Positions 1-64,000 of a DNA stretch of 64,000 bases are shown here, piece after piece. Numbering within the stretch: position 1 is the stretch's first letter; each line of letters opens with the position of its first letter. The notes below the pieces were generated by a model. That model did not search any database. It worked only from the letters and a program-made list of their open reading frames with translations, and was not told where the DNA came from. The stretch is taken from positions 85,103 to 149,102 of the forward strand of contig NZ_JAHBZK010000011.1 of assembly GCF_019635465.1 (NCBI RefSeq), read 5' to 3'. Source of the DNA: Hydrogenophaga sp. Lineage in GTDB: Bacteria > Pseudomonadota > Gammaproteobacteria > Burkholderiales > Burkholderiaceae_C. A program made the translations under genes and the position numbers.

Positions 1-2751
1 GTCATTGCCCGAGCCACCCAGCAAGGTGTCGTTGCCACCGTCGCCGTGAATGCGGTCATGGCCAGCGCCGCCATCAATGAAGTCGTTGCCCTCCTGTGCT
101 GCATCGACCATTTGGCTCGTGTGCACCTGCAGCGTCGCCGACAGGGAGAAGTCCACCGGCCGCAGCAGGTAGGCCGCATGGGGGTTGGCGTCGCCGTACA
201 ACTCGTCGTTTCCGCTGCCGCCAAACAACAGGTCGTTGCCGCCCAAGCCGCAGACCTGGTCGCTGTCGGCCCCGCCGTCCAGCACGTCGTTGCCGATGCC
301 GCCCCAGATGGTGTCATCGCCCGCCCCGCCCGAAACGGTGTCGGCCGCCGTTGCGTCATCCGTCCACGCCTGGTACGCGCCCCCACTGAGGCGCAGGTCG
401 TCCACCAGCAGGTTGCTCGACACCCAGTGGCCCTGGGCATCTCGGGCGATGGCCCAGGCTGGCACGCCATTGACTTCGCTGCCGATCCAGGGGGTGGCCA
501 CGATGCCGTTCTGCGCCAGCGTGCCGTAGTCGCCCGTCAGCCGCGCGGACAGCGCCGACATGATGAAGTCGTTGCCGCTGCCGCCGTCGATGCGGTCGCT
601 GCCCGCGCCGCCCAGAATCACGTCGTCGCCGCTGCCGCCCGCCAGGGTGTCGTCCAGCGCGTAGCCCACCACCACGTCGTTACCGCCGCGCCCGTCGTAG
701 TCGATGCGCTGGCGATCGGCGTAGACGCCCGCGGCGCTTTGCAGGCTGCCGGCGCGGTAGACGTCGTCCCGATCGGGCACTGGTGAGCCATGGATCCAGC
801 TCCCGTCGGAGGCAACCATGCCTTCGGCGTACAAGGGCGCGCCGCTGTCCAGCACCTGGTCGCCGTGAAGGCGAAACACGTCGTCGGGCAGCGTCTGGGG
901 CGGCGTGAGGGGTGCAGTGGGCAAGCGAATGCCCAGCGCGCCGTCAACCCAGCCCTGGATCACGACGGCAGCCGCGGGCGCGCCTGGGGCCTGCGCTCCC
1001 GAGTCACTGCCGCGCTGCACGATGCGCAGGCCTTCGTCCACAAGCGAGAACACCAGTCGGCCATCGGCGCTGGCCCACACACCATCGCCACCCTCGCCGC
1101 CATCACCAACCCTCACGATCACCGTCTGTGCATCCAGAACCTGCCCATCGAACACCAGCCGCCCCAGCCCGTCGGCATCAAGCACCGTGTCCATGCCCGA
1201 GGCCAGGTCGAAGCGGTATTCGTCTGTGCCCTCGCCGCCGAGCAAGGTGTCGTCGCCCGCGCCGCCGATGAGGGTGTCGGCGCCGTCTCCGCCCAGCAAA
1301 ACATCTCCCAAAGCGCCCCCGTCGAGCCAGTCGTTGCCACCGCCTCCGATCAAGTGATCCCAGCCGCCACCGCCACGCAGGAAATCACTGCCCGAACCGC
1401 CCAGCGCCACGTCGTTGGCCAACTGGGATTCCGCCCAGTTCATCGAACCCGCCCCGCGCTGAATGTGCCATGCGCCGCCCTGATTGAGGACTGCGGTTTG
1501 GAATGGATCACCTCCCACGGCAGTGCTCGATACGGCGTCTCGCAGGGGGCTCAAACCTTTGAGCGAATCGCTGGCAATGTCTGCCAGATCGAAATGAAGT
1601 GCGCCGGCTTGCATACCGAACAAACCAACCTCGTTGTCGATGGGCGCGTGGTAGTGAAAGTCCATGGCCAGCGCGACAAGCGCCTTGCGGACCTCGGGCT
1701 CGGCGCTGGCACCTTCGCCTTCTTGTAGCAATGACAGGTCTTCGGTGAACCGGCTCAATGCACTGGCGTTGCCGAAGCCCTGTTGGATCTGGTCATTGAC
1801 CAGCGAGGTAATCAGGTCGCGCGTGGAGCTGTTGGGGTCAGCGGCGTACAAGTCGGTATCCAGCAGTGCCGGCAGCAGCTCTGGCATGGATTTGACCAGT
1901 TGACGCAACTGATCATTCAGCAGGAACGCAAGGTGCAGGTTCATGCTGTGCAGACCCAGTGCCAGTTCGACCGGCATGGCTTCATCACTGAGGTCAATGC
2001 CGACGTCCTGCCCCACGACAGTGGGCAGGAACACCCGCCCGTACTGCAAGAACTCGCCCTCGTTGTAGATGTTGGTGACGCCCGCCTCACGGCGTTCGAA
2101 TTCGCCCTGCAAAAAGAGCTCGCCATCCACCAGCTCGCGCAGACGGTTGACTTCTTCGAGCACCGCCAGGCTGGCACTGCCCGCCGACTGCGTGGTGGCG
2201 GCTGCGATGGCCGCGGCAATGGACAAGGGATTGGTCGCGTTGACCTCGAAGGGCGCCGCCGCAAAGGTGGTAGCGGGTTTGTCGTACCAGACGGCCATGT
2301 TGGCGGCGAGCCCTCCGCCCAGGCTGTGACCGGTGAAGCTGATCTTGTCCGGGTCGTATCCGTTGTCCACCGCCCAGTCCTTCACGGCAAGGTAATACGC
2401 CGACGCATTGAGTTGCTGCCCGATGCCCAGCGCCAGCCTGCCAGCAAATGCCAAACCGACGTCTGCTGCCAAATCGGCCACCGTATTCCACGCCCGGTCA
2501 CTGAACTCAGCCAGGAAATCGGTGCCCTTGTAGGCCACCACTATCTCGCCGGTGGCTTCGTTCAAATACGCCCCGCCGGTAAAGCTGAAGGGGTTAATGG
2601 CATTGAGGTTGTCGCCGGCAGGGAAACCAAGGTCAGAAATATCGCGCCATCCAGTTGGCAACTGAAGAATATTGATACTTGAATCACCTCCACCGCCACG
2701 TTGATCATTGTAAACATATGCCGCCAATGCAGCGCGTTCAGCTATATTCAT
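1..2751 (-). CDS. RTX-repeat lipase/hydrolase-like secreted protein (3' end outside window)
   Basis: The frame is open from an ATG at 2751 to the left edge (917 codons seen, no stop), preceded by a GGGAG ribosome site. Residues about 35-260 look like an alpha/beta-hydrolase (lipase class 3 type): the core strand ending in YKGTDF is followed by the nucleophile elbow G-H-S-L-G with Ser143. A helical section (about 260-440) separates this from glycine/aspartate nonapeptide repeats (GGxGxDxL type) in three blocks near residues 445-505, 685-720 and 790-917. Such repeats bind calcium and usually mark type I secretion substrates. No signal peptide is seen. The C-terminal secretion signal and any T1SS genes would lie beyond the window. 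It may be a lipase, phospholipase or contact-dependent effector; the substrate is unknown. Confidence 0.85.
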   Translation of the reverse strand, partial: MNIAERAALAAYVYNDQRGGGGDSSINILQLPTGWRDISDLGFPAGDNLNAINPFSFTGGAYLNEATGEIVVAYKGTDFLAEFSDRAWNTVADLAADVGLAFAGRLALGIGQQLNASAYYLAVKDWAVDNGYDPDKISFTGHSLGGGLAANMAVWYDKPATTFAAAPFEVNATNPLSIAAAIAAATTQSAGSASLAVLEEVNRLRELVDGELFLQGEFERREAGVTNIYNEGEFLQYGRVFLPTVVGQDVGIDLSDEAMPVELALGLHSMNLHLAFLLNDQLRQLVKSMPELLPALLDTDLYAADPNSSTRDLITSLVNDQIQQGFGNASALSRFTEDLSLLQEGEGASAEPEVRKALVALAMDFHYHAPIDNEVGLFGMQAGALHFDLADIASDSLKGLSPLRDAVSSTAVGGDPFQTAVLNQGGAWHIQRGAGSMNWAESQLANDVALGGSGSDFLRGGGGWDHLIGGGGNDWLDGGALGDVLLGGDGADTLIGGAGDDTLLGGEGTDEYRFDLASGMDTVLDADGLGRLVFDGQVLDAQTVIVRVGDGGEGGDGVWASADGRLVFSLVDEGLRIVQRGSDSGAQAPGAPAAAVVIQGWVDGALGIRLPTAPLTPPQTLPDDVFRLHGDQVLDSGAPLYAEGMVASDGSWIHGSPVPDRDDVYRAGSLQSAAGVYADRQRIDYDGRGGNDVVVGYALDDTLAGGSGDDVILGGAGSDRIDGGSGNDFIMSALSARLTGDYGTLAQNGIVATPWIGSEVNGVPAWAIARDAQGHWVSSNLLVDDLRLSGGAYQAWTDDATAADTVSGGAGDDTIWGGIGNDVLDGGADSDQVCGLGGNDLLFGGSGNDELYGDANPHAAYLLRPVDFSLSATLQVHTSQMVDAAQEGNDFIDGGAGHDRIHGDGGNDTLLGGSGND

Positions 2752-2769
2752 TTTTTACTCCCTTTACAC

Positions 2770-3396
2770 TTATTCAGATCTATTTTTCCAGTTTGCCAGC
2801 GCCGCCATTGCATCCGCGTGTCTCTTGTACTCGCCCATGTCAATTTTTTTGGCAAATTGACCACGCTCTCCCGAGGGAGGGCACCAATTTTTCAATTTAG
2901 CCTCATGAGAAAGAAGATCAGACTTGGCTCGAAACAAACAAGAATAAATATTCTCCTCAGACAAAATGGAAGTCGGCACCGATGAGAGTGGAATCCGAGA
3001 AAGAACTCCATCACTCCATCGAAACGCAACCAGATGCATCTTCGGGTATCCATAGAAAGCCATCTGCTTAGGCCCTCGCGGCCTGCCCACTACAAACACG
3101 ACTCCGTCGATCACATCGACCCGCATCGGCATCAAATAAGAATGCCAAATCTGCCTCCCACCCAACTCGGGCAAGTCAATGGTGACCCAGCTTTGGTTGG
3201 TCCCGTAGTTGTCAAAGTACTCGCGTTTTTGATGAACAGTGATTACCCGCCCATCAGAAAGCTGCACCTCCTCGTACCAGCTTGGATAGCGTCGATCGTA
3301 ATAAGACCATCCCAACCAGGAAAAAACCCCAATACCAACCGAAATCAAGAACAGCAATGGTTTATTGATTCGCATCAACCACTGAATTTGCTTCAT
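2770..3396 (-). CDS. Membrane-anchored hypothetical protein upstream of RTX lipase
   Basis: A 208-residue protein of no family I recognise. It has one N-terminal hydrophobic segment (about residues 12-32) preceded by Lys/Arg, then a soluble domain of about 170 residues with many Tyr/Trp, fitting an inner-membrane protein with a periplasmic domain. I chose the second of two nearby ATGs because AAGGA lies 5-7 bases before it. This ATG overlaps the TGA of the small ORF upstream (ATGA). The stop is 18 bases before the RTX lipase start, so the two are probably co-transcribed. Base composition is clearly more A/T-rich than the rest of the window, suggesting recent acquisition. An immunity or accessory role for the neighbouring hydrolase is possible but not demonstrated. 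Confidence 0.65.
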   Translation of the reverse strand: MKQIQWLMRINKPLLFLISVGIGVFSWLGWSYYDRRYPSWYEEVQLSDGRVITVHQKREYFDNYGTNQSWVTIDLPELGGRQIWHSYLMPMRVDVIDGVVFVVGRPRGPKQMAFYGYPKMHLVAFRWSDGVLSRIPLSSVPTSILSEENIYSCLFRAKSDLLSHEAKLKNWCPPSGERGQFAKKIDMGEYKRHADAMAALANWKNRSE

Positions 3397-3629
3397 ACAC
3401 ATCCTTCTTGATTATTGAATGCAATCCAGCCGATCCCACGCAACGAAGCTGCGCCGACGCCCAGTTCCAGCATCTCATCGCCCTTACAAATCCGATCAGC
3501 GTGCGCGCGTGCGTCCGGCCCCACCGCGATCAAAGCTGAACGCGGCGACGATAGTGGCTGGTTGGGGTTCGCCATACCCTCCTCGGGCATAGCGTCATCC
3601 CTTCGATGGGGGAACTGTGGGCGGACCAT
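3393..3629 (-). CDS. Small ORF of doubtful reality upstream of membrane protein
   Basis: A 78-codon frame of unknown function with no recognisable domain. Its TGA overlaps the ATG of the downstream membrane protein (ATGA), an arrangement typical of coupled genes. Its upstream part overlaps, in another frame, the degenerate RTX stretch at 3653-3772. It is therefore either a short gene or the frameshifted tail of a decayed RTX gene. I favour the second view. Confidence 0.25.
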   Translation of the reverse strand: MVRPQFPHRRDDAMPEEGMANPNQPLSSPRSALIAVGPDARAHADRICKGDEMLELGVGAASLRGIGWIAFNNQEGCV

Positions 3630-3652
3630 GGCCAGTCATGCCCCTCCGCGCT

Positions 3653-3772
3653 GTTGCCATCCTCGCTGCCTTCGGTGTGCTCAGCGAGCACCTGCGCGTT
3701 GCTGTGCACGGCCTGTGCAAACAGGCGGTCGTTGCCCGCGCCGCCATCGAACAGGTCCGCACCGCCAGACAT
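3653..3772 (-). pseudogene. Remnant of an RTX calcium-binding protein
   Basis: On the minus strand this stretch reads as a start-less fragment containing GGADLFDGGAGNDRLF, an unmistakable RTX nonapeptide pair. An Ala/Glu/Ser-rich tail follows and the frame then loses RTX character. No RTX repeats flank it and no credible start exists. It looks like the relic of a larger RTX gene, perhaps the ancestor or a truncated duplicate of the intact one at 1-2751. The rest of the gap 3397-3920 holds no other convincing gene. Confidence 0.6.
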
Positions 3773-3889
3773 CAGAGATGGGACTGACGGCGCATGCGCT
3801 CCAGCGCCTGGCTGCGTCAGCGGGCGGACGTGCAGCCGCTCGAAGACGCGCTGGCTGGCGCCAACCCATCGCGACAACCTGATCGGGGA

Positions 3890-3902
3890 GTACCGCCGGT
3901 AC
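3890..3902. promoter_or_regulatory. 13-bp palindrome upstream of hpnD
   Basis: The sequence is GTACCG-C-CGGTAC, a perfect dyad centred on 3896 and 18 bases before the hpnD start. Its position would allow an operator overlapping the promoter or leader. No regulator is assigned. Confidence 0.3.
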
Positions 3903-3920
3903 GTACACTCCCCCCACCCC

Positions 3921-4787
3921 ATGACCCCGCAAGACTACGTCCAGCAAAAGGCCGCCGCGTCCGGCAGTAGCTTCTATTACGCGTTCCTGTTCCTGCCGGC
4001 CGAGCGGCGCGCCGCCATCACGGCTTTCTACGCGTTTTGCCGCGAGGTGGACGACGTGGTGGACGAGGTGAGCGACCCCGGGGTAGCGCAGACCAAGCTG
4101 GCCTGGTGGCGCACCGAGGTGGCACAGGCCTTCGGGGGCCAGCCGGCGCACCCGGTGACACAGGCGCTGATGCCGCTGGCCGGCAACTTTGGCATTGAGG
4201 CGCGCCACCTGCTGGCCGTGATCGACGGCTGCCAGATGGATCTGGACCAGAGCCGCTACCTCGACTACGCGAACCTGCAGCGCTACTGCCACCTGGTGGC
4301 CGGCATCGTGGGTGAGGTGGCGGCGCGCATCTTCGGCCAGAGCCAGGCGCAGACCACCGACTACGCGCACCGCCTGGGCCTGGCGCTGCAGCTGACCAAC
4401 ATCGTGCGCGACGTGGGCGAAGATGCCACGCGCGGACGCATCTACCTGCCGATCGACGAGTTGCAGCGCTTCGACGTCAAGGCACACGAACTGATCAAAC
4501 GCGGCGCAGCGCCCGGTGCCGACGCCGCCGACTTCGAGCGGCGCTTTCGCGCGCTCATGGCGTTCCAGTGCGAGCGCGCCCTGCGCACCTACGACGAGGC
4601 CATCGCCTTGCTGCCCGCGGTCGATCGCCGCACACAGAAACCCGGCCTGATGATGGCCAGCATCTACCGCACCCTGCTGCAGGAGATTGCCGCCGATCCC
4701 ATGGCGGTGCTGACGCAGCGCGTGAGTCTGACGCCGCTGCGCAAGTTCTGGCTCGCCTGGAAGGTGCAGGCCCTGGGGAGGTGGTGA
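3921..4787 (+). CDS. hpnD: Presqualene diphosphate synthase HpnD
   Basis: A 288-residue trans-isoprenyl diphosphate synthase. Family members join two farnesyl diphosphates to presqualene diphosphate, the first step to squalene and hopanoids in bacteria lacking eukaryote-type squalene synthase. Both Asp-rich metal-binding motifs are visible: DDVVDE at 44-49 and DVGED at 164-168 following the NIVR helix. The length matches the family (about 280). The ATG at 3921 is where homology-like sequence begins; the longer upstream frame runs through the RTX remnant and is not credible. It is followed after two bases by hpnE. The usual partner hpnC is not in the preceding 3.9 kb. Confidence 0.9.
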   Translation: MTPQDYVQQKAAASGSSFYYAFLFLPAERRAAITAFYAFCREVDDVVDEVSDPGVAQTKLAWWRTEVAQAFGGQPAHPVTQALMPLAGNFGIEARHLLAVIDGCQMDLDQSRYLDYANLQRYCHLVAGIVGEVAARIFGQSQAQTTDYAHRLGLALQLTNIVRDVGEDATRGRIYLPIDELQRFDVKAHELIKRGAAPGADAADFERRFRALMAFQCERALRTYDEAIALLPAVDRRTQKPGLMMASIYRTLLQEIAADPMAVLTQRVSLTPLRKFWLAWKVQALGRW

Positions 4788-4789
4788 GC

Positions 4790-6109
4790 ATGCGGCTGGC
4801 GGTGGTGGGCGCCGGCTGGGCCGGCATGGCGGCGGCTGTCGCGGCGGCAGAGGCCGGCGCGCAGGTGGCCGTCTTCGAGGCGGCGCACGCCAGCGGCGGG
4901 CGCGCGCGGCGCCTGGTGCTGCACCGCCCCGACGGCCTGTCGTGCACGCTGGACAACGGCCAGCACATCCTCATTGGCGCCTACCGCGAGACGCTGGCCC
5001 TGATGCAGCACGTGGGTGTGCCGCTCGACCAGGCGCTGACTCCCTTGCCCCTGACCATGGCCTACCCTGACGGCCATGGCCTGCGCACACCCGACTGGGC
5101 GGCCACGTGGCCCGCGCCGCTGGACCTGCTGGCCGGCATCGTCGGTGCCCGCGGCTGGACCTGGACCGACCGCCGCGCCCTGCTGGCCACCTCGCTGCGC
5201 TGGCGCCGCGATGGCTTCAGCGCCGACGCCGGTGCCACGGTGGCCGACATCTGCCACGGGCTGACCGCGCGCGTGATCGACGAACTGATCGAGCCCTTGT
5301 GCATATCGGCGCTCAACCTGCCGGGTGCGCAGGCCAGCGGTGCGGTCTTCCTGCGCGTGCTCAAGGACGCGCTGTTCGGCCCGGCGCCGTTCGGCGTTTC
5401 GCTGGCCATGGCCGCGCCGGTGCGCTCGTCCACCCTGCTGCTGCCGCGCCAGGACCTGTCCTCCCTGCTGCCCGACGCGGCCGAGCGCTGGCTGCTCGAG
5501 CGCGGGCACACGGTGCACCTGGGCAGGCGCGTGGACGCACCCGTCCGGCACAACGGCGGCTGGCACTTGGGCGACGACCCGGCGCGGGCGCCCTTTGACC
5601 GCGTTATCTGGGCCACTGGCGCTGCGGCGGCGGCCAAGGGCCTGATGACGGTGGCGCCCAACTGGGCACGTGGTGCCGACGCGCTGGAGCACACCGCCAT
5701 CACCACGGTCTACGCCTGGGCCCCGGCGGCACGCCTGCCTTCACCCATGCTGGCCCTGAGGGGCGGCCCGGCGCAGTTCGCCTTTGACCGCGGCCAGATC
5801 AGCCCGAACGAGCCTGGTGTGCAGGGCATCATGGCGCTGGTGGTGAGCGCCAGCCAGGGCGAGCGCCAGTGGCTGCAAACAGCCGCCATTGCCCAGGCGC
5901 AGACCCAGCTGGGCATTCGTTTGCTGCCGTTGCAGACGGTCTCCGAGCGGCGGGCCACCTTCGCCTGCACCCCCGCGGTGCGTCGCCCGGGTGCCGAGGT
6001 CGCCTCGGGGCTCTGGGCCGCCGGCGACTATGTGGACGGCCCCTACCCAGCCACGCTGGAAGGCGCTGTGCGCAGCGGCCAGGCAGCGGTCCGCGCGGCG
6101 CTGGCGTGA
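4790..6109 (+). CDS. hpnE: Hydroxysqualene dehydroxylase HpnE (FAD amine oxidase family)
   Basis: A 439-residue flavoprotein that removes the hydroxyl group of hydroxysqualene to give squalene. The N-terminal dinucleotide fold is clear: VVGAGWAG at 5-12, then an FEA strand end and the SGGRAR segment typical of amine-oxidase/phytoene-desaturase-like enzymes. A C-terminal GLWAAGDYVDGPYPATLEGA stretch closes the FAD site. The ATG at 4790 follows a GGGGAGG ribosome site inside the end of hpnD, so the two are co-transcribed and probably coupled. The longer reading frame beginning within hpnD is a shadow. Confidence 0.9.
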   Translation: MRLAVVGAGWAGMAAAVAAAEAGAQVAVFEAAHASGGRARRLVLHRPDGLSCTLDNGQHILIGAYRETLALMQHVGVPLDQALTPLPLTMAYPDGHGLRTPDWAATWPAPLDLLAGIVGARGWTWTDRRALLATSLRWRRDGFSADAGATVADICHGLTARVIDELIEPLCISALNLPGAQASGAVFLRVLKDALFGPAPFGVSLAMAAPVRSSTLLLPRQDLSSLLPDAAERWLLERGHTVHLGRRVDAPVRHNGGWHLGDDPARAPFDRVIWATGAAAAAKGLMTVAPNWARGADALEHTAITTVYAWAPAARLPSPMLALRGGPAQFAFDRGQISPNEPGVQGIMALVVSASQGERQWLQTAAIAQAQTQLGIRLLPLQTVSERRATFACTPAVRRPGAEVASGLWAAGDYVDGPYPATLEGAVRSGQAAVRAALA

Positions 6110-6262
6110 CACCTCCCACTGAAAGTCGATAAGTTGCAGTGCCGGTTTCGGCCCGACAGCGCATCGGGCTGTTACCCTTGGGCCTGTTTTCTGCCGGGAA
6201 CCTCCCGCGCGCCGCGCGATCGTTCCCGGGTCGATCCGTACCGAGGAAAGGAGCCCCACCCC

Positions 6263-6724
6263 ATGCCGGTTCTCACCGTTGCACGTCACCTCCGTCGCGG
6301 CCTGCTGGCCATTGGTCTTTCAACCCTCGCACTGGCCGCCAGCGCGCAGAGCATGGTCAGCATCAGCGGCAGCACGGTGAACATGCGCGAAGAGCCCAGC
6401 CTGGACAGCACCGTGCTGTGGGAGCTGCAACGCGGCTACCCGCTGCAGGTCACCGAGCGCAAAGGCAACTGGCTGGCGGTGAAGGACTTCGAGAACGATA
6501 CCGGCTGGGTGGCCAGCTCGCTCACCTCGAAGTCGCCGCACCACATCGTCAAGAGCAAGGTGCTCAACCTGCGCAGCAAGCCCAGCACGGGCAGCGACGT
6601 GGTGGCCCAGATGCAGTACGGCGAACTGCTCAAGACACTCGACAAGCGCCGCGACTGGGTGCAGGTGGAGCGCTACACCGGCGAGACCGGCTGGGTGTCG
6701 CGCAAGCTGGTCTGGGGCTGGTAA
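6263..6724 (+). CDS. Secreted protein with two SH3b domains
   Basis: A 153-residue protein with a standard signal peptide (hydrophobic 13-25, cleavage predicted after ASA at 26-28), so it acts in the periplasm or cell wall. Two bacterial SH3 (type 3) repeats follow, about residues 32-90 and 93-150. Each starts with a 'V..N.R..PS..S' pattern and ends with a GWV.S strand. Such domains bind peptidoglycan or protein partners; no enzymatic domain is present. AAAGGAG lies 10 bases before the ATG. The gene stands alone between hpnE and a convergent glutathione transferase gene. Confidence 0.8.
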   Translation: MPVLTVARHLRRGLLAIGLSTLALAASAQSMVSISGSTVNMREEPSLDSTVLWELQRGYPLQVTERKGNWLAVKDFENDTGWVASSLTSKSPHHIVKSKVLNLRSKPSTGSDVVAQMQYGELLKTLDKRRDWVQVERYTGETGWVSRKLVWGW

Positions 6725-6750
6725 GCCGCCAACACGGCCCACCGCGCGTT

Positions 6751-7401
6751 TCAGCCGTCGGCGCGCACCGCGCGGTAGGCCGGGCGCGCCAGGCAGCGCT
6801 GCACCCAGGCATGAACCAGCGGGTGTGCCGCCATCAAAGGGCGCGAGGCCCGCGCCCACATCAACACGCTGGCCACGCACAGGTCGGCCACGGTAAAGCG
6901 CTCAGCCGCCAACCACGCCTGCCCTTGTGACTGCTGCGTCTGCAGGTGCGCTTCCAAGACACGCAATGGCACCGCCAGACGCCGCTCGGCGGCATCCGCC
7001 AGCGCGGGTTTGCGCCGCTCTTCGGGCATTGCCACGCGGTGCATCAGCACCGTGAGGGCATCGACCTCGCACTCGGTCACTGTCCAGAAGGACCAGCGCA
7101 GCGCCTCGGCCTCCTCGCGCGCGGTGCACGGGCTGATCGAGACGCCGTCGACCTCGCCATGCACCCGCGCCAGGTACAGCGCACAGGCCATGCTTTCCCA
7201 CACGGTGACGTCGCCCTCGGGGCGCCGATCGATCAGCACCGGGATGTGGCCGTTGGGATTGAGCGCCAGGTGCTCGGGCGTGCGGGTGGCACCACCCGCA
7301 AACGGCGTCGGCACGTGCTCGAAAGCCAGCCCCAGCTCAGCGGCGGCCCACAGCGGACGCAGGGCGCGCGAGGCGGGAATGCCGTGAATGGTCAACGACA
7401 T
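6751..7401 (-). CDS. Glutathione S-transferase family protein
   Basis: 216 residues, the size of cytosolic GSTs. The N-terminal thioredoxin-like half carries a Ser in the first loop (IPASRALR), the cis-proline strand GHIPVLID and the glutathione-gripping ESMA segment. The all-helical C-terminal half contains the conserved N-capping pattern 'FTVADLCVA'. It probably conjugates or reduces electrophiles with glutathione, but the substrate is unknown. It lies just upstream of, and in the same direction as, the HAD phosphatase (9-base gap after that gene's stop), so the two likely share a transcript. Confidence 0.85.
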   Translation of the reverse strand: MSLTIHGIPASRALRPLWAAAELGLAFEHVPTPFAGGATRTPEHLALNPNGHIPVLIDRRPEGDVTVWESMACALYLARVHGEVDGVSISPCTAREEAEALRWSFWTVTECEVDALTVLMHRVAMPEERRKPALADAAERRLAVPLRVLEAHLQTQQSQGQAWLAAERFTVADLCVASVLMWARASRPLMAAHPLVHAWVQRCLARPAYRAVRADG

Positions 7402-7410
7402 CGACGACGC

Positions 7411-8148
7411 TCAGGCCAGCGCGTTGCACAGGCTCATGAGATCGGCCACGGTGGCGTGCGGCTGCAGCGGTGCGTGCTCCCAGGCGTGGCCGGCGCGGTT
7501 GACCCAGGCCACCTGCAGACCCGCCACCAGGGCGCCCAACACGTCGAGCTGGGCATCGTCACCGATGTGCAGCACCTCGGCCGGCCGCACGCCGGCCAGG
7601 TCGGCCGCGGCATGGAAGATGCGCGCGTCGGGCTTGCCGACACCGAACTCGCGCGCGCTCAGCGCGCCCTTGAAATGCTGTCCCAGCCCGACGCGGTGCA
7701 CATCGGCGTTGCCGTTCGACAGCGCAATGACCGGGTAGCGACTGGCCAACCACTCCAATGCGGGCAAAGCGTCGTCGAACAACTGCACCCGCTGGCGTTC
7801 GGCAAAGAAGACCTCGAAGGCGGGTTCAGCCAACGCGGGGTCGTCGCCCGCCTTGAGCAGCACGTAGCGAATGGACTCGCGTCGCAAGGCGCTCAGGTCG
7901 TGCGACAGATCGGGGCGCTTGATCTGCAGGTAGTGGCGCGCCTCGCGCAAGGCCTGGGGGTTGCCGGCCAGCGCCGCGGTGGCCGGTGCGTGCTCGCGCA
8001 GCCAGGTCGACAGCGCCGCCTCGGCGCGCTCGATGGTGGGCCAGATGGGCCACAAGGTGTCGTCCAGGTCGATGCTGACGGCCTTGACGCGGCGGGCCTC
8101 TAGGGTGGGGATGGCGGGCTCGTGAACCGGGCTCTGAGGGGTATTCAT
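7411..8148 (-). CDS. HAD-superfamily hydrolase
   Basis: 245 residues with all four HAD motifs: DLDDT at 27-31 (Asp27 nucleophile), SNGN (motif II), the Lys of VGKPDARIF (motif III) and HIGDDAQLD (motif IV). The helical cap between motifs I and II fits subfamily I. It acts on a small phosphorylated metabolite; the exact substrate cannot be read. I used the ATG at 8148; the longer frame overlaps hemH. Only 19 bases separate this start from the divergent hemH start, so their promoters must overlap or lie within coding sequence. Confidence 0.85.
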   Translation of the reverse strand: MNTPQSPVHEPAIPTLEARRVKAVSIDLDDTLWPIWPTIERAEAALSTWLREHAPATAALAGNPQALREARHYLQIKRPDLSHDLSALRRESIRYVLLKAGDDPALAEPAFEVFFAERQRVQLFDDALPALEWLASRYPVIALSNGNADVHRVGLGQHFKGALSAREFGVGKPDARIFHAAADLAGVRPAEVLHIGDDAQLDVLGALVAGLQVAWVNRAGHAWEHAPLQPHATVADLMSLCNALA

Positions 8149-8167
8149 GCTTGCGGGAGAATAGCGC

Positions 8168-9259
8168 ATGCCTTTTGCCGCCGAACCGCCCTTCGACCAT
8201 GGCCATGCGGCCCGCACGGCCGTCATCCTGTGCAACCTGGGTACGCCGGACGAGCCCACCGCCCCCGCGCTGCGGCGCTACCTGGGCGAATTCCTGAGCG
8301 ATCAGCGGGTGGTGGAGATTCCACGGCTGGTGTGGCTGCCCATCCTGCACGGCATCATCCTGCGCGTGCGCCCGGCCAAATCGGCCGCCAAGTACGCCAG
8401 CATCTGGACGCCCGAGGGCTCACCACTGAAGGTCTGGACCGAGAAGCAGGCCAAGCTGCTGCAAGGGCACCTGGGCGAGCGCGGGCACGACGTGCTGGTG
8501 CGCTACGCCATGCGCTACGGCAACCCGTCGGTGGCCAGCGTGCTCGACGAGGTCAAGGCCGCCGGCGCCACCCGTGTGCTGCTGTTGCCGGCCTACCCGC
8601 AGTACAGCGGCACCACCACCGCCAGCGTGGTCGACGCCGTGTCGGCCTGGTCGGCGCGCCAGCGGCACCTGCCCGAGCTGCGCTTCGTCAACCGCTACCA
8701 CGACGACCCCGGCTACATCGCGGCGCTGGCGCAATCGGTGCGCGCGCACTGGCTGGTCAATGGCAAGCCCGACAAGCTGGTGATGAGTTTTCATGGCGTG
8801 CCCGAGCGCACCCTGCACCTGGGCGACCCCTACCACTGCGAATGCCACAAGACCGGGCGCCTGCTGGCCCAGGCCCTGGGCATTGGTGCTGACGACTACG
8901 TGGTCACCTTCCAGAGCCGCTTCGGCAAGGCCAAGTGGCTGGAGCCCTACACCGAGCCCTCCCTGGTGGCGCTGGCCAAAGGCGGCAAGCAGCGCGTGGA
9001 CGTGATGTGCCCGGGCTTCACCAGCGACTGCATCGAAACGCTCGAAGAGATCGATATGGAGGCCCGCGCGGCCTTCCTGGGCGCGGGCGGCCGCACGTTC
9101 AACTACATCGGCTGCCTCAACGACCGGCCCGAATGGATTCGCGCCCTGGCCGACGTCGCCGAGCGCCATTTGCAGGGCTGGCCCACACGTGAGCCGCGCG
9201 ACGAAGACGCGCTCAGACAGCGTCGCGAGCGCGCCCTGGCCATGGGCGCGCGCACCTGA
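8168..9259 (+). CDS. hemH: Ferrochelatase HemH
   Basis: 363 residues, the usual length. It inserts Fe2+ into protoporphyrin IX in the last step of haem synthesis. Family hallmarks are the N-terminal VILCNLGTPDEPT strand-loop, the RYGNPS segment, the LPAYPQYSGTTT loop and the catalytic-His region SFHGVPERT, followed by DPYHCEC. The long form with a cytoplasmic N-terminus is typical of Burkholderiales. A GGGAG sequence sits before the ATG. It is divergent from the HAD hydrolase gene and convergent with the alpha/beta hydrolase gene, whose stop directly abuts its own. Confidence 0.95.
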   Translation: MPFAAEPPFDHGHAARTAVILCNLGTPDEPTAPALRRYLGEFLSDQRVVEIPRLVWLPILHGIILRVRPAKSAAKYASIWTPEGSPLKVWTEKQAKLLQGHLGERGHDVLVRYAMRYGNPSVASVLDEVKAAGATRVLLLPAYPQYSGTTTASVVDAVSAWSARQRHLPELRFVNRYHDDPGYIAALAQSVRAHWLVNGKPDKLVMSFHGVPERTLHLGDPYHCECHKTGRLLAQALGIGADDYVVTFQSRFGKAKWLEPYTEPSLVALAKGGKQRVDVMCPGFTSDCIETLEEIDMEARAAFLGAGGRTFNYIGCLNDRPEWIRALADVAERHLQGWPTREPRDEDALRQRRERALAMGART

Positions 9260-10117
9260 TCAGCTCAGGAAGCGCTGCACCAGCTCCAGCTGATCGGGCA
9301 CGTTGAGCGCCGGCGCGTGGCCACAGCCGGCGATGGTCACCACCAGCGCGCGCGGGCCACGGTCGCGCATGGCCTCGGCGGTGTCGGCCAGCAGCAGGTC
9401 CGAGTCGGCGCCGCGCAGGCACAGCACCGGCATGTCGATGGCGTCGAAGACTGGCCACAAGTCGTAGTCGTGCGGGTGGTGGGTGAACTGCATCACCATC
9501 GCCGGGTCGTAGTGCGGCGTGACGCGGCCGTCGGGCAAGCGGCGCAGCGAGCTCTCGGTGAGCTGGCACCATTGCGCATCGGGCAGGTAGCCATAGGGCT
9601 GGTACACGGTGCGAAAGTACCGCTCCAGCTCGCCCACGGTGTCAAAGGCCGCCGGGTTGCCCGCGTAGCTGCGAATGCGCTGCACCGCGGGCTCGGCCAG
9701 CTGCGGGCCGATGTCGTTGAGCACCAGGCGCTGGATGCGGCCCTTGAGCGGCCCGGCCGCGCACACCATGCCGATGGCACCCCCCATCGACGTGCCCACC
9801 CAGTGGAATTGGGTCAACCCCAGCTGGTCCACGAGCGAAGTCGCCAACCGGGCGTAGAAGTCGAGGCAGTACTCGGCCTCGGGCTGTGGGCTCCATTGCG
9901 ACAGGCCCCGGCCGATGGTGTCGGGGCAGATCACGCGCCAGCCCTGTGCGCACAGGTGCGCGGCCAGCGGGTCCATGTCGCGCCCTGTGCGCGCCAGGCC
10001 GTGCCAGGCCACCACCACGTCGCCGCTGGGCTGCGCGGGCACCCAATCCATGAAATGAATCTCGCGGCCTTCGCAGGCCAGGTAGCGCGATTGCACGCTG
10101 AACGAAGCGGTGGTCAT
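9260..10117 (-). CDS. Alpha/beta hydrolase, last gene of liv-1 operon
   Basis: 285 residues of the alpha/beta-hydrolase fold. Oxyanion residues HG lie at 39-40, the nucleophile elbow G-T-S-M-G has Ser110, and a near-C-terminal CGHAPALN supplies the catalytic His. There is no signal peptide, so it is cytoplasmic. The ATG overlaps the stop of the upstream livM (ATGA), so it is translationally coupled to an ABC importer. This suggests that the importer brings in an ester, lactone or ring-cleavage product which this enzyme hydrolyses. The longer frame that includes livM sequence is an artefact. Confidence 0.85.
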   Translation of the reverse strand: MTTASFSVQSRYLACEGREIHFMDWVPAQPSGDVVVAWHGLARTGRDMDPLAAHLCAQGWRVICPDTIGRGLSQWSPQPEAEYCLDFYARLATSLVDQLGLTQFHWVGTSMGGAIGMVCAAGPLKGRIQRLVLNDIGPQLAEPAVQRIRSYAGNPAAFDTVGELERYFRTVYQPYGYLPDAQWCQLTESSLRRLPDGRVTPHYDPAMVMQFTHHPHDYDLWPVFDAIDMPVLCLRGADSDLLLADTAEAMRDRGPRALVVTIAGCGHAPALNVPDQLELVQRFLS

Positions 10118-11226
10118 GACGGCTCCTTGTGTGCGAGGCGCGCCACCGCCGCGCGCTCGCGCAGCCGCCCGACGATGCCGGTGGGGAAGTAATAGACCGA
10201 GAGCACGAACAGCAGGCCCAGCCACAGCAGCCAGCGATCGGGCGTGAGGATGGCAGGCAGCAGCGGAACGCCGTCGACCAGGCCACCGAGCGCTCGCAGC
10301 AGGTCCTGCAGGTAGCTCTGCGCCACCAGGAACAGCACACTGCCGATGACCGCGCCATAGAGCGTGCCCATGCCGCCGATGACCACGATCAGCAGCACGT
10401 CGAGCATGATCTCGAACGACAGCGAGGTGTCCGGCCCGTTGTAGCGCAGCCAGAGCGCGAGCAGGCAGCCCGCCAGCGTGGCGAACGAAGCCGAGATCAC
10501 GTTGGACAGCGTGCGGTACACCACGGTGCGGTAACCCAGCGCCTCGGCGCGGAAGTCGTTTTCGCGAATGGCCTGCAGCACCCGCCCGAACGGTGAGTTC
10601 ACGATGCGCAGCATCACCAGGAACATGGCCACCACGGTCACGAACAGCAGGTAGTAGGTGATGAAGCGCCCGTTGAGCGCCACCGCGCCGAAGGGGCCTT
10701 CGAAGTCGTCCTCCATCAACGCGAAGCCGGGCGTCAGCAGCTCGGGCAGGCGGAAGGTGAGACCGTCTTCGCCACCGGTGATGTCCGACAGCTGCGACGC
10801 CAGCGTGAGAAAGGCCGAGGCCACCGCCAGCGTGATCATCGCGAAGAAGATCGCCTTGACCCGCAGTGAGAACAGACCGATCAGCAGCGCCAGCAGCAGT
10901 GAGAGCAGCACGGCACCGACCGCCCCCACCGCCAGCGCCCACCAGGTCGAGCCCAGCGCCGTGACCGAGATGGCAATGCCGTACGCACCAATGCCGAAGA
11001 ACATGGTGTGCGCAAAGCTCACGATGCCGGTGTAGCCCAGCAGCAGATCGAAGCTGACCACCAGCGCGATGAAGATCAGCACCTTGGCCGCCACATTGAT
11101 GGCCTTGACGCTGGGAAACAGGAACGGCGCGAACGCCAGGCCGAGCACGACCAGCACCAGCAGCACCGACAGCACACGGCTGCGCGGCAGGTCGTTGGAG
11201 AGCAAGCGAGAGGACACGGTTGCCAC
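10114..11226 (-). CDS. livM: ABC importer permease LivM (cluster 1)
   Basis: 370-residue inner-membrane permease of the branched-chain amino acid family (HAAT). It has about nine to ten hydrophobic segments, the GYTGIVSFAH motif near residue 65-75 and the cytoplasmic ENDFRAEALGY loop that contacts the ATPases. It pairs with LivH to form the channel. The start lies 4 bases past the livH stop; the end overlaps the hydrolase start. LivM-type subunits of this size in Burkholderiales transport amino acids, aromatic acids, urea or amides, so the substrate is left open. Confidence 0.9.
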   Translation of the reverse strand: MATVSSRLLSNDLPRSRVLSVLLVLVVLGLAFAPFLFPSVKAINVAAKVLIFIALVVSFDLLLGYTGIVSFAHTMFFGIGAYGIAISVTALGSTWWALAVGAVGAVLLSLLLALLIGLFSLRVKAIFFAMITLAVASAFLTLASQLSDITGGEDGLTFRLPELLTPGFALMEDDFEGPFGAVALNGRFITYYLLFVTVVAMFLVMLRIVNSPFGRVLQAIRENDFRAEALGYRTVVYRTLSNVISASFATLAGCLLALWLRYNGPDTSLSFEIMLDVLLIVVIGGMGTLYGAVIGSVLFLVAQSYLQDLLRALGGLVDGVPLLPAILTPDRWLLWLGLLFVLSVYYFPTGIVGRLRERAAVARLAHKEPS

Positions 11227-11230
11227 TCCT

Positions 11231-12217
11231 TCAGCGGTTCGTCACGGGGTAGACCCCCTGCGGACGCCACAAAAGGATGGCGACCATGAGCGCGATGTTC
11301 GAGAACAGCGCCACCTTGGGCGCCAGAAAGCCGGTGTAGTTGGCCATCAGCCCCACCAGCAAGGCGCCCACCAGGGCACCCAGCGTGGAGCCCAGGCCGC
11401 CGATGATGATGACGATGAAGATCAGCACGTTGACCTGCGCGCCCATCTGCGGCAGCACGGTCTGCTGGTAAAGGCCCCACATCACACCGCCGAGGCCGGC
11501 CAGCGCACTGCCGGCCACGAACACGCCCACGAACAGCCGGTGGATGCGGTAGCCCAGCGACTCGACCATTTCGCGGTCCTGCACACCGGCGCGGATCAGC
11601 AGGCCGACCTTGGTGCGGTTGAGCGTCCAGACCATGATGGCGAACACCACCAGGCCGACCACCACCGCCAGCAGGCGGTACTTCTCGATGGAGGCGTCGC
11701 CGATGATGAAGCTGCCACGCAGCGTCTCGGGCAGTGGCAGCGCCAGCTGACCCGGGCCCCACACCACCTTGATCAGCTCTTCGCCGATGATCATCCCGCC
11801 CATGGTGATGAGGATCTGCTTGAGGTGCTGGCCATAGACCGGCCGCACGATCATGCGTTCAAACACCCAGCCCAGCGCGCCCGCCACCACCATCGCCGCC
11901 AGCATGGCCGGCACCAGCGCGGCCAGGTTGAGCCAGAAGCTGTCGGCGATGGCGTAGGCGTTGAGCCCGCCGAACACACTGACCGCCACGAAGGCACCGA
12001 GGGCGATGAACACGCCGTGGCCGAAGTTGAGCACGTCCATCAGCCCGAACACCAGCGTGAGGCCCGAAGCGATGACGAACACGATCAACCCCATGGCCAG
12101 GCCCGCCACGGTGAGCGTGAGCCAGGTGGACGGGCTGCCCACCGCAGGCAAGGCCAGCGCGGCCAGCAGCGGCACCAGCGCGACGGGGCGCCAGTCGAAG
12201 TCTTTCAAGAAATTCAT
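11231..12217 (-). CDS. livH: ABC importer permease LivH (cluster 1)
   Basis: 328-residue integral membrane protein of the LivH family, with the diagnostic GLTLVFGLMDVLNFGHG stretch near residues 50-68 and the IRAGVQDREMVESLGY coupling loop. The N-terminus (MNFLKDFDW) follows directly from an ATG that overlaps the livF stop (ATGA). The longer frame reading back through livF is a shadow. It works with LivM and the two ATPases in the same operon. Confidence 0.9.
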   Translation of the reverse strand: MNFLKDFDWRPVALVPLLAALALPAVGSPSTWLTLTVAGLAMGLIVFVIASGLTLVFGLMDVLNFGHGVFIALGAFVAVSVFGGLNAYAIADSFWLNLAALVPAMLAAMVVAGALGWVFERMIVRPVYGQHLKQILITMGGMIIGEELIKVVWGPGQLALPLPETLRGSFIIGDASIEKYRLLAVVVGLVVFAIMVWTLNRTKVGLLIRAGVQDREMVESLGYRIHRLFVGVFVAGSALAGLGGVMWGLYQQTVLPQMGAQVNVLIFIVIIIGGLGSTLGALVGALLVGLMANYTGFLAPKVALFSNIALMVAILLWRPQGVYPVTNR

Positions 12218-12954
12218 TGATGCGCTCCCAGCGAGAGCCCCAGCAAACGCGCTTGCAGCGCCGTGTCCTCGGCCAGTTCGGCCATGGCGCCGCTGTGCAC
12301 CACGCGGCCGTCGTCCATCACGGCCACCTGATCGCCCAGCTGGCGTGCGAAGTTGAAGTTCTGCTCGACCAGCAGGATCGTGGTCTGCGCGGCCTTGAGC
12401 TCCTTGAATGCCGCGATCATGTTCTGGATGATGGCCGGCGCCAGGCCCTTGCTGGGCTCGTCGATCAGCAGCAGGCGGCGCGGCTCGACGATGGCGCGTG
12501 AGACCGCGAGCATCTGCTTCTGTCCGCCCGAGAGCTTGCCCGCCGGGTGCAACCAGAACTTCTTCATGGCCGGGAACATGTCGAAGATCCACTCCAGGCG
12601 CTTCGTGTCCACGTCGTCGAGCGTGCGCGCGCCACGCGCGGCCAGCAGCATGTTCTCCTTGACGCTCAGGTCCGAGAAGATGCCCATGTTCTCGGGCACG
12701 TAGGCCACACCGCTTTGCGCGATGTCGGGCGTGGCGCGCCCGCCGATGTCCTGCCCCGCCAGCGTGATCCGCCCCTGGCTGGGCTTCCACAAGCCCATGA
12801 TGGTGCGCAGCGTGGTGGTCTTGCCGGCGCCGTTGCGGCCCAGCAGCATGGTGAGCCCGTTCTCGGGCACCACCAGGTCCACGCCGTGCAGGATGTGGTA
12901 CGCGCCGATGTGGGTGTGCACGCCCTCGAGCGTGAGCAAGGCGGTGGTGCTCAT
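12214..12954 (-). CDS. livF: ABC importer ATPase LivF (cluster 1)
   Basis: 246-residue ATP-binding subunit. The Walker A (GRNGAGKTT, about 39-47), the signature LSGGQKQML and the Walker B LLLIDEPSKGLAP are intact, as is the switch His region. The pattern EQNFNFARQLGDQVAVMDDGRVVHSG at the C-terminal side is typical of LivF rather than LivG. Both ends overlap neighbours by four bases (ATGA), showing tight translational coupling in the operon. Confidence 0.92.
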   Translation of the reverse strand: MSTTALLTLEGVHTHIGAYHILHGVDLVVPENGLTMLLGRNGAGKTTTLRTIMGLWKPSQGRITLAGQDIGGRATPDIAQSGVAYVPENMGIFSDLSVKENMLLAARGARTLDDVDTKRLEWIFDMFPAMKKFWLHPAGKLSGGQKQMLAVSRAIVEPRRLLLIDEPSKGLAPAIIQNMIAAFKELKAAQTTILLVEQNFNFARQLGDQVAVMDDGRVVHSGAMAELAEDTALQARLLGLSLGAHQ

Positions 12955-13715
12955 GCCACGGCCTCTTCTTCCTCGGGGTTCACGCCCAGGTAAGCCTGTT
13001 GCACCACCGGCGATGCGATCACCGTCTCTGGCTCGCCATCGGCCACCAGGTGTCCGTTGTGCAGCACGATGATGCGGTCCGAGAGCTCGCGCACCACGTC
13101 CATCTTGTGCTCGACCAGCAGGATGATCTTGGAGCGGTCTTCCTTGAGGCGGCGGATGAGGTTCAGGATCACCGGCACCTCGTCCACGCTCATGCCCGCC
13201 GTGGGTTCGTCAAACATGTAGACCTTGGGGTCGAGCGCCATGAGGATGGCCACCTCCAGCTTGCGCTGGTCGCCGTGCGGCAGACTGGCCGCGCGCGCCT
13301 CGCGCTTGTCCAGCAGCGACACCGTCTCCAGGATGTGCAGCGCGCGATCGAGCAGGTCGCGCCGATCACTCCAGATCCGGAAGAAGTCCAGCCCGGCCCC
13401 CGCCCTCGCCTGCACCGCCAGCCGCACGTTCTCGACCACGCTCAGCTGCGGGAACAGGTTGGTGAGCTGGAAGGCCCGCCCCAGGCCAGCGCGCGTGCGC
13501 AGCGGCGCGCTCAGGCGGCTGATGTCCTGACCGTCGAGCGACACGCTGCCCGCCGTGGCCTTGATCTGCCCCGAGATCAGGTTGAAGTAGGTCGTCTTGC
13601 CCGCGCCATTGGGGCCGACGATGGCCGTCAGCGTGCCCGGCGCAAACGCGCAGGAGACAGCGTTGACCGCCACGTGCCCACCGAAGCGGACCGTGAGTTC
13701 TGAGGTTTCAAGCAT
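12951..13715 (-). CDS. livG: ABC importer ATPase LivG (cluster 1)
   Basis: 254-residue ATP-binding subunit with Walker [10 protein letters not shown], the LivG-type LTNLFPQLSVVENV insertion after the Q-loop, a signature in the LivG style (LPHGDQRKLEVAI in place of LSGGQ) and Walker B VYMFDEPTAGMS. The chosen ATG (13715) begins MLETSELTVRFGG, the usual LivG start; the upstream extension lies in the G/C-rich spacer after livK. The stop overlaps the livF start. Confidence 0.9.
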   Translation of the reverse strand: MLETSELTVRFGGHVAVNAVSCAFAPGTLTAIVGPNGAGKTTYFNLISGQIKATAGSVSLDGQDISRLSAPLRTRAGLGRAFQLTNLFPQLSVVENVRLAVQARAGAGLDFFRIWSDRRDLLDRALHILETVSLLDKREARAASLPHGDQRKLEVAILMALDPKVYMFDEPTAGMSVDEVPVILNLIRRLKEDRSKIILLVEHKMDVVRELSDRIIVLHNGHLVADGEPETVIASPVVQQAYLGVNPEEEEAVA

Positions 13716-13854
13716 GGAGACTCCGCAACGAGCGAGGGGGAGTCGGCCGCCGCCGGTGCGGCGGCCTTCGAGGGACACCGCGGAACTGGCTTCGCCAGGC
13801 CGCAGGTGTCGTCCCCCTTCTCAAGGGGGAAGCCGCATCAGCGGCGCAGGAGGT
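13716..13854 (-). repeat. G/C-rich palindromic spacer between livK and livG
   Basis: This 139-base gap holds a perfect hairpin, TCCCCCTT-CTC-AAGGGGGA (13812-13830), and a G/C palindrome near 13745-13770. A related CCCCC/GGGGG hairpin follows glyA (63618-63632). Their form suggests a family of repeated intergenic palindromes. Between a binding-protein gene and its permease/ATPase genes, such an element commonly limits downstream expression or protects the upstream mRNA end. That role is inferred here. Confidence 0.5.
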
Positions 13855-15051
13855 TTACCGTTTATTCCGAATCGGAATGGCCATGTCTTCCGGCTTGATC
13901 TCACGCACCAGCTCCGGCACGCCCCAGGCGAACGCCGGGTCGGCCTTGATCCGGAAGTGGTACATGCTCTGCATGGCCTGGTGGTCTTCCTTGCGGAAGG
14001 TCATGGTGCCCTTGGGCGTGTCGAAGCTCATGCCTTCCATGGTCTGGATGAGCTTGTTGGTGTTGGTGTCGCCGTTGGTCTTCTTGAGCGCAGTCACCAC
14101 GGCCATGGCCGATGCGAAACCACCCGCGGTGAAGAAGTCAGGCGGTGCCTTGTACTCGCGGTAGTGCTCCGAGACCATGTGCTCGTTGATCGGGTTCTTG
14201 GGGATGCCGAAGTAGTAGTACAGCGCACCTTCCATGCCCGGGAACTGCTTGTAGGCCACCATGGCCGGCAGGATGTTGCCGCCGGTGGCGAGCTTGATGC
14301 CATAGCGCTTGTCCAGCTCCATCTCGGCGATCTTGGCAAACGGCGTCGGCGCGCCCGACCACACCACCGAGATGAACTTGTTGCCCGGCTGGTCCTTGAG
14401 CTTGTCCACCAGGCGCAGCAGGCCAGCGGTGAAGTCGGTGGTGCCCACGGGCAGGTATTCCTCGTGCACCACCTTGGCCTTCTTGGTGAAGTCCTTGGCG
14501 GCCTTGACGGCGTCGCGGCCGAAGGCGTTGTCGTTGGCCAGCACGCCGATCACGTTGCCCGGCTGGTCCATGGCCACGGCGTTGGCGGCGGCGTCCTGGC
14601 TGCTGTTGCGGCCGGTGCGGAAGATGTACTTGTTCCACTTGTCGCCAGTGATCGAATCGGCCACGGCGGGCTCGACCAGCAGGATCTTGCGGTACTCCTC
14701 GGCCACCGGCAGCATGGCCAGCGCCACGGGCGAAGCGGTGGGGCCGATGGCGAGGTCGACCTTGTCGTCGGCATAGGCCGCGGCCAGCAGGCTCTTGCCG
14801 ATGTCGGGCTTGCCCTGGTCGTCCTTCTCGATCACCACGATCTTCTTGCCGCCGACCATCATGGTGCCGCCGGTGGCGTACTTCAGGCCCATCATCAAAC
14901 CCACCTGGGTCTGCTTGGCATAGGCCTCGAGCGGGCCGGTCATGCTGTGGATGTGGGCGATGCGGATTTCGCCTTTGTTGGCTTGGGCAAAGCCCAGGCT
15001 GGCCGTGCAGGCCAGGGCAATCACCGCCAGGCGGCGGGTGGCATTGAACAT
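13855..15051 (-). CDS. livK: ABC importer periplasmic binding protein LivK-type (cluster 1)
   Basis: 398 residues with a signal peptide (hydrophobic 9-20, cleavage predicted after GFA at about 22). It is a type I periplasmic binding protein of the HAAT family: the mature N-terminus begins with EIRIAHIHSMTGPLEAYAKQ, followed by the GLKYA and AIGPTASPVA segments that line the ligand site. Ligand specificity is unknown. It is first in the operon livK-livG-livF-livH-livM-hydrolase. A sigma-54 promoter and three palindromes lie upstream, so expression should depend on the adjacent activator. Confidence 0.9.
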   Translation of the reverse strand: MFNATRRLAVIALACTASLGFAQANKGEIRIAHIHSMTGPLEAYAKQTQVGLMMGLKYATGGTMMVGGKKIVVIEKDDQGKPDIGKSLLAAAYADDKVDLAIGPTASPVALAMLPVAEEYRKILLVEPAVADSITGDKWNKYIFRTGRNSSQDAAANAVAMDQPGNVIGVLANDNAFGRDAVKAAKDFTKKAKVVHEEYLPVGTTDFTAGLLRLVDKLKDQPGNKFISVVWSGAPTPFAKIAEMELDKRYGIKLATGGNILPAMVAYKQFPGMEGALYYYFGIPKNPINEHMVSEHYREYKAPPDFFTAGGFASAMAVVTALKKTNGDTNTNKLIQTMEGMSFDTPKGTMTFRKEDHQAMQSMYHFRIKADPAFAWGVPELVREIKPEDMAIPIRNKR

Positions 15052-15104
15052 GTCGTGTCTCCTCGATGGGTGGGTCGCGGCGCGGTGCGCCGTCGCTGTC
15101 CATC

Positions 15105-15119
15105 GCAGACAACGTGCCA
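15105..15119 (-). promoter_or_regulatory. Sigma-54 (-24/-12) promoter of livK operon
   Basis: On the minus strand this reads TGGCACG-TTGT-CTGC, differing at one position from the sigma-54 consensus TGGCACG-N4-TTGC. The invariant GG and GC are spaced by exactly 10 bases. It lies 54 bases before the livK start codon, leaving room for a leader of about 40 bases. A sigma-54-type activator is encoded immediately upstream. This is the clearest promoter in the window. Confidence 0.85.
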
Positions 15120-15169
15120 GACTACAAGTGCTTGATTTATCGTGACTTTTTCAGCAGTCACTGACTACC

Positions 15170-15204
15170 TGTCTGAATTTCAGGCAGCTATCTATGTCTG
15201 AAAT

Positions 15205-15230
<26 letters not shown>
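15170..15230. promoter_or_regulatory. Three 17-bp palindromes: likely upstream activator sites
   Basis: Three copies of TGTCTGAA-N-TTCAGACA occur at 15170-15186 (one mismatch in the arms), 15195-15211 (perfect) and 15214-15230 (two mismatches). Centres are 25 and 19 bases apart, and they lie about 50-125 bases upstream of the -24 element. This is the usual range for enhancer sites of sigma-54 activators with a Fis-type DNA-binding domain. The second copy contains the stop codon of the activator gene and the third lies wholly inside its coding end. Confidence 0.75.
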
Positions 15231-16680
<1,450 letters not shown>

Positions 16681-16714
16681 GCGCCGGATGGTACCCCCGA
16701 GGGGTACCGGCGCC
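16681..16714. other. Strong hairpin between tctA and the sigma-54 activator gene
   Basis: GGTACCCC-CGA-GGGGTACC (16690-16708) is a perfect 8-bp stem, extended outward by GCGCCG/CGGCGC. It lies directly before the activator start codon and would occlude its ribosome-binding region in mRNA read from tctA. No T-run follows, so a simple intrinsic terminator is less likely than attenuation or translational control. Confidence 0.5.
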
Positions 16715-16731
16715 ATCCCGCCGGCCGGCCC

Positions 16732-18240
16732 TCAGGCCGTGGCTTCGGTCGCCGCGCGCCGGCGCGCCAGCAACCGGGGCACGATCAGGATCAGCGCCAC
16801 CACGATCAGCAGTGTCAGCGACATCGGCCGGTCGATGAAGACGCGCCAGCTGCCCTCGCCGATTGCCATGGCGTTGCGCATCTGCGCCTCGGCCAGCGGG
16901 CCGAGGATCAGGCCCACGATCACCGGCGCGATCGGGAAGTCGAAGCGGCGCATGACCACACCCAGCAGGCCCAGGCCGGCCATGAGGAACAGATCGAATG
17001 CGCTCTGGCGCATGCCGTACACGCCCACCGTGGCAAAAATCAGGATGCCGGCGTAGAGCTGCGGACGCGGCACGCGCAGCAGCTTCACCCACAAGCCCAC
17101 CAGCGGCAGGTTGAGCACCAGCAGCATGACGTTGCCGATGTAGAGCGACGCAATCAACGCCCACACCAGCGAGGACGAGGTCTGAAACAGCTGCGGGCCG
17201 GCGTTGATGCCGTAGTTCTGCAAGGCAGACAGCAGGATGGCCGCCGTCACCGAGGTGGGAATGCCCAGCGTGAGCAGCGGCACCAGCGTGGCCGTCACCG
17301 CCGCGTTGTTGGCGGCCTCGGGTCCGGCCACGCCTTCGATGGCGCCGGTACTGCCGAAGCTGTCGCGGTCCTCGCCCTTGGCCAGCTTGCGCTCGGTGGC
17401 GTAGCTAAGGAAGGTCGGGATCTCGGAGCCACCCGCGGGAATGGTGCCGAACGGAAAGCCCAGCGCCGTGCCGCGCAGCCAGGCCGGCCAGGAGCGCTTC
17501 CACTCGTCACGCGTCATGTGCACCTTGGACAGGTGGTTCACCTCGAGCTTGACCCGACCTTCGTAGAGCGTGTTGTAGAAAGCCTCGGTCACGGCGAACA
17601 GACCGACCGCGACCAGCACCACCTCGATGCCGTCCATGAACTCCAGAATGCCGGCGGTGTAGCGCACCTGGGCGGTGATCTGGTCAATGCCTACCAGGCC
17701 CATCGACAGTCCAAGGATCAGCGCCGTCATGCCGCGCAGCGTGCTCTGCCCCAGCACCGCGCTGACCGTGGTGAAGGCCACCAGCATCAGGCAGAAATAC
17801 TCGGGCGGCCCGAGCTTGACCGCGTACTCCGCCAGCACCGGCGCAAAGAAGGTGACCAGCACCGTGGCCACCGTGCCCGCCACGAACGAGCCGATGGCCG
17901 AGGTGGCCAGCGCCGCCCCCGCGCGGCCGTTCTTGGCCATGCGAAAACCTTCAAGCGCGGTGACCATGGTCCCGGTCTCACCCGGGGTGTTGAGCAGGAT
18001 TGAGGTTGTGGAGCCACCGTACATGGCGCCGTAGTAGATGCCGGCGAAAAAGATCATCGACGCGGTGGGCTCCACCTGGCCGGTGATGGGCAGCAGCATG
18101 GCCACGGTGACCGCCGGCCCCAGCCCCGGCAACACACCGATGGCCGTACCCAGCGCGCAGCCGGCCAGGGCCCACAACAGGTTGATCGGCGAGGCAGCGG
18201 TGGCAAAGCCGCCCAGCAACTGGGTGAGGATGTCGGACAT
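16732..18240 (-). CDS. tctA: Tripartite tricarboxylate transporter large permease TctA
   Basis: 502 residues with about 11-12 membrane segments. The family motifs are present: the [17 protein letters not shown] stretch near residue 35-52, the [15 protein letters not shown] loop and the second-half repeat [14 protein letters not shown]. TctA moves citrate or other di/tricarboxylates (or aromatic carboxylates) together with TctB and the binding protein TctC. The ATG is immediately preceded by a heptamer repeat tract, so no Shine-Dalgarno sequence is present, which is unusual. Gene order is tctC-tctB-tctA. Confidence 0.92.
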
Positions 18241-18349
18241 GGGCGTTGGGCGTTGGGCGTTGGGCGTTGGGCGTTGGGCGTTGGGCGTTGGGCGTTGGGC
18301 GTTGGGCGTTGGGCGTTGGGCGTTGGGCGTTGGGCGTTGGGCGTTGGGC
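18241..18349. repeat. Heptanucleotide tandem repeat (GGGCGTT)15.6
   Basis: 109 bases of perfect GGGCGTT repeats (AACGCCC on the coding strand of tct), ending exactly at the tctA start codon. A short decayed continuation (CAACGC-type units) extends to about 18395. The unit has no start codon. Because 7 is not a multiple of 3, copy-number change would shift frames, but the tract lies outside the genes. It fills the tctB-tctA gap and removes any ribosome-binding sequence. Long perfect short-unit tracts are prone to slippage. Confidence 0.95.
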
Positions 18350-18396
18350 AGGGCGAGCGTGGCCGCTCAACGCTCAACCCTCAACGCACAACGCCG

Positions 18397-18909
18397 CTAT
18401 ATCCAGCCGGTCCCGGTGAGCCCGGGCAGGTTCACGGCCAGCAGCTTGGTGAACAGCCAGTAGACCGGCGCGGCAATCAGCATGCCAGTGACGGCGTCAC
18501 GCACGGTGGTGGCCACGCCGCCGCCGGCCCGGCCTTCGCTCATACGCAGGCCGCGCACGGCCAGCACAAAGCACAGGGCGCAGCTGAGCACGAAGCCGAT
18601 GGTGGTGATGAGTGCGGCGTTGGCCAGTACGCCCGCGCCCACCCAGGCCATGCCGTGCCAATCCCCGGTGGCCGCGCCCGAAGGCGTCTCCACATGGCGC
18701 CAGCCGCCGTTGAAGGCCTGCCACAACAGCAGCAGGCCGCACACACCCATGGCGGCGCTCAGCAGCCAGGGCAGGAAGTCGGGGCCGACGCCCGCATAGC
18801 CGGCCTCGTGCGGAATATCGCGGGCCCCCCAGGCCAGCACACCCGCCAGGGCGAGTGCGCCAAGCCCGATGAGGACTTCGCCAGGCTTGGTGGGTGCTCG
18901 ATCGCTCAT
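18397..18909 (-). CDS. tctB: Tripartite tricarboxylate transporter small permease TctB
   Basis: 170 residues with four predicted membrane helices, the size and topology of TctB. The N-terminal EVLIGLGALALAGVLAWGA helix and a central Gly/Trp-rich loop fit the family. TctB is poorly conserved in sequence, and the call rests partly on its place between tctC and tctA. The ATG at 18909 is preferred over the longer frame, which would overlap the end of tctC. It ends 156 bases before tctA, the gap being filled by the heptamer repeat. Confidence 0.85.
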   Translation of the reverse strand: MSDRAPTKPGEVLIGLGALALAGVLAWGARDIPHEAGYAGVGPDFLPWLLSAAMGVCGLLLLWQAFNGGWRHVETPSGAATGDWHGMAWVGAGVLANAALITTIGFVLSCALCFVLAVRGLRMSEGRAGGGVATTVRDAVTGMLIAAPVYWLFTKLLAVNLPGLTGTGWI

Positions 18910-18922
18910 GCCCGGGCCGTGC

Positions 18923-19882
18923 TCAGACCATACCCGCGCGGACCATGGTGGCGCGCAGGGACGAGAAGTCGCGATCAACGAATTCCTCGAACGCCTTGCC
19001 CGACAGGAAGGCCGAAGTCCAGTTGTTCTTCTTGAGTGCCGCAGCCCACGAGGCGGTCTTGGTGGCCTTGGTCACCATGTCCACCAGCGCCGCGCGCTCG
19101 GCTGCGCTGATGCCCGCTGCGCCGTACACGCCGCGCCAGTTGCCGATTTCCACGTCGATGCCCTGCTCCTTGAGCGTGGGCACGTCGATGCCGTCGAGGC
19201 GCTTGCCCGAGGTGACCGCAATCGCGCGCATCTTGCCGCTCTCGATATAGGGCTGGAACTCGCTGTAGCCGCTGCCGCCCACGGTGACGTTGCCGCCCAG
19301 GATGGCCGCCACCGCTTCACCGCCCCCACGGAAGGGCACGTAGTTGATGCGCGCGGCGTCCGCGCCCACGGCCTGCGCGATCTGCGCCGCGGCGATGTGC
19401 TCGGTGGAGCCACGCGAGCCGCCCCCCCACTTGACGCTGCCGGGGTCCTTCTTGAGCTGGGCAATCACATCGGCCATGGTCTTCATCGGCGACTCGGCCG
19501 GCAGCACGAAGACGTTGTATTCGGAGGTCAGGCGCGCGATCGGCGTGACCTGCGTGACCGAGACCGGCGGCTTGCCGGTGATGATGCCGCCCAGCATCAC
19601 GGCGCCCATCACCATCAGCGCGTTCGGGTCGCCCTTGCTGGCGTTGTAGAACTGGGCCAGGCCGATGGCGCCGGCCGCGCCACCTTTGTTCTCGAAGGTC
19701 ACCGAGGAGGCCACGCCCGACTCGCGCAGCGCTTCGCCCAGGGCACGGCCGGTGGTGTCCCAGCCGCCGCCGGGGTTGGCCGGAATCATCATCTTCACGT
19801 TGGCCGATGCCCAGGCCATGCGCGGCAGCGCGCCGGCGGCCGCCAGTGCGGCCATGGACTTGAGGAAGGTGTCGCGACGCAT
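18923..19882 (-). CDS. tctC: Tripartite tricarboxylate transporter binding protein TctC (Bug family)
   Basis: 319 residues with a cleavable signal peptide (Arg-rich start, hydrophobic 8-19, predicted cleavage after AWA about 25). The mature protein begins VKMMIPANPGGGWD, the Bug/TctC ligand loop, and also carries the FENKGGAAGAIG segment. AAGGAG is well placed before the ATG at 19882; the longer frame crosses the divergent tctD and is not real. It is the first gene of tctCBA, delivering a carboxylate to TctAB. The exact ligand is unknown. Confidence 0.92.
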   Translation of the reverse strand: MRRDTFLKSMAALAAAGALPRMAWASANVKMMIPANPGGGWDTTGRALGEALRESGVASSVTFENKGGAAGAIGLAQFYNASKGDPNALMVMGAVMLGGIITGKPPVSVTQVTPIARLTSEYNVFVLPAESPMKTMADVIAQLKKDPGSVKWGGGSRGSTEHIAAAQIAQAVGADAARINYVPFRGGGEAVAAILGGNVTVGGSGYSEFQPYIESGKMRAIAVTSGKRLDGIDVPTLKEQGIDVEIGNWRGVYGAAGISAAERAALVDMVTKATKTASWAAALKKNNWTSAFLSGKAFEEFVDRDFSSLRATMVRAGMV

Positions 19883-19925
19883 GCTTGTCTCCTTGGAGTG
19901 GGTGGTGTCAACGGCCGCGATCTTC

Positions 19926-19940
19926 GACAGCGGCGCTGTC
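19926..19940. promoter_or_regulatory. 15-bp palindrome in tctC/tctD divergent region
   Basis: GACAGCG-G-CGCTGTC is a perfect dyad 43 bases upstream of tctC and 83 bases upstream of tctD. It is the only perfect dyad of this size I found in the 141-base divergent spacer and is the best candidate for the TctD operator controlling both transcripts. Confidence 0.4.
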
Positions 19941-20023
19941 AGTTGGCTGTCCACCACCCTGGGGCAAACCCTGAGTTCCGACCTGCGCTTCACATCCCGC
20001 GCCGCCCATAATCGCGCTCCGCC

Positions 20024-20701
20024 ATGAAGCTGATGCTGGTTGAAGACAACGCCACCATGCGCGAGACGCTGGCGCGCTCGCTCGCCCGGCGCGGCATCGA
20101 GGTGGTGTGCTGCGACGACGGTGCACGCGCCCTGACGGTGTGGCGCGAGACGCGCCCCGACGCGGTGCTGCTCGATCTGTCGCTGCCCGGGCGCGACGGC
20201 CTGGACGTGCTGTCGGCGGCGCGCAATGACGGCCTGCGCACGCCGGTGATCATCCTCACCGCGCGCGGCACGGTGGGCGACCGCATCCTGGGCCTGAACA
20301 CCGGCGCCGACGATTACCTGCCCAAACCCTTCGACCTCGACGAACTCGAAGCCCGCGTGCGCGCGCTGGTGCGCCGCGCCAGCGGCGTGGACGCCACGCC
20401 CGCAGCGGCCAGCTGGTGCGGCCTCACCGTCGACCGCGACAGCGGCGCTGTGTACCACGATGGCCAGGCTCTGGAGCTGCCGCCGCGCGAGCTGGCCCTG
20501 CTGCGCGCACTGCTCGCGCGCCCCGGGCAGGCCATGGCGAAGGAGCGCTTGTTCGAGCTGGTGTTCCCCGGTGAAACCGACGTGCAGCCAGAGGCGATCG
20601 AGGTCGTGGCCTACCGCTTGCGCAAGAAGATCGGCCACACCGGCGCGCAGCTGGTGACGCTGCGCGGCCTGGGCTACCTGCTCAAGGCGGGCACACCGTG
20701 A
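20024..20701 (+). CDS. tctD: Response regulator TctD (OmpR/PhoB family)
   Basis: 225 residues. The receiver domain (1-115) has the acidic pair E7/D8, the phosphoacceptor Asp51 (LLDLSLPG), the switch Thr79 and Lys101 of LPKPFD. The C-terminal winged-helix DNA-binding domain (about 130-222) ends in the typical VTLRGLGYLL. It is divergent from tctCBA and overlaps tctE by four bases, so it should activate the transporter in response to external carboxylate, as described for TctD and its relatives. Confidence 0.93.
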   Translation: MKLMLVEDNATMRETLARSLARRGIEVVCCDDGARALTVWRETRPDAVLLDLSLPGRDGLDVLSAARNDGLRTPVIILTARGTVGDRILGLNTGADDYLPKPFDLDELEARVRALVRRASGVDATPAAASWCGLTVDRDSGAVYHDGQALELPPRELALLRALLARPGQAMAKERLFELVFPGETDVQPEAIEVVAYRLRKKIGHTGAQLVTLRGLGYLLKAGTP

Positions 20702-22122
20702 CCACGCGAACCCTCTCGCTGCGGCGCACCTTGCTGCTGGGCATCCTGGTGCCGGTGTTTGCCTACGTCGTCTTCAACACCACCATCCTCTACCGACAAG
20801 CCCTGGTGGCTGCGGACACAGCCTACGACCGCACCCTGCTGGCCACCGCCAAGTCGCTCGGCGAACAGTTGCAGGTCAGCGATGGGCCCGGCGGGCCGCA
20901 ACTGCAGTCCACGCTCATCTACTCCGCACTCGAGGCCTTCGAGGCCGACAACCGCAGCCGGTTGTTCTATCGGGTGCTCGGTTTCGACGGCGAGATGGTC
21001 TCGGGCTTTCCGGACCTGCCATCGCCGCGGCGCGATGTGCCGGTGAAAGGCATCTACGCCGCGCTGGTGAACTTCTACGACGACCAGTACCGCAACCAGC
21101 CGGTGCGCATGGCCGTGCTGCTGCAGCCGGTGGCCGGCGTGCGCGGCCAGGGCATGGCCACCATCCAGGTGGCCGAGACACTTGAGCTGCGCCAGACGCT
21201 GGCGCGCCAGATCCTCACCGACACGCTGTGGCGGCAGGCCGCCATGCTCAGCGTGATTGCATTCGTGGTCATCGTGGTCGTGCAATGGGCCACGCGCCCG
21301 GTGCGCCAGATCAGCCGCGACATCACCGCGCGGCGCGAAGACGACCTCTCGCCCCTGCCCACCAGCGATGCGCCGCGCGAGCTGTTGCCCCTGCTGGACG
21401 CCACCAACCAGCACATGCAGCGCCTGTCGCAGCTGCTCGATCACCAGAAGCGCTTCGTGCGCGACACCTCGCACCAGCTGCGGACGCCATTGGCGGTGCT
21501 CAAGACGCAGCTGCAGTCGGCACGCCGTGGCGACGTCGAACCACGGCAAGCGCTGGATGAAATCGCGCACACGGTGGACCGCGCCACCGAGCTGGCCAAC
21601 CAGATGCTGGCGCTGGCCAAGGTCGAGCAGATGCGACAGGAGCGCGACGCGCCGCTGAGCAACTGGTCGGACGCGGTGCGCACGGTGGCGCTCGACCTGG
21701 CCCCGTTGGTGGCCGAACGCAACCTGGACTTCAGCCTTGCCCTGCCCGAGAGCACACCCGTGCGTGCCCACGAATGGGCCTTGCGCGAGGTGGCGCGCAA
21801 CCTGCTGCACAACGCCATCAAACACACCCCGGCGGGCGGCGCGCTGCAGGTGCAACTGGGCCACATGGGCCACGAGGCCGTGCTGCAGATCAGCGACAGC
21901 GGCCCGGGCATTTCAGACGGTTTGCGCGAGCGGCTGTTCCAGCCCTTTGCCACCGACCACCGTGCGGGCCCCAGCCAGTCCGGCTCAGGCCTCGGTCTGG
22001 CCATCTGCCAGGGCATCGTGCAGTCGCTGGGCGGTCACATCACGCTGCACAATCGCATCCTGGCCGGTGAGGTCCGGGGCCTGGACGCCCGGGTGCACCT
22101 GCCCATGCAACGCAACGAATGA
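20698..22122 (+). CDS. tctE: Sensor histidine kinase TctE
   Basis: 474 residues starting from GTG that overlaps the tctD stop (GTGA). Two membrane segments (about 10-30 and 180-200) flank a periplasmic sensor region. HAMP-like and dimerisation regions follow, with the phosphorylatable His259 in DTSHQLRTPLAVL. The N box (EVARNLLHNAIKH) and G boxes (DSGPGIS, GSGLGLAI) are intact. It senses the transported substrate outside the membrane and phosphorylates TctD. The 3' end overlaps hslR. Confidence 0.93.
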   Translation: MTTRTLSLRRTLLLGILVPVFAYVVFNTTILYRQALVAADTAYDRTLLATAKSLGEQLQVSDGPGGPQLQSTLIYSALEAFEADNRSRLFYRVLGFDGEMVSGFPDLPSPRRDVPVKGIYAALVNFYDDQYRNQPVRMAVLLQPVAGVRGQGMATIQVAETLELRQTLARQILTDTLWRQAAMLSVIAFVVIVVVQWATRPVRQISRDITARREDDLSPLPTSDAPRELLPLLDATNQHMQRLSQLLDHQKRFVRDTSHQLRTPLAVLKTQLQSARRGDVEPRQALDEIAHTVDRATELANQMLALAKVEQMRQERDAPLSNWSDAVRTVALDLAPLVAERNLDFSLALPESTPVRAHEWALREVARNLLHNAIKHTPAGGALQVQLGHMGHEAVLQISDSGPGISDGLRERLFQPFATDHRAGPSQSGSGLGLAICQGIVQSLGGHITLHNRILAGEVRGLDARVHLPMQRNE

Positions 22123-22541
22123 ACACCAAGCCTGCGAGCGAACGCATCCGTCTGGACAAGTGGCTGTGGGCCGCGCGCTTCTTCAAGACAAGGGCCCTCA
22201 GCGCCGAGGCCATCGACAAGGGCCGCGTGAGCATCAACGGCCAGCCCGCCAAGGCCTCGCGCGAACCGCGGGTGGGTGATGTCATGGAGCTCAGCCGCGA
22301 GCAGGAGCGCCGGACCATCGTGGTGCGCGCGCTCAGCGCGGTGCGCGGTCCGGCCAGTGCCGCTGCCCTGCTCTACGAAGAAACCGCCGAATCCATCGCC
22401 CAACGCCTGGCCGCCGCCGAACAGCGCCGCCTGGCGCCGGAGCCCGCCCTGACGCAGACCATGGGCCGCCCCACCAAGCGCGACCGGCGCGACCTCAAGG
22501 CCTGGGGCGATCGCTGGAGCGCCTCGCTCGACGAGGAGTAA
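22119..22541 (+). CDS. hslR: S4-domain RNA-binding protein (Hsp15 family)
   Basis: 140 residues. The N-terminal S4 domain (about 10-70: RLDKWLWAARFFKTRALS followed by GRVSINGQPAKASREPRVGD) is that of Hsp15, which binds 50S subunits carrying stalled nascent chains. A basic C-terminal tail (GRPTKRDRRDLKAW) is also family-typical. The ATG overlaps the tctE stop (ATGA), linking it to the two-component operon, although there is no obvious functional tie. Confidence 0.85.
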   Translation: MNTKPASERIRLDKWLWAARFFKTRALSAEAIDKGRVSINGQPAKASREPRVGDVMELSREQERRTIVVRALSAVRGPASAAALLYEETAESIAQRLAAAEQRRLAPEPALTQTMGRPTKRDRRDLKAWGDRWSASLDEE

Positions 22542-22559
22542 AGGCCGCGGTGCGCTGGC

Positions 22560-23456
22560 TCAGCGCTTGCGCAGGCCCAGCCACATCACCGTGGCCACCA
22601 CGATCAGACCGCCCGCCACCTGGATGGCCGCGATCGACTGACCCAGGAACACCCAGGCCAGCACCAGCGCAAAGATGGGCTCGATGTTCATGATGGCCGA
22701 GTTGCCCACCACGCCCAGGCGCGGCAGCACGGTGAACATGATGGTGAAGGCCGTGCCGTAGAGAAAGGTCAGGCCGAACAGCCCCCACCAGCCCGGGGCG
22801 GCGTTCGGAAAATGCAGCCCGCCCTGCGTGGCGCTGGCCACCAGGGCCATCACCGCCACGATGGTCATGGTGGTGGCGGTGCGCAAACGGCCGTCCAGGT
22901 CGCCGGCCTCGTGCTGGGTGAAGACCAGCGCCAACCCAAAGGTGGCGGCAGCGGTCAGCGCGAAGGCCACGCCCGCACCAATGTGCGCCCAGTGCCCACT
23001 GGCACCCAGGCCCGAGGCCGCGCCCGACACATCCAGCGCCAAGGCCAGGCCAATGAGCATCACCGGCATGGCGCGCAGCACGTGCGGCGCCGGCTTGTGG
23101 CCGTAGACCACCCGCGCCCACAGCGCGGTCCACAAGGGGTAGGTGTTGAAGGCCAGCAGCGCCAGCGCCACCGGCAGCCGCGCCACCGAGGCGTACAGGC
23201 ACAGGCTCTGCACCCCCACCAACACACCAATGGCCGGCAAGGCCTTACGGTGGCGCGCCGTCAGCGCCAGCGGCACGCGATAGACCAGCAGGATGGCGGC
23301 CACCACCAGCGCCGTCACGCCGCTGCGAAAGGTGACGGCCGTGGCCACGCTCACCCCGTTGTCGAACGCCAGGCGCGCCGCCACGTGGTTGGCGCCCATC
23401 ATCAACGCGATGAGCAGCAGGGTGGCGAAGGCGGTACGCGACAGGCTGGGGGACAT
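22560..23456 (-). CDS. EamA/DMT-family transporter
   Basis: 298 residues with ten hydrophobic segments in two EamA repeats (about 10-140 and 150-290), the architecture of drug/metabolite exporters such as RhaT/YdcZ-like and threonine/homoserine exporters. The start at 23456 gives the usual short cytoplasmic N-terminus; the longer frame runs into the LysR gene. The second half carries the conserved NIEPIFALVLAWVFLGQ helix. The substrate cannot be inferred from sequence. Confidence 0.85.
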   Translation of the reverse strand: MSPSLSRTAFATLLLIALMMGANHVAARLAFDNGVSVATAVTFRSGVTALVVAAILLVYRVPLALTARHRKALPAIGVLVGVQSLCLYASVARLPVALALLAFNTYPLWTALWARVVYGHKPAPHVLRAMPVMLIGLALALDVSGAASGLGASGHWAHIGAGVAFALTAAATFGLALVFTQHEAGDLDGRLRTATTMTIVAVMALVASATQGGLHFPNAAPGWWGLFGLTFLYGTAFTIMFTVLPRLGVVGNSAIMNIEPIFALVLAWVFLGQSIAAIQVAGGLIVVATVMWLGLRKR

Positions 23457-23481
23457 GGCGGGCAACGGTGGTGCAGCGGGC

Positions 23482-23508
23482 AAAACAAAGGCGCCCAGGG
23501 GGCGCCTT
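23482..23508 (-). terminator. Intrinsic terminator downstream of the lysR-type gene
   Basis: On the minus strand AAGGCGCC-CCCTG-GGCGCCTT forms an 8-bp stem (23488-23508) followed by TGTTTTG. It lies between the stop of the LysR gene and the start of the EamA transporter, separating their transcripts. Confidence 0.65.
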
Positions 23509-23569
23509 GGCCGTGGGTTGTCAGGCGGGTTGCGCAGTCTAACGGAGCGTTGCACGACGCGCTGGCGAC

Positions 23570-24454
23570 TCACGCGACGTGGGCCAGCAGGTGATCGATC
23601 AGGGCACGTGCCGAACGCGTCTGGTGGCGGTTGGGCATGTACAGCATGAACAGCTGGTTGCCGAAGATGCTCAGGCGCAGCCCATCGAGCGCGGTGACGA
23701 TGGCACCGCTCTCCACTGCGTCCTGAACGACGTAGTCGGGCACCAGTCCCACGCCCAGCCCGGCCAGGATGGCCTCTCGCAAGAACGGGAAATGCTCCGA
23801 GATCAGCGTGGGCTCCAGCGTCACCTCGTCGCGCTGATCGTCGCGATAGGCAGCCAGACGCAGCTCGCGCCCCACGACGCCAGAGGTAATCAGCGGGGTG
23901 TGGCGCAACTGGGCCAGCGAGGTGGGCAACCCGTTCATGCTCGCGTAGGCGGCCGAGGCACAGCACAGGTAGCGCACCCGCCCCAGGTCGCGGGCCACCA
24001 GGGTCGGCGGCGGTGCGGCCAGGATGCGCACCGCAATATCCACCTCGTCGCGCATCAGGTCGTCGACCCGGTTCTCGAACAGCACGTCGAGCACCACACC
24101 AGGGTGCGCGCGCTTGAATGCGATCAACCAGGGCGCCATCACCATCTGCCCGTAGCCGCTGGGCACGCTCAGGCGCACACGGCCCTGTAGCCCCTCGCCA
24201 AGCGAGCGCAAGGTCTCATGCGCCGCCTGCAACTCGTTGCGCATGGCCAGGCCGTGCTGGTACAGGCGCAGGCCAAGCTCGGTCGCCTCGACCCGCCGCG
24301 TGGTGCGCCGAAACAGCTGCGCGCCCACCGCGCGCTCCAGTTGCGCCAGCCGGTAGCTCACGTTGGCGCGGCTGGTTTTCAGGCGCCGTGCGGCCTGGCT
24401 GAGGTTGCCGGCGTCGTGGATGTCCACCAGCAGGGACAGGTCGTTGGGATCCAT
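23570..24454 (-). CDS. LysR-type transcriptional regulator
   Basis: 294 residues. The N-terminal winged helix (about 1-60: SLLVDIHDAGNLSQAARRL, then SRANVSYRLAQLERAVGAQLF) and a substrate-binding domain of about 200 residues fit the CrgA-like LysR subgroup. The ATG at 24454 fits the family start better than the TTG nine bases upstream. It is divergent from the first acyl-CoA dehydrogenase gene. A TTGACA-GTG-TGTCAA palindrome sits 17 bases upstream of its start codon and suits autoregulation and control of the neighbour. Confidence 0.88.
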   Translation of the reverse strand: MDPNDLSLLVDIHDAGNLSQAARRLKTSRANVSYRLAQLERAVGAQLFRRTTRRVEATELGLRLYQHGLAMRNELQAAHETLRSLGEGLQGRVRLSVPSGYGQMVMAPWLIAFKRAHPGVVLDVLFENRVDDLMRDEVDIAVRILAAPPPTLVARDLGRVRYLCCASAAYASMNGLPTSLAQLRHTPLITSGVVGRELRLAAYRDDQRDEVTLEPTLISEHFPFLREAILAGLGVGLVPDYVVQDAVESGAIVTALDGLRLSIFGNQLFMLYMPNRHQTRSARALIDHLLAHVA

Positions 24455-24470
24455 GATTGGCAAATCCTGT

Positions 24471-24485
24471 TTGACAGTGTGTCAA
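24471..24485. promoter_or_regulatory. Palindrome TTGACA-GTG-TGTCAA in lysR/acd divergent region
   Basis: A perfect 6-bp-arm dyad close to the LysR gene start. It includes the T-N11-A core expected of LysR-type sites, making it the natural binding site of the adjacent LysR protein. Confidence 0.45.
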
Positions 24486-24497
24486 CCGAGAACCGGA

Positions 24498-24526
24498 TTG
24501 TCCTGGACAAAGACGGGTCACACAAT
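24498..24526 (+). promoter_or_regulatory. Putative sigma-70 promoter of acyl-CoA dehydrogenase operon with embedded palindrome
   Basis: TTGTCC (24498-24503), a 17-base spacer and CACAAT (24521-24526) match the -35/-10 consensus at 4 of 6 positions each. The -35 hexamer lies in a perfect palindrome TTGTCC-T-GGACAA (24498-24510), possibly another regulator site. Confidence 0.4.
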
Positions 24527-24538
24527 CTGCATTGCAGA
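24526..24538. promoter_or_regulatory. Candidate IclR operator TCTGCA-T-TGCAGA
   Basis: A perfect 13-bp dyad immediately downstream of the putative -10 of the acyl-CoA dehydrogenase operon, where a bound repressor would block transcription. The same palindrome with a different central base recurs at 29764-29776, in the other promoter region of the island. An IclR gene lies between the two. Confidence 0.6.
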
Positions 24539-24568
24539 ATTTGATCCCGAATTGAACAAGGACATGGC

Positions 24569-25765
24569 ATGGATCTGAACTTCACGCCCGACGAAGAGGC
24601 CTTTCGCAGCGAAGTGCGCGGCTTCTTGAAAGCGCAGTTGCCGCAAGACCTGTCGGCCAAGGTGCGCGAGGGCCTGCGGCTGACCAGGGACGACATGGCG
24701 CAATGGCACCAGATCCTGAACCAGCGCGGCTGGCTGGCCAACCACTGGCCCGAGCAATACGGCGGGCCGGGCTGGAGCGCGGTGCAGAAGTTCATCTTCG
24801 AGCTCGAGTGCGCGCTTGCGCATTCGCCGCGCACGGTGCCGTTCGGGGTGGGCATGCTGGGGCCGGTGCTCATCAAGTACGGCAACGAGGCGCAGAAGCG
24901 CTACTGGCTGCCGCGCATCCTGAGCGGCGAGGACTGGTGGTGCCAGGGCTATTCCGAGCCGGGCGCGGGCTCGGACTTGGCGGGCGTGAAGACCACCGCG
25001 GTACGCCAGGGGGACCACTATCTCGTCAACGGCCAGAAGACCTGGACCACGCTGGGGCAGCACGCCAACATGATCTTCTGCCTGGTGCGCACCAACCGCG
25101 ATGCCAAGAAGCAGGAGGGGATCAGCTTCTTGCTGGTGGACATGAACACACCCGGCGTCGAGGTGCGTCCCATCATCACGCTCGATGGCGAGCACGAAGT
25201 CAACGAGGTGTTCTTCACCGACGTGAAGGTGCCACTGGAGAACCTGGTTGGCGAGGAAGACAAAGGCTGGACCTGCGCCAAGTACCTGCTGACCTACGAA
25301 CGCACCAACATCGCTGGCGTGGGCTTCTCGGTGGCCGGGCTCGAGAAGCTCAAGATCGCCGCGGCCCGCGTGATGCACAAAGGCCGGCCCCTGTCGCAGG
25401 ACCCGCTGTTCGCGGCCCGCCTGGCCCGGGTCGAGATTGACCTGGAGAACATGAAGACGACCAACCTGCGGGTGCTCGCCGCCGTGGCCGGCGGTGGCGT
25501 GCCAGGCGCCGAGAGCTCGATGCTCAAGATCCGCGGCACCGAGATCCGCCAGGAGCTGCTCTCGCTCATGCGCCGCGCCATGGGGCCCTACGCCTTGCCC
25601 TTTGTCGAAGCCGCACTGCACGCCGGCCACGAGGCGCCCCCGATCGGTCCGCCCGAAGCGCGGGCCGCTGCGGCGCAGTACTTCAACTACCGCAAGCTGT
25701 CGATCTTCGGCGGCTCCAACGAGATCCAGAAAAACATCATCTCCAAGATGATCCTCGGCCTGTGA
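24569..25765 (+). CDS. Acyl-CoA dehydrogenase, putative catalytic subunit (acd1)
   Basis: 398 residues with the three-domain fold: helical N-terminal domain, beta domain with the flavin-contact segment GYSEPGAGSDLAGV (about residue 128-141) and a C-terminal helical domain. The C-terminal FGGSNEIQKNIISK segment replaces the YEGT.QI motif of classical enzymes. In this subgroup the catalytic Glu is usually supplied from an earlier helix, here perhaps the Glu of LLTYERTN. It is followed after nine bases by a second, diverged dehydrogenase gene, suggesting an alpha2beta2 complex like those acting on bulky or branched acyl-CoAs. AAGGAC lies before the ATG. Confidence 0.88.
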   Translation: MDLNFTPDEEAFRSEVRGFLKAQLPQDLSAKVREGLRLTRDDMAQWHQILNQRGWLANHWPEQYGGPGWSAVQKFIFELECALAHSPRTVPFGVGMLGPVLIKYGNEAQKRYWLPRILSGEDWWCQGYSEPGAGSDLAGVKTTAVRQGDHYLVNGQKTWTTLGQHANMIFCLVRTNRDAKKQEGISFLLVDMNTPGVEVRPIITLDGEHEVNEVFFTDVKVPLENLVGEEDKGWTCAKYLLTYERTNIAGVGFSVAGLEKLKIAAARVMHKGRPLSQDPLFAARLARVEIDLENMKTTNLRVLAAVAGGGVPGAESSMLKIRGTEIRQELLSLMRRAMGPYALPFVEAALHAGHEAPPIGPPEARAAAAQYFNYRKLSIFGGSNEIQKNIISKMILGL

Positions 25766-25774
25766 GCGACCACC

Positions 25775-26905
25775 ATGCACTTTGAACACACCGAAGACCG
25801 GCGCATGCTCGCCGACACCCTGGATCGCTTTCTCGCCGATCAGTACCCCATCGAGGCCCGCCATGCGGCCGCCGCCTCGGAACTGGGCTTCAGCGAGACT
25901 GTCTGGCGCGGCCTGGCCGACATCGGCGCCATCGGTGCCCTGTTCCCGGAGGCCGTGGGGGGCTTTGGCGGCGACGCCTTTGACGTCACCGTGGTGTTCG
26001 ACAGCCTGGGCAAAGGCCTGGCGATCGAACCCTTCCTGGGCGCGCTGGTGGTGGGTCAGGCCATTGCGGCGGTCGGCACCGACGAACAAAAAGCCTGGCT
26101 GAGCCCATTGCTCGACGGCAGCACCGTTGCCGCCCTCGCCCACGACGAAGCCGGCGGCCACTACGAACTGGCGCACGTGGCCCTACGGGCCGAGCGCACC
26201 CCGGCGGGCTACATGCTCGATGGCCACAAGGGCGTGGTGGTGCATGGGGAACAGGCCGGCCTGCTGCTGGTGAGCGCGCGTACCGCGGGCGCGGTGGACG
26301 ACGAGAATGGTCTGTCCTTGTTCCTGGTGCCGGCCAACGCACCTGGCCTCACGCGCCAGGGCTATGGGCGCGTGGACGGCGGGCGCGCGGCCGAGCTGCA
26401 CTTCAACCAGGTGAGCGTGCCGGTCTCCGCTTTGCTGGGTGCACAAGGCCAGGGTCTGGCGGTGCTGGAGCGAGCCGTCGGCTGGGGCGTGCTGGCGCTG
26501 TGCGCCGAGGCCGTGGGCGCCATGGACGTGGTCAAACAAATGACGCTGGACTACCTGCGCACCCGGCAGCAGTTCGGCGTGCCCATCGGCAGCTTTCAGG
26601 CACTGCAGCACCGCATGGCCGACGTGCTGCTGGAGATTGAGCAGGCGCGCTCGGCCGTCATCAACGCCGCTGCGGCCATGGGCGCCGAGCGCGGCACGCG
26701 AGAGCGCGCCTTGTCGGCGGCCAAGTACAGCATCGGGCGCATCGGCACCCGCGTGGCCGAAGAGTGCATCCAGCTGCATGGCGGCATCGGCATGACCTGG
26801 GAGCTGCCGCTGGCACACTACGCCAAGCGCTTGGTGATGATCGACCACCAGCTGGGCGACGAAGACCATCACCTGGCGCGCTACATGGCGCTGGCCGTGC
26901 ACTGA
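25775..26905 (+). CDS. Acyl-CoA dehydrogenase, partner subunit (acd2)
   Basis: 376 residues of acyl-CoA dehydrogenase fold. The N- and C-terminal helical domains are clear (IQLHGGIGMTWELPLAHYAKRL near the end). The middle domain is degenerate: the usual ITEP/SD.. flavin loop reads AHDEAGGHY. No catalytic Glu is evident at either standard position. Such diverged paralogues typically form heterotetramers with a catalytic partner, here acd1 directly upstream. The substrate is unknown. The stop is followed by the spacer that carries the IclR promoter. Confidence 0.82.
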   Translation: MHFEHTEDRRMLADTLDRFLADQYPIEARHAAAASELGFSETVWRGLADIGAIGALFPEAVGGFGGDAFDVTVVFDSLGKGLAIEPFLGALVVGQAIAAVGTDEQKAWLSPLLDGSTVAALAHDEAGGHYELAHVALRAERTPAGYMLDGHKGVVVHGEQAGLLLVSARTAGAVDDENGLSLFLVPANAPGLTRQGYGRVDGGRAAELHFNQVSVPVSALLGAQGQGLAVLERAVGWGVLALCAEAVGAMDVVKQMTLDYLRTRQQFGVPIGSFQALQHRMADVLLEIEQARSAVINAAAAMGAERGTRERALSAAKYSIGRIGTRVAEECIQLHGGIGMTWELPLAHYAKRLVMIDHQLGDEDHHLARYMALAVH

Positions 26906-27010
26906 TGGCCGGCGCGATGGCTCATTGAGCTGGCAGCGGGGGACAGGTTTACCCTCAGGCCGCAGCCACCATGGAATCGCTGCAATCGGGGTACATTCCC
27001 AAGCTCGAAG

Positions 27011-27029
27011 TGCAGAACGGAATTCCATT
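27011..27029. promoter_or_regulatory. Half-site and GGAATTCC palindrome before iclR gene
   Basis: TGCAGAA (27011-27017), half of the 13-bp palindrome found at 24526 and 29764, is followed by the dyad GGAATTCC (27019-27026) just before the proposed TTG start. It may serve weak autoregulation; GGAA may also act as the ribosome site. Confidence 0.35.
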
Positions 27030-27890
27030 TTGAGCGCAACCCCAGTCCCCACTGCGCCAGGCACGCCGGCCGGTACAGTCAGCGACCGCGCTGCCCGCGC
27101 CAGGCGCCCTGCGCCCGCGCGCAAACCCAAGGAAGACCGCCACTTTGTCACCGCTCTGGCGCGCGGGTTGGAGGTGCTGGCCTGCTTTCGCACCGGTGAA
27201 GCCACGCTGAGCAACCAGGAGCTCGCGCAGCGCTGCAAGCTGCCCAAGTCGACCGTCTCGCGCCTGACCATGACGTTGACCAAGCTGGGATACCTGATCC
27301 ATGTGGCCGAGAGCGGCCGCTACCGCCTGGGCACCGCGTGCCTGGCCCTGGGCAGTGCCCTGCTCACGCGACTGGATGTGCGCAAGGTGGCGCGCCCGAT
27401 GATGCAGGAGCTGGCCAACTTCTCTGGGGCGTCGGTGTCGCTGGGCGTGCGCGACAAGCTCTCGATGATCTATGTCGAGAATTGCCGCAGCAAGGCCGCG
27501 CTGACGCTGACACTGGACGTGGGCTCGCGCATGCCTCTGGCGGCATCGGCCATCGGCCGGGCCTGGCTGGCGGCGGTGCCGGACGCCGAGAGAGAAGCGG
27601 CGCTCGACCAGATCCGCGAACTCGACCACCTGGCCTGGCCAGGCGTGCAGGCCGGGGTCGAGAAAGCCATCGAGGACTACCGCACCCTGGGTGTGACCTG
27701 CTCGTTCGGCGACTGGAACAAGGAGGTCAACGGCATCGCGCGGGCCTTTGACCCCGGCAACGGTCTGCCCATGATGGCGGTCAACGTCGGCGGCGCCTCG
27801 TACAACCTCTCACCCGAATTCCTGCTGAAAGAAGTGCGACCACGCCTGCTCGACGTGGTGCGTGCCATCGAGGACGCGCTGCCGCGCTGA
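27030..27890 (+). CDS. IclR-family transcriptional regulator
   Basis: 286 residues from a TTG (27030). The longer frame from 26925 has no homology-like N-terminus, so the exact start is uncertain. An Ala/Pro/Arg-rich leader precedes the winged helix (about 45-100: ALARGLEVLACFRTGEATLSNQELAQRCKLPKSTVSRLTMTL). The C-terminal effector domain has the family pattern VGSRMPLAASAIGRAWLAA and the conserved GVTCSFGDWNKEVNGIA. It lies between two acyl-CoA dehydrogenase modules whose promoters share a palindrome, so it is the probable pathway-specific regulator responding to an acyl-CoA or acid. Confidence 0.87.
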   Translation: MSATPVPTAPGTPAGTVSDRAARARRPAPARKPKEDRHFVTALARGLEVLACFRTGEATLSNQELAQRCKLPKSTVSRLTMTLTKLGYLIHVAESGRYRLGTACLALGSALLTRLDVRKVARPMMQELANFSGASVSLGVRDKLSMIYVENCRSKAALTLTLDVGSRMPLAASAIGRAWLAAVPDAEREAALDQIRELDHLAWPGVQAGVEKAIEDYRTLGVTCSFGDWNKEVNGIARAFDPGNGLPMMAVNVGGASYNLSPEFLLKEVRPRLLDVVRAIEDALPR

Positions 27891-27905
27891 CGCGGCCCAC
27901 CTGGC

Positions 27906-29708
27906 TCAGAACCAGGCGTCGCGCATCGCGTGGTGGCTGTCGTCCACGCTGCGCAGCAAGGCCAGCTGAGGCGCCACCTTGGGCAGTTCCCAGCGGAAAA
28001 ACCACTGCGCGGCCTGCACTTTGCCGCGGTAGAACGCCTCGTCTGCGTCGGTGACCGGGAAGGCGAGCATTTGCTGCGCCACGGTGGCCTGGCGCAACCA
28101 GACCCAGGCCAGCACGGTGTGGCCAAAGGCTTCGAGAAACAGATTTGCGTTGGCCAGCACCGCCTCGCGATCGGTCCGCAGGGGTGCGCTCAGCGCCTGC
28201 ACCGTGCCCAACACGTCCTGCCAGGCGGCGCGCAACGCCTGCGCATGCGTCTTCAGCAGCGGCTGCTGCATGGCGTTGTCCACCACGCCCTCCACCAAGG
28301 GTTGCATCACCGCCAGGGCGGCGCCGTCCTGCATCGCCACCTTGCGCCCCAGCAGGTCCAGCGCCTGAATGCCGTGGGTGCCTTCGTGAATCATGTTGAG
28401 CCGGTTGTCGCGCCAGAACTGCTCGACCGGGTATTCGCGCGTGTAGCCATAGCCGCCCAGAACCTGGATCGCCAGGGAATTGGCCTCCAGGCACCATTGC
28501 GACGGCCAGGACTTCACCACCGGGGTCAGCAGCTCCAGCAGCAGGCCGGCCGCCTGGCGTTGCGCCGCGTCGGTGTGCGTGCGCTGCTCGTCGACCAGCC
28601 AGGCTGCATACAGCGCCAGGCCGTAGGCCCCCTCCACATAGCACTTCTGCGCCAGCAGCATGCGGCGCACGTCGGCGTGCGCGACCAGGGGCAGCGGCGG
28701 CGAAGCCGGATCGCGGTTGGCCGGTGAGCGACCCTGGGTGCGCTCGCGCGCGTATTGCAACGAGGCTAGGTAGCCGCGGTAGCCCAGCATGATGGCGCCC
28801 ATGCCGACGCCGATGCGGGCCTCGTTCATCATGTGGAACATGCACGACAGGCCATCGTTGGGCTGCCCGACCATCTCGCCCACGCAGGCGTCGTTCTCGC
28901 CAAACGACAACATCGTTGACGTGGTGCCGCGCCAGCCGCACTTGTGAATCAGGCCCGCCAGGGCCACGTCGTTGCGCTCGCCCACCTGCCCCTGTGCGTC
29001 GGTGTGGAATTTGGGCACGGTAAACAGTGAGATGCCGCGCACGCCAGCCGGCGCGTCCGCCAGCCGCGCCAGCACCAGGTGCACGATGTTCTCGCCCAGC
29101 TCGTGATCGCCGCCCGAGATGAACACCTTCTGGCCTTTGATGCGGTAGCGCCCATCGCCCATCGGCGTGGCCTGGGTGTGCAGATCGGCCAGGCTGGAGC
29201 CCGCTTGCGGCTCGGTCAGTGCCATGGTGCCGAAGAAGCGCCCGCTGCGCAGCGCCGGCAGGTAGCGCTTACGCTGCAGGTCGGTGCCGAACTTCTCGAT
29301 CACGTTGGCGTTGGAGGCCGTCAGCCCCACATACGATGTGGTGGCGACATTGGCGCTGCGAAACACCGACAGGCAGGCCTGCGTCACCAGCACCGGCAGT
29401 TGCATGCCGCCGGCCGCTTCGTCGACGCTGGCGGCCAGAAAGCCGGCATCGGCGTAGGCGCGCACCGCCGCCTTCACCCCATCGGGCAACACCACCTTGC
29501 CATCCTCTATGCGTGGCTCCTGCTCGTCGCCCAGCCGCTGGTGTGGTGCGAACAGGTCCTCGGCGATGCGCACGGCCGTATCCAGCGCCGCCTCGAAGGT
29601 CTCCCGGCTGTGCTCGCGGTAGCGCTCCCGTTGCAGCAAAGCCTGCGCCTGCAGCACCTCGAACAACTGGAATTGGATGTCGCGTCGGGCAATCAGCGGG
29701 GTTTGCAT
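27906..29708 (-). CDS. Acyl-CoA dehydrogenase, 600-residue FadE-like (acd3)
   Basis: 600 residues, the large form with an extra C-terminal helical domain seen in FadE5/DmdC-type enzymes. The central domain has the flavin loop MALTEPQAGSSLADL (about residue 162-176) and FISGGDHE. The catalytic Glu lies in MIHEGTHGIQ. It would oxidise acyl-CoAs of medium or long chain. The ATG at 29708 is preceded by a GATAAT -10-like element on the same strand. The long frame extending to 31136 is a shadow of the divergent bifunctional enzyme gene. Confidence 0.9.
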   Translation of the reverse strand: MQTPLIARRDIQFQLFEVLQAQALLQRERYREHSRETFEAALDTAVRIAEDLFAPHQRLGDEQEPRIEDGKVVLPDGVKAAVRAYADAGFLAASVDEAAGGMQLPVLVTQACLSVFRSANVATTSYVGLTASNANVIEKFGTDLQRKRYLPALRSGRFFGTMALTEPQAGSSLADLHTQATPMGDGRYRIKGQKVFISGGDHELGENIVHLVLARLADAPAGVRGISLFTVPKFHTDAQGQVGERNDVALAGLIHKCGWRGTTSTMLSFGENDACVGEMVGQPNDGLSCMFHMMNEARIGVGMGAIMLGYRGYLASLQYARERTQGRSPANRDPASPPLPLVAHADVRRMLLAQKCYVEGAYGLALYAAWLVDEQRTHTDAAQRQAAGLLLELLTPVVKSWPSQWCLEANSLAIQVLGGYGYTREYPVEQFWRDNRLNMIHEGTHGIQALDLLGRKVAMQDGAALAVMQPLVEGVVDNAMQQPLLKTHAQALRAAWQDVLGTVQALSAPLRTDREAVLANANLFLEAFGHTVLAWVWLRQATVAQQMLAFPVTDADEAFYRGKVQAAQWFFRWELPKVAPQLALLRSVDDSHHAMRDAWF

Positions 29709-29736
29709 GGGATTGTGGTGGCCAAGGCTTCTGGCT

Positions 29737-29742
29737 ATTATC
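29737..29742 (-). promoter_or_regulatory. -10-like element of acd3
   Basis: GATAAT on the minus strand, 29 bases before the acd3 start codon. No good -35 is visible, as expected of an activator-dependent or weak promoter. The 13-bp palindrome at 29764-29776 falls at the -35 position. Confidence 0.35.
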
Positions 29743-29763
29743 CGCTTCGTTTTGAAATCATGT

Positions 29764-29776
29764 TCTGCACTGCAGA
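29764..29776. promoter_or_regulatory. Candidate IclR operator TCTGCA-C-TGCAGA
   Basis: A perfect 13-bp dyad in the 135-base divergent region between acd3 and the bifunctional enzyme gene, identical in both arms to the dyad at 24526-24538. It overlaps the spacer/-10 of a TTGAAA-17-GACTAT rightward promoter and the -35 region of acd3, so one bound dimer could control both directions. Confidence 0.6.
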
Positions 29777-29843
29777 CTATGGTTATCCCTAGGACCAGCC
29801 TGGGGCGCGGCCTCGCCAGCGACCCCACAAGTGGAGACTCCCC

Positions 29844-31931
29844 ATGCATCCGGTGGCCCTCACCACGCAAGGCCAAGTGGCCGTGCTCACCTTTCAGAAC
29901 CCGCCGGTCAACGGCTTGGGCCATGCGCTTCGCGCGGGCATCCTGTCGGCCCTGGATCGCGCACTGGCCGATCCGGCCATAGCCGCCATCGTTTTGACCG
30001 GCGGCGAGTCGCTCTTCTCCGGAGGAGCTGATGTGCGCGAGTTCGGCACACCGAAGTCGTCGATGTCGCCCAACCTGCCGGACGTGATCCGCGCCCTGGA
30101 CGACGCCCATAAGCCCGTTATTGCAGCCATCGCAGGGCACGCCCTGGGCGGCGGTCTGGAGCTCGCGCTCGGCTGCCACTACCGGGTGGCGCGAAAGGAC
30201 GCCACGCTCGGCCTGCCCGAGGTCAAGCTCGGCCTGCTGCCGGGTGCCGGGGGCACTCAACGCCTGCCGCGAGCGATCGGTGTGGAGGCCGCACTGAACA
30301 TGATCGTCTCGGGCGCACCGCAAAAGGCCGCTGCCTTTGCCGGCACCACCCTGGTCGACGAGGTGGTGGAAGCAGATGTGGTGGCCGCTGCAATCGCCTT
30401 TGCCGCCCGGGCCGCCACCGAGCGAATGCCCCTGCGCCGCCTGCGCGACATCAAACTGCCCAGCGCCGGCACCGACGCCTTTCTGCAGTTCGCACGCACC
30501 AGCGTCAAGGCGGCCGCCAAGGGCTTGCCGGCGCCACTGGCCTGCGTGGAAGCCGTGGCCGACAGCGTGACCCAACCCTTCGACGAAGGCCTGCGCCGCG
30601 AACGCGCGGCCTTCTTTGCGCTTATGAACACACCCGAATCGCGCGCAGCACGCCATGTGTTCGCGGCCGAGCGCGCCGCGGGCAAACTGCCCGATGTGCC
30701 GAGCGACACGCCGTTGCGACCGATCCAGCGGGTCGGGGTGATCGGCGCCGGCACCATGGGCGGCGGCATCACCATGAACTTCCTGAACGTCGGCATCCCG
30801 GTGGTGCTGCTCGAATCCAGCCAGGAAGCCCTCGAGCGCGGGCTGGCGACCATCCGGCGCAACTACGATAACAGCGCGCGCCGCGGCAAGCTCACCGCCG
30901 ACCAGGTCGCGCAGCGCCTGGCCTTGATTTCGCCCACGCTGAGCTACGACGCGTTCAAGGATGTCGACCTTGTGATCGAGGCCGTGTTCGAACAGATGGA
31001 CGTGAAGGAATCGGTGTTCCGCCAACTCGATGCGGTGTGCAAGCCCGGAGCCATCCTGGCCTCGAACACCTCGTACCTGGACATCAACCGCATTGCCGGC
31101 TTCACCTCGCGGCCGCAGGATGTGCTCGGCCTGCACTTCTTCAGCCCGGCCAACGTCATGCGACTGCTCGAGATCGTGCGCGGTGAGCAGACCGCCAAAG
31201 ATGTGATGGCCACCGCGCTGGCCTTGGGCAAAAAGATTCGCAAGGTCTCGGTGGTCTCGGGTGTGTGCGACGGCTTCATCGGTAACCGCATGGTGGCACG
31301 CTACGGCGCCGCCGCGAACGCGCTGATCGTGGCGGGCGCCTCACCGCAGCAAATCGACAAGGCGCTGGAGCGCTTCGGCTTTGCCATGGGTCCGTTTCGC
31401 ATGGGCGACCTGGCGGGGCTGGACATCGGCTGGGCCACGCGCAAGCGCCGCGCTGCCGAAGCGGGCGTGCCGCACGAGCCGACCGTTGCCGACAAATTGT
31501 GCGAGCTGGGCCGCTTTGGCCAGAAGACCGGCGCCGGCTGGTACCGCTACGAGCCCAGCGCGCGCGACGCCCTGCCCGACCCCGTTGTGGAACAACTGGT
31601 CAACGAGTACCGCGCGGCCAAGGGCGTGACCCCGCGCAAAGTGAGCGATGAAGAGGTGGTGCAACGATGCGTGTTCGCGCTGGTCAACGAAGCGGCGCGC
31701 ATTCTGGAAGAAGGCATCGCGGTGCGCGCCTCCGACGTCGATCTGGTCTACCTCAATGGCTACGGCTTCCCTGCCCATCGCGGTGGGCCCATGTGCTATG
31801 CGAACGAGGTCGGCCTGTTCAACGTGGTGCGTGCCCTGCGTGGTTTCGCCAGCGAACCGGGCGCGTTCGATTGGTGGCAACCCGCTCCCCTGCTGCGCAA
31901 GCTGGCCGAAGAGGGTCAGCGCTTCGCCTGA
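29844..31931 (+). CDS. Bifunctional enoyl-CoA hydratase / 3-hydroxyacyl-CoA dehydrogenase
   Basis: 695 residues in the order hydratase (1-190) - linker - NAD domain - C-terminal dehydrogenase domains, as in peroxisomal-type multifunctional enzymes. In the crotonase part, [12 protein letters not shown] forms the oxyanion hole with one catalytic Glu, and [18 protein letters not shown] carries the other. The NAD site [11 protein letters not shown] begins near residue 298, followed by the catalytic His of [18 protein letters not shown]. It performs steps two and three of beta-oxidation. First gene of a rightward operon with thiolase, SDR, kinase, acd4, synthetase and alcohol dehydrogenase. Confidence 0.92.
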
Positions 31932-31957
31932 ACACAAGAACACCGAGGAGCCATTTC

Positions 31958-33136
31958 ATGATCGACGCCGTCATCGTCTCCACCGCGCGCACCGGGCTGG
32001 CCAAGAGCTGGAAGGGTGCCTTCAACATGACCTATGGCGCCACGTTGGGTGGCCACGCGGTGCAACACGCGGTGCAGCGCGCCGGCGTGGACCCGGGCGA
32101 GATCGAGGACTGCATCATGGGCGGCACTTTCGGCGAAGGCACCACCGGCGGCAACATCGCGCGCGCGATCGCCCTGCGCGCGGGCCTTCCTGTCACGGTG
32201 GCAGGCATGACGGTCAACCGCTTTTGCTCGTCGGGCCTGCAGACCATCGCCATGGCCGCCCAGCGCGTGATGCTCGAAGGTGCGCCCGCCATCGTGGCCG
32301 GGGGGGTCGAGAGCATCAGCTGCGTGCAAAACGAGGCCAACACCCACATGCGTCGTGACCCCTGGTTGGTGGAGCACAAACCCGAGCTGTACTGGAGCAT
32401 GCTGCAGACGGCCGAGACCGTGGCCCAGCGCTACGGCATCAGCAAGCTCGCGCAGGACGAGTACGGCGTGCGCAGTCAGCAGCGCGCCGCCGCGGCGCAG
32501 GCAGCCGGTCGCTTCAAGGACGAGATCGTGCCCATGACCACCACCATGGGCGTGGTGGACAAGGCCAGCGGACGGGTCACCACCCAAGCGGTGACCATCG
32601 ACAGCGACGAAGGCATCCGACCCGACACCACGCTGGCGGGGGTACAGAAGATTCGCGCTGCCCTGCCCGGTGGCGTGGTCACCGCGGGCAACGCCAGCCA
32701 GTTCTCTGACGGGGCATCGGCCTGTGTCGTCATGAACGGCAAGCGCGCCGAGCAACTGGGCCTGCAGCCGCTGGGCATCTTTCGCGGCTTCGCCGTCGCC
32801 GGTTGTGAGCCCGACGAGATGGGCATCGGGCCGGTGTTCGCGGTGCCGCGCCTGCTGCAGCGCGCCGGCCTCAAGGTCGACGACATCGGCTTGTGGGAAC
32901 TCAACGAGGCCTTTGCCTGCCAGGTGATCTACAGCCGCGACAGGCTGGGCATTCCCGATGAACTGCTCAACGTCAACGGCGGCGCCATCGCGGTGGGTCA
33001 CCCCTATGGCGTCAGCGGTGCGCGCCTGACCGGCCACGCGCTGATCGAAGGCAAGCGGCGCGGCGCGAAGTACGTCGTGGTGACCATGTGCATCGGTGGC
33101 GGCCAGGGTGCCGCCGGGCTGTTCGAAGTCTGCTGA
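31958..33136 (+). CDS. Thiolase (acetyl-CoA acyltransferase)
   Basis: 392 residues with all thiolase catalytic residues: nucleophile Cys90 in NRFCSSG, His348 in [11 protein letters not shown] and Cys378 in TMCIGGGQG. It cleaves 3-ketoacyl-CoA, closing the beta-oxidation cycle begun by the upstream bifunctional enzyme, 26 bases away. GAGGAG precedes the ATG at 31958; the longer frame starting within the upstream gene is a shadow. Confidence 0.94.
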
Positions 33137-33147
33137 AGGAGACGCCC

Positions 33148-33921
33148 ATGAGCGTGAAGCAACTGTTTCAACTGGACGGCCAGGTGGCCCTGGTCACCGG
33201 AGGCTCGCGGGGGCTGGGCCTGCAGATGGCCCAGGCCCTGGGCGAGATGGGCTGCAAGGTCGCCATCAGCGCGCGCAAGGCCGACGAGCTGGCCGAGGCC
33301 AGGCAGCACCTGCAGGCGCTCGGCATCACGGTGCAGACCGTGGTGAGCGACCTGCAAAAGACCGACCGCGTACCGGCCCTGGTCGACGAAGTCGTCAGCG
33401 GGCTCGGGCCCATCGACATCCTGGTCAACAACGCTGGCGCGACCTGGGGCGCACCCGCCGAGGACTACCCCGACGAGGCCTGGCACAAGGTGATGAACCT
33501 CAACATCAATGCGCCCTTCTTCCTCTCGCGCGAGGTGGGTCGGCGCTGCATGATCCCGCGCCAGCACGGCAAGATCATCACCATCGCCTCGGTGGCCGGC
33601 CTCAAGGGCATGGGGCCGGGCGTGCACACCGTGGCCTACAACACCTCCAAGGCGGCGGCCATCAATTTCACGCGTGCGCTGGCCAGCGAATGGGGGCGCT
33701 ACAACATCAACGTCAACGCCATATGCCCGGGCTTCTTCCCCTCGAAGATGTCCGAAGGCCTGCTCGAGAAAATCGGCGACGCGGTGACGGCGCGCACGCC
33801 GCTCAAGCGTCTCGGCGGCGACGAGGACCTGATGGGCACGGTGGTGTTCCTGGCCAGCGAGGCCTCGCGTCACATCACCGGGCAATACATCGCGGTCGAT
33901 GGGGGCTCGTCCGCCATCTGA
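33148..33921 (+). CDS. Short-chain dehydrogenase/reductase
   Basis: 257 residues of classical SDR: cofactor loop TGGSRGLG at 17-24, NNAG at 94-97, catalytic Ser148, Tyr164 and Lys168. It resembles gluconate-5-dehydrogenase/3-oxoacyl reductase-type enzymes. AAGGAG precedes the ATG, 11 bases after the thiolase stop. Next to an APH-fold kinase and an acyl-CoA dehydrogenase it occupies the place of LvaD, which reduces a 4-oxoacyl-CoA to the 4-hydroxy compound in levulinate catabolism. That assignment is by context only. Confidence 0.9.
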   Translation: MSVKQLFQLDGQVALVTGGSRGLGLQMAQALGEMGCKVAISARKADELAEARQHLQALGITVQTVVSDLQKTDRVPALVDEVVSGLGPIDILVNNAGATWGAPAEDYPDEAWHKVMNLNINAPFFLSREVGRRCMIPRQHGKIITIASVAGLKGMGPGVHTVAYNTSKAAAINFTRALASEWGRYNINVNAICPGFFPSKMSEGLLEKIGDAVTARTPLKRLGGDEDLMGTVVFLASEASRHITGQYIAVDGGSSAI

Positions 33922-33949
33922 CGCGAATGCTTGCCGCAGACCCGATCGC

Positions 33950-35020
33950 ATGAGCGACCCGCAGGCCCTTTTCACCGGCACTCAGCCGGTGGCACCGGCG
34001 CACCAGTTCGACGAAGACCGCCTGGCGGTCTGGCTGCAACAGCATGTCGCCGCCTTCGACGGTCCGCTGTCGGTGGCGCAATTCAAGGGGGGGCAATCCA
34101 ACCCGACCTTTCTGCTGCAGGCCGGGGAGCGGCGCTACGTGCTGCGGCGCAAACCCATGGGCGAGTTGCTGCCGTCGGCGCATGCGGTTGACCGCGAATT
34201 CCGCGTGATCCGCGCCCTGGCGAACACCGAGGTGCCGGTGGCCACCGCGCACGCGCTGTGCGAGGACCCAAGGGTCATCGGTTCGGCCTTCTACGTGATG
34301 GACCACGTCAGCGGCCGCATCTTCTGGGACCCCACCCTGCCCGGCGAAACGCCGGACGCGCGCGCCGCCATCTACGACGAACTCAACCGCGTGCTGGCCG
34401 CCCTGCACCGGGTGAACCCGGCCGCGGTTGGACTGGCCGACTTCGGGCGCCCCGGCGCCTACCTGCAGCGCCAGGTGGCGCGCTGGACGCGCCAGTACAA
34501 GGCCGCGCAGACCGAGACCATCGATGCCGTCGAGCGCTTGATCGACTGGCTGCCACAGCACATGCCGCCCGAGGGTGAGACCCGCATCGTGCATGGCGAC
34601 TACCGCATCGACAACGTGATCTTCCACCCCAGCGAGCCGCGCATCCTCGCGGTCCTCGACTGGGAGCTGGCCACGCTGGGTGATCCCCTCGTCGACTTCG
34701 CGTACCACGCCCTGACCTGGCGCATGCCGCAGGGCTCTCGCGGCCTGGCGGGCGTGAACACCGCCGCACTGGGCATCCCGGGTGAGGCGCGCTACCTGGC
34801 GAGCTACCTGATGCGCACCGAGCGCAAGCAGCCCGTGCCCGGTCGCGACTGGGCCTACTACCTGGTGTTCAACATGTTTCGACTGGTCGGCATCCTGCAA
34901 GGCATTGCCCACCGCGCACAGCTGGGCAATGCGTCCAATGCCACGGCCGTGCAGACCGGTCGTCGCGCGCGCCCACTGGCCGAGCAGGCCTGGGCGCTGG
35001 CGCAGTCGATCAATCACTGA
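33950..35020 (+). CDS. APH-fold kinase, probable 4-hydroxyacyl-CoA kinase (LvaA/ACAD10-11 N-domain type)
   Basis: 356 residues of the aminoglycoside phosphotransferase fold. The glycine-rich loop FKGGQSNPTF is at 46-55 and the catalytic loop HGDYRIDN at 215-222 (Asp217 base, Asn222 metal). The metal-binding Asp237 lies in VLDWELATLGDP. It belongs to the branch found beside or fused to acyl-CoA dehydrogenases, not to antibiotic resistance enzymes. Characterised relatives phosphorylate the 4-hydroxyl of 4-hydroxyacyl-CoAs. The acyl-CoA dehydrogenase gene follows after 30 bases, in the same order as the fused ACAD10/11 domains. The start at 33950 is the first ATG after the SDR stop. Confidence 0.85.
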   Translation: MSDPQALFTGTQPVAPAHQFDEDRLAVWLQQHVAAFDGPLSVAQFKGGQSNPTFLLQAGERRYVLRRKPMGELLPSAHAVDREFRVIRALANTEVPVATAHALCEDPRVIGSAFYVMDHVSGRIFWDPTLPGETPDARAAIYDELNRVLAALHRVNPAAVGLADFGRPGAYLQRQVARWTRQYKAAQTETIDAVERLIDWLPQHMPPEGETRIVHGDYRIDNVIFHPSEPRILAVLDWELATLGDPLVDFAYHALTWRMPQGSRGLAGVNTAALGIPGEARYLASYLMRTERKQPVPGRDWAYYLVFNMFRLVGILQGIAHRAQLGNASNATAVQTGRRARPLAEQAWALAQSINH

Positions 35021-35050
35021 CGTTCCCTCTCGATCCCACACGGAGACCCC

Positions 35051-36277
35051 ATGGATTTCGACCATTCCCCCAAGGTCAAGGACCTGCAAGCGCGCGTGCG
35101 CGCCTTCATGAACGAACACATCGTGCCGGCCGAGCCCGTGTTTGAAGCGCAGATGAAAGCGTTTCGTGCGGCCGGCAATCCCTGGCAGGAGCCACCGGTG
35201 ATGGAAGCGCTCAAGCACAAGGCCAAGGCGGCCGGGTTGTGGAACCTGTTCCTGCCGGACTCGCCGCTGGGCGCGGGCCTGAGCAATCTGGAGTACGCCC
35301 CACTGGCGGAAATCATGGGTCGTTCGCCGATCGGCTCGGAGCCCTTCAATTGCTCGGCCCCCGACACCGGCAACATGGAAACCATCGTGCGCTACGGCAC
35401 GCCCGAGCAGCAGGCGCGCTGGTTGCCGCCCTTGCTCGACGGCAGCATTCGCTCGGCCTTTGCCATGACCGAACCCGCGGTGGCCTCCAGCGACGCGACC
35501 AACATCGAGGCGCGCATCCAGCGCGACGGCGACCACTACCGAATCAATGGCCGCAAGTGGTGGACCAGTGGCGCCAACGACCCGCGCTGCAAGCTGCTCA
35601 TCTTCATGGGCAAGACCGACCCCGAGGCGCCCAGGCATTCGCAGCAGTCCATGATCCTGGTGCCGATGGACACCCCGGGCGTCGAGGTGCTGCGCTCGCT
35701 GCCGGTGTTTGGTTACGACGACGCGCCACACGGTCACGCCGAAGTGCAGTTCACCGACGTGCGCGTACCGCTCGAAAACATCCTGCTGGGCGAAGGCCGT
35801 GGCTTCGAGATCGCCCAGGGCCGCCTGGGCCCGGGACGCATCCACCACTGCATGCGCGTGATTGGCCGCGCCGAGCGTGCACTGGAGGCCATGTGCCAAC
35901 GCGCCAACCAGCGCACCGCGTTTGGCCGCAAACTTGCCGACCAGGGCGTGACCCGCGAGCGCATCGCGCAGTCGCGCATCCTGATCGATCAGGCGCGCTT
36001 TCTGGTGTTGCACGCGGCCTGGAAGATGGACAAGGTCGGCAACAAGGCTGCCAGGCAGGAGATCGCCATGATCAAGGTGGCGGCGCCCTCAATGGCGCTG
36101 CTGGTCATCGACTGGGCCATGCAGGTGCATGGTGGCGCCGGCGTCAGCGACGACTTCGGACTGGCGCGCGCCTACGCGTCCACCCGCACGCTGCGCTTTG
36201 CCGACGGCCCCGACGAAGTGCACCGCAACGCCATCGCCAAGGAAGAAATCGCCCGCGTGCTGGCGCCATCGTCATGA
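35051..36277 (+). CDS. Acyl-CoA dehydrogenase-like enzyme, ACAD10/11-LvaC type (acd4)
   Basis: 408 residues. The flavin loop [16 protein letters not shown] (about residue 138-152) and the C-terminal [13 protein letters not shown] region are those of the ACAD10/11 subfamily. At the position where classical enzymes have the catalytic Glu (YEGT..) this protein has ADGPDEVH with Asp385, again like ACAD10/11. Relatives convert 4-phosphoacyl-CoA to an enoyl-CoA that can enter beta-oxidation. CGGAGA precedes the ATG and the stop overlaps the next start (ATGA). Confidence 0.85.
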
Positions 36278-37977
36278 ACACCGCTCCTCATCACAGTCAC
36301 TGGCCCGCCGGGCTGCCCCACCACCTGACGCTTCCCGAGACCAGCCTGTGGTTCAACGCCGAGGTCTCGGCACGGCGCTACCCCGACAAGCCCTACATCG
36401 TCTACTACGACACACCGCTGAGCTTCGGGCAGTTTCGCGATCAGGCCGAGTGCCTGGCTGGCCACTTGCAGCAAGTGTGCGGCGTGAAGGCCGGCGACCG
36501 CGTACTGCTGTACCTGCAGAACAGCCCGCAATGGGTGATCGGCTACTACGCCATCCTGCGTGCCAACGCGGTGGTGGTGCCGGTCAACCCGATGAACATG
36601 ACCGAGGAACTGGCGCACTACGTGGCCGACAGCGGCGCCAGCGTCGCCATCACCGCGCAAGACCTGCTGCCCCAGTTGCTGCCGCTGCACCGCGGCCATG
36701 GCGGCAGCAGCGACCGAACGCTGGTCCACGTGGTGGTGGCCACCTACAGCGACTACCTGCAGGGCGAGTCGACGCTGCGCCTGCCCCCGTTTGTGACGGC
36801 GCCCCGTCAGCCTGTCGAGGGCGACGGCCTGCACGCCTGGAGCGACGTGCTGGCCGCGCGCCCGGTGCCCGAGCACCACACCGTCGGCCCAGACGACCTG
36901 TGCGTGATGCCCTACACCTCGGGCACCACCGGCCACCCCAAGGGCTGCATGCACACACACCGCAGCGTGCAATGCACCGCCATTGGTGGCATGCAGTGGT
37001 TTGCGCGCAGCCAGGACGCGGTGATGCTGTCTGTACTGCCCTTCTTTCACGTCACCGGCATGGCTGGCGGCATGAACGGACCGCTGTATCTGGGCGCCAC
37101 CATCGTGGTCATGTCGCGCTGGGACCGTGAGACCGCCGCCGAGCTGATGCAACGCCACGGCGTGACCAGTTGGCAAGCGATCAGCACCATGGTGGTGGAC
37201 TTTCTGGCCAATCCGCGAATTGGCGAGTACGACCTGTCCCGGCTGGTGGGCATCCGTGGCGGAGGCGCTGCCATGCCGGCCGCCGTGGCGCACAAGCTCA
37301 AGCAGTTGCTGGGCCTGGACTATGTCGAAGGTTATGGCATGTCAGAGACCATGGCCGCCACCCACATCAACCCGCCGCAGCGCCCCAAGCCGCAATGCCT
37401 GGGGATTCCAGTGTTCGACGTTGATGCCCGCGTCATCGATCCGCAGACCCTGCAGGAATTGCCAGCGGGCGAGACCGGCGAGATCGTGGTGCACGCGCCG
37501 CAGGTGATGCAGGGCTACTGGCGCAACGACGCGGCCACGGCCGAGGCCTTCATCGACCTGGCGGGCCGGCGGTTCTTGCGCACCGGCGATCTGGCGCGCA
37601 TCGACGAAGACGGCTATTTCTTCATGATGGATCGGCTCAAGCGCATGATCAACGCCAGCGGCTACAAGGTCTGGCCGGCCGAGGTCGAGACGCTCATGTA
37701 CCAGCACCCGGCCATTCTGGAAGTCTGCGTGATCGGCGCGCTCGATGCCAAGCGAGGTGAAACCGTCAAAGCGGTGGTGGTGCTCAAGCCCGAGCAAAAG
37801 GGACAAGTCAGCGAGGGCGACATCATCGAATGGTCGCACCAGCACATGGCCGCTTACAAAAGCCCACGCATCGTCGAGTTCACCAACGCACTGCCCAAAT
37901 CCGGCACCGGCAAGATCATGTGGCGCCACCTGCAGGAGCAGCAGAGCCGGATCGACAGCGAAGGGGTGCGTGCATGA
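36274..37977 (+). CDS. Acyl-CoA synthetase (AMP-forming)
   Basis: 567 residues of the ANL superfamily. The P-loop [11 protein letters not shown] lies near residue 214-224; GYGMSET, the [19 protein letters not shown] hinge and the catalytic Lys of GTGKIMWR near the C-terminus are intact. It activates a carboxylic acid to its CoA thioester at the entry of the pathway. It is translationally coupled at both ends (ATGA overlaps with acd4 and with the alcohol dehydrogenase). Homologues near such kinase/dehydrogenase pairs act on medium-chain or hydroxy acids; the exact substrate is unknown. Confidence 0.9.
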
Positions 37978-39089
37978 GCGAGAAGCGCAAGGCGCGGGCC
38001 GTCCTGGCGCGTGCGCACGGTGCGCCGGTCACCGTCGAGGACGTGTGGGTCGACCCACCGCGTACAGGCGAGGTCATGCTGCAGATGTCGGCGTGCGGCG
38101 TGTGCCACAGCGACCTGTCGGCCGCGCAAGGGATCATTCCGCTGCCGCCACCGGTGGTGCTTGGTCACGAGGGTGCAGGCACGGTGATCGCCGTGGGCGA
38201 CGGCGTGCATCAACTGGCCGTGGGCGACCGCGTGGTGACCTCCTTCGTCAGCATGTGCGGCCATTGCCGCTACTGCAGCACCGGTCGGCCCCAGTTGTGC
38301 GATCAGGCGGTCAAGGCCACGTACACCTTGCCCGACGGCACGACACGTCTGCACGACATGGCGGGCAATCCGCTCAACATTTTCTCGGGCTGCGGCGTCA
38401 TGGCCGACATGGCCACGCTGCACCAGGACAACGTGGTGAAAATCGAACAGGCGGTTTCCATGGAATGCTGCGCCCTGGTCAGTTGCGGTGTCATGACCGG
38501 CGTTGGCGCGGTGGTCAACGCAGCGCGTGTGCAACCCGGGTCGACCGCCGTGGTATTCGGCGCCGGCGGTGTCGGCCTCAACGCCATCCAGGGCTGTCAC
38601 ATCGCGGGTGCGGCCATGATCGTGGCAGTCGATCGCGCTGACAGCAAGCTCGAGCTGGCGCGCCTGTTCGGTGCCACGCACACCGTCAACGCCAGCCACG
38701 ACGACAACCTCGTCAAGACGCTGCGCAAGCTCACCGGGGGCGGCGCCGACTATGCGTTCGAATGCGTCGGGCTTGGCGAGGTCGTGGCACAGGCCTACGG
38801 CTGCCTGCGCAAAGGCGGCACCGCCGTGGCGGTGGGTGTGGCCAGCGTCAAGGACACCACCACCCTCAAGACACTCACACTCTCTCTCGAAGAGAAAACA
38901 CTGACGGGCTGCTACTACGGTTCGGGTCGCCCGCGTGAAGACTTTCCGCGCCTGATCGCCCTCTACCGGGCGGGCCGCCTCAAGCTCGACGAACTCATCA
39001 CACACCGCTACCGCATCGACGAGGCACCCCAGGCCTTTGCCGATCTGTCCGCCGGGCGCAATGCGCGCGGCATGATCGTCTTTGACTAG
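37974..39089 (+). CDS. Zinc-dependent alcohol dehydrogenase
   Basis: 371 residues of the medium-chain dehydrogenase family. Catalytic zinc ligands Cys44 (CGVCHSD) and His65-Glu66 (GHEGAG) are present; the structural zinc is held by Cys95, 98, 101 and 109. The nucleotide fold GAGGVGLNAIQG follows. It resembles class III/NDMA-type alcohol dehydrogenases. Its ATG overlaps the synthetase stop, so it belongs to the same operon. It could oxidise a primary or secondary alcohol formed from the pathway substrate. Confidence 0.9.
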   Translation: MSEKRKARAVLARAHGAPVTVEDVWVDPPRTGEVMLQMSACGVCHSDLSAAQGIIPLPPPVVLGHEGAGTVIAVGDGVHQLAVGDRVVTSFVSMCGHCRYCSTGRPQLCDQAVKATYTLPDGTTRLHDMAGNPLNIFSGCGVMADMATLHQDNVVKIEQAVSMECCALVSCGVMTGVGAVVNAARVQPGSTAVVFGAGGVGLNAIQGCHIAGAAMIVAVDRADSKLELARLFGATHTVNASHDDNLVKTLRKLTGGGADYAFECVGLGEVVAQAYGCLRKGGTAVAVGVASVKDTTTLKTLTLSLEEKTLTGCYYGSGRPREDFPRLIALYRAGRLKLDELITHRYRIDEAPQAFADLSAGRNARGMIVFD

Positions 39090-39094
39090 GGCCT

Positions 39095-39121
39095 GTTCAC
39101 ACTGTTTTTCCAAGTGCGAAC
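39095..39121. terminator. Inverted repeat between convergent genes
   Basis: GTTCACACT (39095-39103) pairs with AGTGCGAAC (39113-39121) with one mismatch, six bases after the alcohol dehydrogenase stop and before the convergent lactonase gene. No clear T-run; possibly a bidirectional terminator. Confidence 0.35.
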
Positions 39122-39162
39122 GGGGTGAAAACAGCGGCTCGCGTCGTCTGCGCAGGCGACCT

Positions 39163-40020
39163 TCAGGGCAGGCCAGCGTGGGGCACGTCGACCCGCAAGG
39201 TCTGGATACGCCCTTCCCGGCGTGCACCTTGCACCGGCCCGATGCCTGGCGCGGTGCAGACAAACAAGGTGCGGCCATCGTGCCCACCGAGCATGCAGGC
39301 ATAGCTGTTGTGCGCGCCGCTGGACACCCTGCGCACAATTTCGCCGCCCGGCGCGACCCTGAGCACCTGCTGCCCGCGCGCGTCCGCCACCCAGATGGCC
39401 CCCTCGGCATCAAGACACAGGCCGTCGACGAACACACCGGGCAGATCCGCCCAGATGCGCCGCCGCAACAAGGCTCCGGAGGGTGCAATGTCAAAGGCGC
39501 TGAGCCGGTGCACGTGGGTCTCGGCCACAATGAGCGTGCCGCCATCGGGTGTGATGGCCATGCCGTTGGGAAACACCATGTCATCGGCCACCACGTGCAC
39601 ACTGGCATCGGGGTCCACGCGCAGCAGGCGGGTTGGCCGCAGCGGTTCGCCCGCATAGAGATCGAACCCGAAATTGCCCACATAGGCCCGCCCTTGCGCG
39701 TCGACCACCATGTCGTTGCAATGGCCGCCAGTCAGCGGTGTCAGGTCGACCAGGGTCTGCAGTTGGCCGTCGCGCTGAATGAGCAGGCGCCGGTCCTGCA
39801 TCGAGACCACCAACAAGTGGCCATCGGGGCGCCACCCCAGTCCACTGGGATGGGCTGGCACTTCACATTCCGCGCGCAGGTCTCCCTGCTCACTGGCAGA
39901 GAAGACCTTGGCATGGAAGAAGTCGGAGAACCACAAGCGACCGTCGCGCCAGCGCGGCGCTTCGGCGAAGCACAACCCGTCGATCAGGGGTGTGAGCGCC
40001 GAAGCAGGTGCTTTGCTCAT
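39163..40020 (-). CDS. SMP-30/gluconolactonase-family lactonase
   Basis: 285 residues forming a six-bladed propeller of the SMP-30 family. Metal-ligand positions can be picked out: Glu20 in FAEAPRW, an Asn in GGHCNDMVVD, an Asn in VFPNGMAI and an Asp in VDGLCLDAEG. These enzymes hydrolyse sugar lactones and other gamma/delta-lactones using Ca2+ or Zn2+. It is cytoplasmic (no signal peptide). It stands at the downstream end of the second liv importer cluster, on the same strand, and is convergent with the acyl-CoA operon. A gamma-lactone opened here would give a 4-hydroxy acid, the predicted substrate of the neighbouring synthetase and kinase. Confidence 0.87.
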   Translation of the reverse strand: MSKAPASALTPLIDGLCFAEAPRWRDGRLWFSDFFHAKVFSASEQGDLRAECEVPAHPSGLGWRPDGHLLVVSMQDRRLLIQRDGQLQTLVDLTPLTGGHCNDMVVDAQGRAYVGNFGFDLYAGEPLRPTRLLRVDPDASVHVVADDMVFPNGMAITPDGGTLIVAETHVHRLSAFDIAPSGALLRRRIWADLPGVFVDGLCLDAEGAIWVADARGQQVLRVAPGGEIVRRVSSGAHNSYACMLGGHDGRTLFVCTAPGIGPVQGARREGRIQTLRVDVPHAGLP

Positions 40021-40067
40021 CGCCGAATGCAGCGATCAGGTCGCCCAATCGAGGAGTGGCTGGCCCG

Positions 40068-41234
40068 TCAGTTGAAGCTGGCCAGCGTGACTTCCTTGAT
40101 CTTGCCGTTCTCGACCACGGCCACGCGGGTCTTGGCCGTCGAGCCGCCACGCGCATCCACCCCGTCCAGGTTGTGCGGATTCTGGCTGCCCTTGAGGTTC
40201 TTGAAGGCCTTGTCGAGATTGGCGCGAATGGCCATTGCATCGGTCGTCGTGCCAGCGAGCTTCATGGCTTCGGCGGTGGCGAGCATCGCGGTGTAGTTCA
40301 GTGACATTTCCGAGGCCGGATCGCGGCCCGGATAGGCCTTGAGCCAGGTGCCTACAAAGGCCTTGGCGCCGGCAGTGCCGTCGTCGATCAGCGGAAGCAC
40401 GCCGATGGCACCTTCGAGCATGGCGTAGTTGCCACCCAGGATGGGTTTCATCTGGTCCATCTTGGCCTGGTCGATGATGATGAAGCCGCCTTTGAAGCCC
40501 AGTTCACGGGCCTGCTTGACCACCAGCGCCGTGGGCTCGGACGCGCCGCCGATGAACAGCACATCAGGCTTGGCCGCGAGTACCTTGCTCACGCCACTGT
40601 AAAAGTCGGTGGCGCGGTTGTAGCTCATGGGGTTTTCGGCCACGACTTCGCCACCGGCGGCCGTCCAAGCCGGCACGAACGCCTTGGTCCAGGCCTTGGC
40701 GTAGTCGTGGTCGGCGTTGGCGATCGCAACCTTCTTGCCGAACGCGGACATGGCGTGCTTGACGAAGGCCGGAATGTACGAGGTGAACTCGGGCGGAATG
40801 CGCAGCGTCAGCGGGTTGCCGCGCTCGGTGATCTGCGGCACGCTGGTGTACGACAGCAGCAAGGTCTTGGTCGCAACGTTTTTGGTCTGGATGGCGAAGC
40901 CGCCACCCGAATGTGGGCACATCACGACCGGGGTCTTGTGCTCCTGCACCAGGCGCTGGAAGTTGATGCCGGTCTCGGCCGGGTTGTACTTGTCGTCGAG
41001 CGCCACCACTTCAAAGCGAACTTTCTTGCCCGCTACCTCGAAGCCCGAGGCATTGAGTTCGTCAACGGCAAACGACAGGCCGTCGAGCGTGTTCTTGCCG
41101 TACTGCGCGGCGCCGCCGCTCAGCGGGCCGGAGTAGCCGATCTTCACAACTTCCTGTGCCTGCGCAGGCGACCAGGCAAAGAGGCCTGCCACGGCTACAG
41201 CGCCGGCGATCTGGGTGAACTGCCTTCTGATCAT
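40068..41234 (-). CDS. livK: ABC importer periplasmic binding protein LivK-type (cluster 2)
   Basis: 388 residues with a signal peptide (hydrophobic 10-20, cleavage after AQA about 26). The mature part starts VVKIGYSGPLSGGAAQYGKNTLDGL, the type I periplasmic fold of HAAT systems. AGGAG precedes the ATG. It is the last transporter gene (livH-M-G-F-K), 67 bases after livF, an order different from cluster 1. The two LivK proteins differ greatly in sequence, so the clusters are not recent duplicates and probably carry different ligands. Confidence 0.9.
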   Translation of the reverse strand: MIRRQFTQIAGAVAVAGLFAWSPAQAQEVVKIGYSGPLSGGAAQYGKNTLDGLSFAVDELNASGFEVAGKKVRFEVVALDDKYNPAETGINFQRLVQEHKTPVVMCPHSGGGFAIQTKNVATKTLLLSYTSVPQITERGNPLTLRIPPEFTSYIPAFVKHAMSAFGKKVAIANADHDYAKAWTKAFVPAWTAAGGEVVAENPMSYNRATDFYSGVSKVLAAKPDVLFIGGASEPTALVVKQARELGFKGGFIIIDQAKMDQMKPILGGNYAMLEGAIGVLPLIDDGTAGAKAFVGTWLKAYPGRDPASEMSLNYTAMLATAEAMKLAGTTTDAMAIRANLDKAFKNLKGSQNPHNLDGVDARGGSTAKTRVAVVENGKIKEVTLASFN

Positions 41235-41301
41235 GAGTGTCTCCTGGGGGTGGGTGAAAAGAAATCGAGCGGGGCTCGTGGGGAAAAGCGATGGAGGTGA
41301 C

Positions 41302-42009
41302 TCAGGCGCCGATGTAGGCCTTGCGCACCGCTTCGTTGTTCATGAGGCTGTCGCGATCGCCCTCGAGCACGATGCGACCGCGCTCGATGACGTAGGCGCG
41401 ACTGGCAATCTTGAGCGCCGCATAGGCGTTCTGCTCGGCCAGCAATACCGTGGTGCCGGCCTTGTTGATGCCCCGCACCACCTCGAACACCTGTTTGACA
41501 ACCAGGGGGGCAAGGCCCAGCGAGGGCTCGTCGAGCAACAGCAGTCGCGGTCGCCCCATGAGGGCTCGGCCGATGGCCACCATCTGTTGCTGACCGCCGC
41601 TGAGCGAACCCGCCGCGTCATGGCGCTTCTCGGCCAGGATCGGAAACAGCGAGAACACTTCCTCAAGACGGCGCTGGTTCTCCGCCTTGTCGCGGTGATG
41701 CACATAGGCGCCAAGCATCAGGTTCTTGAGCACCGACATCTGCAGGAACAGCTTGCGCCCTTCAGGGCACTGCACCACGCCCTGGCGCACCACCTGCGAG
41801 GGCTTCATGCCTTTGAGCGCGGTGCCACTCAGGGCGATGTCGCCGCCCGAGATCGGCGTCAGGCCGGAGAGCGCACGAAAGATCGAGCTCTTGCCTGCAC
41901 CATTGGCACCCAGCAGCACCACCAGTTCACCGGCCTCGACGTGCAGGTTGACGTTCTCGAGCGCACGAAACGCGCCATAGTGGAGCGAGACATCCTTAAA
42001 TGTCAGCAT
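41302..42009 (-). CDS. livF: ABC importer ATPase LivF (cluster 2)
   Basis: 235 residues with Walker [11 protein letters not shown], the canonical signature [14 protein letters not shown] and Walker [14 protein letters not shown]. The [23 protein letters not shown] segment marks it as LivF. The start overlaps the livG end by 14 bases, so translation is coupled. Confidence 0.92.
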
Positions 42010-42760
42010 GGTCGCTCCCCAGGTAGGCGTCGATCACGGCCGGGTTGGCCTTGACCTCGGCGGGCGTGCCCTCGGCGATCTTCTCGCCGTAGCTGAGCAC
42101 GAGGATCTTGTCGGCCAGGCTCATGATCATGTCCATCTTGTGTTCGATCAGGCAGACCGTCAGCCCACTCTTGACCATCTTGCGGATCAGCTCCGCCAGG
42201 CCCACCGTCTCCTCCGGGTTGACGCCGCCCGCAGGCTCGTCGAGCAGCACCAGGCGCGGCTCGGTCGCCAGCGCCAACGCAAAGGCCACGCGCTTGCGCT
42301 CCTCCTGCGAGATGTCGCCAGCCAGCCTGTGCTCCAGACGGGACAAGCCCACAAAGTCCAGCGCGCTGCGGGCCTTCTCGCGGCAAATACGCTCTTCCTC
42401 GCGCAGGCGCGACGAGCCGAACAACACGTCGAGCAGACCCGAGCGCGTACGCAGGCGGTGACCAACGATGAGGTTGTCGAGCACGCTGGCGTTGTCGAAC
42501 AACGTGGTGGACTGGAAGGTGCGCGCCACGCCCAGACGGGCGACCGAATCGGTGCGCAAGGCGGTGATGTCGCGACCGTCGTAAGTGATCGTGCCCGAGG
42601 TGGGTCGGTGCACACCGCTGATGAGGTTGAAGAAGGTCGTCTTGCCCGCGCCGTTGGGACCGATGATGGCGTTGATCTTGCCCTCGTCGACCGTCGTCGA
42701 CACGTTGTTGACGGCCGCGTTGCCGCCGAACTTCTTGGTCAGGTTCTCTATCTTGAGCAT
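41996..42760 (-). CDS. livG: ABC importer ATPase LivG (cluster 2), unusual signature motif
   Basis: 254 residues with Walker [10 protein letters not shown] and Walker [15 protein letters not shown]. The ABC signature is atypical: where LSGGQ or the LivG form LSYGEQRRLE is expected, it reads [17 protein letters not shown]. The rest of the catalytic set (Q-loop, switch His in LIEHKMD) looks normal. I chose the ATG at 42760 ([13 protein letters not shown]); the longer frame extends into livM. Confidence 0.9.
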
Positions 42761-42764
42761 GGGG

Positions 42765-43736
42765 TCACTCCTGCTTTGAACTGGCGCGCGCAGCGGCCTT
42801 GCGGGCGCGCCAGCCCAGCCAGGAGCCCACCACGCCATGCGGCAGGTAGATCACCAGCAGGATCAGGATGGGACCGAAGATGACGAAGCGGTACTCTTGC
42901 AGGAACTGCAGGTACTGCGTCATCCAGGGCACCGAGAGTGAGCCGAGCAAGGGACCGATCAAGGTGCCCAGGCCGCCGACGAGCATGTACATCGTCATGT
43001 CGAAGGTGTGGTGCACGCCGGCCAGATCGGGCCCGAGAAAGCGCACGAAGCCGGCATACAGCGCACCGGCCCAACCCGCGTACAGCACCGAGATGAGAAA
43101 GGCCTGCAGCTTGTTGCGCATGAGGTTGATGCCCAGCGCCTCGGCGAGGTCATCGCCATTTCGGATCGCCATGAAGGTGCGCCCGAGCAGCGAATTGACG
43201 ATCCGCCGCATGACCCAGATGCCCAGCACGAGGAAGAAGAACATCAGGTAGTACTGCGCCCGCGGCGACTCGAAGGCGAAGTCGCCGATGGGCTCGGGCG
43301 CCGGGATGCCAATGATGCCCACCGGGCCGTGGGTGAGGTCGTCCCACTTCTCGATCACCAAAAAGATGATGTAGCCCACACACAGCGTGAAGATCGAAAA
43401 GTAGTGGCCCTTCAGCCGCAAGGACACCCAGCCCAACGGCAAGCCGATGGCCACGGTGACCACGCCGGCGATGACAAAGGACAGCCAGTAGGAATAGCCA
43501 TGGTCCACCGTCAGGATGCCCACGGTGTAAGCCCCGATCGCCATGAATCCGGCGTGAGCAAGGTTGAACTGGCCTGTGTACCCCACGATCAGGTTGAGGC
43601 CGAGTGTGGCAATCGCGAACAGGTAGGCCGTCGACATCACCGTGAGGTGGTAGTCATTGCCAGCGACGAAGGGAAACACCAGTCCGGCCAGCAGCAGCAG
43701 GGCCCAGCCCATGGGGCCGTGAAGTCGTTCCAGCAT
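42765..43736 (-). CDS. livM: ABC importer permease LivM (cluster 2)
   Basis: 323 residues with about eight to nine membrane spans, the GYTGQFNLAHAGFMAIGAY motif near residue 53-71 and the coupling loop RNGDDLAEALGINLMRNK. It forms the membrane pore with the LivH of this cluster, which ends one base upstream. A charged tail (RARKAAARASSKQE) closes the protein. It is shorter than the cluster 1 paralogue and clearly diverged from it. Confidence 0.9.
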   Translation of the reverse strand: MLERLHGPMGWALLLLAGLVFPFVAGNDYHLTVMSTAYLFAIATLGLNLIVGYTGQFNLAHAGFMAIGAYTVGILTVDHGYSYWLSFVIAGVVTVAIGLPLGWVSLRLKGHYFSIFTLCVGYIIFLVIEKWDDLTHGPVGIIGIPAPEPIGDFAFESPRAQYYLMFFFLVLGIWVMRRIVNSLLGRTFMAIRNGDDLAEALGINLMRNKLQAFLISVLYAGWAGALYAGFVRFLGPDLAGVHHTFDMTMYMLVGGLGTLIGPLLGSLSVPWMTQYLQFLQEYRFVIFGPILILLVIYLPHGVVGSWLGWRARKAAARASSKQE

Positions 43737-43737
43737 C

Positions 43738-44598
43738 TCAGTGCGCTCCCTTGAAGATGCCTTGCGGACGGAACGACAGGATCACCACCAGCGCCACGAA
43801 GGCAATGATGTCTTTGTAGTGATCGGAGACATAGAAGGCGCCGAACGACTCGGCAAAGCCGATGATCACGCCACCAACGATGGCGCCAGGCACGCTGCCC
43901 ATGCCACCCAGGATGATGATCACGAAGGCCTTGGTGATCACCAGATTGCCCATGGCCGGATAGACGAGGTTGATCGGCGCGTACAGCGTGGCCGCGAAGG
44001 CGGCCAGCACGCCCGAGACCGCAAAGGTCAGCATCGCAACACGGTTGGCGTCGATACCCACCAACGAAGCGCCTTCGCGGTTCTGTGCCATGGCAATGAT
44101 GGTCGAGCCCATCACGGTGCGTGTGAGGAACAGGTGCAAAGCCAGCATCAGCGAAAACGCCGCACCGATGATCAGCAGACGCTGTACCGGAGCGGTCACA
44201 CCGCCCAGATCAAGGATCCCGGTGTACGGCGTGGGCATGCGCAGAAAGTCGGGACCCCACACCACCTGCGCGCCCGCCTCGAGAAAGAGCAGCAGGCCGA
44301 TGGCGGCAATCATCGGATGCAGACCGGTCTCATTGCGCAGCGGATGAAACACCAACCGCTCAGCCACGGCCGCAAGGACAGCCACCACCACGGCCGCACC
44401 GAGCATGGCCAACCAGTAGCCCAGCCCCAGTTTGGTCATCAGCGTGTAGGCGATGAACGCCCCCACCATGTAGAAGGCGCCGTGCGCGAAGTTGGGCACA
44501 TGCAGGATGCCGTAGACCAGGGTCAGCCCCAGCGCCACAAGGCTGTAGATGCCCCCGAGCGTCAGCCCGTTGAGCACCTGCTGAAAGAAGATTTCCAC
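43738..44598 (-). CDS. livH: ABC importer permease LivH (cluster 2)
   Basis: 286 residues from a GTG at 44598 (VEIFFQQVLNGLTLGGIYSL), the usual LivH N-terminus. The open frame continues upstream but through promoter-like and inverted-repeat sequence, so a longer start is unlikely. About eight membrane helices, the ALGLTLVYGILHVPNFAHG motif and the AMAQNREGASLVGID coupling loop identify the family. First gene of livHMGFK, possibly with the lactonase at the end. Confidence 0.88.
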   Translation of the reverse strand: MEIFFQQVLNGLTLGGIYSLVALGLTLVYGILHVPNFAHGAFYMVGAFIAYTLMTKLGLGYWLAMLGAAVVVAVLAAVAERLVFHPLRNETGLHPMIAAIGLLLFLEAGAQVVWGPDFLRMPTPYTGILDLGGVTAPVQRLLIIGAAFSLMLALHLFLTRTVMGSTIIAMAQNREGASLVGIDANRVAMLTFAVSGVLAAFAATLYAPINLVYPAMGNLVITKAFVIIILGGMGSVPGAIVGGVIIGFAESFGAFYVSDHYKDIIAFVALVVILSFRPQGIFKGAH

Positions 44599-44632
44599 GT
44601 TGAATGAACTCTCAGGTGTGGTTGATGCCGCT

Positions 44633-44656
44633 CGATTCGTCGTCACAATCGAATCG
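44633..44656. promoter_or_regulatory. Inverted repeat CGATTCG-N10-CGAATCG upstream of livH-2
   Basis: A perfect 7-bp-arm inverted repeat with a one-turn spacer, 34 bases before the GTG of livH and just downstream of the predicted core promoter. This is the geometry of a dimeric repressor operator. Confidence 0.45.
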
Positions 44657-44662
44657 GTTTTG

Positions 44663-44698
44663 GCACTATATCCTGCACAGTGGAACTGCAATCAACGG
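44663..44698 (-). promoter_or_regulatory. Putative promoter of livHMGFK-2 with IclR-like half-sites
   Basis: On the minus strand TTGATT (-35-like) precedes a TATAGT (-10-like) by 19 bases, longer than ideal. Between them lie TTGCAG and GTGCAGG, two halves resembling the TGCAGA arms of the palindromes at 24526 and 29764. A link to the IclR regulator is possible but weaker than at those sites. Confidence 0.3.
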
Positions 44699-44990
44699 GG
44701 AAACCCTGAACCTTTGACCACCAGGAGCTCACTTTTCATAGTGAAAATCTCGAGAGGCCGATAGAACCAAAGCACGTTGCCAGAGCGATTGCAAAATGGC
44801 AAAGCACCACGGTGTGCTGCACTGCGGTTCAGCGGCCGTAAATGCTCAGTGCAGCAGTGCAATGGCGTGGGACGCCCACGGGCGCCTTGCCCGGAACGAC
44901 AGGCGTCGCGTCCTGGTAGCCTGAGGTTCGGCTGAGGGGATCACATGCGCGCGGTGGCCGTGCGCGCCAATAGCTCGGTCGACGAGCCAA
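44699..44990. other. Intergenic region with two unexplained inverted repeats
   Basis: No convincing gene. TTTTCA-TAG-TGAAAA (44733-44747) is a perfect short dyad. TGCTGCACTG (44815-44824) and CAGTGCAGCA (44847-44856) form a perfect 10-bp stem around a 22-base loop. The stem includes CTGCACTGC, nine bases shared with the 29764-29776 palindrome. Either a small RNA hairpin or a spaced operator pair would fit. Confidence 0.4.
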
Positions 44991-45017
44991 ACAAAAAGCC
45001 CCGTGGAGCGGGGCTTT
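44991..45017 (-). terminator. Intrinsic terminator of tRNA-Ser
   Basis: On the minus strand AAAGCCCCG-CTCCA-CGGGGCTTT is followed by TTGTTTGG. A stem of nine base pairs and a T-rich tail, 43 bases after the tRNA 3' end. Confidence 0.85.
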
Positions 45018-45059
45018 CAGAAAATCAAACCAGTGCGGTACTGGTCTGCCAATCATCAC

Positions 45060-45152
45060 TGGCGGAGTGAGAGGGATTCGAACCCTCGATGAGGCTCTAC
45101 ACCCCATACTCCCTTAGCAGGGGAGCACCTTCGGCCACTCGGTCATCACTCC
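45060..45152 (-). tRNA. tRNA-Ser(GCU)
   Basis: A 93-base tRNA read on the minus strand. The acceptor stem GGAGTGA/TCACTCC is followed by discriminator G and an encoded CCA (45062-45060). The anticodon stem-loop CTCCC-CTGCTAA-GGGAG gives anticodon GCU, decoding AGC/AGU serine codons. A long variable arm typical of serine tRNAs and the T-loop GGTTCGAATCC are present. It follows lysC by 46 bases and has its own terminator. Confidence 0.96.
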
Positions 45153-45198
45153 GCGAAGGCCCGCATTATGCCCTAAAGGGCACGGGCTTCGCGCCCGT

Positions 45199-46479
45199 TC
45201 AACTGCTGAGTTCGTCAGCGCTCTTGTCGAGGTCGAATTCGCGGTGCAGCGCGCGCACGGCGAGCTCCATGTACTTCTCGTCGATCACGACCGAGGTCTT
45301 GATTTCGGAGGTCGAGATCATCTGGATGTTGATGGCCTCGGTGCTCAGGCAGCGGAACATGCGACTGGCCACGCCCACGTGGCTGCGCATGCCGATGCCC
45401 ACGATGCTGACCTTGCAGATGCGGTTGTCGCCGACCACATCGGCCGCGCCCAGCGTGGGCACCACCTGCGCCTTGAGCAGATCGAGGGTCTTCTGGTAGT
45501 CGTTGCGGTGCACCGTGAAGCTGAAGTCGGTCTTGCCGTCCTTGCTCAAGTTCTGAATGATCACGTCGACCTCGATGTTCGCATCGGCAACAGCACCCAG
45601 AATGCCGGCTGCGATGCCGGGCTTGTCGGGCACGCCGAGCACCGAGACCTTGGCCTCGTCGCGGTTGAACGCAATGCCGGAAACGACGGCTTGTTCCATG
45701 TCTTCGTCTTCCTCAAAAGTGATCAGGGTGCCCGACGCCGCTTCTTCGGCCAGGTCGATGTCCCAGGGCGTGAAGCTTGAGAGCACGCGCAGCGGCACGC
45801 GGTATTTGCCCGCGAACTCGACCGAGCGGATCTGCAGCACCTTGGAACCCATGCTGGCCATCTCCAGCATCTCTTCGAAGCTCACGCGCAGCAAGCGGCG
45901 CGCCTCGGGCACGACGCGCGGGTCGGTGGTGTAGACACCATCGACGTCGGTATAAATGAGGCACTCGTCGGCCTTGAGTGCCGCCGCCACGGCCACGGCC
46001 GAGGTGTCGCTGCCGCCACGGCCAAGCGTGGTGATGTTGCCGCCCGGCTCGATACCCTGGAAGCCGGTGACGATGACCACCTTGCCCGCCGCCAGATCGG
46101 CGCGGATGCGCGCATCGTCGATCGATTCGATGCGTGCCTTGGTATAGGCGTCATTGGTTTTGATCGGCACCTGCCAGCCTGCGTAGCTGACGGCCTGCAT
46201 GCCCTCGGCCTGCAGCGCAATGGCCAGCAGGGCCGATGAGGCCTGCTCGCCGGTAGCGGCCAGCATGTCGAGTTCGCGGTAGTAGGGGTCGCCCGGCTTC
46301 GCAGGGGCCACTTCCTTGGCCAGGCCCAGCAGGCGGTTGGTTTCACCGCTCATGGCACTGGGCACCACCACCATCTGGTGGCCGGCCTTGTGCCATTTGG
46401 CGACGCGACGGGCAACGTTGCGGATGCGTTCGGTCGACCCCATGGAGGTGCCGCCGTACTTGTGAACGATCAAGGCCAT
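45199..46479 (-). CDS. lysC: Aspartate kinase LysC
   Basis: 426 residues, monofunctional class with an N-terminal kinase domain (KYGGTSMGS at 7-15, GRGGSDTSA and TDVDGVYTTDPR) and two C-terminal ACT domains (VSVLGVPDKPGIA and VSIVGIGMRSHVGVA, then the INIQMISTSEIK effector site). It makes aspartyl phosphate, the first step to lysine, methionine and threonine, and should be feedback-inhibited through the ACT pair. The ATG at 46479 gives the family N-terminus MALIVHKYGG; the longer frame is not real. It is 88 bases downstream of tilS. Confidence 0.96.
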   Translation of the reverse strand: MALIVHKYGGTSMGSTERIRNVARRVAKWHKAGHQMVVVPSAMSGETNRLLGLAKEVAPAKPGDPYYRELDMLAATGEQASSALLAIALQAEGMQAVSYAGWQVPIKTNDAYTKARIESIDDARIRADLAAGKVVIVTGFQGIEPGGNITTLGRGGSDTSAVAVAAALKADECLIYTDVDGVYTTDPRVVPEARRLLRVSFEEMLEMASMGSKVLQIRSVEFAGKYRVPLRVLSSFTPWDIDLAEEAASGTLITFEEDEDMEQAVVSGIAFNRDEAKVSVLGVPDKPGIAAGILGAVADANIEVDVIIQNLSKDGKTDFSFTVHRNDYQKTLDLLKAQVVPTLGAADVVGDNRICKVSIVGIGMRSHVGVASRMFRCLSTEAINIQMISTSEIKTSVVIDEKYMELAVRALHREFDLDKSADELSS

Positions 46480-46567
46480 TGGTTTGGAGGGATGTCGCAG
46501 CGCTCGCCGCTGCGGGGCGCGCCAACGGGCCGTCGAAGACGCTCTCGGGCCGGGCAAAACCGCGGGA

Positions 46568-47587
46568 TTATACCGACGGGGTATAGGCCAGCCGGTCTTG
46601 CGCCCTCACCACGAAGCCATTGGCCACCTTGATGTGAATGCGGTGACCGCGTGTGCGACAGGCATCGATCTGGTCGAGCAACTCGTCGAGCTGCGCCGCG
46701 CTGGCGGCCACACCCTCGTCGCTGCGCAGCCAATGCCGCAGTGCGTTGGCCTGGCGATCGCGCGACAGACCCTGCAATGCAGCCAGCGTGGGCGGATGCC
46801 CGATCGACGCCAGATCGGCCGTCGCCAACTCGTCCAGCAAACGCTGCGCCTGCGCGGCATGGCCGGCGGTTCGGCTCAAAGCCTCCCGATAACCCTCGAA
46901 CGCGCCGGCCCAGGCCGGTGCCAACTGGTGGCGAATCCGGCTGCGCGTGAAGCGCGTGTCCTGATTGCTCGGGTCGTCAACGTAGTGCTCTCCCTGGCGC
47001 TGCAACCAGGCGCGAAGGTCTGCCGACGCAATGCCCAGCCAGGGTCGACCAAAGTGCACGCCCTCACGGGAAAAGGCATCGGGCATGGCAGCCAGACCCG
47101 GCAGCCCCGCGCCACGAGACAGCGCCAGCAGCACCGTCTCCGCCTGGTCGTCCAAGTGCTGCCCCAGCAGCACCCAACTTGCGCCTGATGCCTGCGCCAA
47201 AGCGGCCAGCGCCCGGTAGCGCGCCTGGCGCGCGGCGTCCTCCGGGCTCTGCCCAGCCGCGCCATGCGCGTTCACGCGTTGCGAGACCAGCGCTATGCCA
47301 TGGCGGGCGCACGTCGCACGGGCAGTGGCTTCGAAGGCATCCGCCGCTGCTTGCAGCCCGTGATGTACGTGCAAGGCCAGCACGCGCTCGCCCCATTGCG
47401 CGTGCGCGGCCAGCAACAAGGCGGTGGAATCGGCGCCGGCGCTGAAGGCCACGCCGATGCGTGTGGGAAGGTCCTGGCCCCAGTGCCGTGCGGCCCAGGC
47501 CGACAGCGCAACGGCGCCGGGATGGGCCCCTGGCTCAGCGCTTTTCGCGCGGCTCGGCTTTGGTGTCGGTGAAGCGGCCATAGCCAT
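46568..47587 (-). CDS. tilS: tRNA(Ile)-lysidine synthase TilS
   Basis: 339 residues. The N-terminal PP-loop reads [11 protein letters not shown], a variant of SGGxDS with Ala in the second position. The HHGL segment and the DDQAETVLL motif are family hallmarks. It changes C34 to lysidine in the CAU-anticodon tRNA-Ile, allowing AUA decoding; the gene is normally essential. It is shorter than the E. coli protein (432) and lacks most of the last C-terminal domain. Its start lies inside the end of accA (53-base overlap). Confidence 0.93.
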
Positions 47588-48521
47588 CGAGGCGACCGTG
47601 GCGGCGCTCGATGAGCTCCTTCACCTTGAGGTCGGCGACCTGGCGGTAGGCATCGGCCAGCGCGCGCTTGAGAAAGGCCGCCATCTGCTTGTGGTCGCGG
47701 TGCGCGCCACCTACCGGCTCGTTGACAATCTTGTCCACCAGGCCCAGGGCCTTGAGGCGGTGAGCGGTGATGCCCAGAGCTTCCGCCGCATCGCTGGCGC
47801 GCTCGCTGGTCTTCCACAGAATCGACGCGCAACCTTCGGGGCTGATCACCGAATACACCGAGTACTGCAGCATCAGCACCTGATCGGCCACCGCAATGGC
47901 CAGCGCGCCGCCCGAGCCCCCTTCACCAATGATGGTGGAGATGATGGGCACTTCCAGCTGCGCCATCTCGAAGATGTTGCGGCCGATGGCTTCGGACTGG
48001 CCGCGCTCTTCGGCGTCGATGCCCGGGTAAGCGCCGGGCGTGTCGACAAAGGTGAACACCGGCAGCTTGAACTTCTCGGCCAGCTTCATCAGACGCAAGG
48101 CCTTGCGGTAGCCCTCGGGCTTGGTCATGCCGAAGTTGCGCAGGCCGCGCTCCTTGGTGTCGCGCCCTTTCTGGTGGCCAATGACCATGCAGGGCTGACC
48201 ATTAAAACGCGCCAGGCCGGCAACGATGGACAGGTCGTCGGAAAAATGGCGATCGCCGTGCAGTTCAACGAAGTGCGTGAAGATCTCGCGCACGTAGTCG
48301 AGCGTGTACGGCCGGTCGGCGTGGCGCGCGATCTTGGTGATCTGCCACGGCGACAGGTTGCTGTAGATGTCTTTGGTGAGCTGCAGACTCTTGGTGGCCA
48401 GCTTGTCGATCTCTTCAGAGATATCGACCGCGGACTCGGTCTGCACGTAACGCAGTTCCTCGATCTTGGATTCGAGCTCGGCGATGGGCTGCTCGAAGTC
48501 GAGAAAATTCTTCTTGGCCAA
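47535..48521 (-). CDS. accA: Acetyl-CoA carboxylase carboxyltransferase alpha subunit AccA
   Basis: 328 residues, standard for AccA. The N-terminal helical [17 protein letters not shown], the DRPYTLDY segment and the carboxyltransferase core with the [13 protein letters not shown] oxyanion turn are clear. With AccD it transfers carboxyl from biotin to acetyl-CoA to begin fatty acid synthesis. AAGGAG is positioned well before the ATG. The gene sits in the conserved order cysS - glycosylase - accA - tilS - lysC. Confidence 0.97.
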
Positions 48522-48543
48522 TTCAGGCTCCTTTCCAGGCGGC

Positions 48544-49197
48544 TCAATAGCTCACGGGGAGCGGATCAAGCGATCGCCAAATATACCAAGTGGCCACGCT
48601 GCAGTACGGTGCCCACGACGCCGCAACTTCGCGGATCTCGCTGCGGCTGACCGGCTCGCCCGAAAAGTAGGCCTGGCTGATGCCGTTCTGAAGGCCGATG
48701 TCATCGAGCGGCAGCACGTTGGGACGCATCAGGTGAAAGATGAGGAACATCTCGGCCGTCCAGCGACCAATGCCGCGAATGGCCACCAGCTGCGCAATGA
48801 TGGCCTCGTCGTCCATTGCGCGCCAGGCCTCGACCTGCACGCGCTTGTCGGCGAAGTGCAGCGCCAGGTCCACCAGGTACTCGACCTTGCGCGCCGACAG
48901 CCCGGCGGCGCGCATGTCGTCCACCTTGAGCTTGAGCACCTGGGCCGGCGTCAGACGGCGCGACAACGCGGCAAAGCGGTCCCACACCGATTGCGCGGCC
49001 TTCACCGAAATCTGCTGGCCCACGATGCTGCGCGCCAGGGTGATGAAGGCATCGCCACGCGACTGCAGGCAGGCACCGGGGTGCTGCGGAATGATCTTCT
49101 TGAGCACGCGGTCGCGCTTCATGAGGTGGCGACAGGCGTCGGCCCAGTACTCGGGCGCTTCCGGGCCAAAGGCCGGCAAGGGGGCAGCGGTGGCCAT
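48544..49197 (-). CDS. DNA-3-methyladenine glycosylase II-type HhH-GPD protein
   Basis: 217 residues of the helix-hairpin-helix GPD superfamily. [11 protein letters not shown] is the conserved early helix; [13 protein letters not shown] is the hairpin, with the catalytic Asp following in VLPLDDIGL. It has no Cys4 iron-sulphur cluster, so it is AlkA/MAG-like rather than Nth. It excises alkylated purines. The start overlaps the cysS stop by one base (TGATG). There is no AraC-type N-terminal domain, unlike some AlkA/Ada proteins. Confidence 0.9.
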
Positions 49198-50579
49198 CAG
49201 GCACGCTCCCAGGTGGTGCCGGTGGGGCTGTCCTTGAGCACGATGCCCTGATCGAGCAAGGCCTTGCGGATGCGGTCGGCTTCGGCGAAGTCTTTGGCCT
49301 GCTTGGCGGCCACCCGCGCAGCGATCTGCGCAGCGATGGCCGATTCATCGAGCGCGTCGGCCGCACCGCCGCCCTGCAGGTAAGCCAGTGCATCGGCCTG
49401 CAGCAAGCCCAGCACACCACCGAGGGCGCGCATCATGCCCGCCAGGCGCGCATCCTTGCTGCGATTGAGCTCGCTGGCCAGATCGAACAGCACGGCCAGC
49501 GCCACCGGCGTGTTGAAGTCATCGTCCATGGCCGCCTTGAAGCGCGCAGCGAAGGGGTCTGCCCAATCGATGGCGACGGCTTCGCCCGGCACCTGCGACA
49601 AAGCGGTGTACAGCCGCTTGAGCGCCGCCCGCGCGTCGTCGAGATGGGCGTCGCTGTGGTTGAGCGGGCTGCGGTAGTGGGCGCGCAGCATGAAGAAGCG
49701 CACCGTCTCGGCGTCGAACTTCTGCAGCACCTCGCGGATGGTGAAGAAGTTGCCCAGGCTCTTGGACATCTTCTCGTTGTCGACGTTGACGAAGCCGTTG
49801 TGCATCCACACATTGGCCAGCGGCACGCCATTGGCGCCTTCGCTCTGCGCGATTTCGTTTTCGTGGTGCGGGAACTGCAGGTCGGCGCCGCCGCCGTGGA
49901 TGTCGAAGGTTTCGCCCAGCAGTGAGCAGGCCATGGCCGAGCACTCGATATGCCAGCCCGGGCGTCCGCGGCCATAGGCCGAGTCCCATTGCGCATCCGC
50001 CGGCTCTTGCGGCTTGGCGGCTTTCCAGAGCACGAAGTCCAGCGGGTCTTCCTTGCCCTGCGCCACGGCCACGCGCTCGCCGGCCTGCAGTTCGTCGAGG
50101 GTCTTGCCCGACAGCTTGCCGTAGCCGGGAAAGCGCCGCACCGCAAAGTTCACATCGCCATCGCCACTGCGATAGGCCAGGCCCTTGCCTTCGAGCTTGC
50201 GCACGATGTCGAGCATCTGCGGCACGTAGTCAGTGGCACGCGGGTCGTGCGTGGGCCGCGCGATGCCGAGCGCGTCGAAGTCGGCGTACATCGCATCGAT
50301 CATGCGGTTGGTGAGCGTGCGCACAGGTTCACCGTTCTCCAGCGCGCGGCGGATGATCTTGTCGTCGATGTCGGTGATGTTGCGAACGAAGGTCACGCGG
50401 TAGCCGCTGGCTTCAAGCCAGCGCCGCGCCAAGTCGAAGGCGATGTTCGAGCGGGCATGGCCCACGTGGCACAGGTCATAGACCGTGATGCCGCAAACGT
50501 ACATGCGCACGTGTCCGGGCTCGATGGGCGCAAAAGGCTCGAGCCGACGCGTCAGGGTGTTGTGGATATGCAGGGTCAT
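49197..50579 (-). CDS. cysS: Cysteinyl-tRNA synthetase
   Basis: 460 residues, class Ia. The N-terminus [16 protein letters not shown] and the zinc Cys of YVCGITVYD, the HIGH-like GHARSN, the WHIECSAM zinc motif and KMSKSLGN are all in place. It charges tRNA-Cys. The chosen ATG at 50579 matches the universal family start; the longer frame runs through the divergent promoter region. It heads the leftward housekeeping operon. Confidence 0.97.
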
Positions 50580-50700
50580 CGAAGGCGCAGGGCGATGCCG
50601 GTGCCGATCGCCTCCGACCACGCCAGCCAGCGCGGCTCCCGACGGGTCCGGCGCCCCGCAGGCACGGTCTGGTGCGACCGGCTGGCCGGTACCCCTCAGA

Positions 50701-50706
50701 TACAAT
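50701..50706 (+). promoter_or_regulatory. -10-like element upstream of TPR gene
   Basis: TACAAT, about 94 bases before the TPR protein start, in the 220-base divergent region with cysS. No good -35 partner is seen, so the call is weak. The rest of the spacer holds no other recognised feature. Confidence 0.3.
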
Positions 50707-50799
50707 GCGCGCCAGTATATCGACGCCCAACGCGCGCCGGCGCGTGCGCCGGGGCCATTGGTCGGGCCCCGAGCCCTCCATCGCTGCCGACGAGGTTTC

Positions 50800-51372
50800 A
50801 TGTCCCTACGAGCGTCATCGCCGCTGCGCGGCGCCACCGCCCTGCCCCTGCTGTTTGCCCGCCTCATGGCCATCGCACTGGTGGTCGTTTGTGCGTCGGC
50901 CAATGCACAAACCACGCCTGCGCCCTACGATGCCGTGGGCCGACTCACCCGCGCCGGCCAGTTCGACGACGCCATCCGCCAGGCGCAGCAGTACGTCGAC
51001 CAGCACCCACGCGATCCGCAGATGCGCTTCCTGCTCGGCGTGGCGCAGAACGAAAAAGGCGACGTGGCCGCTGCGCGCGACACCTTCACCCGCCTGACGC
51101 AGGAATTCCCCGAGCTCCCCGAGCCGCACAACAACCTGGCCGTGCTTCACGCCGCGGCCGGTCGCTACGACGAAGCCCGCGTGGCGCTCGAAGCCGCCAT
51201 CCGCGCCAACCCGAGCTACGCCGTGGCGCTGGAGAACCTGGGCGACGTCTACGCCCGGCTGGCGCAGCGCAGCTGGCTTCGCGCGCAGCAAATCGACAAC
51301 GGGAACCCCAGGCTCGCCCCCAAACTCAAGGCAGTGCAAGGCCTGCTGGTTGCGCCCGCCACCCCCAACTGA
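50800..51372 (+). CDS. Periplasmic TPR-repeat protein
   Basis: 190 residues with a signal peptide (hydrophobic 14-33, predicted cleavage after ANA at about 36). Three to four tetratricopeptide repeats follow (about 45-150), for example [22 protein letters not shown] and the [22 protein letters not shown] unit. TPRs mediate protein contacts; the partner is unknown. It precedes ppiA by 10 bases, suggesting a joint role in envelope protein folding or assembly. The longer frame crossing the cysS promoter is rejected. Confidence 0.82.
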
Positions 51373-51382
51373 GACAGACACC

Positions 51383-51949
51383 ATGACACTGCCCCGTCGC
51401 GCGCTGCTGGCGCTGATCACCACCGTGGCCATCAGCGCCCATGCCCAGGCACCCAACCCACGCGTGAAGCTCAGCACCTCGCAGGGCGACATCGTGGTCG
51501 AGCTCGACCCCGCCAAGGCACCCAAGACGGTCGAGAATTTTCTGCAGTACGTTGCCGAGCACCACTACGACGGCACCGTCTTTCACCGCGTGATCGGCAC
51601 CTTCATGATCCAGGGCGGCGGCTTCACCGCCGACATGCAGCAAAAGCCCACGCGCGCACCCATCCCGATCGAATCGCGCAACGGCCTGCTCAACAACCGC
51701 GGCACGATCGCGATGGCCCGCACGTCCAACCCGAACTCGGCCACGTCGCAGTTCTTCATCAACGTGGTCGACAACGCGGGGCTCAACGCGCCCTCGCCCG
51801 ATGGCTACGGCTACACCGTCTTTGGCAAGGTTGTCGCTGGCATGGACGTGGTCGACAAGATCCGCGACGTCCCCACCGGCAACCGCGGCATGTTCCAGAA
51901 CGTGCCCACCACGCCCGTCACCATCCTCAAAGCCAGCCTGGAGAAATGA
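51383..51949 (+). CDS. ppiA: Periplasmic cyclophilin-type peptidyl-prolyl isomerase
   Basis: 188 residues with a signal peptide (predicted cleavage after AHA, about 21). The cyclophilin domain includes [15 protein letters not shown] and the substrate-contact segment [18 protein letters not shown]. It speeds proline isomerisation of exported proteins. The stop overlaps the start of the cytoplasmic paralogue ppiB (ATGA). The two share much of their core, indicating an old tandem duplication. Confidence 0.92.
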
Positions 51950-52458
51950 ACATGGCCAATCCCCAAGTCGAACTGCACATCGCCGGTCTGGGCGTCATCA
52001 CGCTCGAACTCGACGCCGACAAGGCACCCAAGTCCACCGCCAACTTCCTGGCGTACGTCGCCAAGGGGCATTACGACAACACCGTGTTCCACCGCGTGAT
52101 CCCGGGCTTCATGATCCAGGGCGGCGGTTTCGAGCCCGGCATGAACCAAAAGCCCACCGACGCCCCGATCGACAACGAGGCCAACAACGGCCTGAAGAAC
52201 GACGTCTACACCATTGCCATGGCCCGCACGAGCGACCCGCACTCGGCCACCGCGCAGTTCTTCATCAACGTCACCAACAACGGCTTCCTCAATCACACCG
52301 CGCCCAGCGCACAGGGCTGGGGCTATGCGGTGTTCGGCAAGGTGGTCTCGGGCAGCGAGATCGTCAAGCAGATCGAAGGCGTGCCCACCGGCCGCAAGGG
52401 CTTCCACGACGACGTACCCAAGACCGACGTGGTCATTGAAAAGGCCGTCGCGAAATAA
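51946..52458 (+). CDS. ppiB: Cytoplasmic cyclophilin-type peptidyl-prolyl isomerase
   Basis: 170 residues, no signal peptide. The core [24 protein letters not shown] and the catalytic/ligand stretch [18 protein letters not shown] are canonical. The start at 51946 overlaps the ppiA stop; a second ATG two codons later (51952) is equally possible. It assists folding in the cytoplasm. Confidence 0.95.
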
Positions 52459-52521
52459 GGAAACACCCCGCCGCGCTGCGCGGCGCCGCCCGGCGGGGAC
52501 ACCTCGATCGATGCGCCACCC
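52459..52521. other. G/C-rich hairpin between ppiB and lpxH
   Basis: CCCCGCCG (52466-52473) pairs with CGGCGGGG (52491-52498), with further internal pairing. No T-run follows. It may reduce read-through into lpxH or stabilise the ppi mRNA. Confidence 0.4.
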
Positions 52522-53313
52522 ATGAATGCCCCCATCGCGGAACTGGTTGCGCCGCCCCACTGGCGTTCGGTCGATCTGATCTCCGACCTGCACCTGCACG
52601 CCAGCGACGCCGCCACCCACGCCCTGTGGCGGCGCTATCTCACCACCCCGCCATTGGCCGATGCGCTGTTCATCCTCGGCGACCTGTTCGAGGTCTGGGT
52701 GGGCGATGACGTGCTCGACTGCGCCGACACACCCGAGCGGGCGTTCGTTCGCGATTGCATCGATACGCTGCGCCAGCGCGCAAGCCATTCACCGGTGTAC
52801 TTTCTGGCCGGCAACCGCGACTTCCTGTTGGGCAAGCGCGCGCTGGCCGAGAGCGGCATGCAAGGCCTGGGCGATCCCTTGCTGCTCAGCCTGGGCGCGT
52901 CGCGCTGGCTGCTCAGCCATGGCGATGCGCTGTGCCTGGACGACACCGACTACCAGGCCTTTCGAGCCCAGGTGCGTGGCCCCGAATGGCAGGCCGACTT
53001 TCTGGCCCGCCCGTTGAGCGAACGCGAGGCCATCGCCGCGGCGCTGCGTGCGCGCAGCGAGGCGCGCAAGCGCGAGATCGGCCACGACCCCAGCCTGTGG
53101 GCGGATGTCGACGACAACGCCGCACGCACGGACTTGCGCGCGGCCTCGGCGACCACGCTGATACACGGGCACACCCACCGCCCGGGCGATCACGACCTGG
53201 GCGATGGCCTGCGCCGCCTTGTCCTGAGCGACTGGGACGCCAACGCCCGGCCGGTGCGGGCCGAGGTGCTGCGCCTGACGGCCAGCGGCGTGCAGCGCGT
53301 ACCGCTCGCATGA
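52522..53313 (+). CDS. lpxH: UDP-2,3-diacylglucosamine diphosphatase LpxH
   Basis: 263 residues of the calcineurin-like phosphoesterase fold. The metal-binding motifs are intact: SDLHL (Asp22, His24), LGDLFEVWVGDD, GNRDF, LSHGD and IHGHTHRPG. It cleaves UDP-diacylglucosamine to lipid X in lipid A synthesis at the inner-membrane surface. Its end overlaps mtfA (ATGA). Confidence 0.93.
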   Translation: MNAPIAELVAPPHWRSVDLISDLHLHASDAATHALWRRYLTTPPLADALFILGDLFEVWVGDDVLDCADTPERAFVRDCIDTLRQRASHSPVYFLAGNRDFLLGKRALAESGMQGLGDPLLLSLGASRWLLSHGDALCLDDTDYQAFRAQVRGPEWQADFLARPLSEREAIAAALRARSEARKREIGHDPSLWADVDDNAARTDLRAASATTLIHGHTHRPGDHDLGDGLRRLVLSDWDANARPVRAEVLRLTASGVQRVPLA

Positions 53314-54164
53314 GCTGGTGGTCGTCGCTGCGGCGGCAATGGCGCCGCCCTGCCCCGGTACCCGACGCCCTCTGGCGCTCGACACTGGCCACACTGCCTT
53401 TTCTGGCGACCCTCTCGAACGCCGAATCGGTGCGGCTGCGACACCTGTGCGAGCACTTTCTCCTCGAGAAGGAATTCACCGGCGCCAACGGGCTCACGGT
53501 CACCGACGCGATGGCCGTGTCCATCGCGGCGCAAGCCTGTCGCCCACTGCTGCACATGCACGGTCCGGACGGCCATCCGGTGCGTCGCAGCGCCGATCTG
53601 CTCGACTGGTACGACGACTTCGTCGGCATCGTGATGCAGCCTGGGGCGGTGCTGGCCCGGCGCGAGGTGCGCGACGCGGCCGGTGTGGTGCACCACTACA
53701 CCGAGGCGCTGGCGGGCGAATCCATGGACGGTGGCCCGCTGATGCTGAGCTGGGCCGATGTGGCGCAGGCGGGCGAGCGCGCCACCATCGGCCACAACGT
53801 GGTCATCCATGAGTTCGCGCACAAGATGGACATGCGCGAACTCAGCCCGGGTGAGCGGCCCATGGGCGCGCCGGTGCTGCCCGACAACTTTCTGGGCATG
53901 GCCGATCGCCGACAGGCCGCCGAGCACTGGCACCGGACCATGGGCGAGGCCTACGCCGCGTTTCGTGAGGCGGTCTCGATGAGCGAGCGCTTCGGTGCCG
54001 AAGCGCCCTGGCTCGACGACTATGCCGCCACCGATCCGGCCGAGTTTTTTGCAGTGACCTGCGAGGCCTACTTCGTCAACCGCGAGCGCTTCGGGCTGGA
54101 GTTCCCGACGCTGCTCGCGCTCTACGGCGGCTTCTTCAACGCGTCTGCTTCAGCGCTTCAATAG
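53310..54164 (+). CDS. mtfA: Zinc-dependent peptidase MtfA family
   Basis: 284 residues. The zinc-binding HEFAH motif near residue 168 and the downstream Glu of EFFAVTCEAYF are those of MtfA (M90 family), known in E. coli as an aminopeptidase and as the binder of the Mlc repressor. The start overlaps the lpxH stop. The 3' end overlaps the convergent DUF349 gene by 15 bases. Confidence 0.9.
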   Translation: MSWWSSLRRQWRRPAPVPDALWRSTLATLPFLATLSNAESVRLRHLCEHFLLEKEFTGANGLTVTDAMAVSIAAQACRPLLHMHGPDGHPVRRSADLLDWYDDFVGIVMQPGAVLARREVRDAAGVVHHYTEALAGESMDGGPLMLSWADVAQAGERATIGHNVVIHEFAHKMDMRELSPGERPMGAPVLPDNFLGMADRRQAAEHWHRTMGEAYAAFREAVSMSERFGAEAPWLDDYAATDPAEFFAVTCEAYFVNRERFGLEFPTLLALYGGFFNASASALQ

Positions 54165-56768
54165 CGCCTTGAGCACGTTCTGCAGGCGGCGCGCACTGCG
54201 CTCGTCGTGCGACGAGGCCAGCACGCGCGCCACGTCCTGCGGCCAGGTTTCTGCCGGCGCAGCATCGTGACGTCGGGTCAACAGCTGCAACTGCAGCATG
54301 CGGCGCTCGCTCAGTTGCTCGGCCGGCGTGGGCACATCGGCTGCGATCTCCAGGCGCAACAGGGCGTCGCCCGATGCGGGTGTGGATTGACCCAGTGCCG
54401 CCGCCCAGGCGCCGCGTTGCGATGCGTTCACCCGCGCGCCCAACGCCTGTGAGGCGGGCAGCTTCTCGGCGTCGCGCGACTGCCAGGCGTCCACGATCTG
54501 TGACAGCACCTCGCCGTGGGCCTGCTCGGCCAGACGCTTGAGGCTGCTCTGGGCAGCGTCCATGGCCTGGCGCTGCGCGCGAAAGGCCGCATCGCCCAGG
54601 CGCGGGCCACGAGGGGCGCGGTCGTCGCGCGCACCGCGGCCAAAGCGGCCACCATCGCGTGCGTCGCCACGCCCACCGCGACCATCTCTGCCGTCCCTGC
54701 CATCGCGGCGACCATCGCGCCCGGCAGGTGCCACCTCGGCGCGCTTCTGGCCGGGGCGGTCGTCGCCACGCATGGCCACCAGCTTGCGCGGCGCAGCGGG
54801 CGCTGCCGGCTTGGCTTCGCCTTCGGCTGGAGCCTCGGCGTCAGCCGACACCGGTGCTGCGGGTGCGCCTGGCGCCGGGGCCGCCGGTGCTGCGCGGCTT
54901 GCTTCGTCCAGCGCCTTCATCGCTGCCTGGATGCGCGATGCGTCGCCCGACTGGCTTGCGGCCTCCAGCTCGCGAGCGGCCTCCAGCACGCGTTGATCGT
55001 GCGCGCTCAGCGCACTGGCCTGCTGTTGGCGAACCTGCGTCTTGCGCGCAAACGCGGCGTCGATCGGCGCACGGAAGGCCTCCCAGAGCTTCTGCTCGTG
55101 CTTGCGGTCCAGCGGCACAGCGTGCGCCTCGGCCTGCCAGCGCTGCTGCAGGGCTTTCACTGCGTCCAGGCGCAAAGGCTCCGCCTGCGACAGCGCCACC
55201 GCCTCGTCGATCAGCGCCTTGCGGCGCGCGGTGCTTTCGGCCTGTGCGGCTTCCAGGCGGGCGTGGGCCAGGTGCATGGCCTCTTTCCACTGTGGCTGGA
55301 TATCGGCGAAGGCTTTTTCACTCAGATGGCCCGCCTGGCGCCACCGCTCGGAGAACCCGTGCAGTTCGCGCAACTGCTGCTTCCAGTCGTCGCGCTCGGC
55401 GTTGGCTGTGATCCAGGCCTTGAGTTCGTCGATCAAGGCGGTGCGCTGCGCGCGCGTCGCTTCGGACTGCTGCCGCACCTGCGTCAGCCAGGCCTCGACC
55501 TGCTTGTGCGCTTCGGTACAGGCCTCGTCAAAGCGCTTCCACAGGGCGTGGTTGGGCGCGCCACCCTGATCGGTGGTCTTCCACTGCTCACGCAGCTGGC
55601 GGATGGCCTCTTGCAGCTTGCGCCCCGACGGCCGCTGACCTTCGGGCGCGGTGTTGAGGGCCTCGGCCTTGGCCACCAGCTCTTCGCGCAACTGATCGGC
55701 GCGCCAGCGTTGCCAGCCTTCCAGCTCACCCGCCTGGGCCAGCGCGGCCTGCGCGCGCGACTCCAGCGCGCCCGCAACCAGGCGGCCGTGCTTCTTGAGC
55801 AGTTGCCGCAATTCGTTGGCCACTTTGGGCGTGACTTTGCCGTGGCCTTGCGCCACTTCGGCTTCAAGGGCCGCCACCGCGGCTTCCACTTCGGTATGCG
55901 CACGTTCGCGCCGCTCGGCCTGGGCTGGTGCGTCCGCCGCGGCGTCGGCCGCGGACGGCTCGCCACGGGCCACCCGCAACTCGTCAGCCCACACCGGCAC
56001 GGCAGGCAGGGGAGCGGCCGGGTCGGCGTCGGCCGCCACGGCCTGGGCCAACGCGGCGGCAAAGGCGTCCCACACCAGTTGCAGTTGCTGACGCGATGCA
56101 TCGACCATGGGCGGGAACTTGGCGTCCACGCTGCCCCATTGGGTGTCCTGCGTCAGGCCATCGACCTGCTGCTGCCACTGCGCCACATCCGCCTTGAGCG
56201 CATCGGCGGTGTGTTGGGCATCGCGCCAGGGTTTGGTGGACAGCACCTCGATGCGCTGCGCAATCAGCACCGCGGCTTCGCGCTCGACCTGCACCGCGTG
56301 CTGCAGGTCCTCGATCGACTTGATGCGATCGGCCAGTTGCTGACGCAGCGTGGCCAGCGGCTCACGCGAGAGCGGCGCGCCCGCGCGGGCAGCGTCGCGC
56401 TGCCAGGCCAGTGCGTCGCCCAGGTTCAGGCGCGCGGCATCCAGCAGGGCCTGCGCCTTGGCGCTCCATTCTTCAGCGGCATTGGCCTGCGCCTTCTGGC
56501 GCTTGAGCTCGTCGAGCTTTTCCTTCAGTGGCTTGGCCGCGCCGCGGTCGCGGTGGCTCAGGTCCTTGAACACTTCGTTCATCTGCTCGACCGTGGGCTC
56601 GGTGTCCAGCCAGGCGCGCAAACGCTCGGTGCGTTCGCCAGAGGTGGCGGCCGAGAAGACGCCACCAGTGAGGGCGTCCAGGGGATGGGCAGGGGCAGAC
56701 TTCGGCGGAATGGGGGTGTTCACAGCGGGCTCGGTGACAGGCTTCTGACGCAGGGAAAACAGCGACAT
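54150..56768 (-). CDS. DUF349-domain protein with RGG-like linker
   Basis: 872 residues, largely helical/coiled. Several DUF349 repeats (LxxxWK....R....LWxxF patterns) occur between about 180 and 640. A Pro/Ala-rich stretch and then an Arg-Gly-Asp-rich segment (about residues 685-735; units like GRDGRDGRGGRGD and RFGRGARDDRAPRG) precede a helical C-terminal domain. DUF349 proteins are of uncertain function; a nucleic-acid or ribosome link has been suggested. The basic RGG-type linker fits RNA binding. The ATG at 56768 (MSLFSLRQKP) is preferred to the longer frame. Confidence 0.85.
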   Translation of the reverse strand: MSLFSLRQKPVTEPAVNTPIPPKSAPAHPLDALTGGVFSAATSGERTERLRAWLDTEPTVEQMNEVFKDLSHRDRGAAKPLKEKLDELKRQKAQANAAEEWSAKAQALLDAARLNLGDALAWQRDAARAGAPLSREPLATLRQQLADRIKSIEDLQHAVQVEREAAVLIAQRIEVLSTKPWRDAQHTADALKADVAQWQQQVDGLTQDTQWGSVDAKFPPMVDASRQQLQLVWDAFAAALAQAVAADADPAAPLPAVPVWADELRVARGEPSAADAAADAPAQAERRERAHTEVEAAVAALEAEVAQGHGKVTPKVANELRQLLKKHGRLVAGALESRAQAALAQAGELEGWQRWRADQLREELVAKAEALNTAPEGQRPSGRKLQEAIRQLREQWKTTDQGGAPNHALWKRFDEACTEAHKQVEAWLTQVRQQSEATRAQRTALIDELKAWITANAERDDWKQQLRELHGFSERWRQAGHLSEKAFADIQPQWKEAMHLAHARLEAAQAESTARRKALIDEAVALSQAEPLRLDAVKALQQRWQAEAHAVPLDRKHEQKLWEAFRAPIDAAFARKTQVRQQQASALSAHDQRVLEAARELEAASQSGDASRIQAAMKALDEASRAAPAAPAPGAPAAPVSADAEAPAEGEAKPAAPAAPRKLVAMRGDDRPGQKRAEVAPAGRDGRRDGRDGRDGRGGRGDARDGGRFGRGARDDRAPRGPRLGDAAFRAQRQAMDAAQSSLKRLAEQAHGEVLSQIVDAWQSRDAEKLPASQALGARVNASQRGAWAAALGQSTPASGDALLRLEIAADVPTPAEQLSERRMLQLQLLTRRHDAAPAETWPQDVARVLASSHDERSARRLQNVLKALLKR

Positions 56769-56890
56769 GTGGTGGGTAGATGGGTCTTGGGGACCGGGGG
56801 CGCTGGCGCGCGAAAAACGCGTATTGTCGCCGCACGGAGAGCGCTTGGGGAGCGCCCTGCGGCGGGTGGCCACGCCACCCGGGACGGGGC

Positions 56891-59800
56891 TCAGCGCGCC
56901 GCGAGTTGCAGCTCGACCTGAGCCTTGGTCGCCTCGCCTTGCCCGGCGCTGCCCAACCTGGGGGCCCCCAGAAACACCCGGTCTTCGGCGAGCTGCTGGC
57001 GCAGGAGGTGCTCCTTGACGGCCACCGCGCGCGCCACCGCCAGTTCGCGCATGGCCTGCTCGTCGGGCACCTGTGCCGCCAGCAGCAGCGCCTCCATCTC
57101 GGGCACCGGAATGTCCTTGGCGATGCCGATGAAGTTGCGCGGCTTGGGGATGTCGGCGCGGCGGTAGGCCTCGCGCAGCAAGGCCTCGCGTTCGGCGGCC
57201 TCGATGACCGGGCGCGCGGGCACCTCGCCACCTGCACGCGCCAGCTGCCGCCGTTTCTCGGTGCGCAGCAGTTCGTCGAGCCGGGCCGCCTGCCAGCCGG
57301 CGCGTTCGGCCTCGGCGTTGGCTTCGCCCACGATGGTCAGGCGCAAGGCCGGGCGATTGAGCAAGGCCTTGGCCACGGCGTCGAGCTGGCGGCGATCGGC
57401 GTCGTCCAGGGTGGCACGCCCGGGCTCGAACGCGATGCGGCTGGCGTCGGCACCGCCCGCCGACAAGGCATTGGCGATGAGCGAGAACGGCGCGGTGATG
57501 GCCTTGCCGATCAGGTTGACGATGAGCCGCACGATGATGGGCCCCAGGCGGAATTGCGGGTCGTTGAGCGAGCCGCTGATGGGCAGGTTGATGTCGATCA
57601 CACCGTCGCGATCGGCCAGCAAGGCAACCGCCAGCTTGACGGGCAGGTTGGCGCTGCTGGCCGGGTCACGCTCGCCGAAGCTGAGCTGGTTGAGCACGAT
57701 CTGGTTGCTGGCCTCGAGCTGGCCACTGGGCTCGATGCGGTAGCGCACGTCCACGCTGAGCTTGCCGCGTTCGATGCCGTAGCCCGCGTACTTGGCGCTG
57801 TAGGGCGACAGCGGCGGCAACTCGAGGTCGCGCACCTGGCCCTTGATGTCCATGGCCAGCGGCGTGGCCAAAGGGTTGATCTGCCCCGCCACGTCGAGCA
57901 GCGCCGTCCCCTCGGCGCGGCCCTTGAGCGAGAGATCGGCCAGCGCAAGCGGCTGCCCGGGCGCAGGCGGCTCGCTGCTGAATGCACTCAGGCGGCCCGT
58001 CACCTCGCTGAGGTTGGCGGTGTAGTTGGGTTTGATGAAGCGGTCCGAGAAACGCACCCGACCATTGACGAGGCTGATGGGGCCGATGCGGATCTGCGCT
58101 GGCGCTGCGGACTGTTCCGGCGCCTGCGCCTGCGGGGTCGGCGCCTGTGGCTGCTGCGGCGCAGACGATTTGAGCAGTCCTTGCAGGTTGATGCGACCCT
58201 GCTCGTCGATCAGCACCCGCGCAAAGTAGTCGCTGAGCGCGGTCTCGTCCACACCAATCACCGTGGCCTCGCCCGGCACCACCCGCACCGCCAGCCCCCG
58301 CAGCTGCAGGCTGGCCCAGGTCAGCAACTCCTCCGCAGGGGCGATGGAGTTGGCGCGCAGGTCGTCGATGGACGCGTTGGCGCGCAAGTCGACCCGCGGG
58401 CCGGCGTCGCTCAGGCTCAGGTCAAGCTCACCCTGCAACCCCGCTTCGGCGCGCAGGACCTCCAGGTTGTTGAGCTGATCGGCCACGTAAGGCACAAACG
58501 CATGCAAGGGCACTCGCTCGAGCACCAGCTGGCCACGGGCACCCGCGCCGGTGGTGGCCCCGGGCAACTGTACCCGACCATCAAAGCGCAGTTGCGCCGG
58601 CGTACCGACTTCGCGCGGACCGTCTCCGGCGGGCGCTTGCGTCAGTCGCGCTTGCAGCTTCAAGGTGGTGGGCGGCGGCTTGGCGGCCAGCGGCTGCACA
58701 TTGGCCGCCCGCAGCGAGAGGCCATCGATGTTCAAGGCCACCCGCTGCCCCGGTTGCTCGTCCACGAAAGCGACCCGACCACCGTCCAGGGCCACCTCGT
58801 TCAACCTCACATCCCACGCAGGCGCGGGTGACGGCGCTGCTGGCTCGTCGGCCGCCGAAGCGGGCGAGGTCGAACGCAACCAGTCCTGCGCCTGCCATCG
58901 CCCGTCGGCGCGTCGCTCAAGCGCCACGCGGGGCCCGCGCAACGCCATGCGGCCGACCTCGATGCGGCGCGCCATCAGGTCCAGCGCGCCGTCGGCCACC
59001 GTCAACGATGACCAAGCCACCTGGGGTTGTCGTGCAGAGCCCAGCAGCACATCGTCCAGCGACAGGTTCTTGATGTCGATGCGTAACCCGGGTGGCGCCG
59101 GTTCGGCCGCAGCGCGCCAGTGAAATTCCAGCGCCGCCTGTGCACGCCCCGCCAGCGGCAGGGTGAGGTACTGCGCCACATAGGGTGCCGCCACGCTCAG
59201 CGGCAACTCACCCAGCGTCAACTGTGCCGAGGCCTCTTGATCGGTGGCCCGGCCACTCAGTTGCAGCGGCGTGTCGCCCAGGCGGGCGTCAAGCGACAGC
59301 GGTACGGCCTGCTGGACAGGCCAGGTCAAGCCGGTGGCCTTGAACTGCATCGCAGACAGGGACACGTCCGCCTGCGGCCGGACAGCAGCATCGCGCCAAT
59401 GGACGGCGCCCTCTTCCAGCGTCACTTCATTGACGGCCAGTTGCCAGCCGGCGGTCGAGGAGGAGGAACCCGATGCGGGTTGCGACGCGGGCTGCGATAC
59501 AGGCTGCGACACAGGCAAGCTGGCCAGCATCCGCTGCAGGTTGATGCCGCCGCGAGCGTCCCGCGTCACGGTCAGCGCGGGTCCGGTCAAACGCACGCGG
59601 GCGACGCTCGCACGCTGACGCAGCACCTCCACCCGGTCCAGATCCACAGCCAGGCGCTGCCACCGCAGCCAGACCTCGTCTCCCTCGGAGAAAGCCACAT
59701 CGGACACGGCCGCCTGACCGGAGAGGACCAAGGTGGGTTGATCGTGCTGCTCGAACGCCAGCGACAAGTCCAGGTGCAGGTGCGCCGAGCGCAAACGCGC

Positions 59801-60562
59801 AGGCAGGGAAGCCGGCCAATAGGCCAGGTAGGGCTGAACATCGAGATCCGGAATCTGCAACCGCACGCGCGTTTCGCGGTCTTGCGCGAAGGGCGTCGTG
59901 GCGGCACGCGTGTCGAACCGACTGCCATTGAGCTCGAACGCCAGACGCGGCTCGGTAACCACTTCCCGGCGCGAGCCCAGGTTGCTGAGGAAGGGCACCG
60001 ACAGGTTGAGCTGATGCAGACGGTGGGTCACGCCGACCGACCGGTCCTCCAGGGTGAGCGCGCCATCGGTGACGTCAATGTTGAAGATGGCGAAACGAAC
60101 GGGCCCACCTGGCTCGCCCGGTTCGTCAGCGGGTGCTTGCAGGCGCTGGATCACATCGTCCAGATCGAGCCGACCGTCATCGGTGTGCTGAACGTGGAGT
60201 TCGGGCGCTTCGATGCGCAGGGCATCCACCACAGGCGCCCAGCGCAACAGCGACTGCAGTTCCATATCTATATAGACGCGCCGCACGCTGAACTGAGTCG
60301 AGGTGCCCGCCGCGTTCGCCACCTGCAGGCCCTGGAGGTCGAACACCAGCGACCACGGGCGCACGTCAATGCGCTCAATGCTCACCTGGCGCCCCAGCGC
60401 TGCGCTGCCCTGCTTCTGCAACTGCCACTTGAGCAATGGCGGCAGTCCCAGCCACATGAGGCCCCACAGCACCAGCAGAGCGGCTACCCCATAGCCCAGA
60501 CGGCGCAGCCAGTGCCGGGCATCAAAGGCGATCGAACGGGGATGGACTGCGCGCTCGGCCAT
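56891..60562 (-). CDS. DUF748 (AsmA-like) envelope protein
   Basis: 1223 residues: a short cytoplasmic N-terminus, one membrane anchor (about 24-46) and a huge periplasmic part rich in beta-strand. It resembles AsmA/TamB-like repeating beta-groove proteins that bridge inner and outer membranes and are implicated in lipid transport. The C-terminal 150 residues look OmpA-like (FEPGRATLDDADRRQLDAVA), suggesting peptidoglycan contact. A Ser-Gln-Pro/Ala repeat near residue 351 (nucleotides about 59476-59514) is low-complexity and encoded by a 12-base tandem repeat. It is co-oriented with the DUF349 gene, 122 bases apart. Confidence 0.87.
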   Translation of the reverse strand: MAERAVHPRSIAFDARHWLRRLGYGVAALLVLWGLMWLGLPPLLKWQLQKQGSAALGRQVSIERIDVRPWSLVFDLQGLQVANAAGTSTQFSVRRVYIDMELQSLLRWAPVVDALRIEAPELHVQHTDDGRLDLDDVIQRLQAPADEPGEPGGPVRFAIFNIDVTDGALTLEDRSVGVTHRLHQLNLSVPFLSNLGSRREVVTEPRLAFELNGSRFDTRAATTPFAQDRETRVRLQIPDLDVQPYLAYWPASLPARLRSAHLHLDLSLAFEQHDQPTLVLSGQAAVSDVAFSEGDEVWLRWQRLAVDLDRVEVLRQRASVARVRLTGPALTVTRDARGGINLQRMLASLPVSQPVSQPASQPASGSSSSTAGWQLAVNEVTLEEGAVHWRDAAVRPQADVSLSAMQFKATGLTWPVQQAVPLSLDARLGDTPLQLSGRATDQEASAQLTLGELPLSVAAPYVAQYLTLPLAGRAQAALEFHWRAAAEPAPPGLRIDIKNLSLDDVLLGSARQPQVAWSSLTVADGALDLMARRIEVGRMALRGPRVALERRADGRWQAQDWLRSTSPASAADEPAAPSPAPAWDVRLNEVALDGGRVAFVDEQPGQRVALNIDGLSLRAANVQPLAAKPPPTTLKLQARLTQAPAGDGPREVGTPAQLRFDGRVQLPGATTGAGARGQLVLERVPLHAFVPYVADQLNNLEVLRAEAGLQGELDLSLSDAGPRVDLRANASIDDLRANSIAPAEELLTWASLQLRGLAVRVVPGEATVIGVDETALSDYFARVLIDEQGRINLQGLLKSSAPQQPQAPTPQAQAPEQSAAPAQIRIGPISLVNGRVRFSDRFIKPNYTANLSEVTGRLSAFSSEPPAPGQPLALADLSLKGRAEGTALLDVAGQINPLATPLAMDIKGQVRDLELPPLSPYSAKYAGYGIERGKLSVDVRYRIEPSGQLEASNQIVLNQLSFGERDPASSANLPVKLAVALLADRDGVIDINLPISGSLNDPQFRLGPIIVRLIVNLIGKAITAPFSLIANALSAGGADASRIAFEPGRATLDDADRRQLDAVAKALLNRPALRLTIVGEANAEAERAGWQAARLDELLRTEKRRQLARAGGEVPARPVIEAAEREALLREAYRRADIPKPRNFIGIAKDIPVPEMEALLLAAQVPDEQAMRELAVARAVAVKEHLLRQQLAEDRVFLGAPRLGSAGQGEATKAQVELQLAAR

Positions 60563-60619
60563 GGTGCGCAGTGTCTCTCAAGGTTGCGACCGGTGGATGA
60601 ACAGCCCCTAAAAGCAGAA

Positions 60620-60647
60620 ACCCCGGCAGGGCGAACCTGGCCGGGGT
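60620..60647 (-). terminator. Intrinsic terminator with no known upstream gene
   Basis: On the minus strand ACCCCGGC pairs with GCCGGGGT and is followed by TTCTGCTTTT. The orientation implies a leftward transcript arriving from 60650-61200, where no protein gene is recognisable. Confidence 0.55.
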
Positions 60648-61247
60648 GGACGGCGGGCAACAAGGCACTTGCCGTCGGTTTTGGAGGCAGGAGGGTCTGG
60701 TCCCGCCAACCTGGAAGCAAGAGATTGCTCCCGATGGGGTGCCAACTTGCGGCAGTACCGCGCTGTTGGCAAATGCCGGTCTTTCAGACTGGCGAAACGA
60801 AGACTACGCCCACCCCTTCGGCTCGGCAAGCGACGGTCGTCGGCTTGTGATGGAACTTTTCAATGAGAGCGGGCACTGCCATTTCGGAACCCTGGAACCG
60901 CATTTCGCGGCATGAAAGGCCGCGCCCAGCCGACCAGCGGTCATCGAGCGGTCACAGATCGCAAGTCCGCGCCAGGCTTGGACTTGGCGACGGAAAGATG
61001 ACAAGCGTCACGCCATCGCCTGTTTCTTAATTTCAATTTGTTCTGTTGAACACCGTCTAAAACATTGACTTGTTATTTGACGCCCCCTACCATCCGCCGA
61101 CTTTTGCCCAAGCGAGGGTAAACCCCCAACGCTGCCCACCCGGGCTAACTCGACCCTTTTCCCCATGAAGCGGTCGATGGCGACCCCAACGACCGGCCAG
61201 GAGCCCCACCCAAACGGTGCGCCCGGCCGACCAGCAAGGAGCGATCC
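60648..61247. other. Gene-free region with tandem hairpins (possible structured RNA) and A/T-rich promoter zone
   Basis: No credible protein gene. Three consecutive hairpins lie at 60713-60732 (stem closing a GAGA tetraloop on the plus strand), 60741-60770 (two-part stem, GCCAAC/GTTGGC outside and GCGG/CCGC inside) and 60775-60793 (eight pairs, one G-U). A further A/T-rich patch (61020-61085) contains TGTTC-TGTT-GAACA (61039-61052) and TTGACT and probably holds the transglycosylase promoter. I recognise no known riboswitch or RNA class. Short frames here (up to 89 codons) show no domain. Confidence 0.4.
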
Positions 61248-62114
61248 ATGAGGACCAACTCGCCGAAGCCGCAGAAGAGCACGTTCAGTGCCCTGGCCTC
61301 GTCCCTGAACCATGTCGGCCGCGACATGTACCAGGGTTTCATTCACACCACGCAGAACGGTCTGGCCCTGTTGGGCACCGTGGCAGCCCTCACCCTGTTG
61401 GTGTTCGGTATGCGAGCCGATCTGCGCACCACCGCCGAGGAGCGACTGCTGTCCTGGCTGCTTGAGCGCCAGGAAGCGCAGCAACTCGTCGAGCGCGATG
61501 TCGAAGTCGAGCCCAGCGCCATCGAGCGCGTGACCGCTGGCAGCCTGCGCGACCTCACCGAGCAGCAGGCCAAGGTGACCCAGTGGCTGAGCAAGCGCTA
61601 CCGCGTGGCGCCCGAGCCGCTGGCCGCGCTGGTCAGCGAGGCCTACAACATCGGTGAGCGCGTGCGCATCGACCCGACCCTGCTGCTGGCCGTCATGGCC
61701 ATCGAGTCGCGCTTCAACCCGTACGCGCAGAGCCCGGTCGGCGCCCAGGGCCTGATGCAGGTGCTGACCCGCGTGCACACCGAAAAATACGAAGACTTCG
61801 GTGGCGAGCTCGCTGCACTGGATCCGCTGTCCAACCTGCGCGTGGGTGCGAAGGTGCTGCAGGACGCGATCCGCCGCTCCGGCTCGGTCGAAGGTGGACT
61901 GCGGCTGTATGTGGGCGCCGTGTCCACGGACGGCAGCTGGTACATCAACCGCGTGCTGGCCGAGCGCCTGCGCATCCAGAGCGTGGCGCAAGGCAAACCC
62001 ATGCAGCGCTATGTACCGCCGGCGCAGGCCATCCCCGTCACCGCACCGCCGGTGCAGGGTGACGTCGAAGCCGAAGTGCGCCCCGGGCACACCACCACCG
62101 CGATGCCCTCCTGA
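61248..62114 (+). CDS. Membrane-anchored lytic transglycosylase (SLT domain)
   Basis: 288 residues with one membrane helix (about 37-55) and a periplasmic SLT domain (about 125-265). The catalytic Glu153 lies in MAIESRFNPYA, followed by the SPVGAQGLMQV substrate groove. It cleaves peptidoglycan glycosidic bonds with 1,6-anhydro product formation. AAGGAG precedes the ATG. The preceding gene-free stretch is over 600 bases. Confidence 0.9.
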   Translation: MRTNSPKPQKSTFSALASSLNHVGRDMYQGFIHTTQNGLALLGTVAALTLLVFGMRADLRTTAEERLLSWLLERQEAQQLVERDVEVEPSAIERVTAGSLRDLTEQQAKVTQWLSKRYRVAPEPLAALVSEAYNIGERVRIDPTLLLAVMAIESRFNPYAQSPVGAQGLMQVLTRVHTEKYEDFGGELAALDPLSNLRVGAKVLQDAIRRSGSVEGGLRLYVGAVSTDGSWYINRVLAERLRIQSVAQGKPMQRYVPPAQAIPVTAPPVQGDVEAEVRPGHTTTAMPS

Positions 62115-62340
62115 CCCCCAATCGCGTGGTGCTCGGATAAACTACCGGGCGCTACGCGACTGGCGATAGGCGATCACCCAACCGAGGTCGATCGCTGACG
62201 TGGACCCCCGGACCGGCCACCGGCCGCCCCCTCCGGGACAACCACTGGGAAGCGTGCCGCCTGCACCATCTGGTCGGGCGTTCAGCCGTTCGCCTGGGCA
62301 GCCCTTGTTTCCGCAAGGTTCCACCGCCATCAGGACTGCC
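62115..62340. other. glyA leader region, nothing recognised
   Basis: 226 bases between the transglycosylase and glyA. It contains GATAAACT (a -10-like string near 62136) and G/C-rich short inverted repeats, but no motif of glycine, SAM, SAH or tetrahydrofolate riboswitches that I can recognise. Confidence 0.3.
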
Positions 62341-63585
62341 ATGTACGACCGCCGCATCCTCATCGAACAGACCGACCCCGAGCTGTTTGCCGCCATCCAG
62401 GCCGAGAACGCCCGCCAGGAACACCACATCGAACTCATCGCGAGCGAGAACTACGCCAGCCCGGCCGTGATGGCCGCGCAAGGCACCCAACTCACCAACA
62501 AGTACGCCGAGGGCTACCCTGGCAAGCGCTACTACGGTGGCTGCGAGAACGTAGACGTGGCCGAGCAACTGGCCATTGACCGCATCAAGCAGCTCTTTGG
62601 CGCAGACGCCGCGAACGTGCAGCCGCACTGCGGTGCGTCGGCCAACGAAGGCGTCTTTCTGGCTTTCCTGAAACCGGGCGACACCATCATGGGCATGAGC
62701 CTGGCCGAAGGCGGCCACCTCACCCATGGCATGCCGCTGAACATGAGCGGCAAGTGGTTCAACGTCGTGTCCTACGGCCTGAACGCACAGGAAGAGATCG
62801 ACTACGACGCCATGGAGCGCAAGGCGCACGAATCCAAGCCCAAGCTGATCGTGGCCGGTGCGTCGGCCTACAGTCTGCGCATCGACTTTGCGCGTTTTGC
62901 CAAAGTAGCCAAGGACGTCGGTGCCATCTTCATGGTCGACATGGCCCACTACGCGGGCCTCATCGCCGCTGGCGTCTACCCCAACCCCGTGCCACACGCC
63001 GACGTGGTGACCTCGACCACCCACAAAAGCCTGCGCGGCCCGCGCGGTGGCTTCATCCTGATGAAGGCCGAGCACGAGAAAGCCATCAACAGCGCCATCT
63101 TCCCCGGCCTGCAGGGCGGCCCGCTGATGCACGTGATCGCGGCCAAGGCCGTGGCCTTCAAGGAAGCGCTGCAGCCCGAGTTCAAGGCCTACCAGCAACA
63201 GGTGGTGAAGAACGCGCAGGTCGTGGCCGAGACGCTCACCCAGCGTGGCCTGCGCATCGTGAGCGGGCGCACCGAAAGCCATGTGATGCTGGTCGACCTG
63301 CGCGCCAAGGGCATCACCGGCAAAGAGGCCGAGGCCGTGCTGGGCCAGGCCCACATGACCATCAACAAGAACGCCATTCCCAACGACCCCGAAAAGCCGA
63401 TGGTCACCAGTGGTGTGCGCATCGGCACCCCCGCCATGACCACCCGCGGCTTCAAGGACGACGAGGCCCGCCTCACCGCCAACCTGATCGCCGACGTGCT
63501 GGACAACCCGCGCGATGAGGCCAACATCTCGGCGGTGCGCGCCAAGGTGAATGCGCTGACCGCGCGATTCCCCGTCTACAAGTGA
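62341..63585 (+). CDS. glyA: Serine hydroxymethyltransferase
   Basis: 414 residues, standard GlyA. Characteristic segments are [12 protein letters not shown], the [13 protein letters not shown] loop, and the PLP-binding [12 protein letters not shown] with Lys229. It interconverts serine and glycine with tetrahydrofolate, supplying one-carbon units. The ATG at 62341 gives the family N-terminus. It is followed by nrdR, a common arrangement. Confidence 0.97.
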
Positions 63586-63691
63586 TAGCCCCCACGCTCC
63601 GCCGCTACGCGGGTCACTGCCCCCCGAGGGGGCTGATCCGCCTTGGGGCGGCCCGGCGGCGGATCGTGTTTCTCTCTGAGCAAGGTCCCTC
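63586..63691. repeat. G/C-rich intergenic palindrome between glyA and nrdR
   Basis: GCCCCC-CGA-GGGGGC (63618-63632) and a following G/C-rich inverted array. It is similar in form to the CCCCCTT/AAGGGGG element at 13812-13830, suggesting a dispersed repeat family of this genome. Confidence 0.45.
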
Positions 63692-64000
63692 ATGAAGTGC
63701 CCCTTCTGCGGCCACCTGGAGACGCAGGTCGTCGAGACCCGCGTCTCCGAAGAGGCGGATTTCATCCGCCGTCGCCGCCGTTGCGGGCACTGTGACAAAC
63801 GCTTCACCACCTACGAACGCCCGGAAGTGAGCTTCCCGGCGGTGGTGAAGAAGGACGGGCGCCGCGTCGACTACCTGCCCGACAAACTGCGCGACTCGTT
63901 CACCCTGGCCCTGCGCAAGCGCCCGGTGAGCACCGAGCAGGTGGACGCGGCCATCGAGCGCATAGAAGAAAAATTGCTTAATCTCGGTGCCCGCGAGGTG
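63692..64000 (+). CDS. nrdR: Transcriptional repressor NrdR (3' end outside window)
   Basis: The first 103 codons are present. The zinc ribbon Cys3-Cys6...Cys31-Cys34 (MKCPFCGH and [10 protein letters not shown]) is followed by the start of the ATP-cone domain. NrdR represses ribonucleotide reductase genes in response to ATP/dATP levels. The family length is about 150, so roughly 50 residues are missing beyond the right edge. AAGG lies upstream of the ATG. Confidence 0.95.

Follow-up and report, generated by a model that had tools for sequence, protein, structure and literature searches.

A putative phosphorylative 4-hydroxyacyl-CoA operon of the ACAD10/11 type in Hydrogenophaga sp.

The enzymes that bring 4-hydroxy acids into β-oxidation were worked out for growth of Pseudomonas putida on levulinate and then for mammals. 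The lva operon of P. putida was reportedly described by Rand et al. in 2017. Its kinase, acyl-CoA dehydrogenase (ACAD), SDR, and synthetase genes lie together, in the order lvaABCDE, according to the accessible text of PMC6692424. Phosphate-assisted removal of the hydroxyl group has been shown for mammalian ACAD10/11 and for the bacterial Lva enzymes, as presented in the available sections of PMC12440821 and PMC11342911. The latter source also reports that a Burkholderia kinase and ACAD (UniProt Q63VL0/Q63VL1) are active in vitro and that each can replace the matching part of ACAD10. P. putida LvaA/LvaC, mammalian ACAD10/11, and the Burkholderia pair are thus already published.

Here, we analyzed 64,000 nt of Hydrogenophaga sp. 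(assembly GCF_019635465.1, contig NZ_JAHBZK010000011.1, positions 85,103–149,102, forward strand), the whole of which is called the window. With a probability of about 0.82, judged from sequence, it carries a phosphorylative 4-hydroxyacyl-CoA module that resembles LvaA/LvaC and ACAD10/11 but lacks LvaB, and that represents a specialised second copy within a conserved catabolic cluster. The four-gene operon noticed in a sequence-only reading of this DNA is real, and the interpretation given there is partly supported as a whole. The operon genes are listed below.

29844..31931 (start perhaps 29853), plus strand, FadB/FadJ-like enoyl-CoA hydratase/3-hydroxyacyl-CoA dehydrogenase (family searches)
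31958..33136, plus strand, thiolase (PRK07108, 728 bits, above cut-off)
33148..33921, plus strand, SDR oxidoreductase (adh_short; PRK08213, 394 bits, above cut-off)
33950..35020, plus strand, APH-fold kinase of the ACAD10/11-kinase type (Pfam APH, 198 bits; D217, N222, R174)
35051..36277, plus strand, ACAD10/11-type dehydrogenase (Pfam Acyl-CoA_dh_N/M/1; H229, R258, R263, H266, C267, M268, R269, D385)
36274..37977, plus strand, AMP-forming acyl-CoA synthetase (AMP-binding; PRK08314, 903 bits, above cut-off)
37974..39089, plus strand, zinc alcohol dehydrogenase (ADH), translationally overlapping (family searches)

The SDR, kinase, ACAD, and synthetase genes are all on the plus strand, intact, and close-packed, and their Pfam domains (adh_short, APH, Acyl-CoA_dh_N/M/1, and AMP-binding) bear out the claim of four adjacent genes. 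Their description as partly overlapping fits the ACAD and synthetase genes, which share 4 nt (ATGA), but not the SDR–kinase and kinase–ACAD junctions, where 28 and 30 nt intervene. The operon exceeds positions 33148–37977: the FadB-like and thiolase genes lie on its 5' side, with gaps of 26 nt (FadB–thiolase) and 11 nt (thiolase–SDR), and the start of the zinc ADH gene on its 3' side overlaps the synthetase gene by 4 nt. Co-transcription of the FadB-to-ADH genes is presumed, and it is unproven because no promoter-like site was found in a search of positions 29500–40100.

The kinase starts with ATG at 33950 and shares 41% identity with the kinase domain of mouse ACAD11 over 338 columns (270 bits). 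The HGDYRIDN loop was correctly described as intact; it begins at residue 215, which places the catalytic residues at D217 and N222. In the alignment, these residues and R174 correspond to D220, N225, and the CoA-contacting R176 of mouse ACAD11. We claim no counterpart of mouse R86 because Phe stands at position 86 in the numbering used here; an Arg beside a Glu is found at mouse residue 84, kinase residue 82. The only references in the kinase tree were mouse ACAD11, 3DXP, and 9O56, the last being the fourth PDB match of the kinase (34%). As this quick tree has several long branches (mouse ACAD11 and 9O56), it was used only for the nearest rows of the window kinase and for the clustering of the label.

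The ACAD, compared through identity and individual residues, is 57% identical to mouse ACAD11 over 392 columns. Its score of 476 bits, against 158 bits for 4u83, the highest-scoring PDB chain that is not of the ACAD11 type, indicates that the match is not due to chance. Ordinary β-oxidation ACADs of the MCAD type carry the catalytic Glu at the position of mouse D753, and some ACADs carry it elsewhere. At that position the window enzyme has Asp385 and no Glu, in agreement with the earlier assignment in the motif ADGPDEVH, which begins at residue 384. Mouse residues R626, R631, H634, C635, M636, R637, and D753 are all conserved, as they are in 77 of the 85 aligned rows, and H597 corresponds to H229. 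The phosphate-binding Arg and the HCMR motif are therefore present, with R258, H266, and R269 equivalent to mouse R626, H634, and R637, whose replacement by Ala or Leu caused the strongest disruption among the changes described in the available part of PMC12440821. Residue-level homology to tested enzymes thus supports the predicted kinase and ACAD steps.

The nearest NCBIfam models of the kinase are mostly antibiotic kinases such as APH(3'), which might suggest an antibiotic- or protein-directed APH lying incidentally beside an ordinary fatty acyl-CoA dehydrogenase. This explanation is extremely improbable: those models score 20–32 bits with cut-offs of at least 205, far from the 270 bits to the mouse ACAD11 kinase domain, and the ACAD has the phosphate-binding residue set that conventional ACADs are reported to lack (PMC12440821, in its available part). 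Moreover, the adjacency is kept in 41 of 80 related loci, in which the ACAD gene lies directly 3' of the kinase gene.

Sequence and the published enzymology of homologues (PMC12440821 and PMC11342911, in their accessible portions) together give good support to the phosphorylative 4-hydroxyacyl-CoA reading, and the operon very probably strips the hydroxyl group from acids after attachment of phosphate. In the proposed pathway, the synthetase would convert the acid to its acyl-CoA, and the SDR would reduce 4-oxoacyl-CoA to 4-hydroxyacyl-CoA when the substrate is a keto acid. The kinase would then transfer phosphate from ATP to the 4-hydroxyl of 4-hydroxyacyl-CoA, and the ACAD10/11-type enzyme, using D385, FAD, and the phosphate-binding Arg/His cluster, would expel the phosphate without net redox change to yield 2-enoyl-CoA. 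The FadB-like enzyme and the thiolase would complete one round of β-oxidation; the proposal that the route feeds these two upstream enzymes is supported by conserved gene order. The SDR is a candidate 4-oxoacyl-CoA reductase in the role of LvaD, and gluconate 5-dehydrogenase is the name given both to its curated NCBIfam family (PRK08213) and to its best PDB match.

The proposed steps equal those of the lva system. The co-occurrence of kinase, ACAD, SDR, and synthetase genes, as reported for lva in the accessible text of PMC6692424, would also fit a levulinate operon with short-chain specificity. This is improbable, however. The gene order is SDR–kinase–ACAD–synthetase rather than lvaABCDE, the neighbors (FadB-like, thiolase, and PimCD-like genes) differ from those of lva, and the synthetase belongs to PRK08314, a family named long-chain-fatty-acid–CoA ligase. 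No lvaB lies in the 30-nt gap between the kinase and ACAD genes of the window, and the corresponding gaps measure at most 188 nt wherever ACAD lies directly 3' of the kinase, as it does in 41 of the 80 related loci. Family searches, which covered part of the window's genes, show no sigma-54 regulator (LvaR) beside the operon, but IclR and LysR regulators instead; the sigma-54 activator that was seen, at 15205–16716, ends 13 kb before the start of the FadB-like gene. Because lvaB is absent and the regulators are of the IclR and LysR types, we conclude that this is not an lva operon. The absence of lvaB had been noted previously and taken as a sign that the route may differ. The absence holds, but the suspicion is unneeded, since LvaB is not named in the main text of PMC11342911, in which a Burkholderia kinase stood in for the kinase part of ACAD10, and no lvaB was found in the P. 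citronellolis region analyzed in the accessible text of PMC6692424. The reported identity of LvaA (Q88G01) to the kinase domains of ACAD10/11 is 29% (PMC12440821/PMC11342911, available portions), in contrast to 41% between the window kinase and the corresponding domain of mouse ACAD11.

We also inspected 298 genomes of Pseudomonadaceae, a family assignment inferred from the four strong OprD matches of one genome (G162). The ACAD was found in at least 253 of these 298 genomes (E 1e-120). No lva operon was found among 19 loci (one ACAD each, at most about 5 kb per side) because none of the ACADs had an adjoining kinase match.

The window operon is the second, accessory copy in its genome, a point that the sequence-only reading had missed together with the wider cluster. 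Another kinase/ACAD pair, at C29, has identical active-site letters (kinase, 57%; ACAD, 66%), and the kinase occurs in 168 of 200 family genomes (E 1e-60), so that the operon might simply duplicate the general C29 pair for ordinary 4-hydroxy fatty acids and be redundant with it. We regard this as somewhat unlikely because the surroundings of the window-type copy repeatedly contain synthetase, SDR, and thiolase genes, and because 21 of 23 cluster-type rows carry Ile at ACAD position 94, in contrast to the 28 other rows, which have Trp (20), Ile (3), Leu (3), and Phe (2); this position, used here only as a marker, may reflect a different acyl pocket. All five partners (FadB, thiolase, SDR, ACAD, and synthetase) are present in 11 of the 80 related loci, and at least three in 25, while 39 have no ACAD directly downstream of the kinase. 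Among seven close relatives, three (G454, G351, and G329) have the kinase beside the synthetase without ACAD, with an ACAD of 67–68% encoded elsewhere, and one (G284) has neither synthetase nor ACAD beside the kinase.

The specialised module is surrounded in the window by the following genes.

23570..24454, minus strand, LysR-type regulator (64% identical to the LysR of pim-like clusters L062 and L223)
24569..25765, plus strand, PimC-like acyl-CoA dehydrogenase, large subunit, dicarboxylate type (TIGR03204, 478 bits, cut-off 624)
25775..26905, plus strand, PimD-like acyl-CoA dehydrogenase, small subunit (TIGR03203, 335 bits, cut-off 653)
27168..27890, plus strand, IclR-family regulator (family common to 19 of 34 compared loci)
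27906..29708, minus strand, acyl-CoA dehydrogenase carrying PF12806 at its C-terminus (family shared by 13 of 34 loci)
39163..40020, minus strand, SMP-30/gluconolactonase family protein, a possible lactonase (family in 4 of 34 loci)
40068..41234, minus strand, Liv-type ABC substrate-binding protein (family in 13 of 34 loci)
41302..44610, minus strand, Liv-type ABC transporter genes, putatively LivF, LivG, LivM, and LivH from their sequence

Only three of the 34 loci (the window, L123, and L165) had a call for the zinc ADH family, and a 58% match is also present in L125. Although TIGR03204 and TIGR03203 are their best NCBIfam matches, the PimC- and PimD-like proteins score below the cut-offs of these models. 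The PimC-like protein is 80% identical to that of P. tropica (L223); at E 1e-40, Ralstonia sp. UNC404CL21Col has a single genomic match, to which it is 60% identical. The kinase of this Ralstonia strain may be tied to the dicarboxylate gene ABZR87_RS14655, a suggestive link made by gene counting from PimCD that we do not use as evidence. Of the 80 loci, 15 have a PimC-type gene no more than about 10 kb away; since six genomes (44 Mb) hold 13 copies, our own reckoning puts the expected number at about 0.4. Two of the 80 loci have a glutaryl-CoA dehydrogenase gene nearby; the protein of the L062/L129 cluster scores 740 bits to 3gnc, and an 85% match to it lies at the edge of L138 (Azohydromonas australica DSM 1124). 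No such gene was seen in the window's cluster.

The substrate is most likely a 4-oxo or 4-hydroxy acid that is not levulinate and may be dicarboxylic. That the cluster is a dedicated route for 4-hydroxy/4-oxo dicarboxylic acids is put forward tentatively, and we consider it unlikely. Such acids could derive, for example, from the shortening of ring-derived diacids or of plant cutin acids with a mid-chain hydroxyl. PimCD-type enzymes would shorten the diacid, the SDR would take a 4-oxo intermediate to 4-hydroxyacyl-CoA, with ene-reductases (CurA/PIG3 type) added in relatives, and the kinase/ACAD pair would remove the hydroxyl, odd chains leaving as glutaryl-CoA. Recurring genes in relatives' clusters encode, according to Pfam, a PF04029 (ComB-type) phosphatase and a 4HBT thioesterase, which would rescue stalled 4-phosphoacyl-CoA; neither was seen in the window's cluster. 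A reading of these recurring genes as MaoC proteins was rejected on the same Pfam assignments. The papers listed by our literature searches contained no description of a phosphorylative dicarboxylate route and nothing pertinent to cutin.

The operon shows that a single bacterium of the Burkholderiales kind can carry two copies of an LvaB-free, ACAD10/11-like version of this chemistry: a general pair and a specialised cluster with its own genes for activation, reduction, β-oxidation, and perhaps uptake. This makes available two-protein bacterial models of ACAD10/11 enzymology, along with a specific set of genes that can be tested for a 4-oxo/4-hydroxy acid pathway. As in the dicarboxylate β-oxidation genes described in the available part of PMC12543098, a PimC/PimD pair accompanies a LysR gene; P. 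tropica L223 has the cluster LysR–FadB–PimC–PimD, but this 19-kb stretch lacks the kinase/ACAD10-11 module found in the window. With mammalian ACAD10 and ACAD11, the window pair shares both protein families, their order, and the mapped catalytic and phosphate-binding residues (PMC12440821 and PMC11342911, available sections). Unlike them, it consists of separate proteins, as in the Burkholderia pair of PMC11342911 (available text), has no HAD domain as in ACAD10, and is accompanied by SDR, synthetase, FadB-like, and thiolase genes.

The SDR, APH kinase, acyl-CoA dehydrogenase (ACAD) and acyl-CoA synthetase genes that the sequence-only reading placed at 33148-37977 are all intact, on the plus strand and within that span. 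The unit itself extends further, with FadB-like and thiolase genes before it and a zinc alcohol dehydrogenase gene after it.

Genes of the unit and regulators in the window
23570-24454, LysR regulator
27168-27890, IclR regulator
29844-31931, FadB-like gene, preceding the thiolase gene
31958-33136, thiolase gene, preceding the SDR gene
33148-33921, plus strand, SDR, intact
33950-35020, plus strand, APH kinase, intact
35051-36277, plus strand, ACAD, intact
36274-37977, plus strand, acyl-CoA synthetase, intact
37974-39089, zinc alcohol dehydrogenase gene, overlapping the synthetase gene by ATGA

The FadB-thiolase and thiolase-SDR gaps are 26 and 11 nt. A search of 29500-40100 revealed no sigma-70-like promoter, where shuffles lead one to expect 0.9, and six terminator-like sites, about as many as chance would give (5.5 expected); the operon limits are thus inferred from spacing. 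On its right side the cluster ends with LivH (to 44610); a tRNA-Ser (GCT) just past it, at 45060-45152, is a possible insertion site. Upstream of the cluster, 10114-19957 is a further uptake region with a second Liv-like binding protein and its neighbours, a sigma-54 activator (15205-16716) and TctA/TctC genes.

The phosphorylative 4-hydroxyacyl-CoA chemistry proposed for these genes is probably right, judging from residue-level homology to mouse ACAD11. In the PDB the closest matches are two entries with the title putative acyl-CoA dehydrogenase (3DXP and 4HR3), followed by ACAD11, to which the window kinase is 41% identical (338 columns) and the ACAD 57% (392 columns). According to PMC12440821, the mouse kinase uses D220 with N225, and R86 and R176 are modelled CoA contacts; in the ACAD domain D753 is the base and R626, H634 and R637 hold the phosphate, their replacement by Ala or Leu being the most disruptive changes. 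Mouse residue numbers are PDB chain numbering plus one. With this numbering, the expected letters are found at D220, N225, R176, H597, R626, R631, H634, R637 and D753, while position 86 is Phe rather than the R86 of PMC12440821. The window kinase carries D217, N222 and R174, so that the loop described as intact does have its catalytic-type Asp and Asn in place. The window ACAD carries H229, R258, R263, H266, C267, M268, R269 and D385, the last being the Asp noted earlier, which aligns with the mouse base. Of 85 aligned ACAD rows, 77 share the set R, R, H, C, M, R, D, the mouse enzyme among them; of the remaining eight, five are ordinary ACADs at 24-27% identity, one ends before the Asp and two differ at the Cys only. 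Over ten compared letters, 112 of 128 kinase rows agree with the window; the 16 that do not are 14 kinases at 32-44% identity, 9O56 and mouse ACAD11, which differs at one letter, neither the catalytic Asp nor the Asn. Two Ferrovibrio MAGs (L156 and L159, at about 11093) have a tandem second kinase, 41-42% identical to that of the window, in which HGN replaces HGD and Ser replaces Asn; it is probably catalytically dead.

We propose, as the most likely mode of action, a pathway in which the substrate would be ligated to CoA, any 4-oxo group might be reduced by the SDR as an optional step, the 4-position would be phosphorylated, and the phosphate would be expelled to give a 2-enoyl-CoA. The products of the upstream genes would then hydrate, oxidise and thiolyse it. 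The kinase and ACAD steps are supported by the homology; the SDR step and the substrate are inferred, as are uptake by the Liv system and lactone opening by the SMP-30 protein.

Scanning contigs with the window kinase gave at least 80 loci, of which the best 80, chosen by closeness to the query (kinase 55-84% identical), were analysed. Nearest among the matches listed is L123, from a Hydrogenophaga MAG, where genes for FadB, thiolase, SDR, kinase, ACAD, synthetase, ADH, SMP-30 and Liv proteins match at 77-94%. With partner identity cut-offs set by us, the ACAD lies directly downstream of the kinase in 41 of the 80 loci, and an SDR (within 5 kb upstream) occurs in 26, thiolase in 23, FadB-like in 24 and synthetase in 21; all five partners are present in 11 loci and at least three in 25. 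The region from 9 kb upstream to 3.5 kb downstream is visible in only 52 loci (ACAD 28, SDR 15, thiolase 17, FadB 18, synthetase 17). A quick tree of 124 kinases includes 32 of the cluster type, defined by SDR or thiolase genes around them, and this label changes 12 times, compared with 28.6 in shuffles; the window kinase groups with L123, L124 and L125 (SH-aLRT 99). ACAD position 94 is the single position splitting cluster-type from other copies, being Ile in 21 of 23 cluster-type rows and Trp (20), Ile (3), Leu (3) or Phe (2) in 28 others; a comparable test on the kinase yielded no such position.

Gene families were counted in 34 hand-picked loci, made up of the window, 26 loci in which SDR, thiolase or FadB matched, and 7 more. 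Short contigs, among them L127, L155, L164, L167, L174 and L190, were excluded. The kinase was called in 33, FadB in 25, synthetase in 24, thiolase and ACAD in 23 each, SDR in 21 and IclR in 19. Less frequent are ACAD with PF12806 and the Liv binding protein (13 each), PimC (12), PimD and PIG3-type reductase (10 each), CurA-type reductase (9), MaoC and TctC (7 each), aldolase II (6) and SMP-30 (4). A PF04029 (ComB-type) phosphatase occurs in 6/34 and a 4HBT thioesterase in 11/34 (L066 2412-3143, L066 3143-3589 and relatives). Next to a 4-hydroxyacyl-CoA kinase, a phosphatase may serve for rescue. In L191, a gene at 9195-9929, before the kinase, resembles a histidine phosphatase by eye.

The window pair is a second, accessory copy in its genome. 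Another contig (C29) encodes a kinase at 57% and an ACAD at 66% with identical active-site letters (L068 7986-10381); the upstream genes there resemble 3-hydroxyacyl-CoA dehydrogenase and hydratase, and Liv-like genes lie downstream. The kinase occurs at E 1e-60 or better in 168 of 200 genomes of the family, and just seven besides the window's own have one at 68-72% identity. Two of these (G390 and G325) have all six genes, from FadB and thiolase through SDR and kinase to ACAD and synthetase, together. Three (G454, G351 and G329) have kinase and synthetase, their only ACAD match, at 67-68%, lying elsewhere. In G470 an ACAD relative (75%) lies some 20 kb off and the kinase has no synthetase match next to it, and in G284 neither an ACAD nor a synthetase matched there (best ACAD 67%). 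In a family that we take as Pseudomonadaceae, 253 of 298 genomes have an ACAD10/11-type ACAD, and no kinase match lies beside it in the 19 loci read (L227-L246 without L238).

PimC-like (large subunit, dicarboxylate type) and PimD-like (small subunit) acyl-CoA dehydrogenases encoded upstream of the unit raise a possible link to diacids. In 15 of the best 80 loci (1.30 Mb scanned), a PimC-type gene (at least 49% identity) is no more than about 10 kb away from the kinase. Six genomes (44 Mb), all with kinase loci, have 13, from which we reckon about 0.4 expected near the kinase; the loci being related, this enrichment is a guide and not a test. Diacid and kinase modules are joined in L062 and L129, and a gene for glutaryl-CoA dehydrogenase (740 bits to 3GNC) accompanies them, which has an 85% match at the edge of L138. 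According to PMC12543098, a PimCD-like pair in Ralstonia sp. UNC404CL21Col gives strong defects on C8-C12 diacids, and likely glutaryl-CoA dehydrogenase genes give defects on pimelate and azelate. That genome has one PimC match, 60% identical to that of the window. In P. tropica the relative of the window PimC (80%) is part of a LysR-FadB-PimC-PimD-(one gene)-EtfB-EtfA cluster, with no kinase match in 19 kb; the kinase taken from that genome is L141. Against the link, the window PimC and PimD fall below family cut-offs, and in 65 of the best 80 loci the stretch within reach contains no PimC gene of this kind. The window's own cluster showed no glutaryl-CoA dehydrogenase either. Cutin acids hydroxylated mid-chain, once shortened, would yield 4-hydroxy diacyl-CoAs. 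We found no description of a phosphorylative diacid route among the top literature results, whose coverage leaves out most subscription journals.

The window unit is not an lva operon. In lva, lvaB lies between the kinase and dehydrogenase genes, whereas here that gap is only 30 nt; it is at most 188 nt in all 41 loci with the ACAD directly downstream, leaving no room for a 12-kDa protein. The IclR and LysR regulators also count against an lva operon, and an lva-like role for the SDR is weakened by its curated family and best PDB match, both named gluconate 5-dehydrogenase. The sequence-only reading suspected a differing route from the missing lvaB, a step that published precedents make unnecessary. 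LvaB is unnamed in the main text of PMC11342911, where the kinase and ACAD parts of ACAD10 are each reported to be replaceable by the matching Burkholderia protein, and where the proposed ACAD chemistry is internal FAD redox with loss of phosphate and no net oxidation; according to PMC6692424, lvaB was not found in a P. citronellolis levulinate cluster. Given these precedents, the chemistry is not new. The finding is real and the system belongs to an already published kind; what looks new is a conserved cluster carrying a dedicated second copy.
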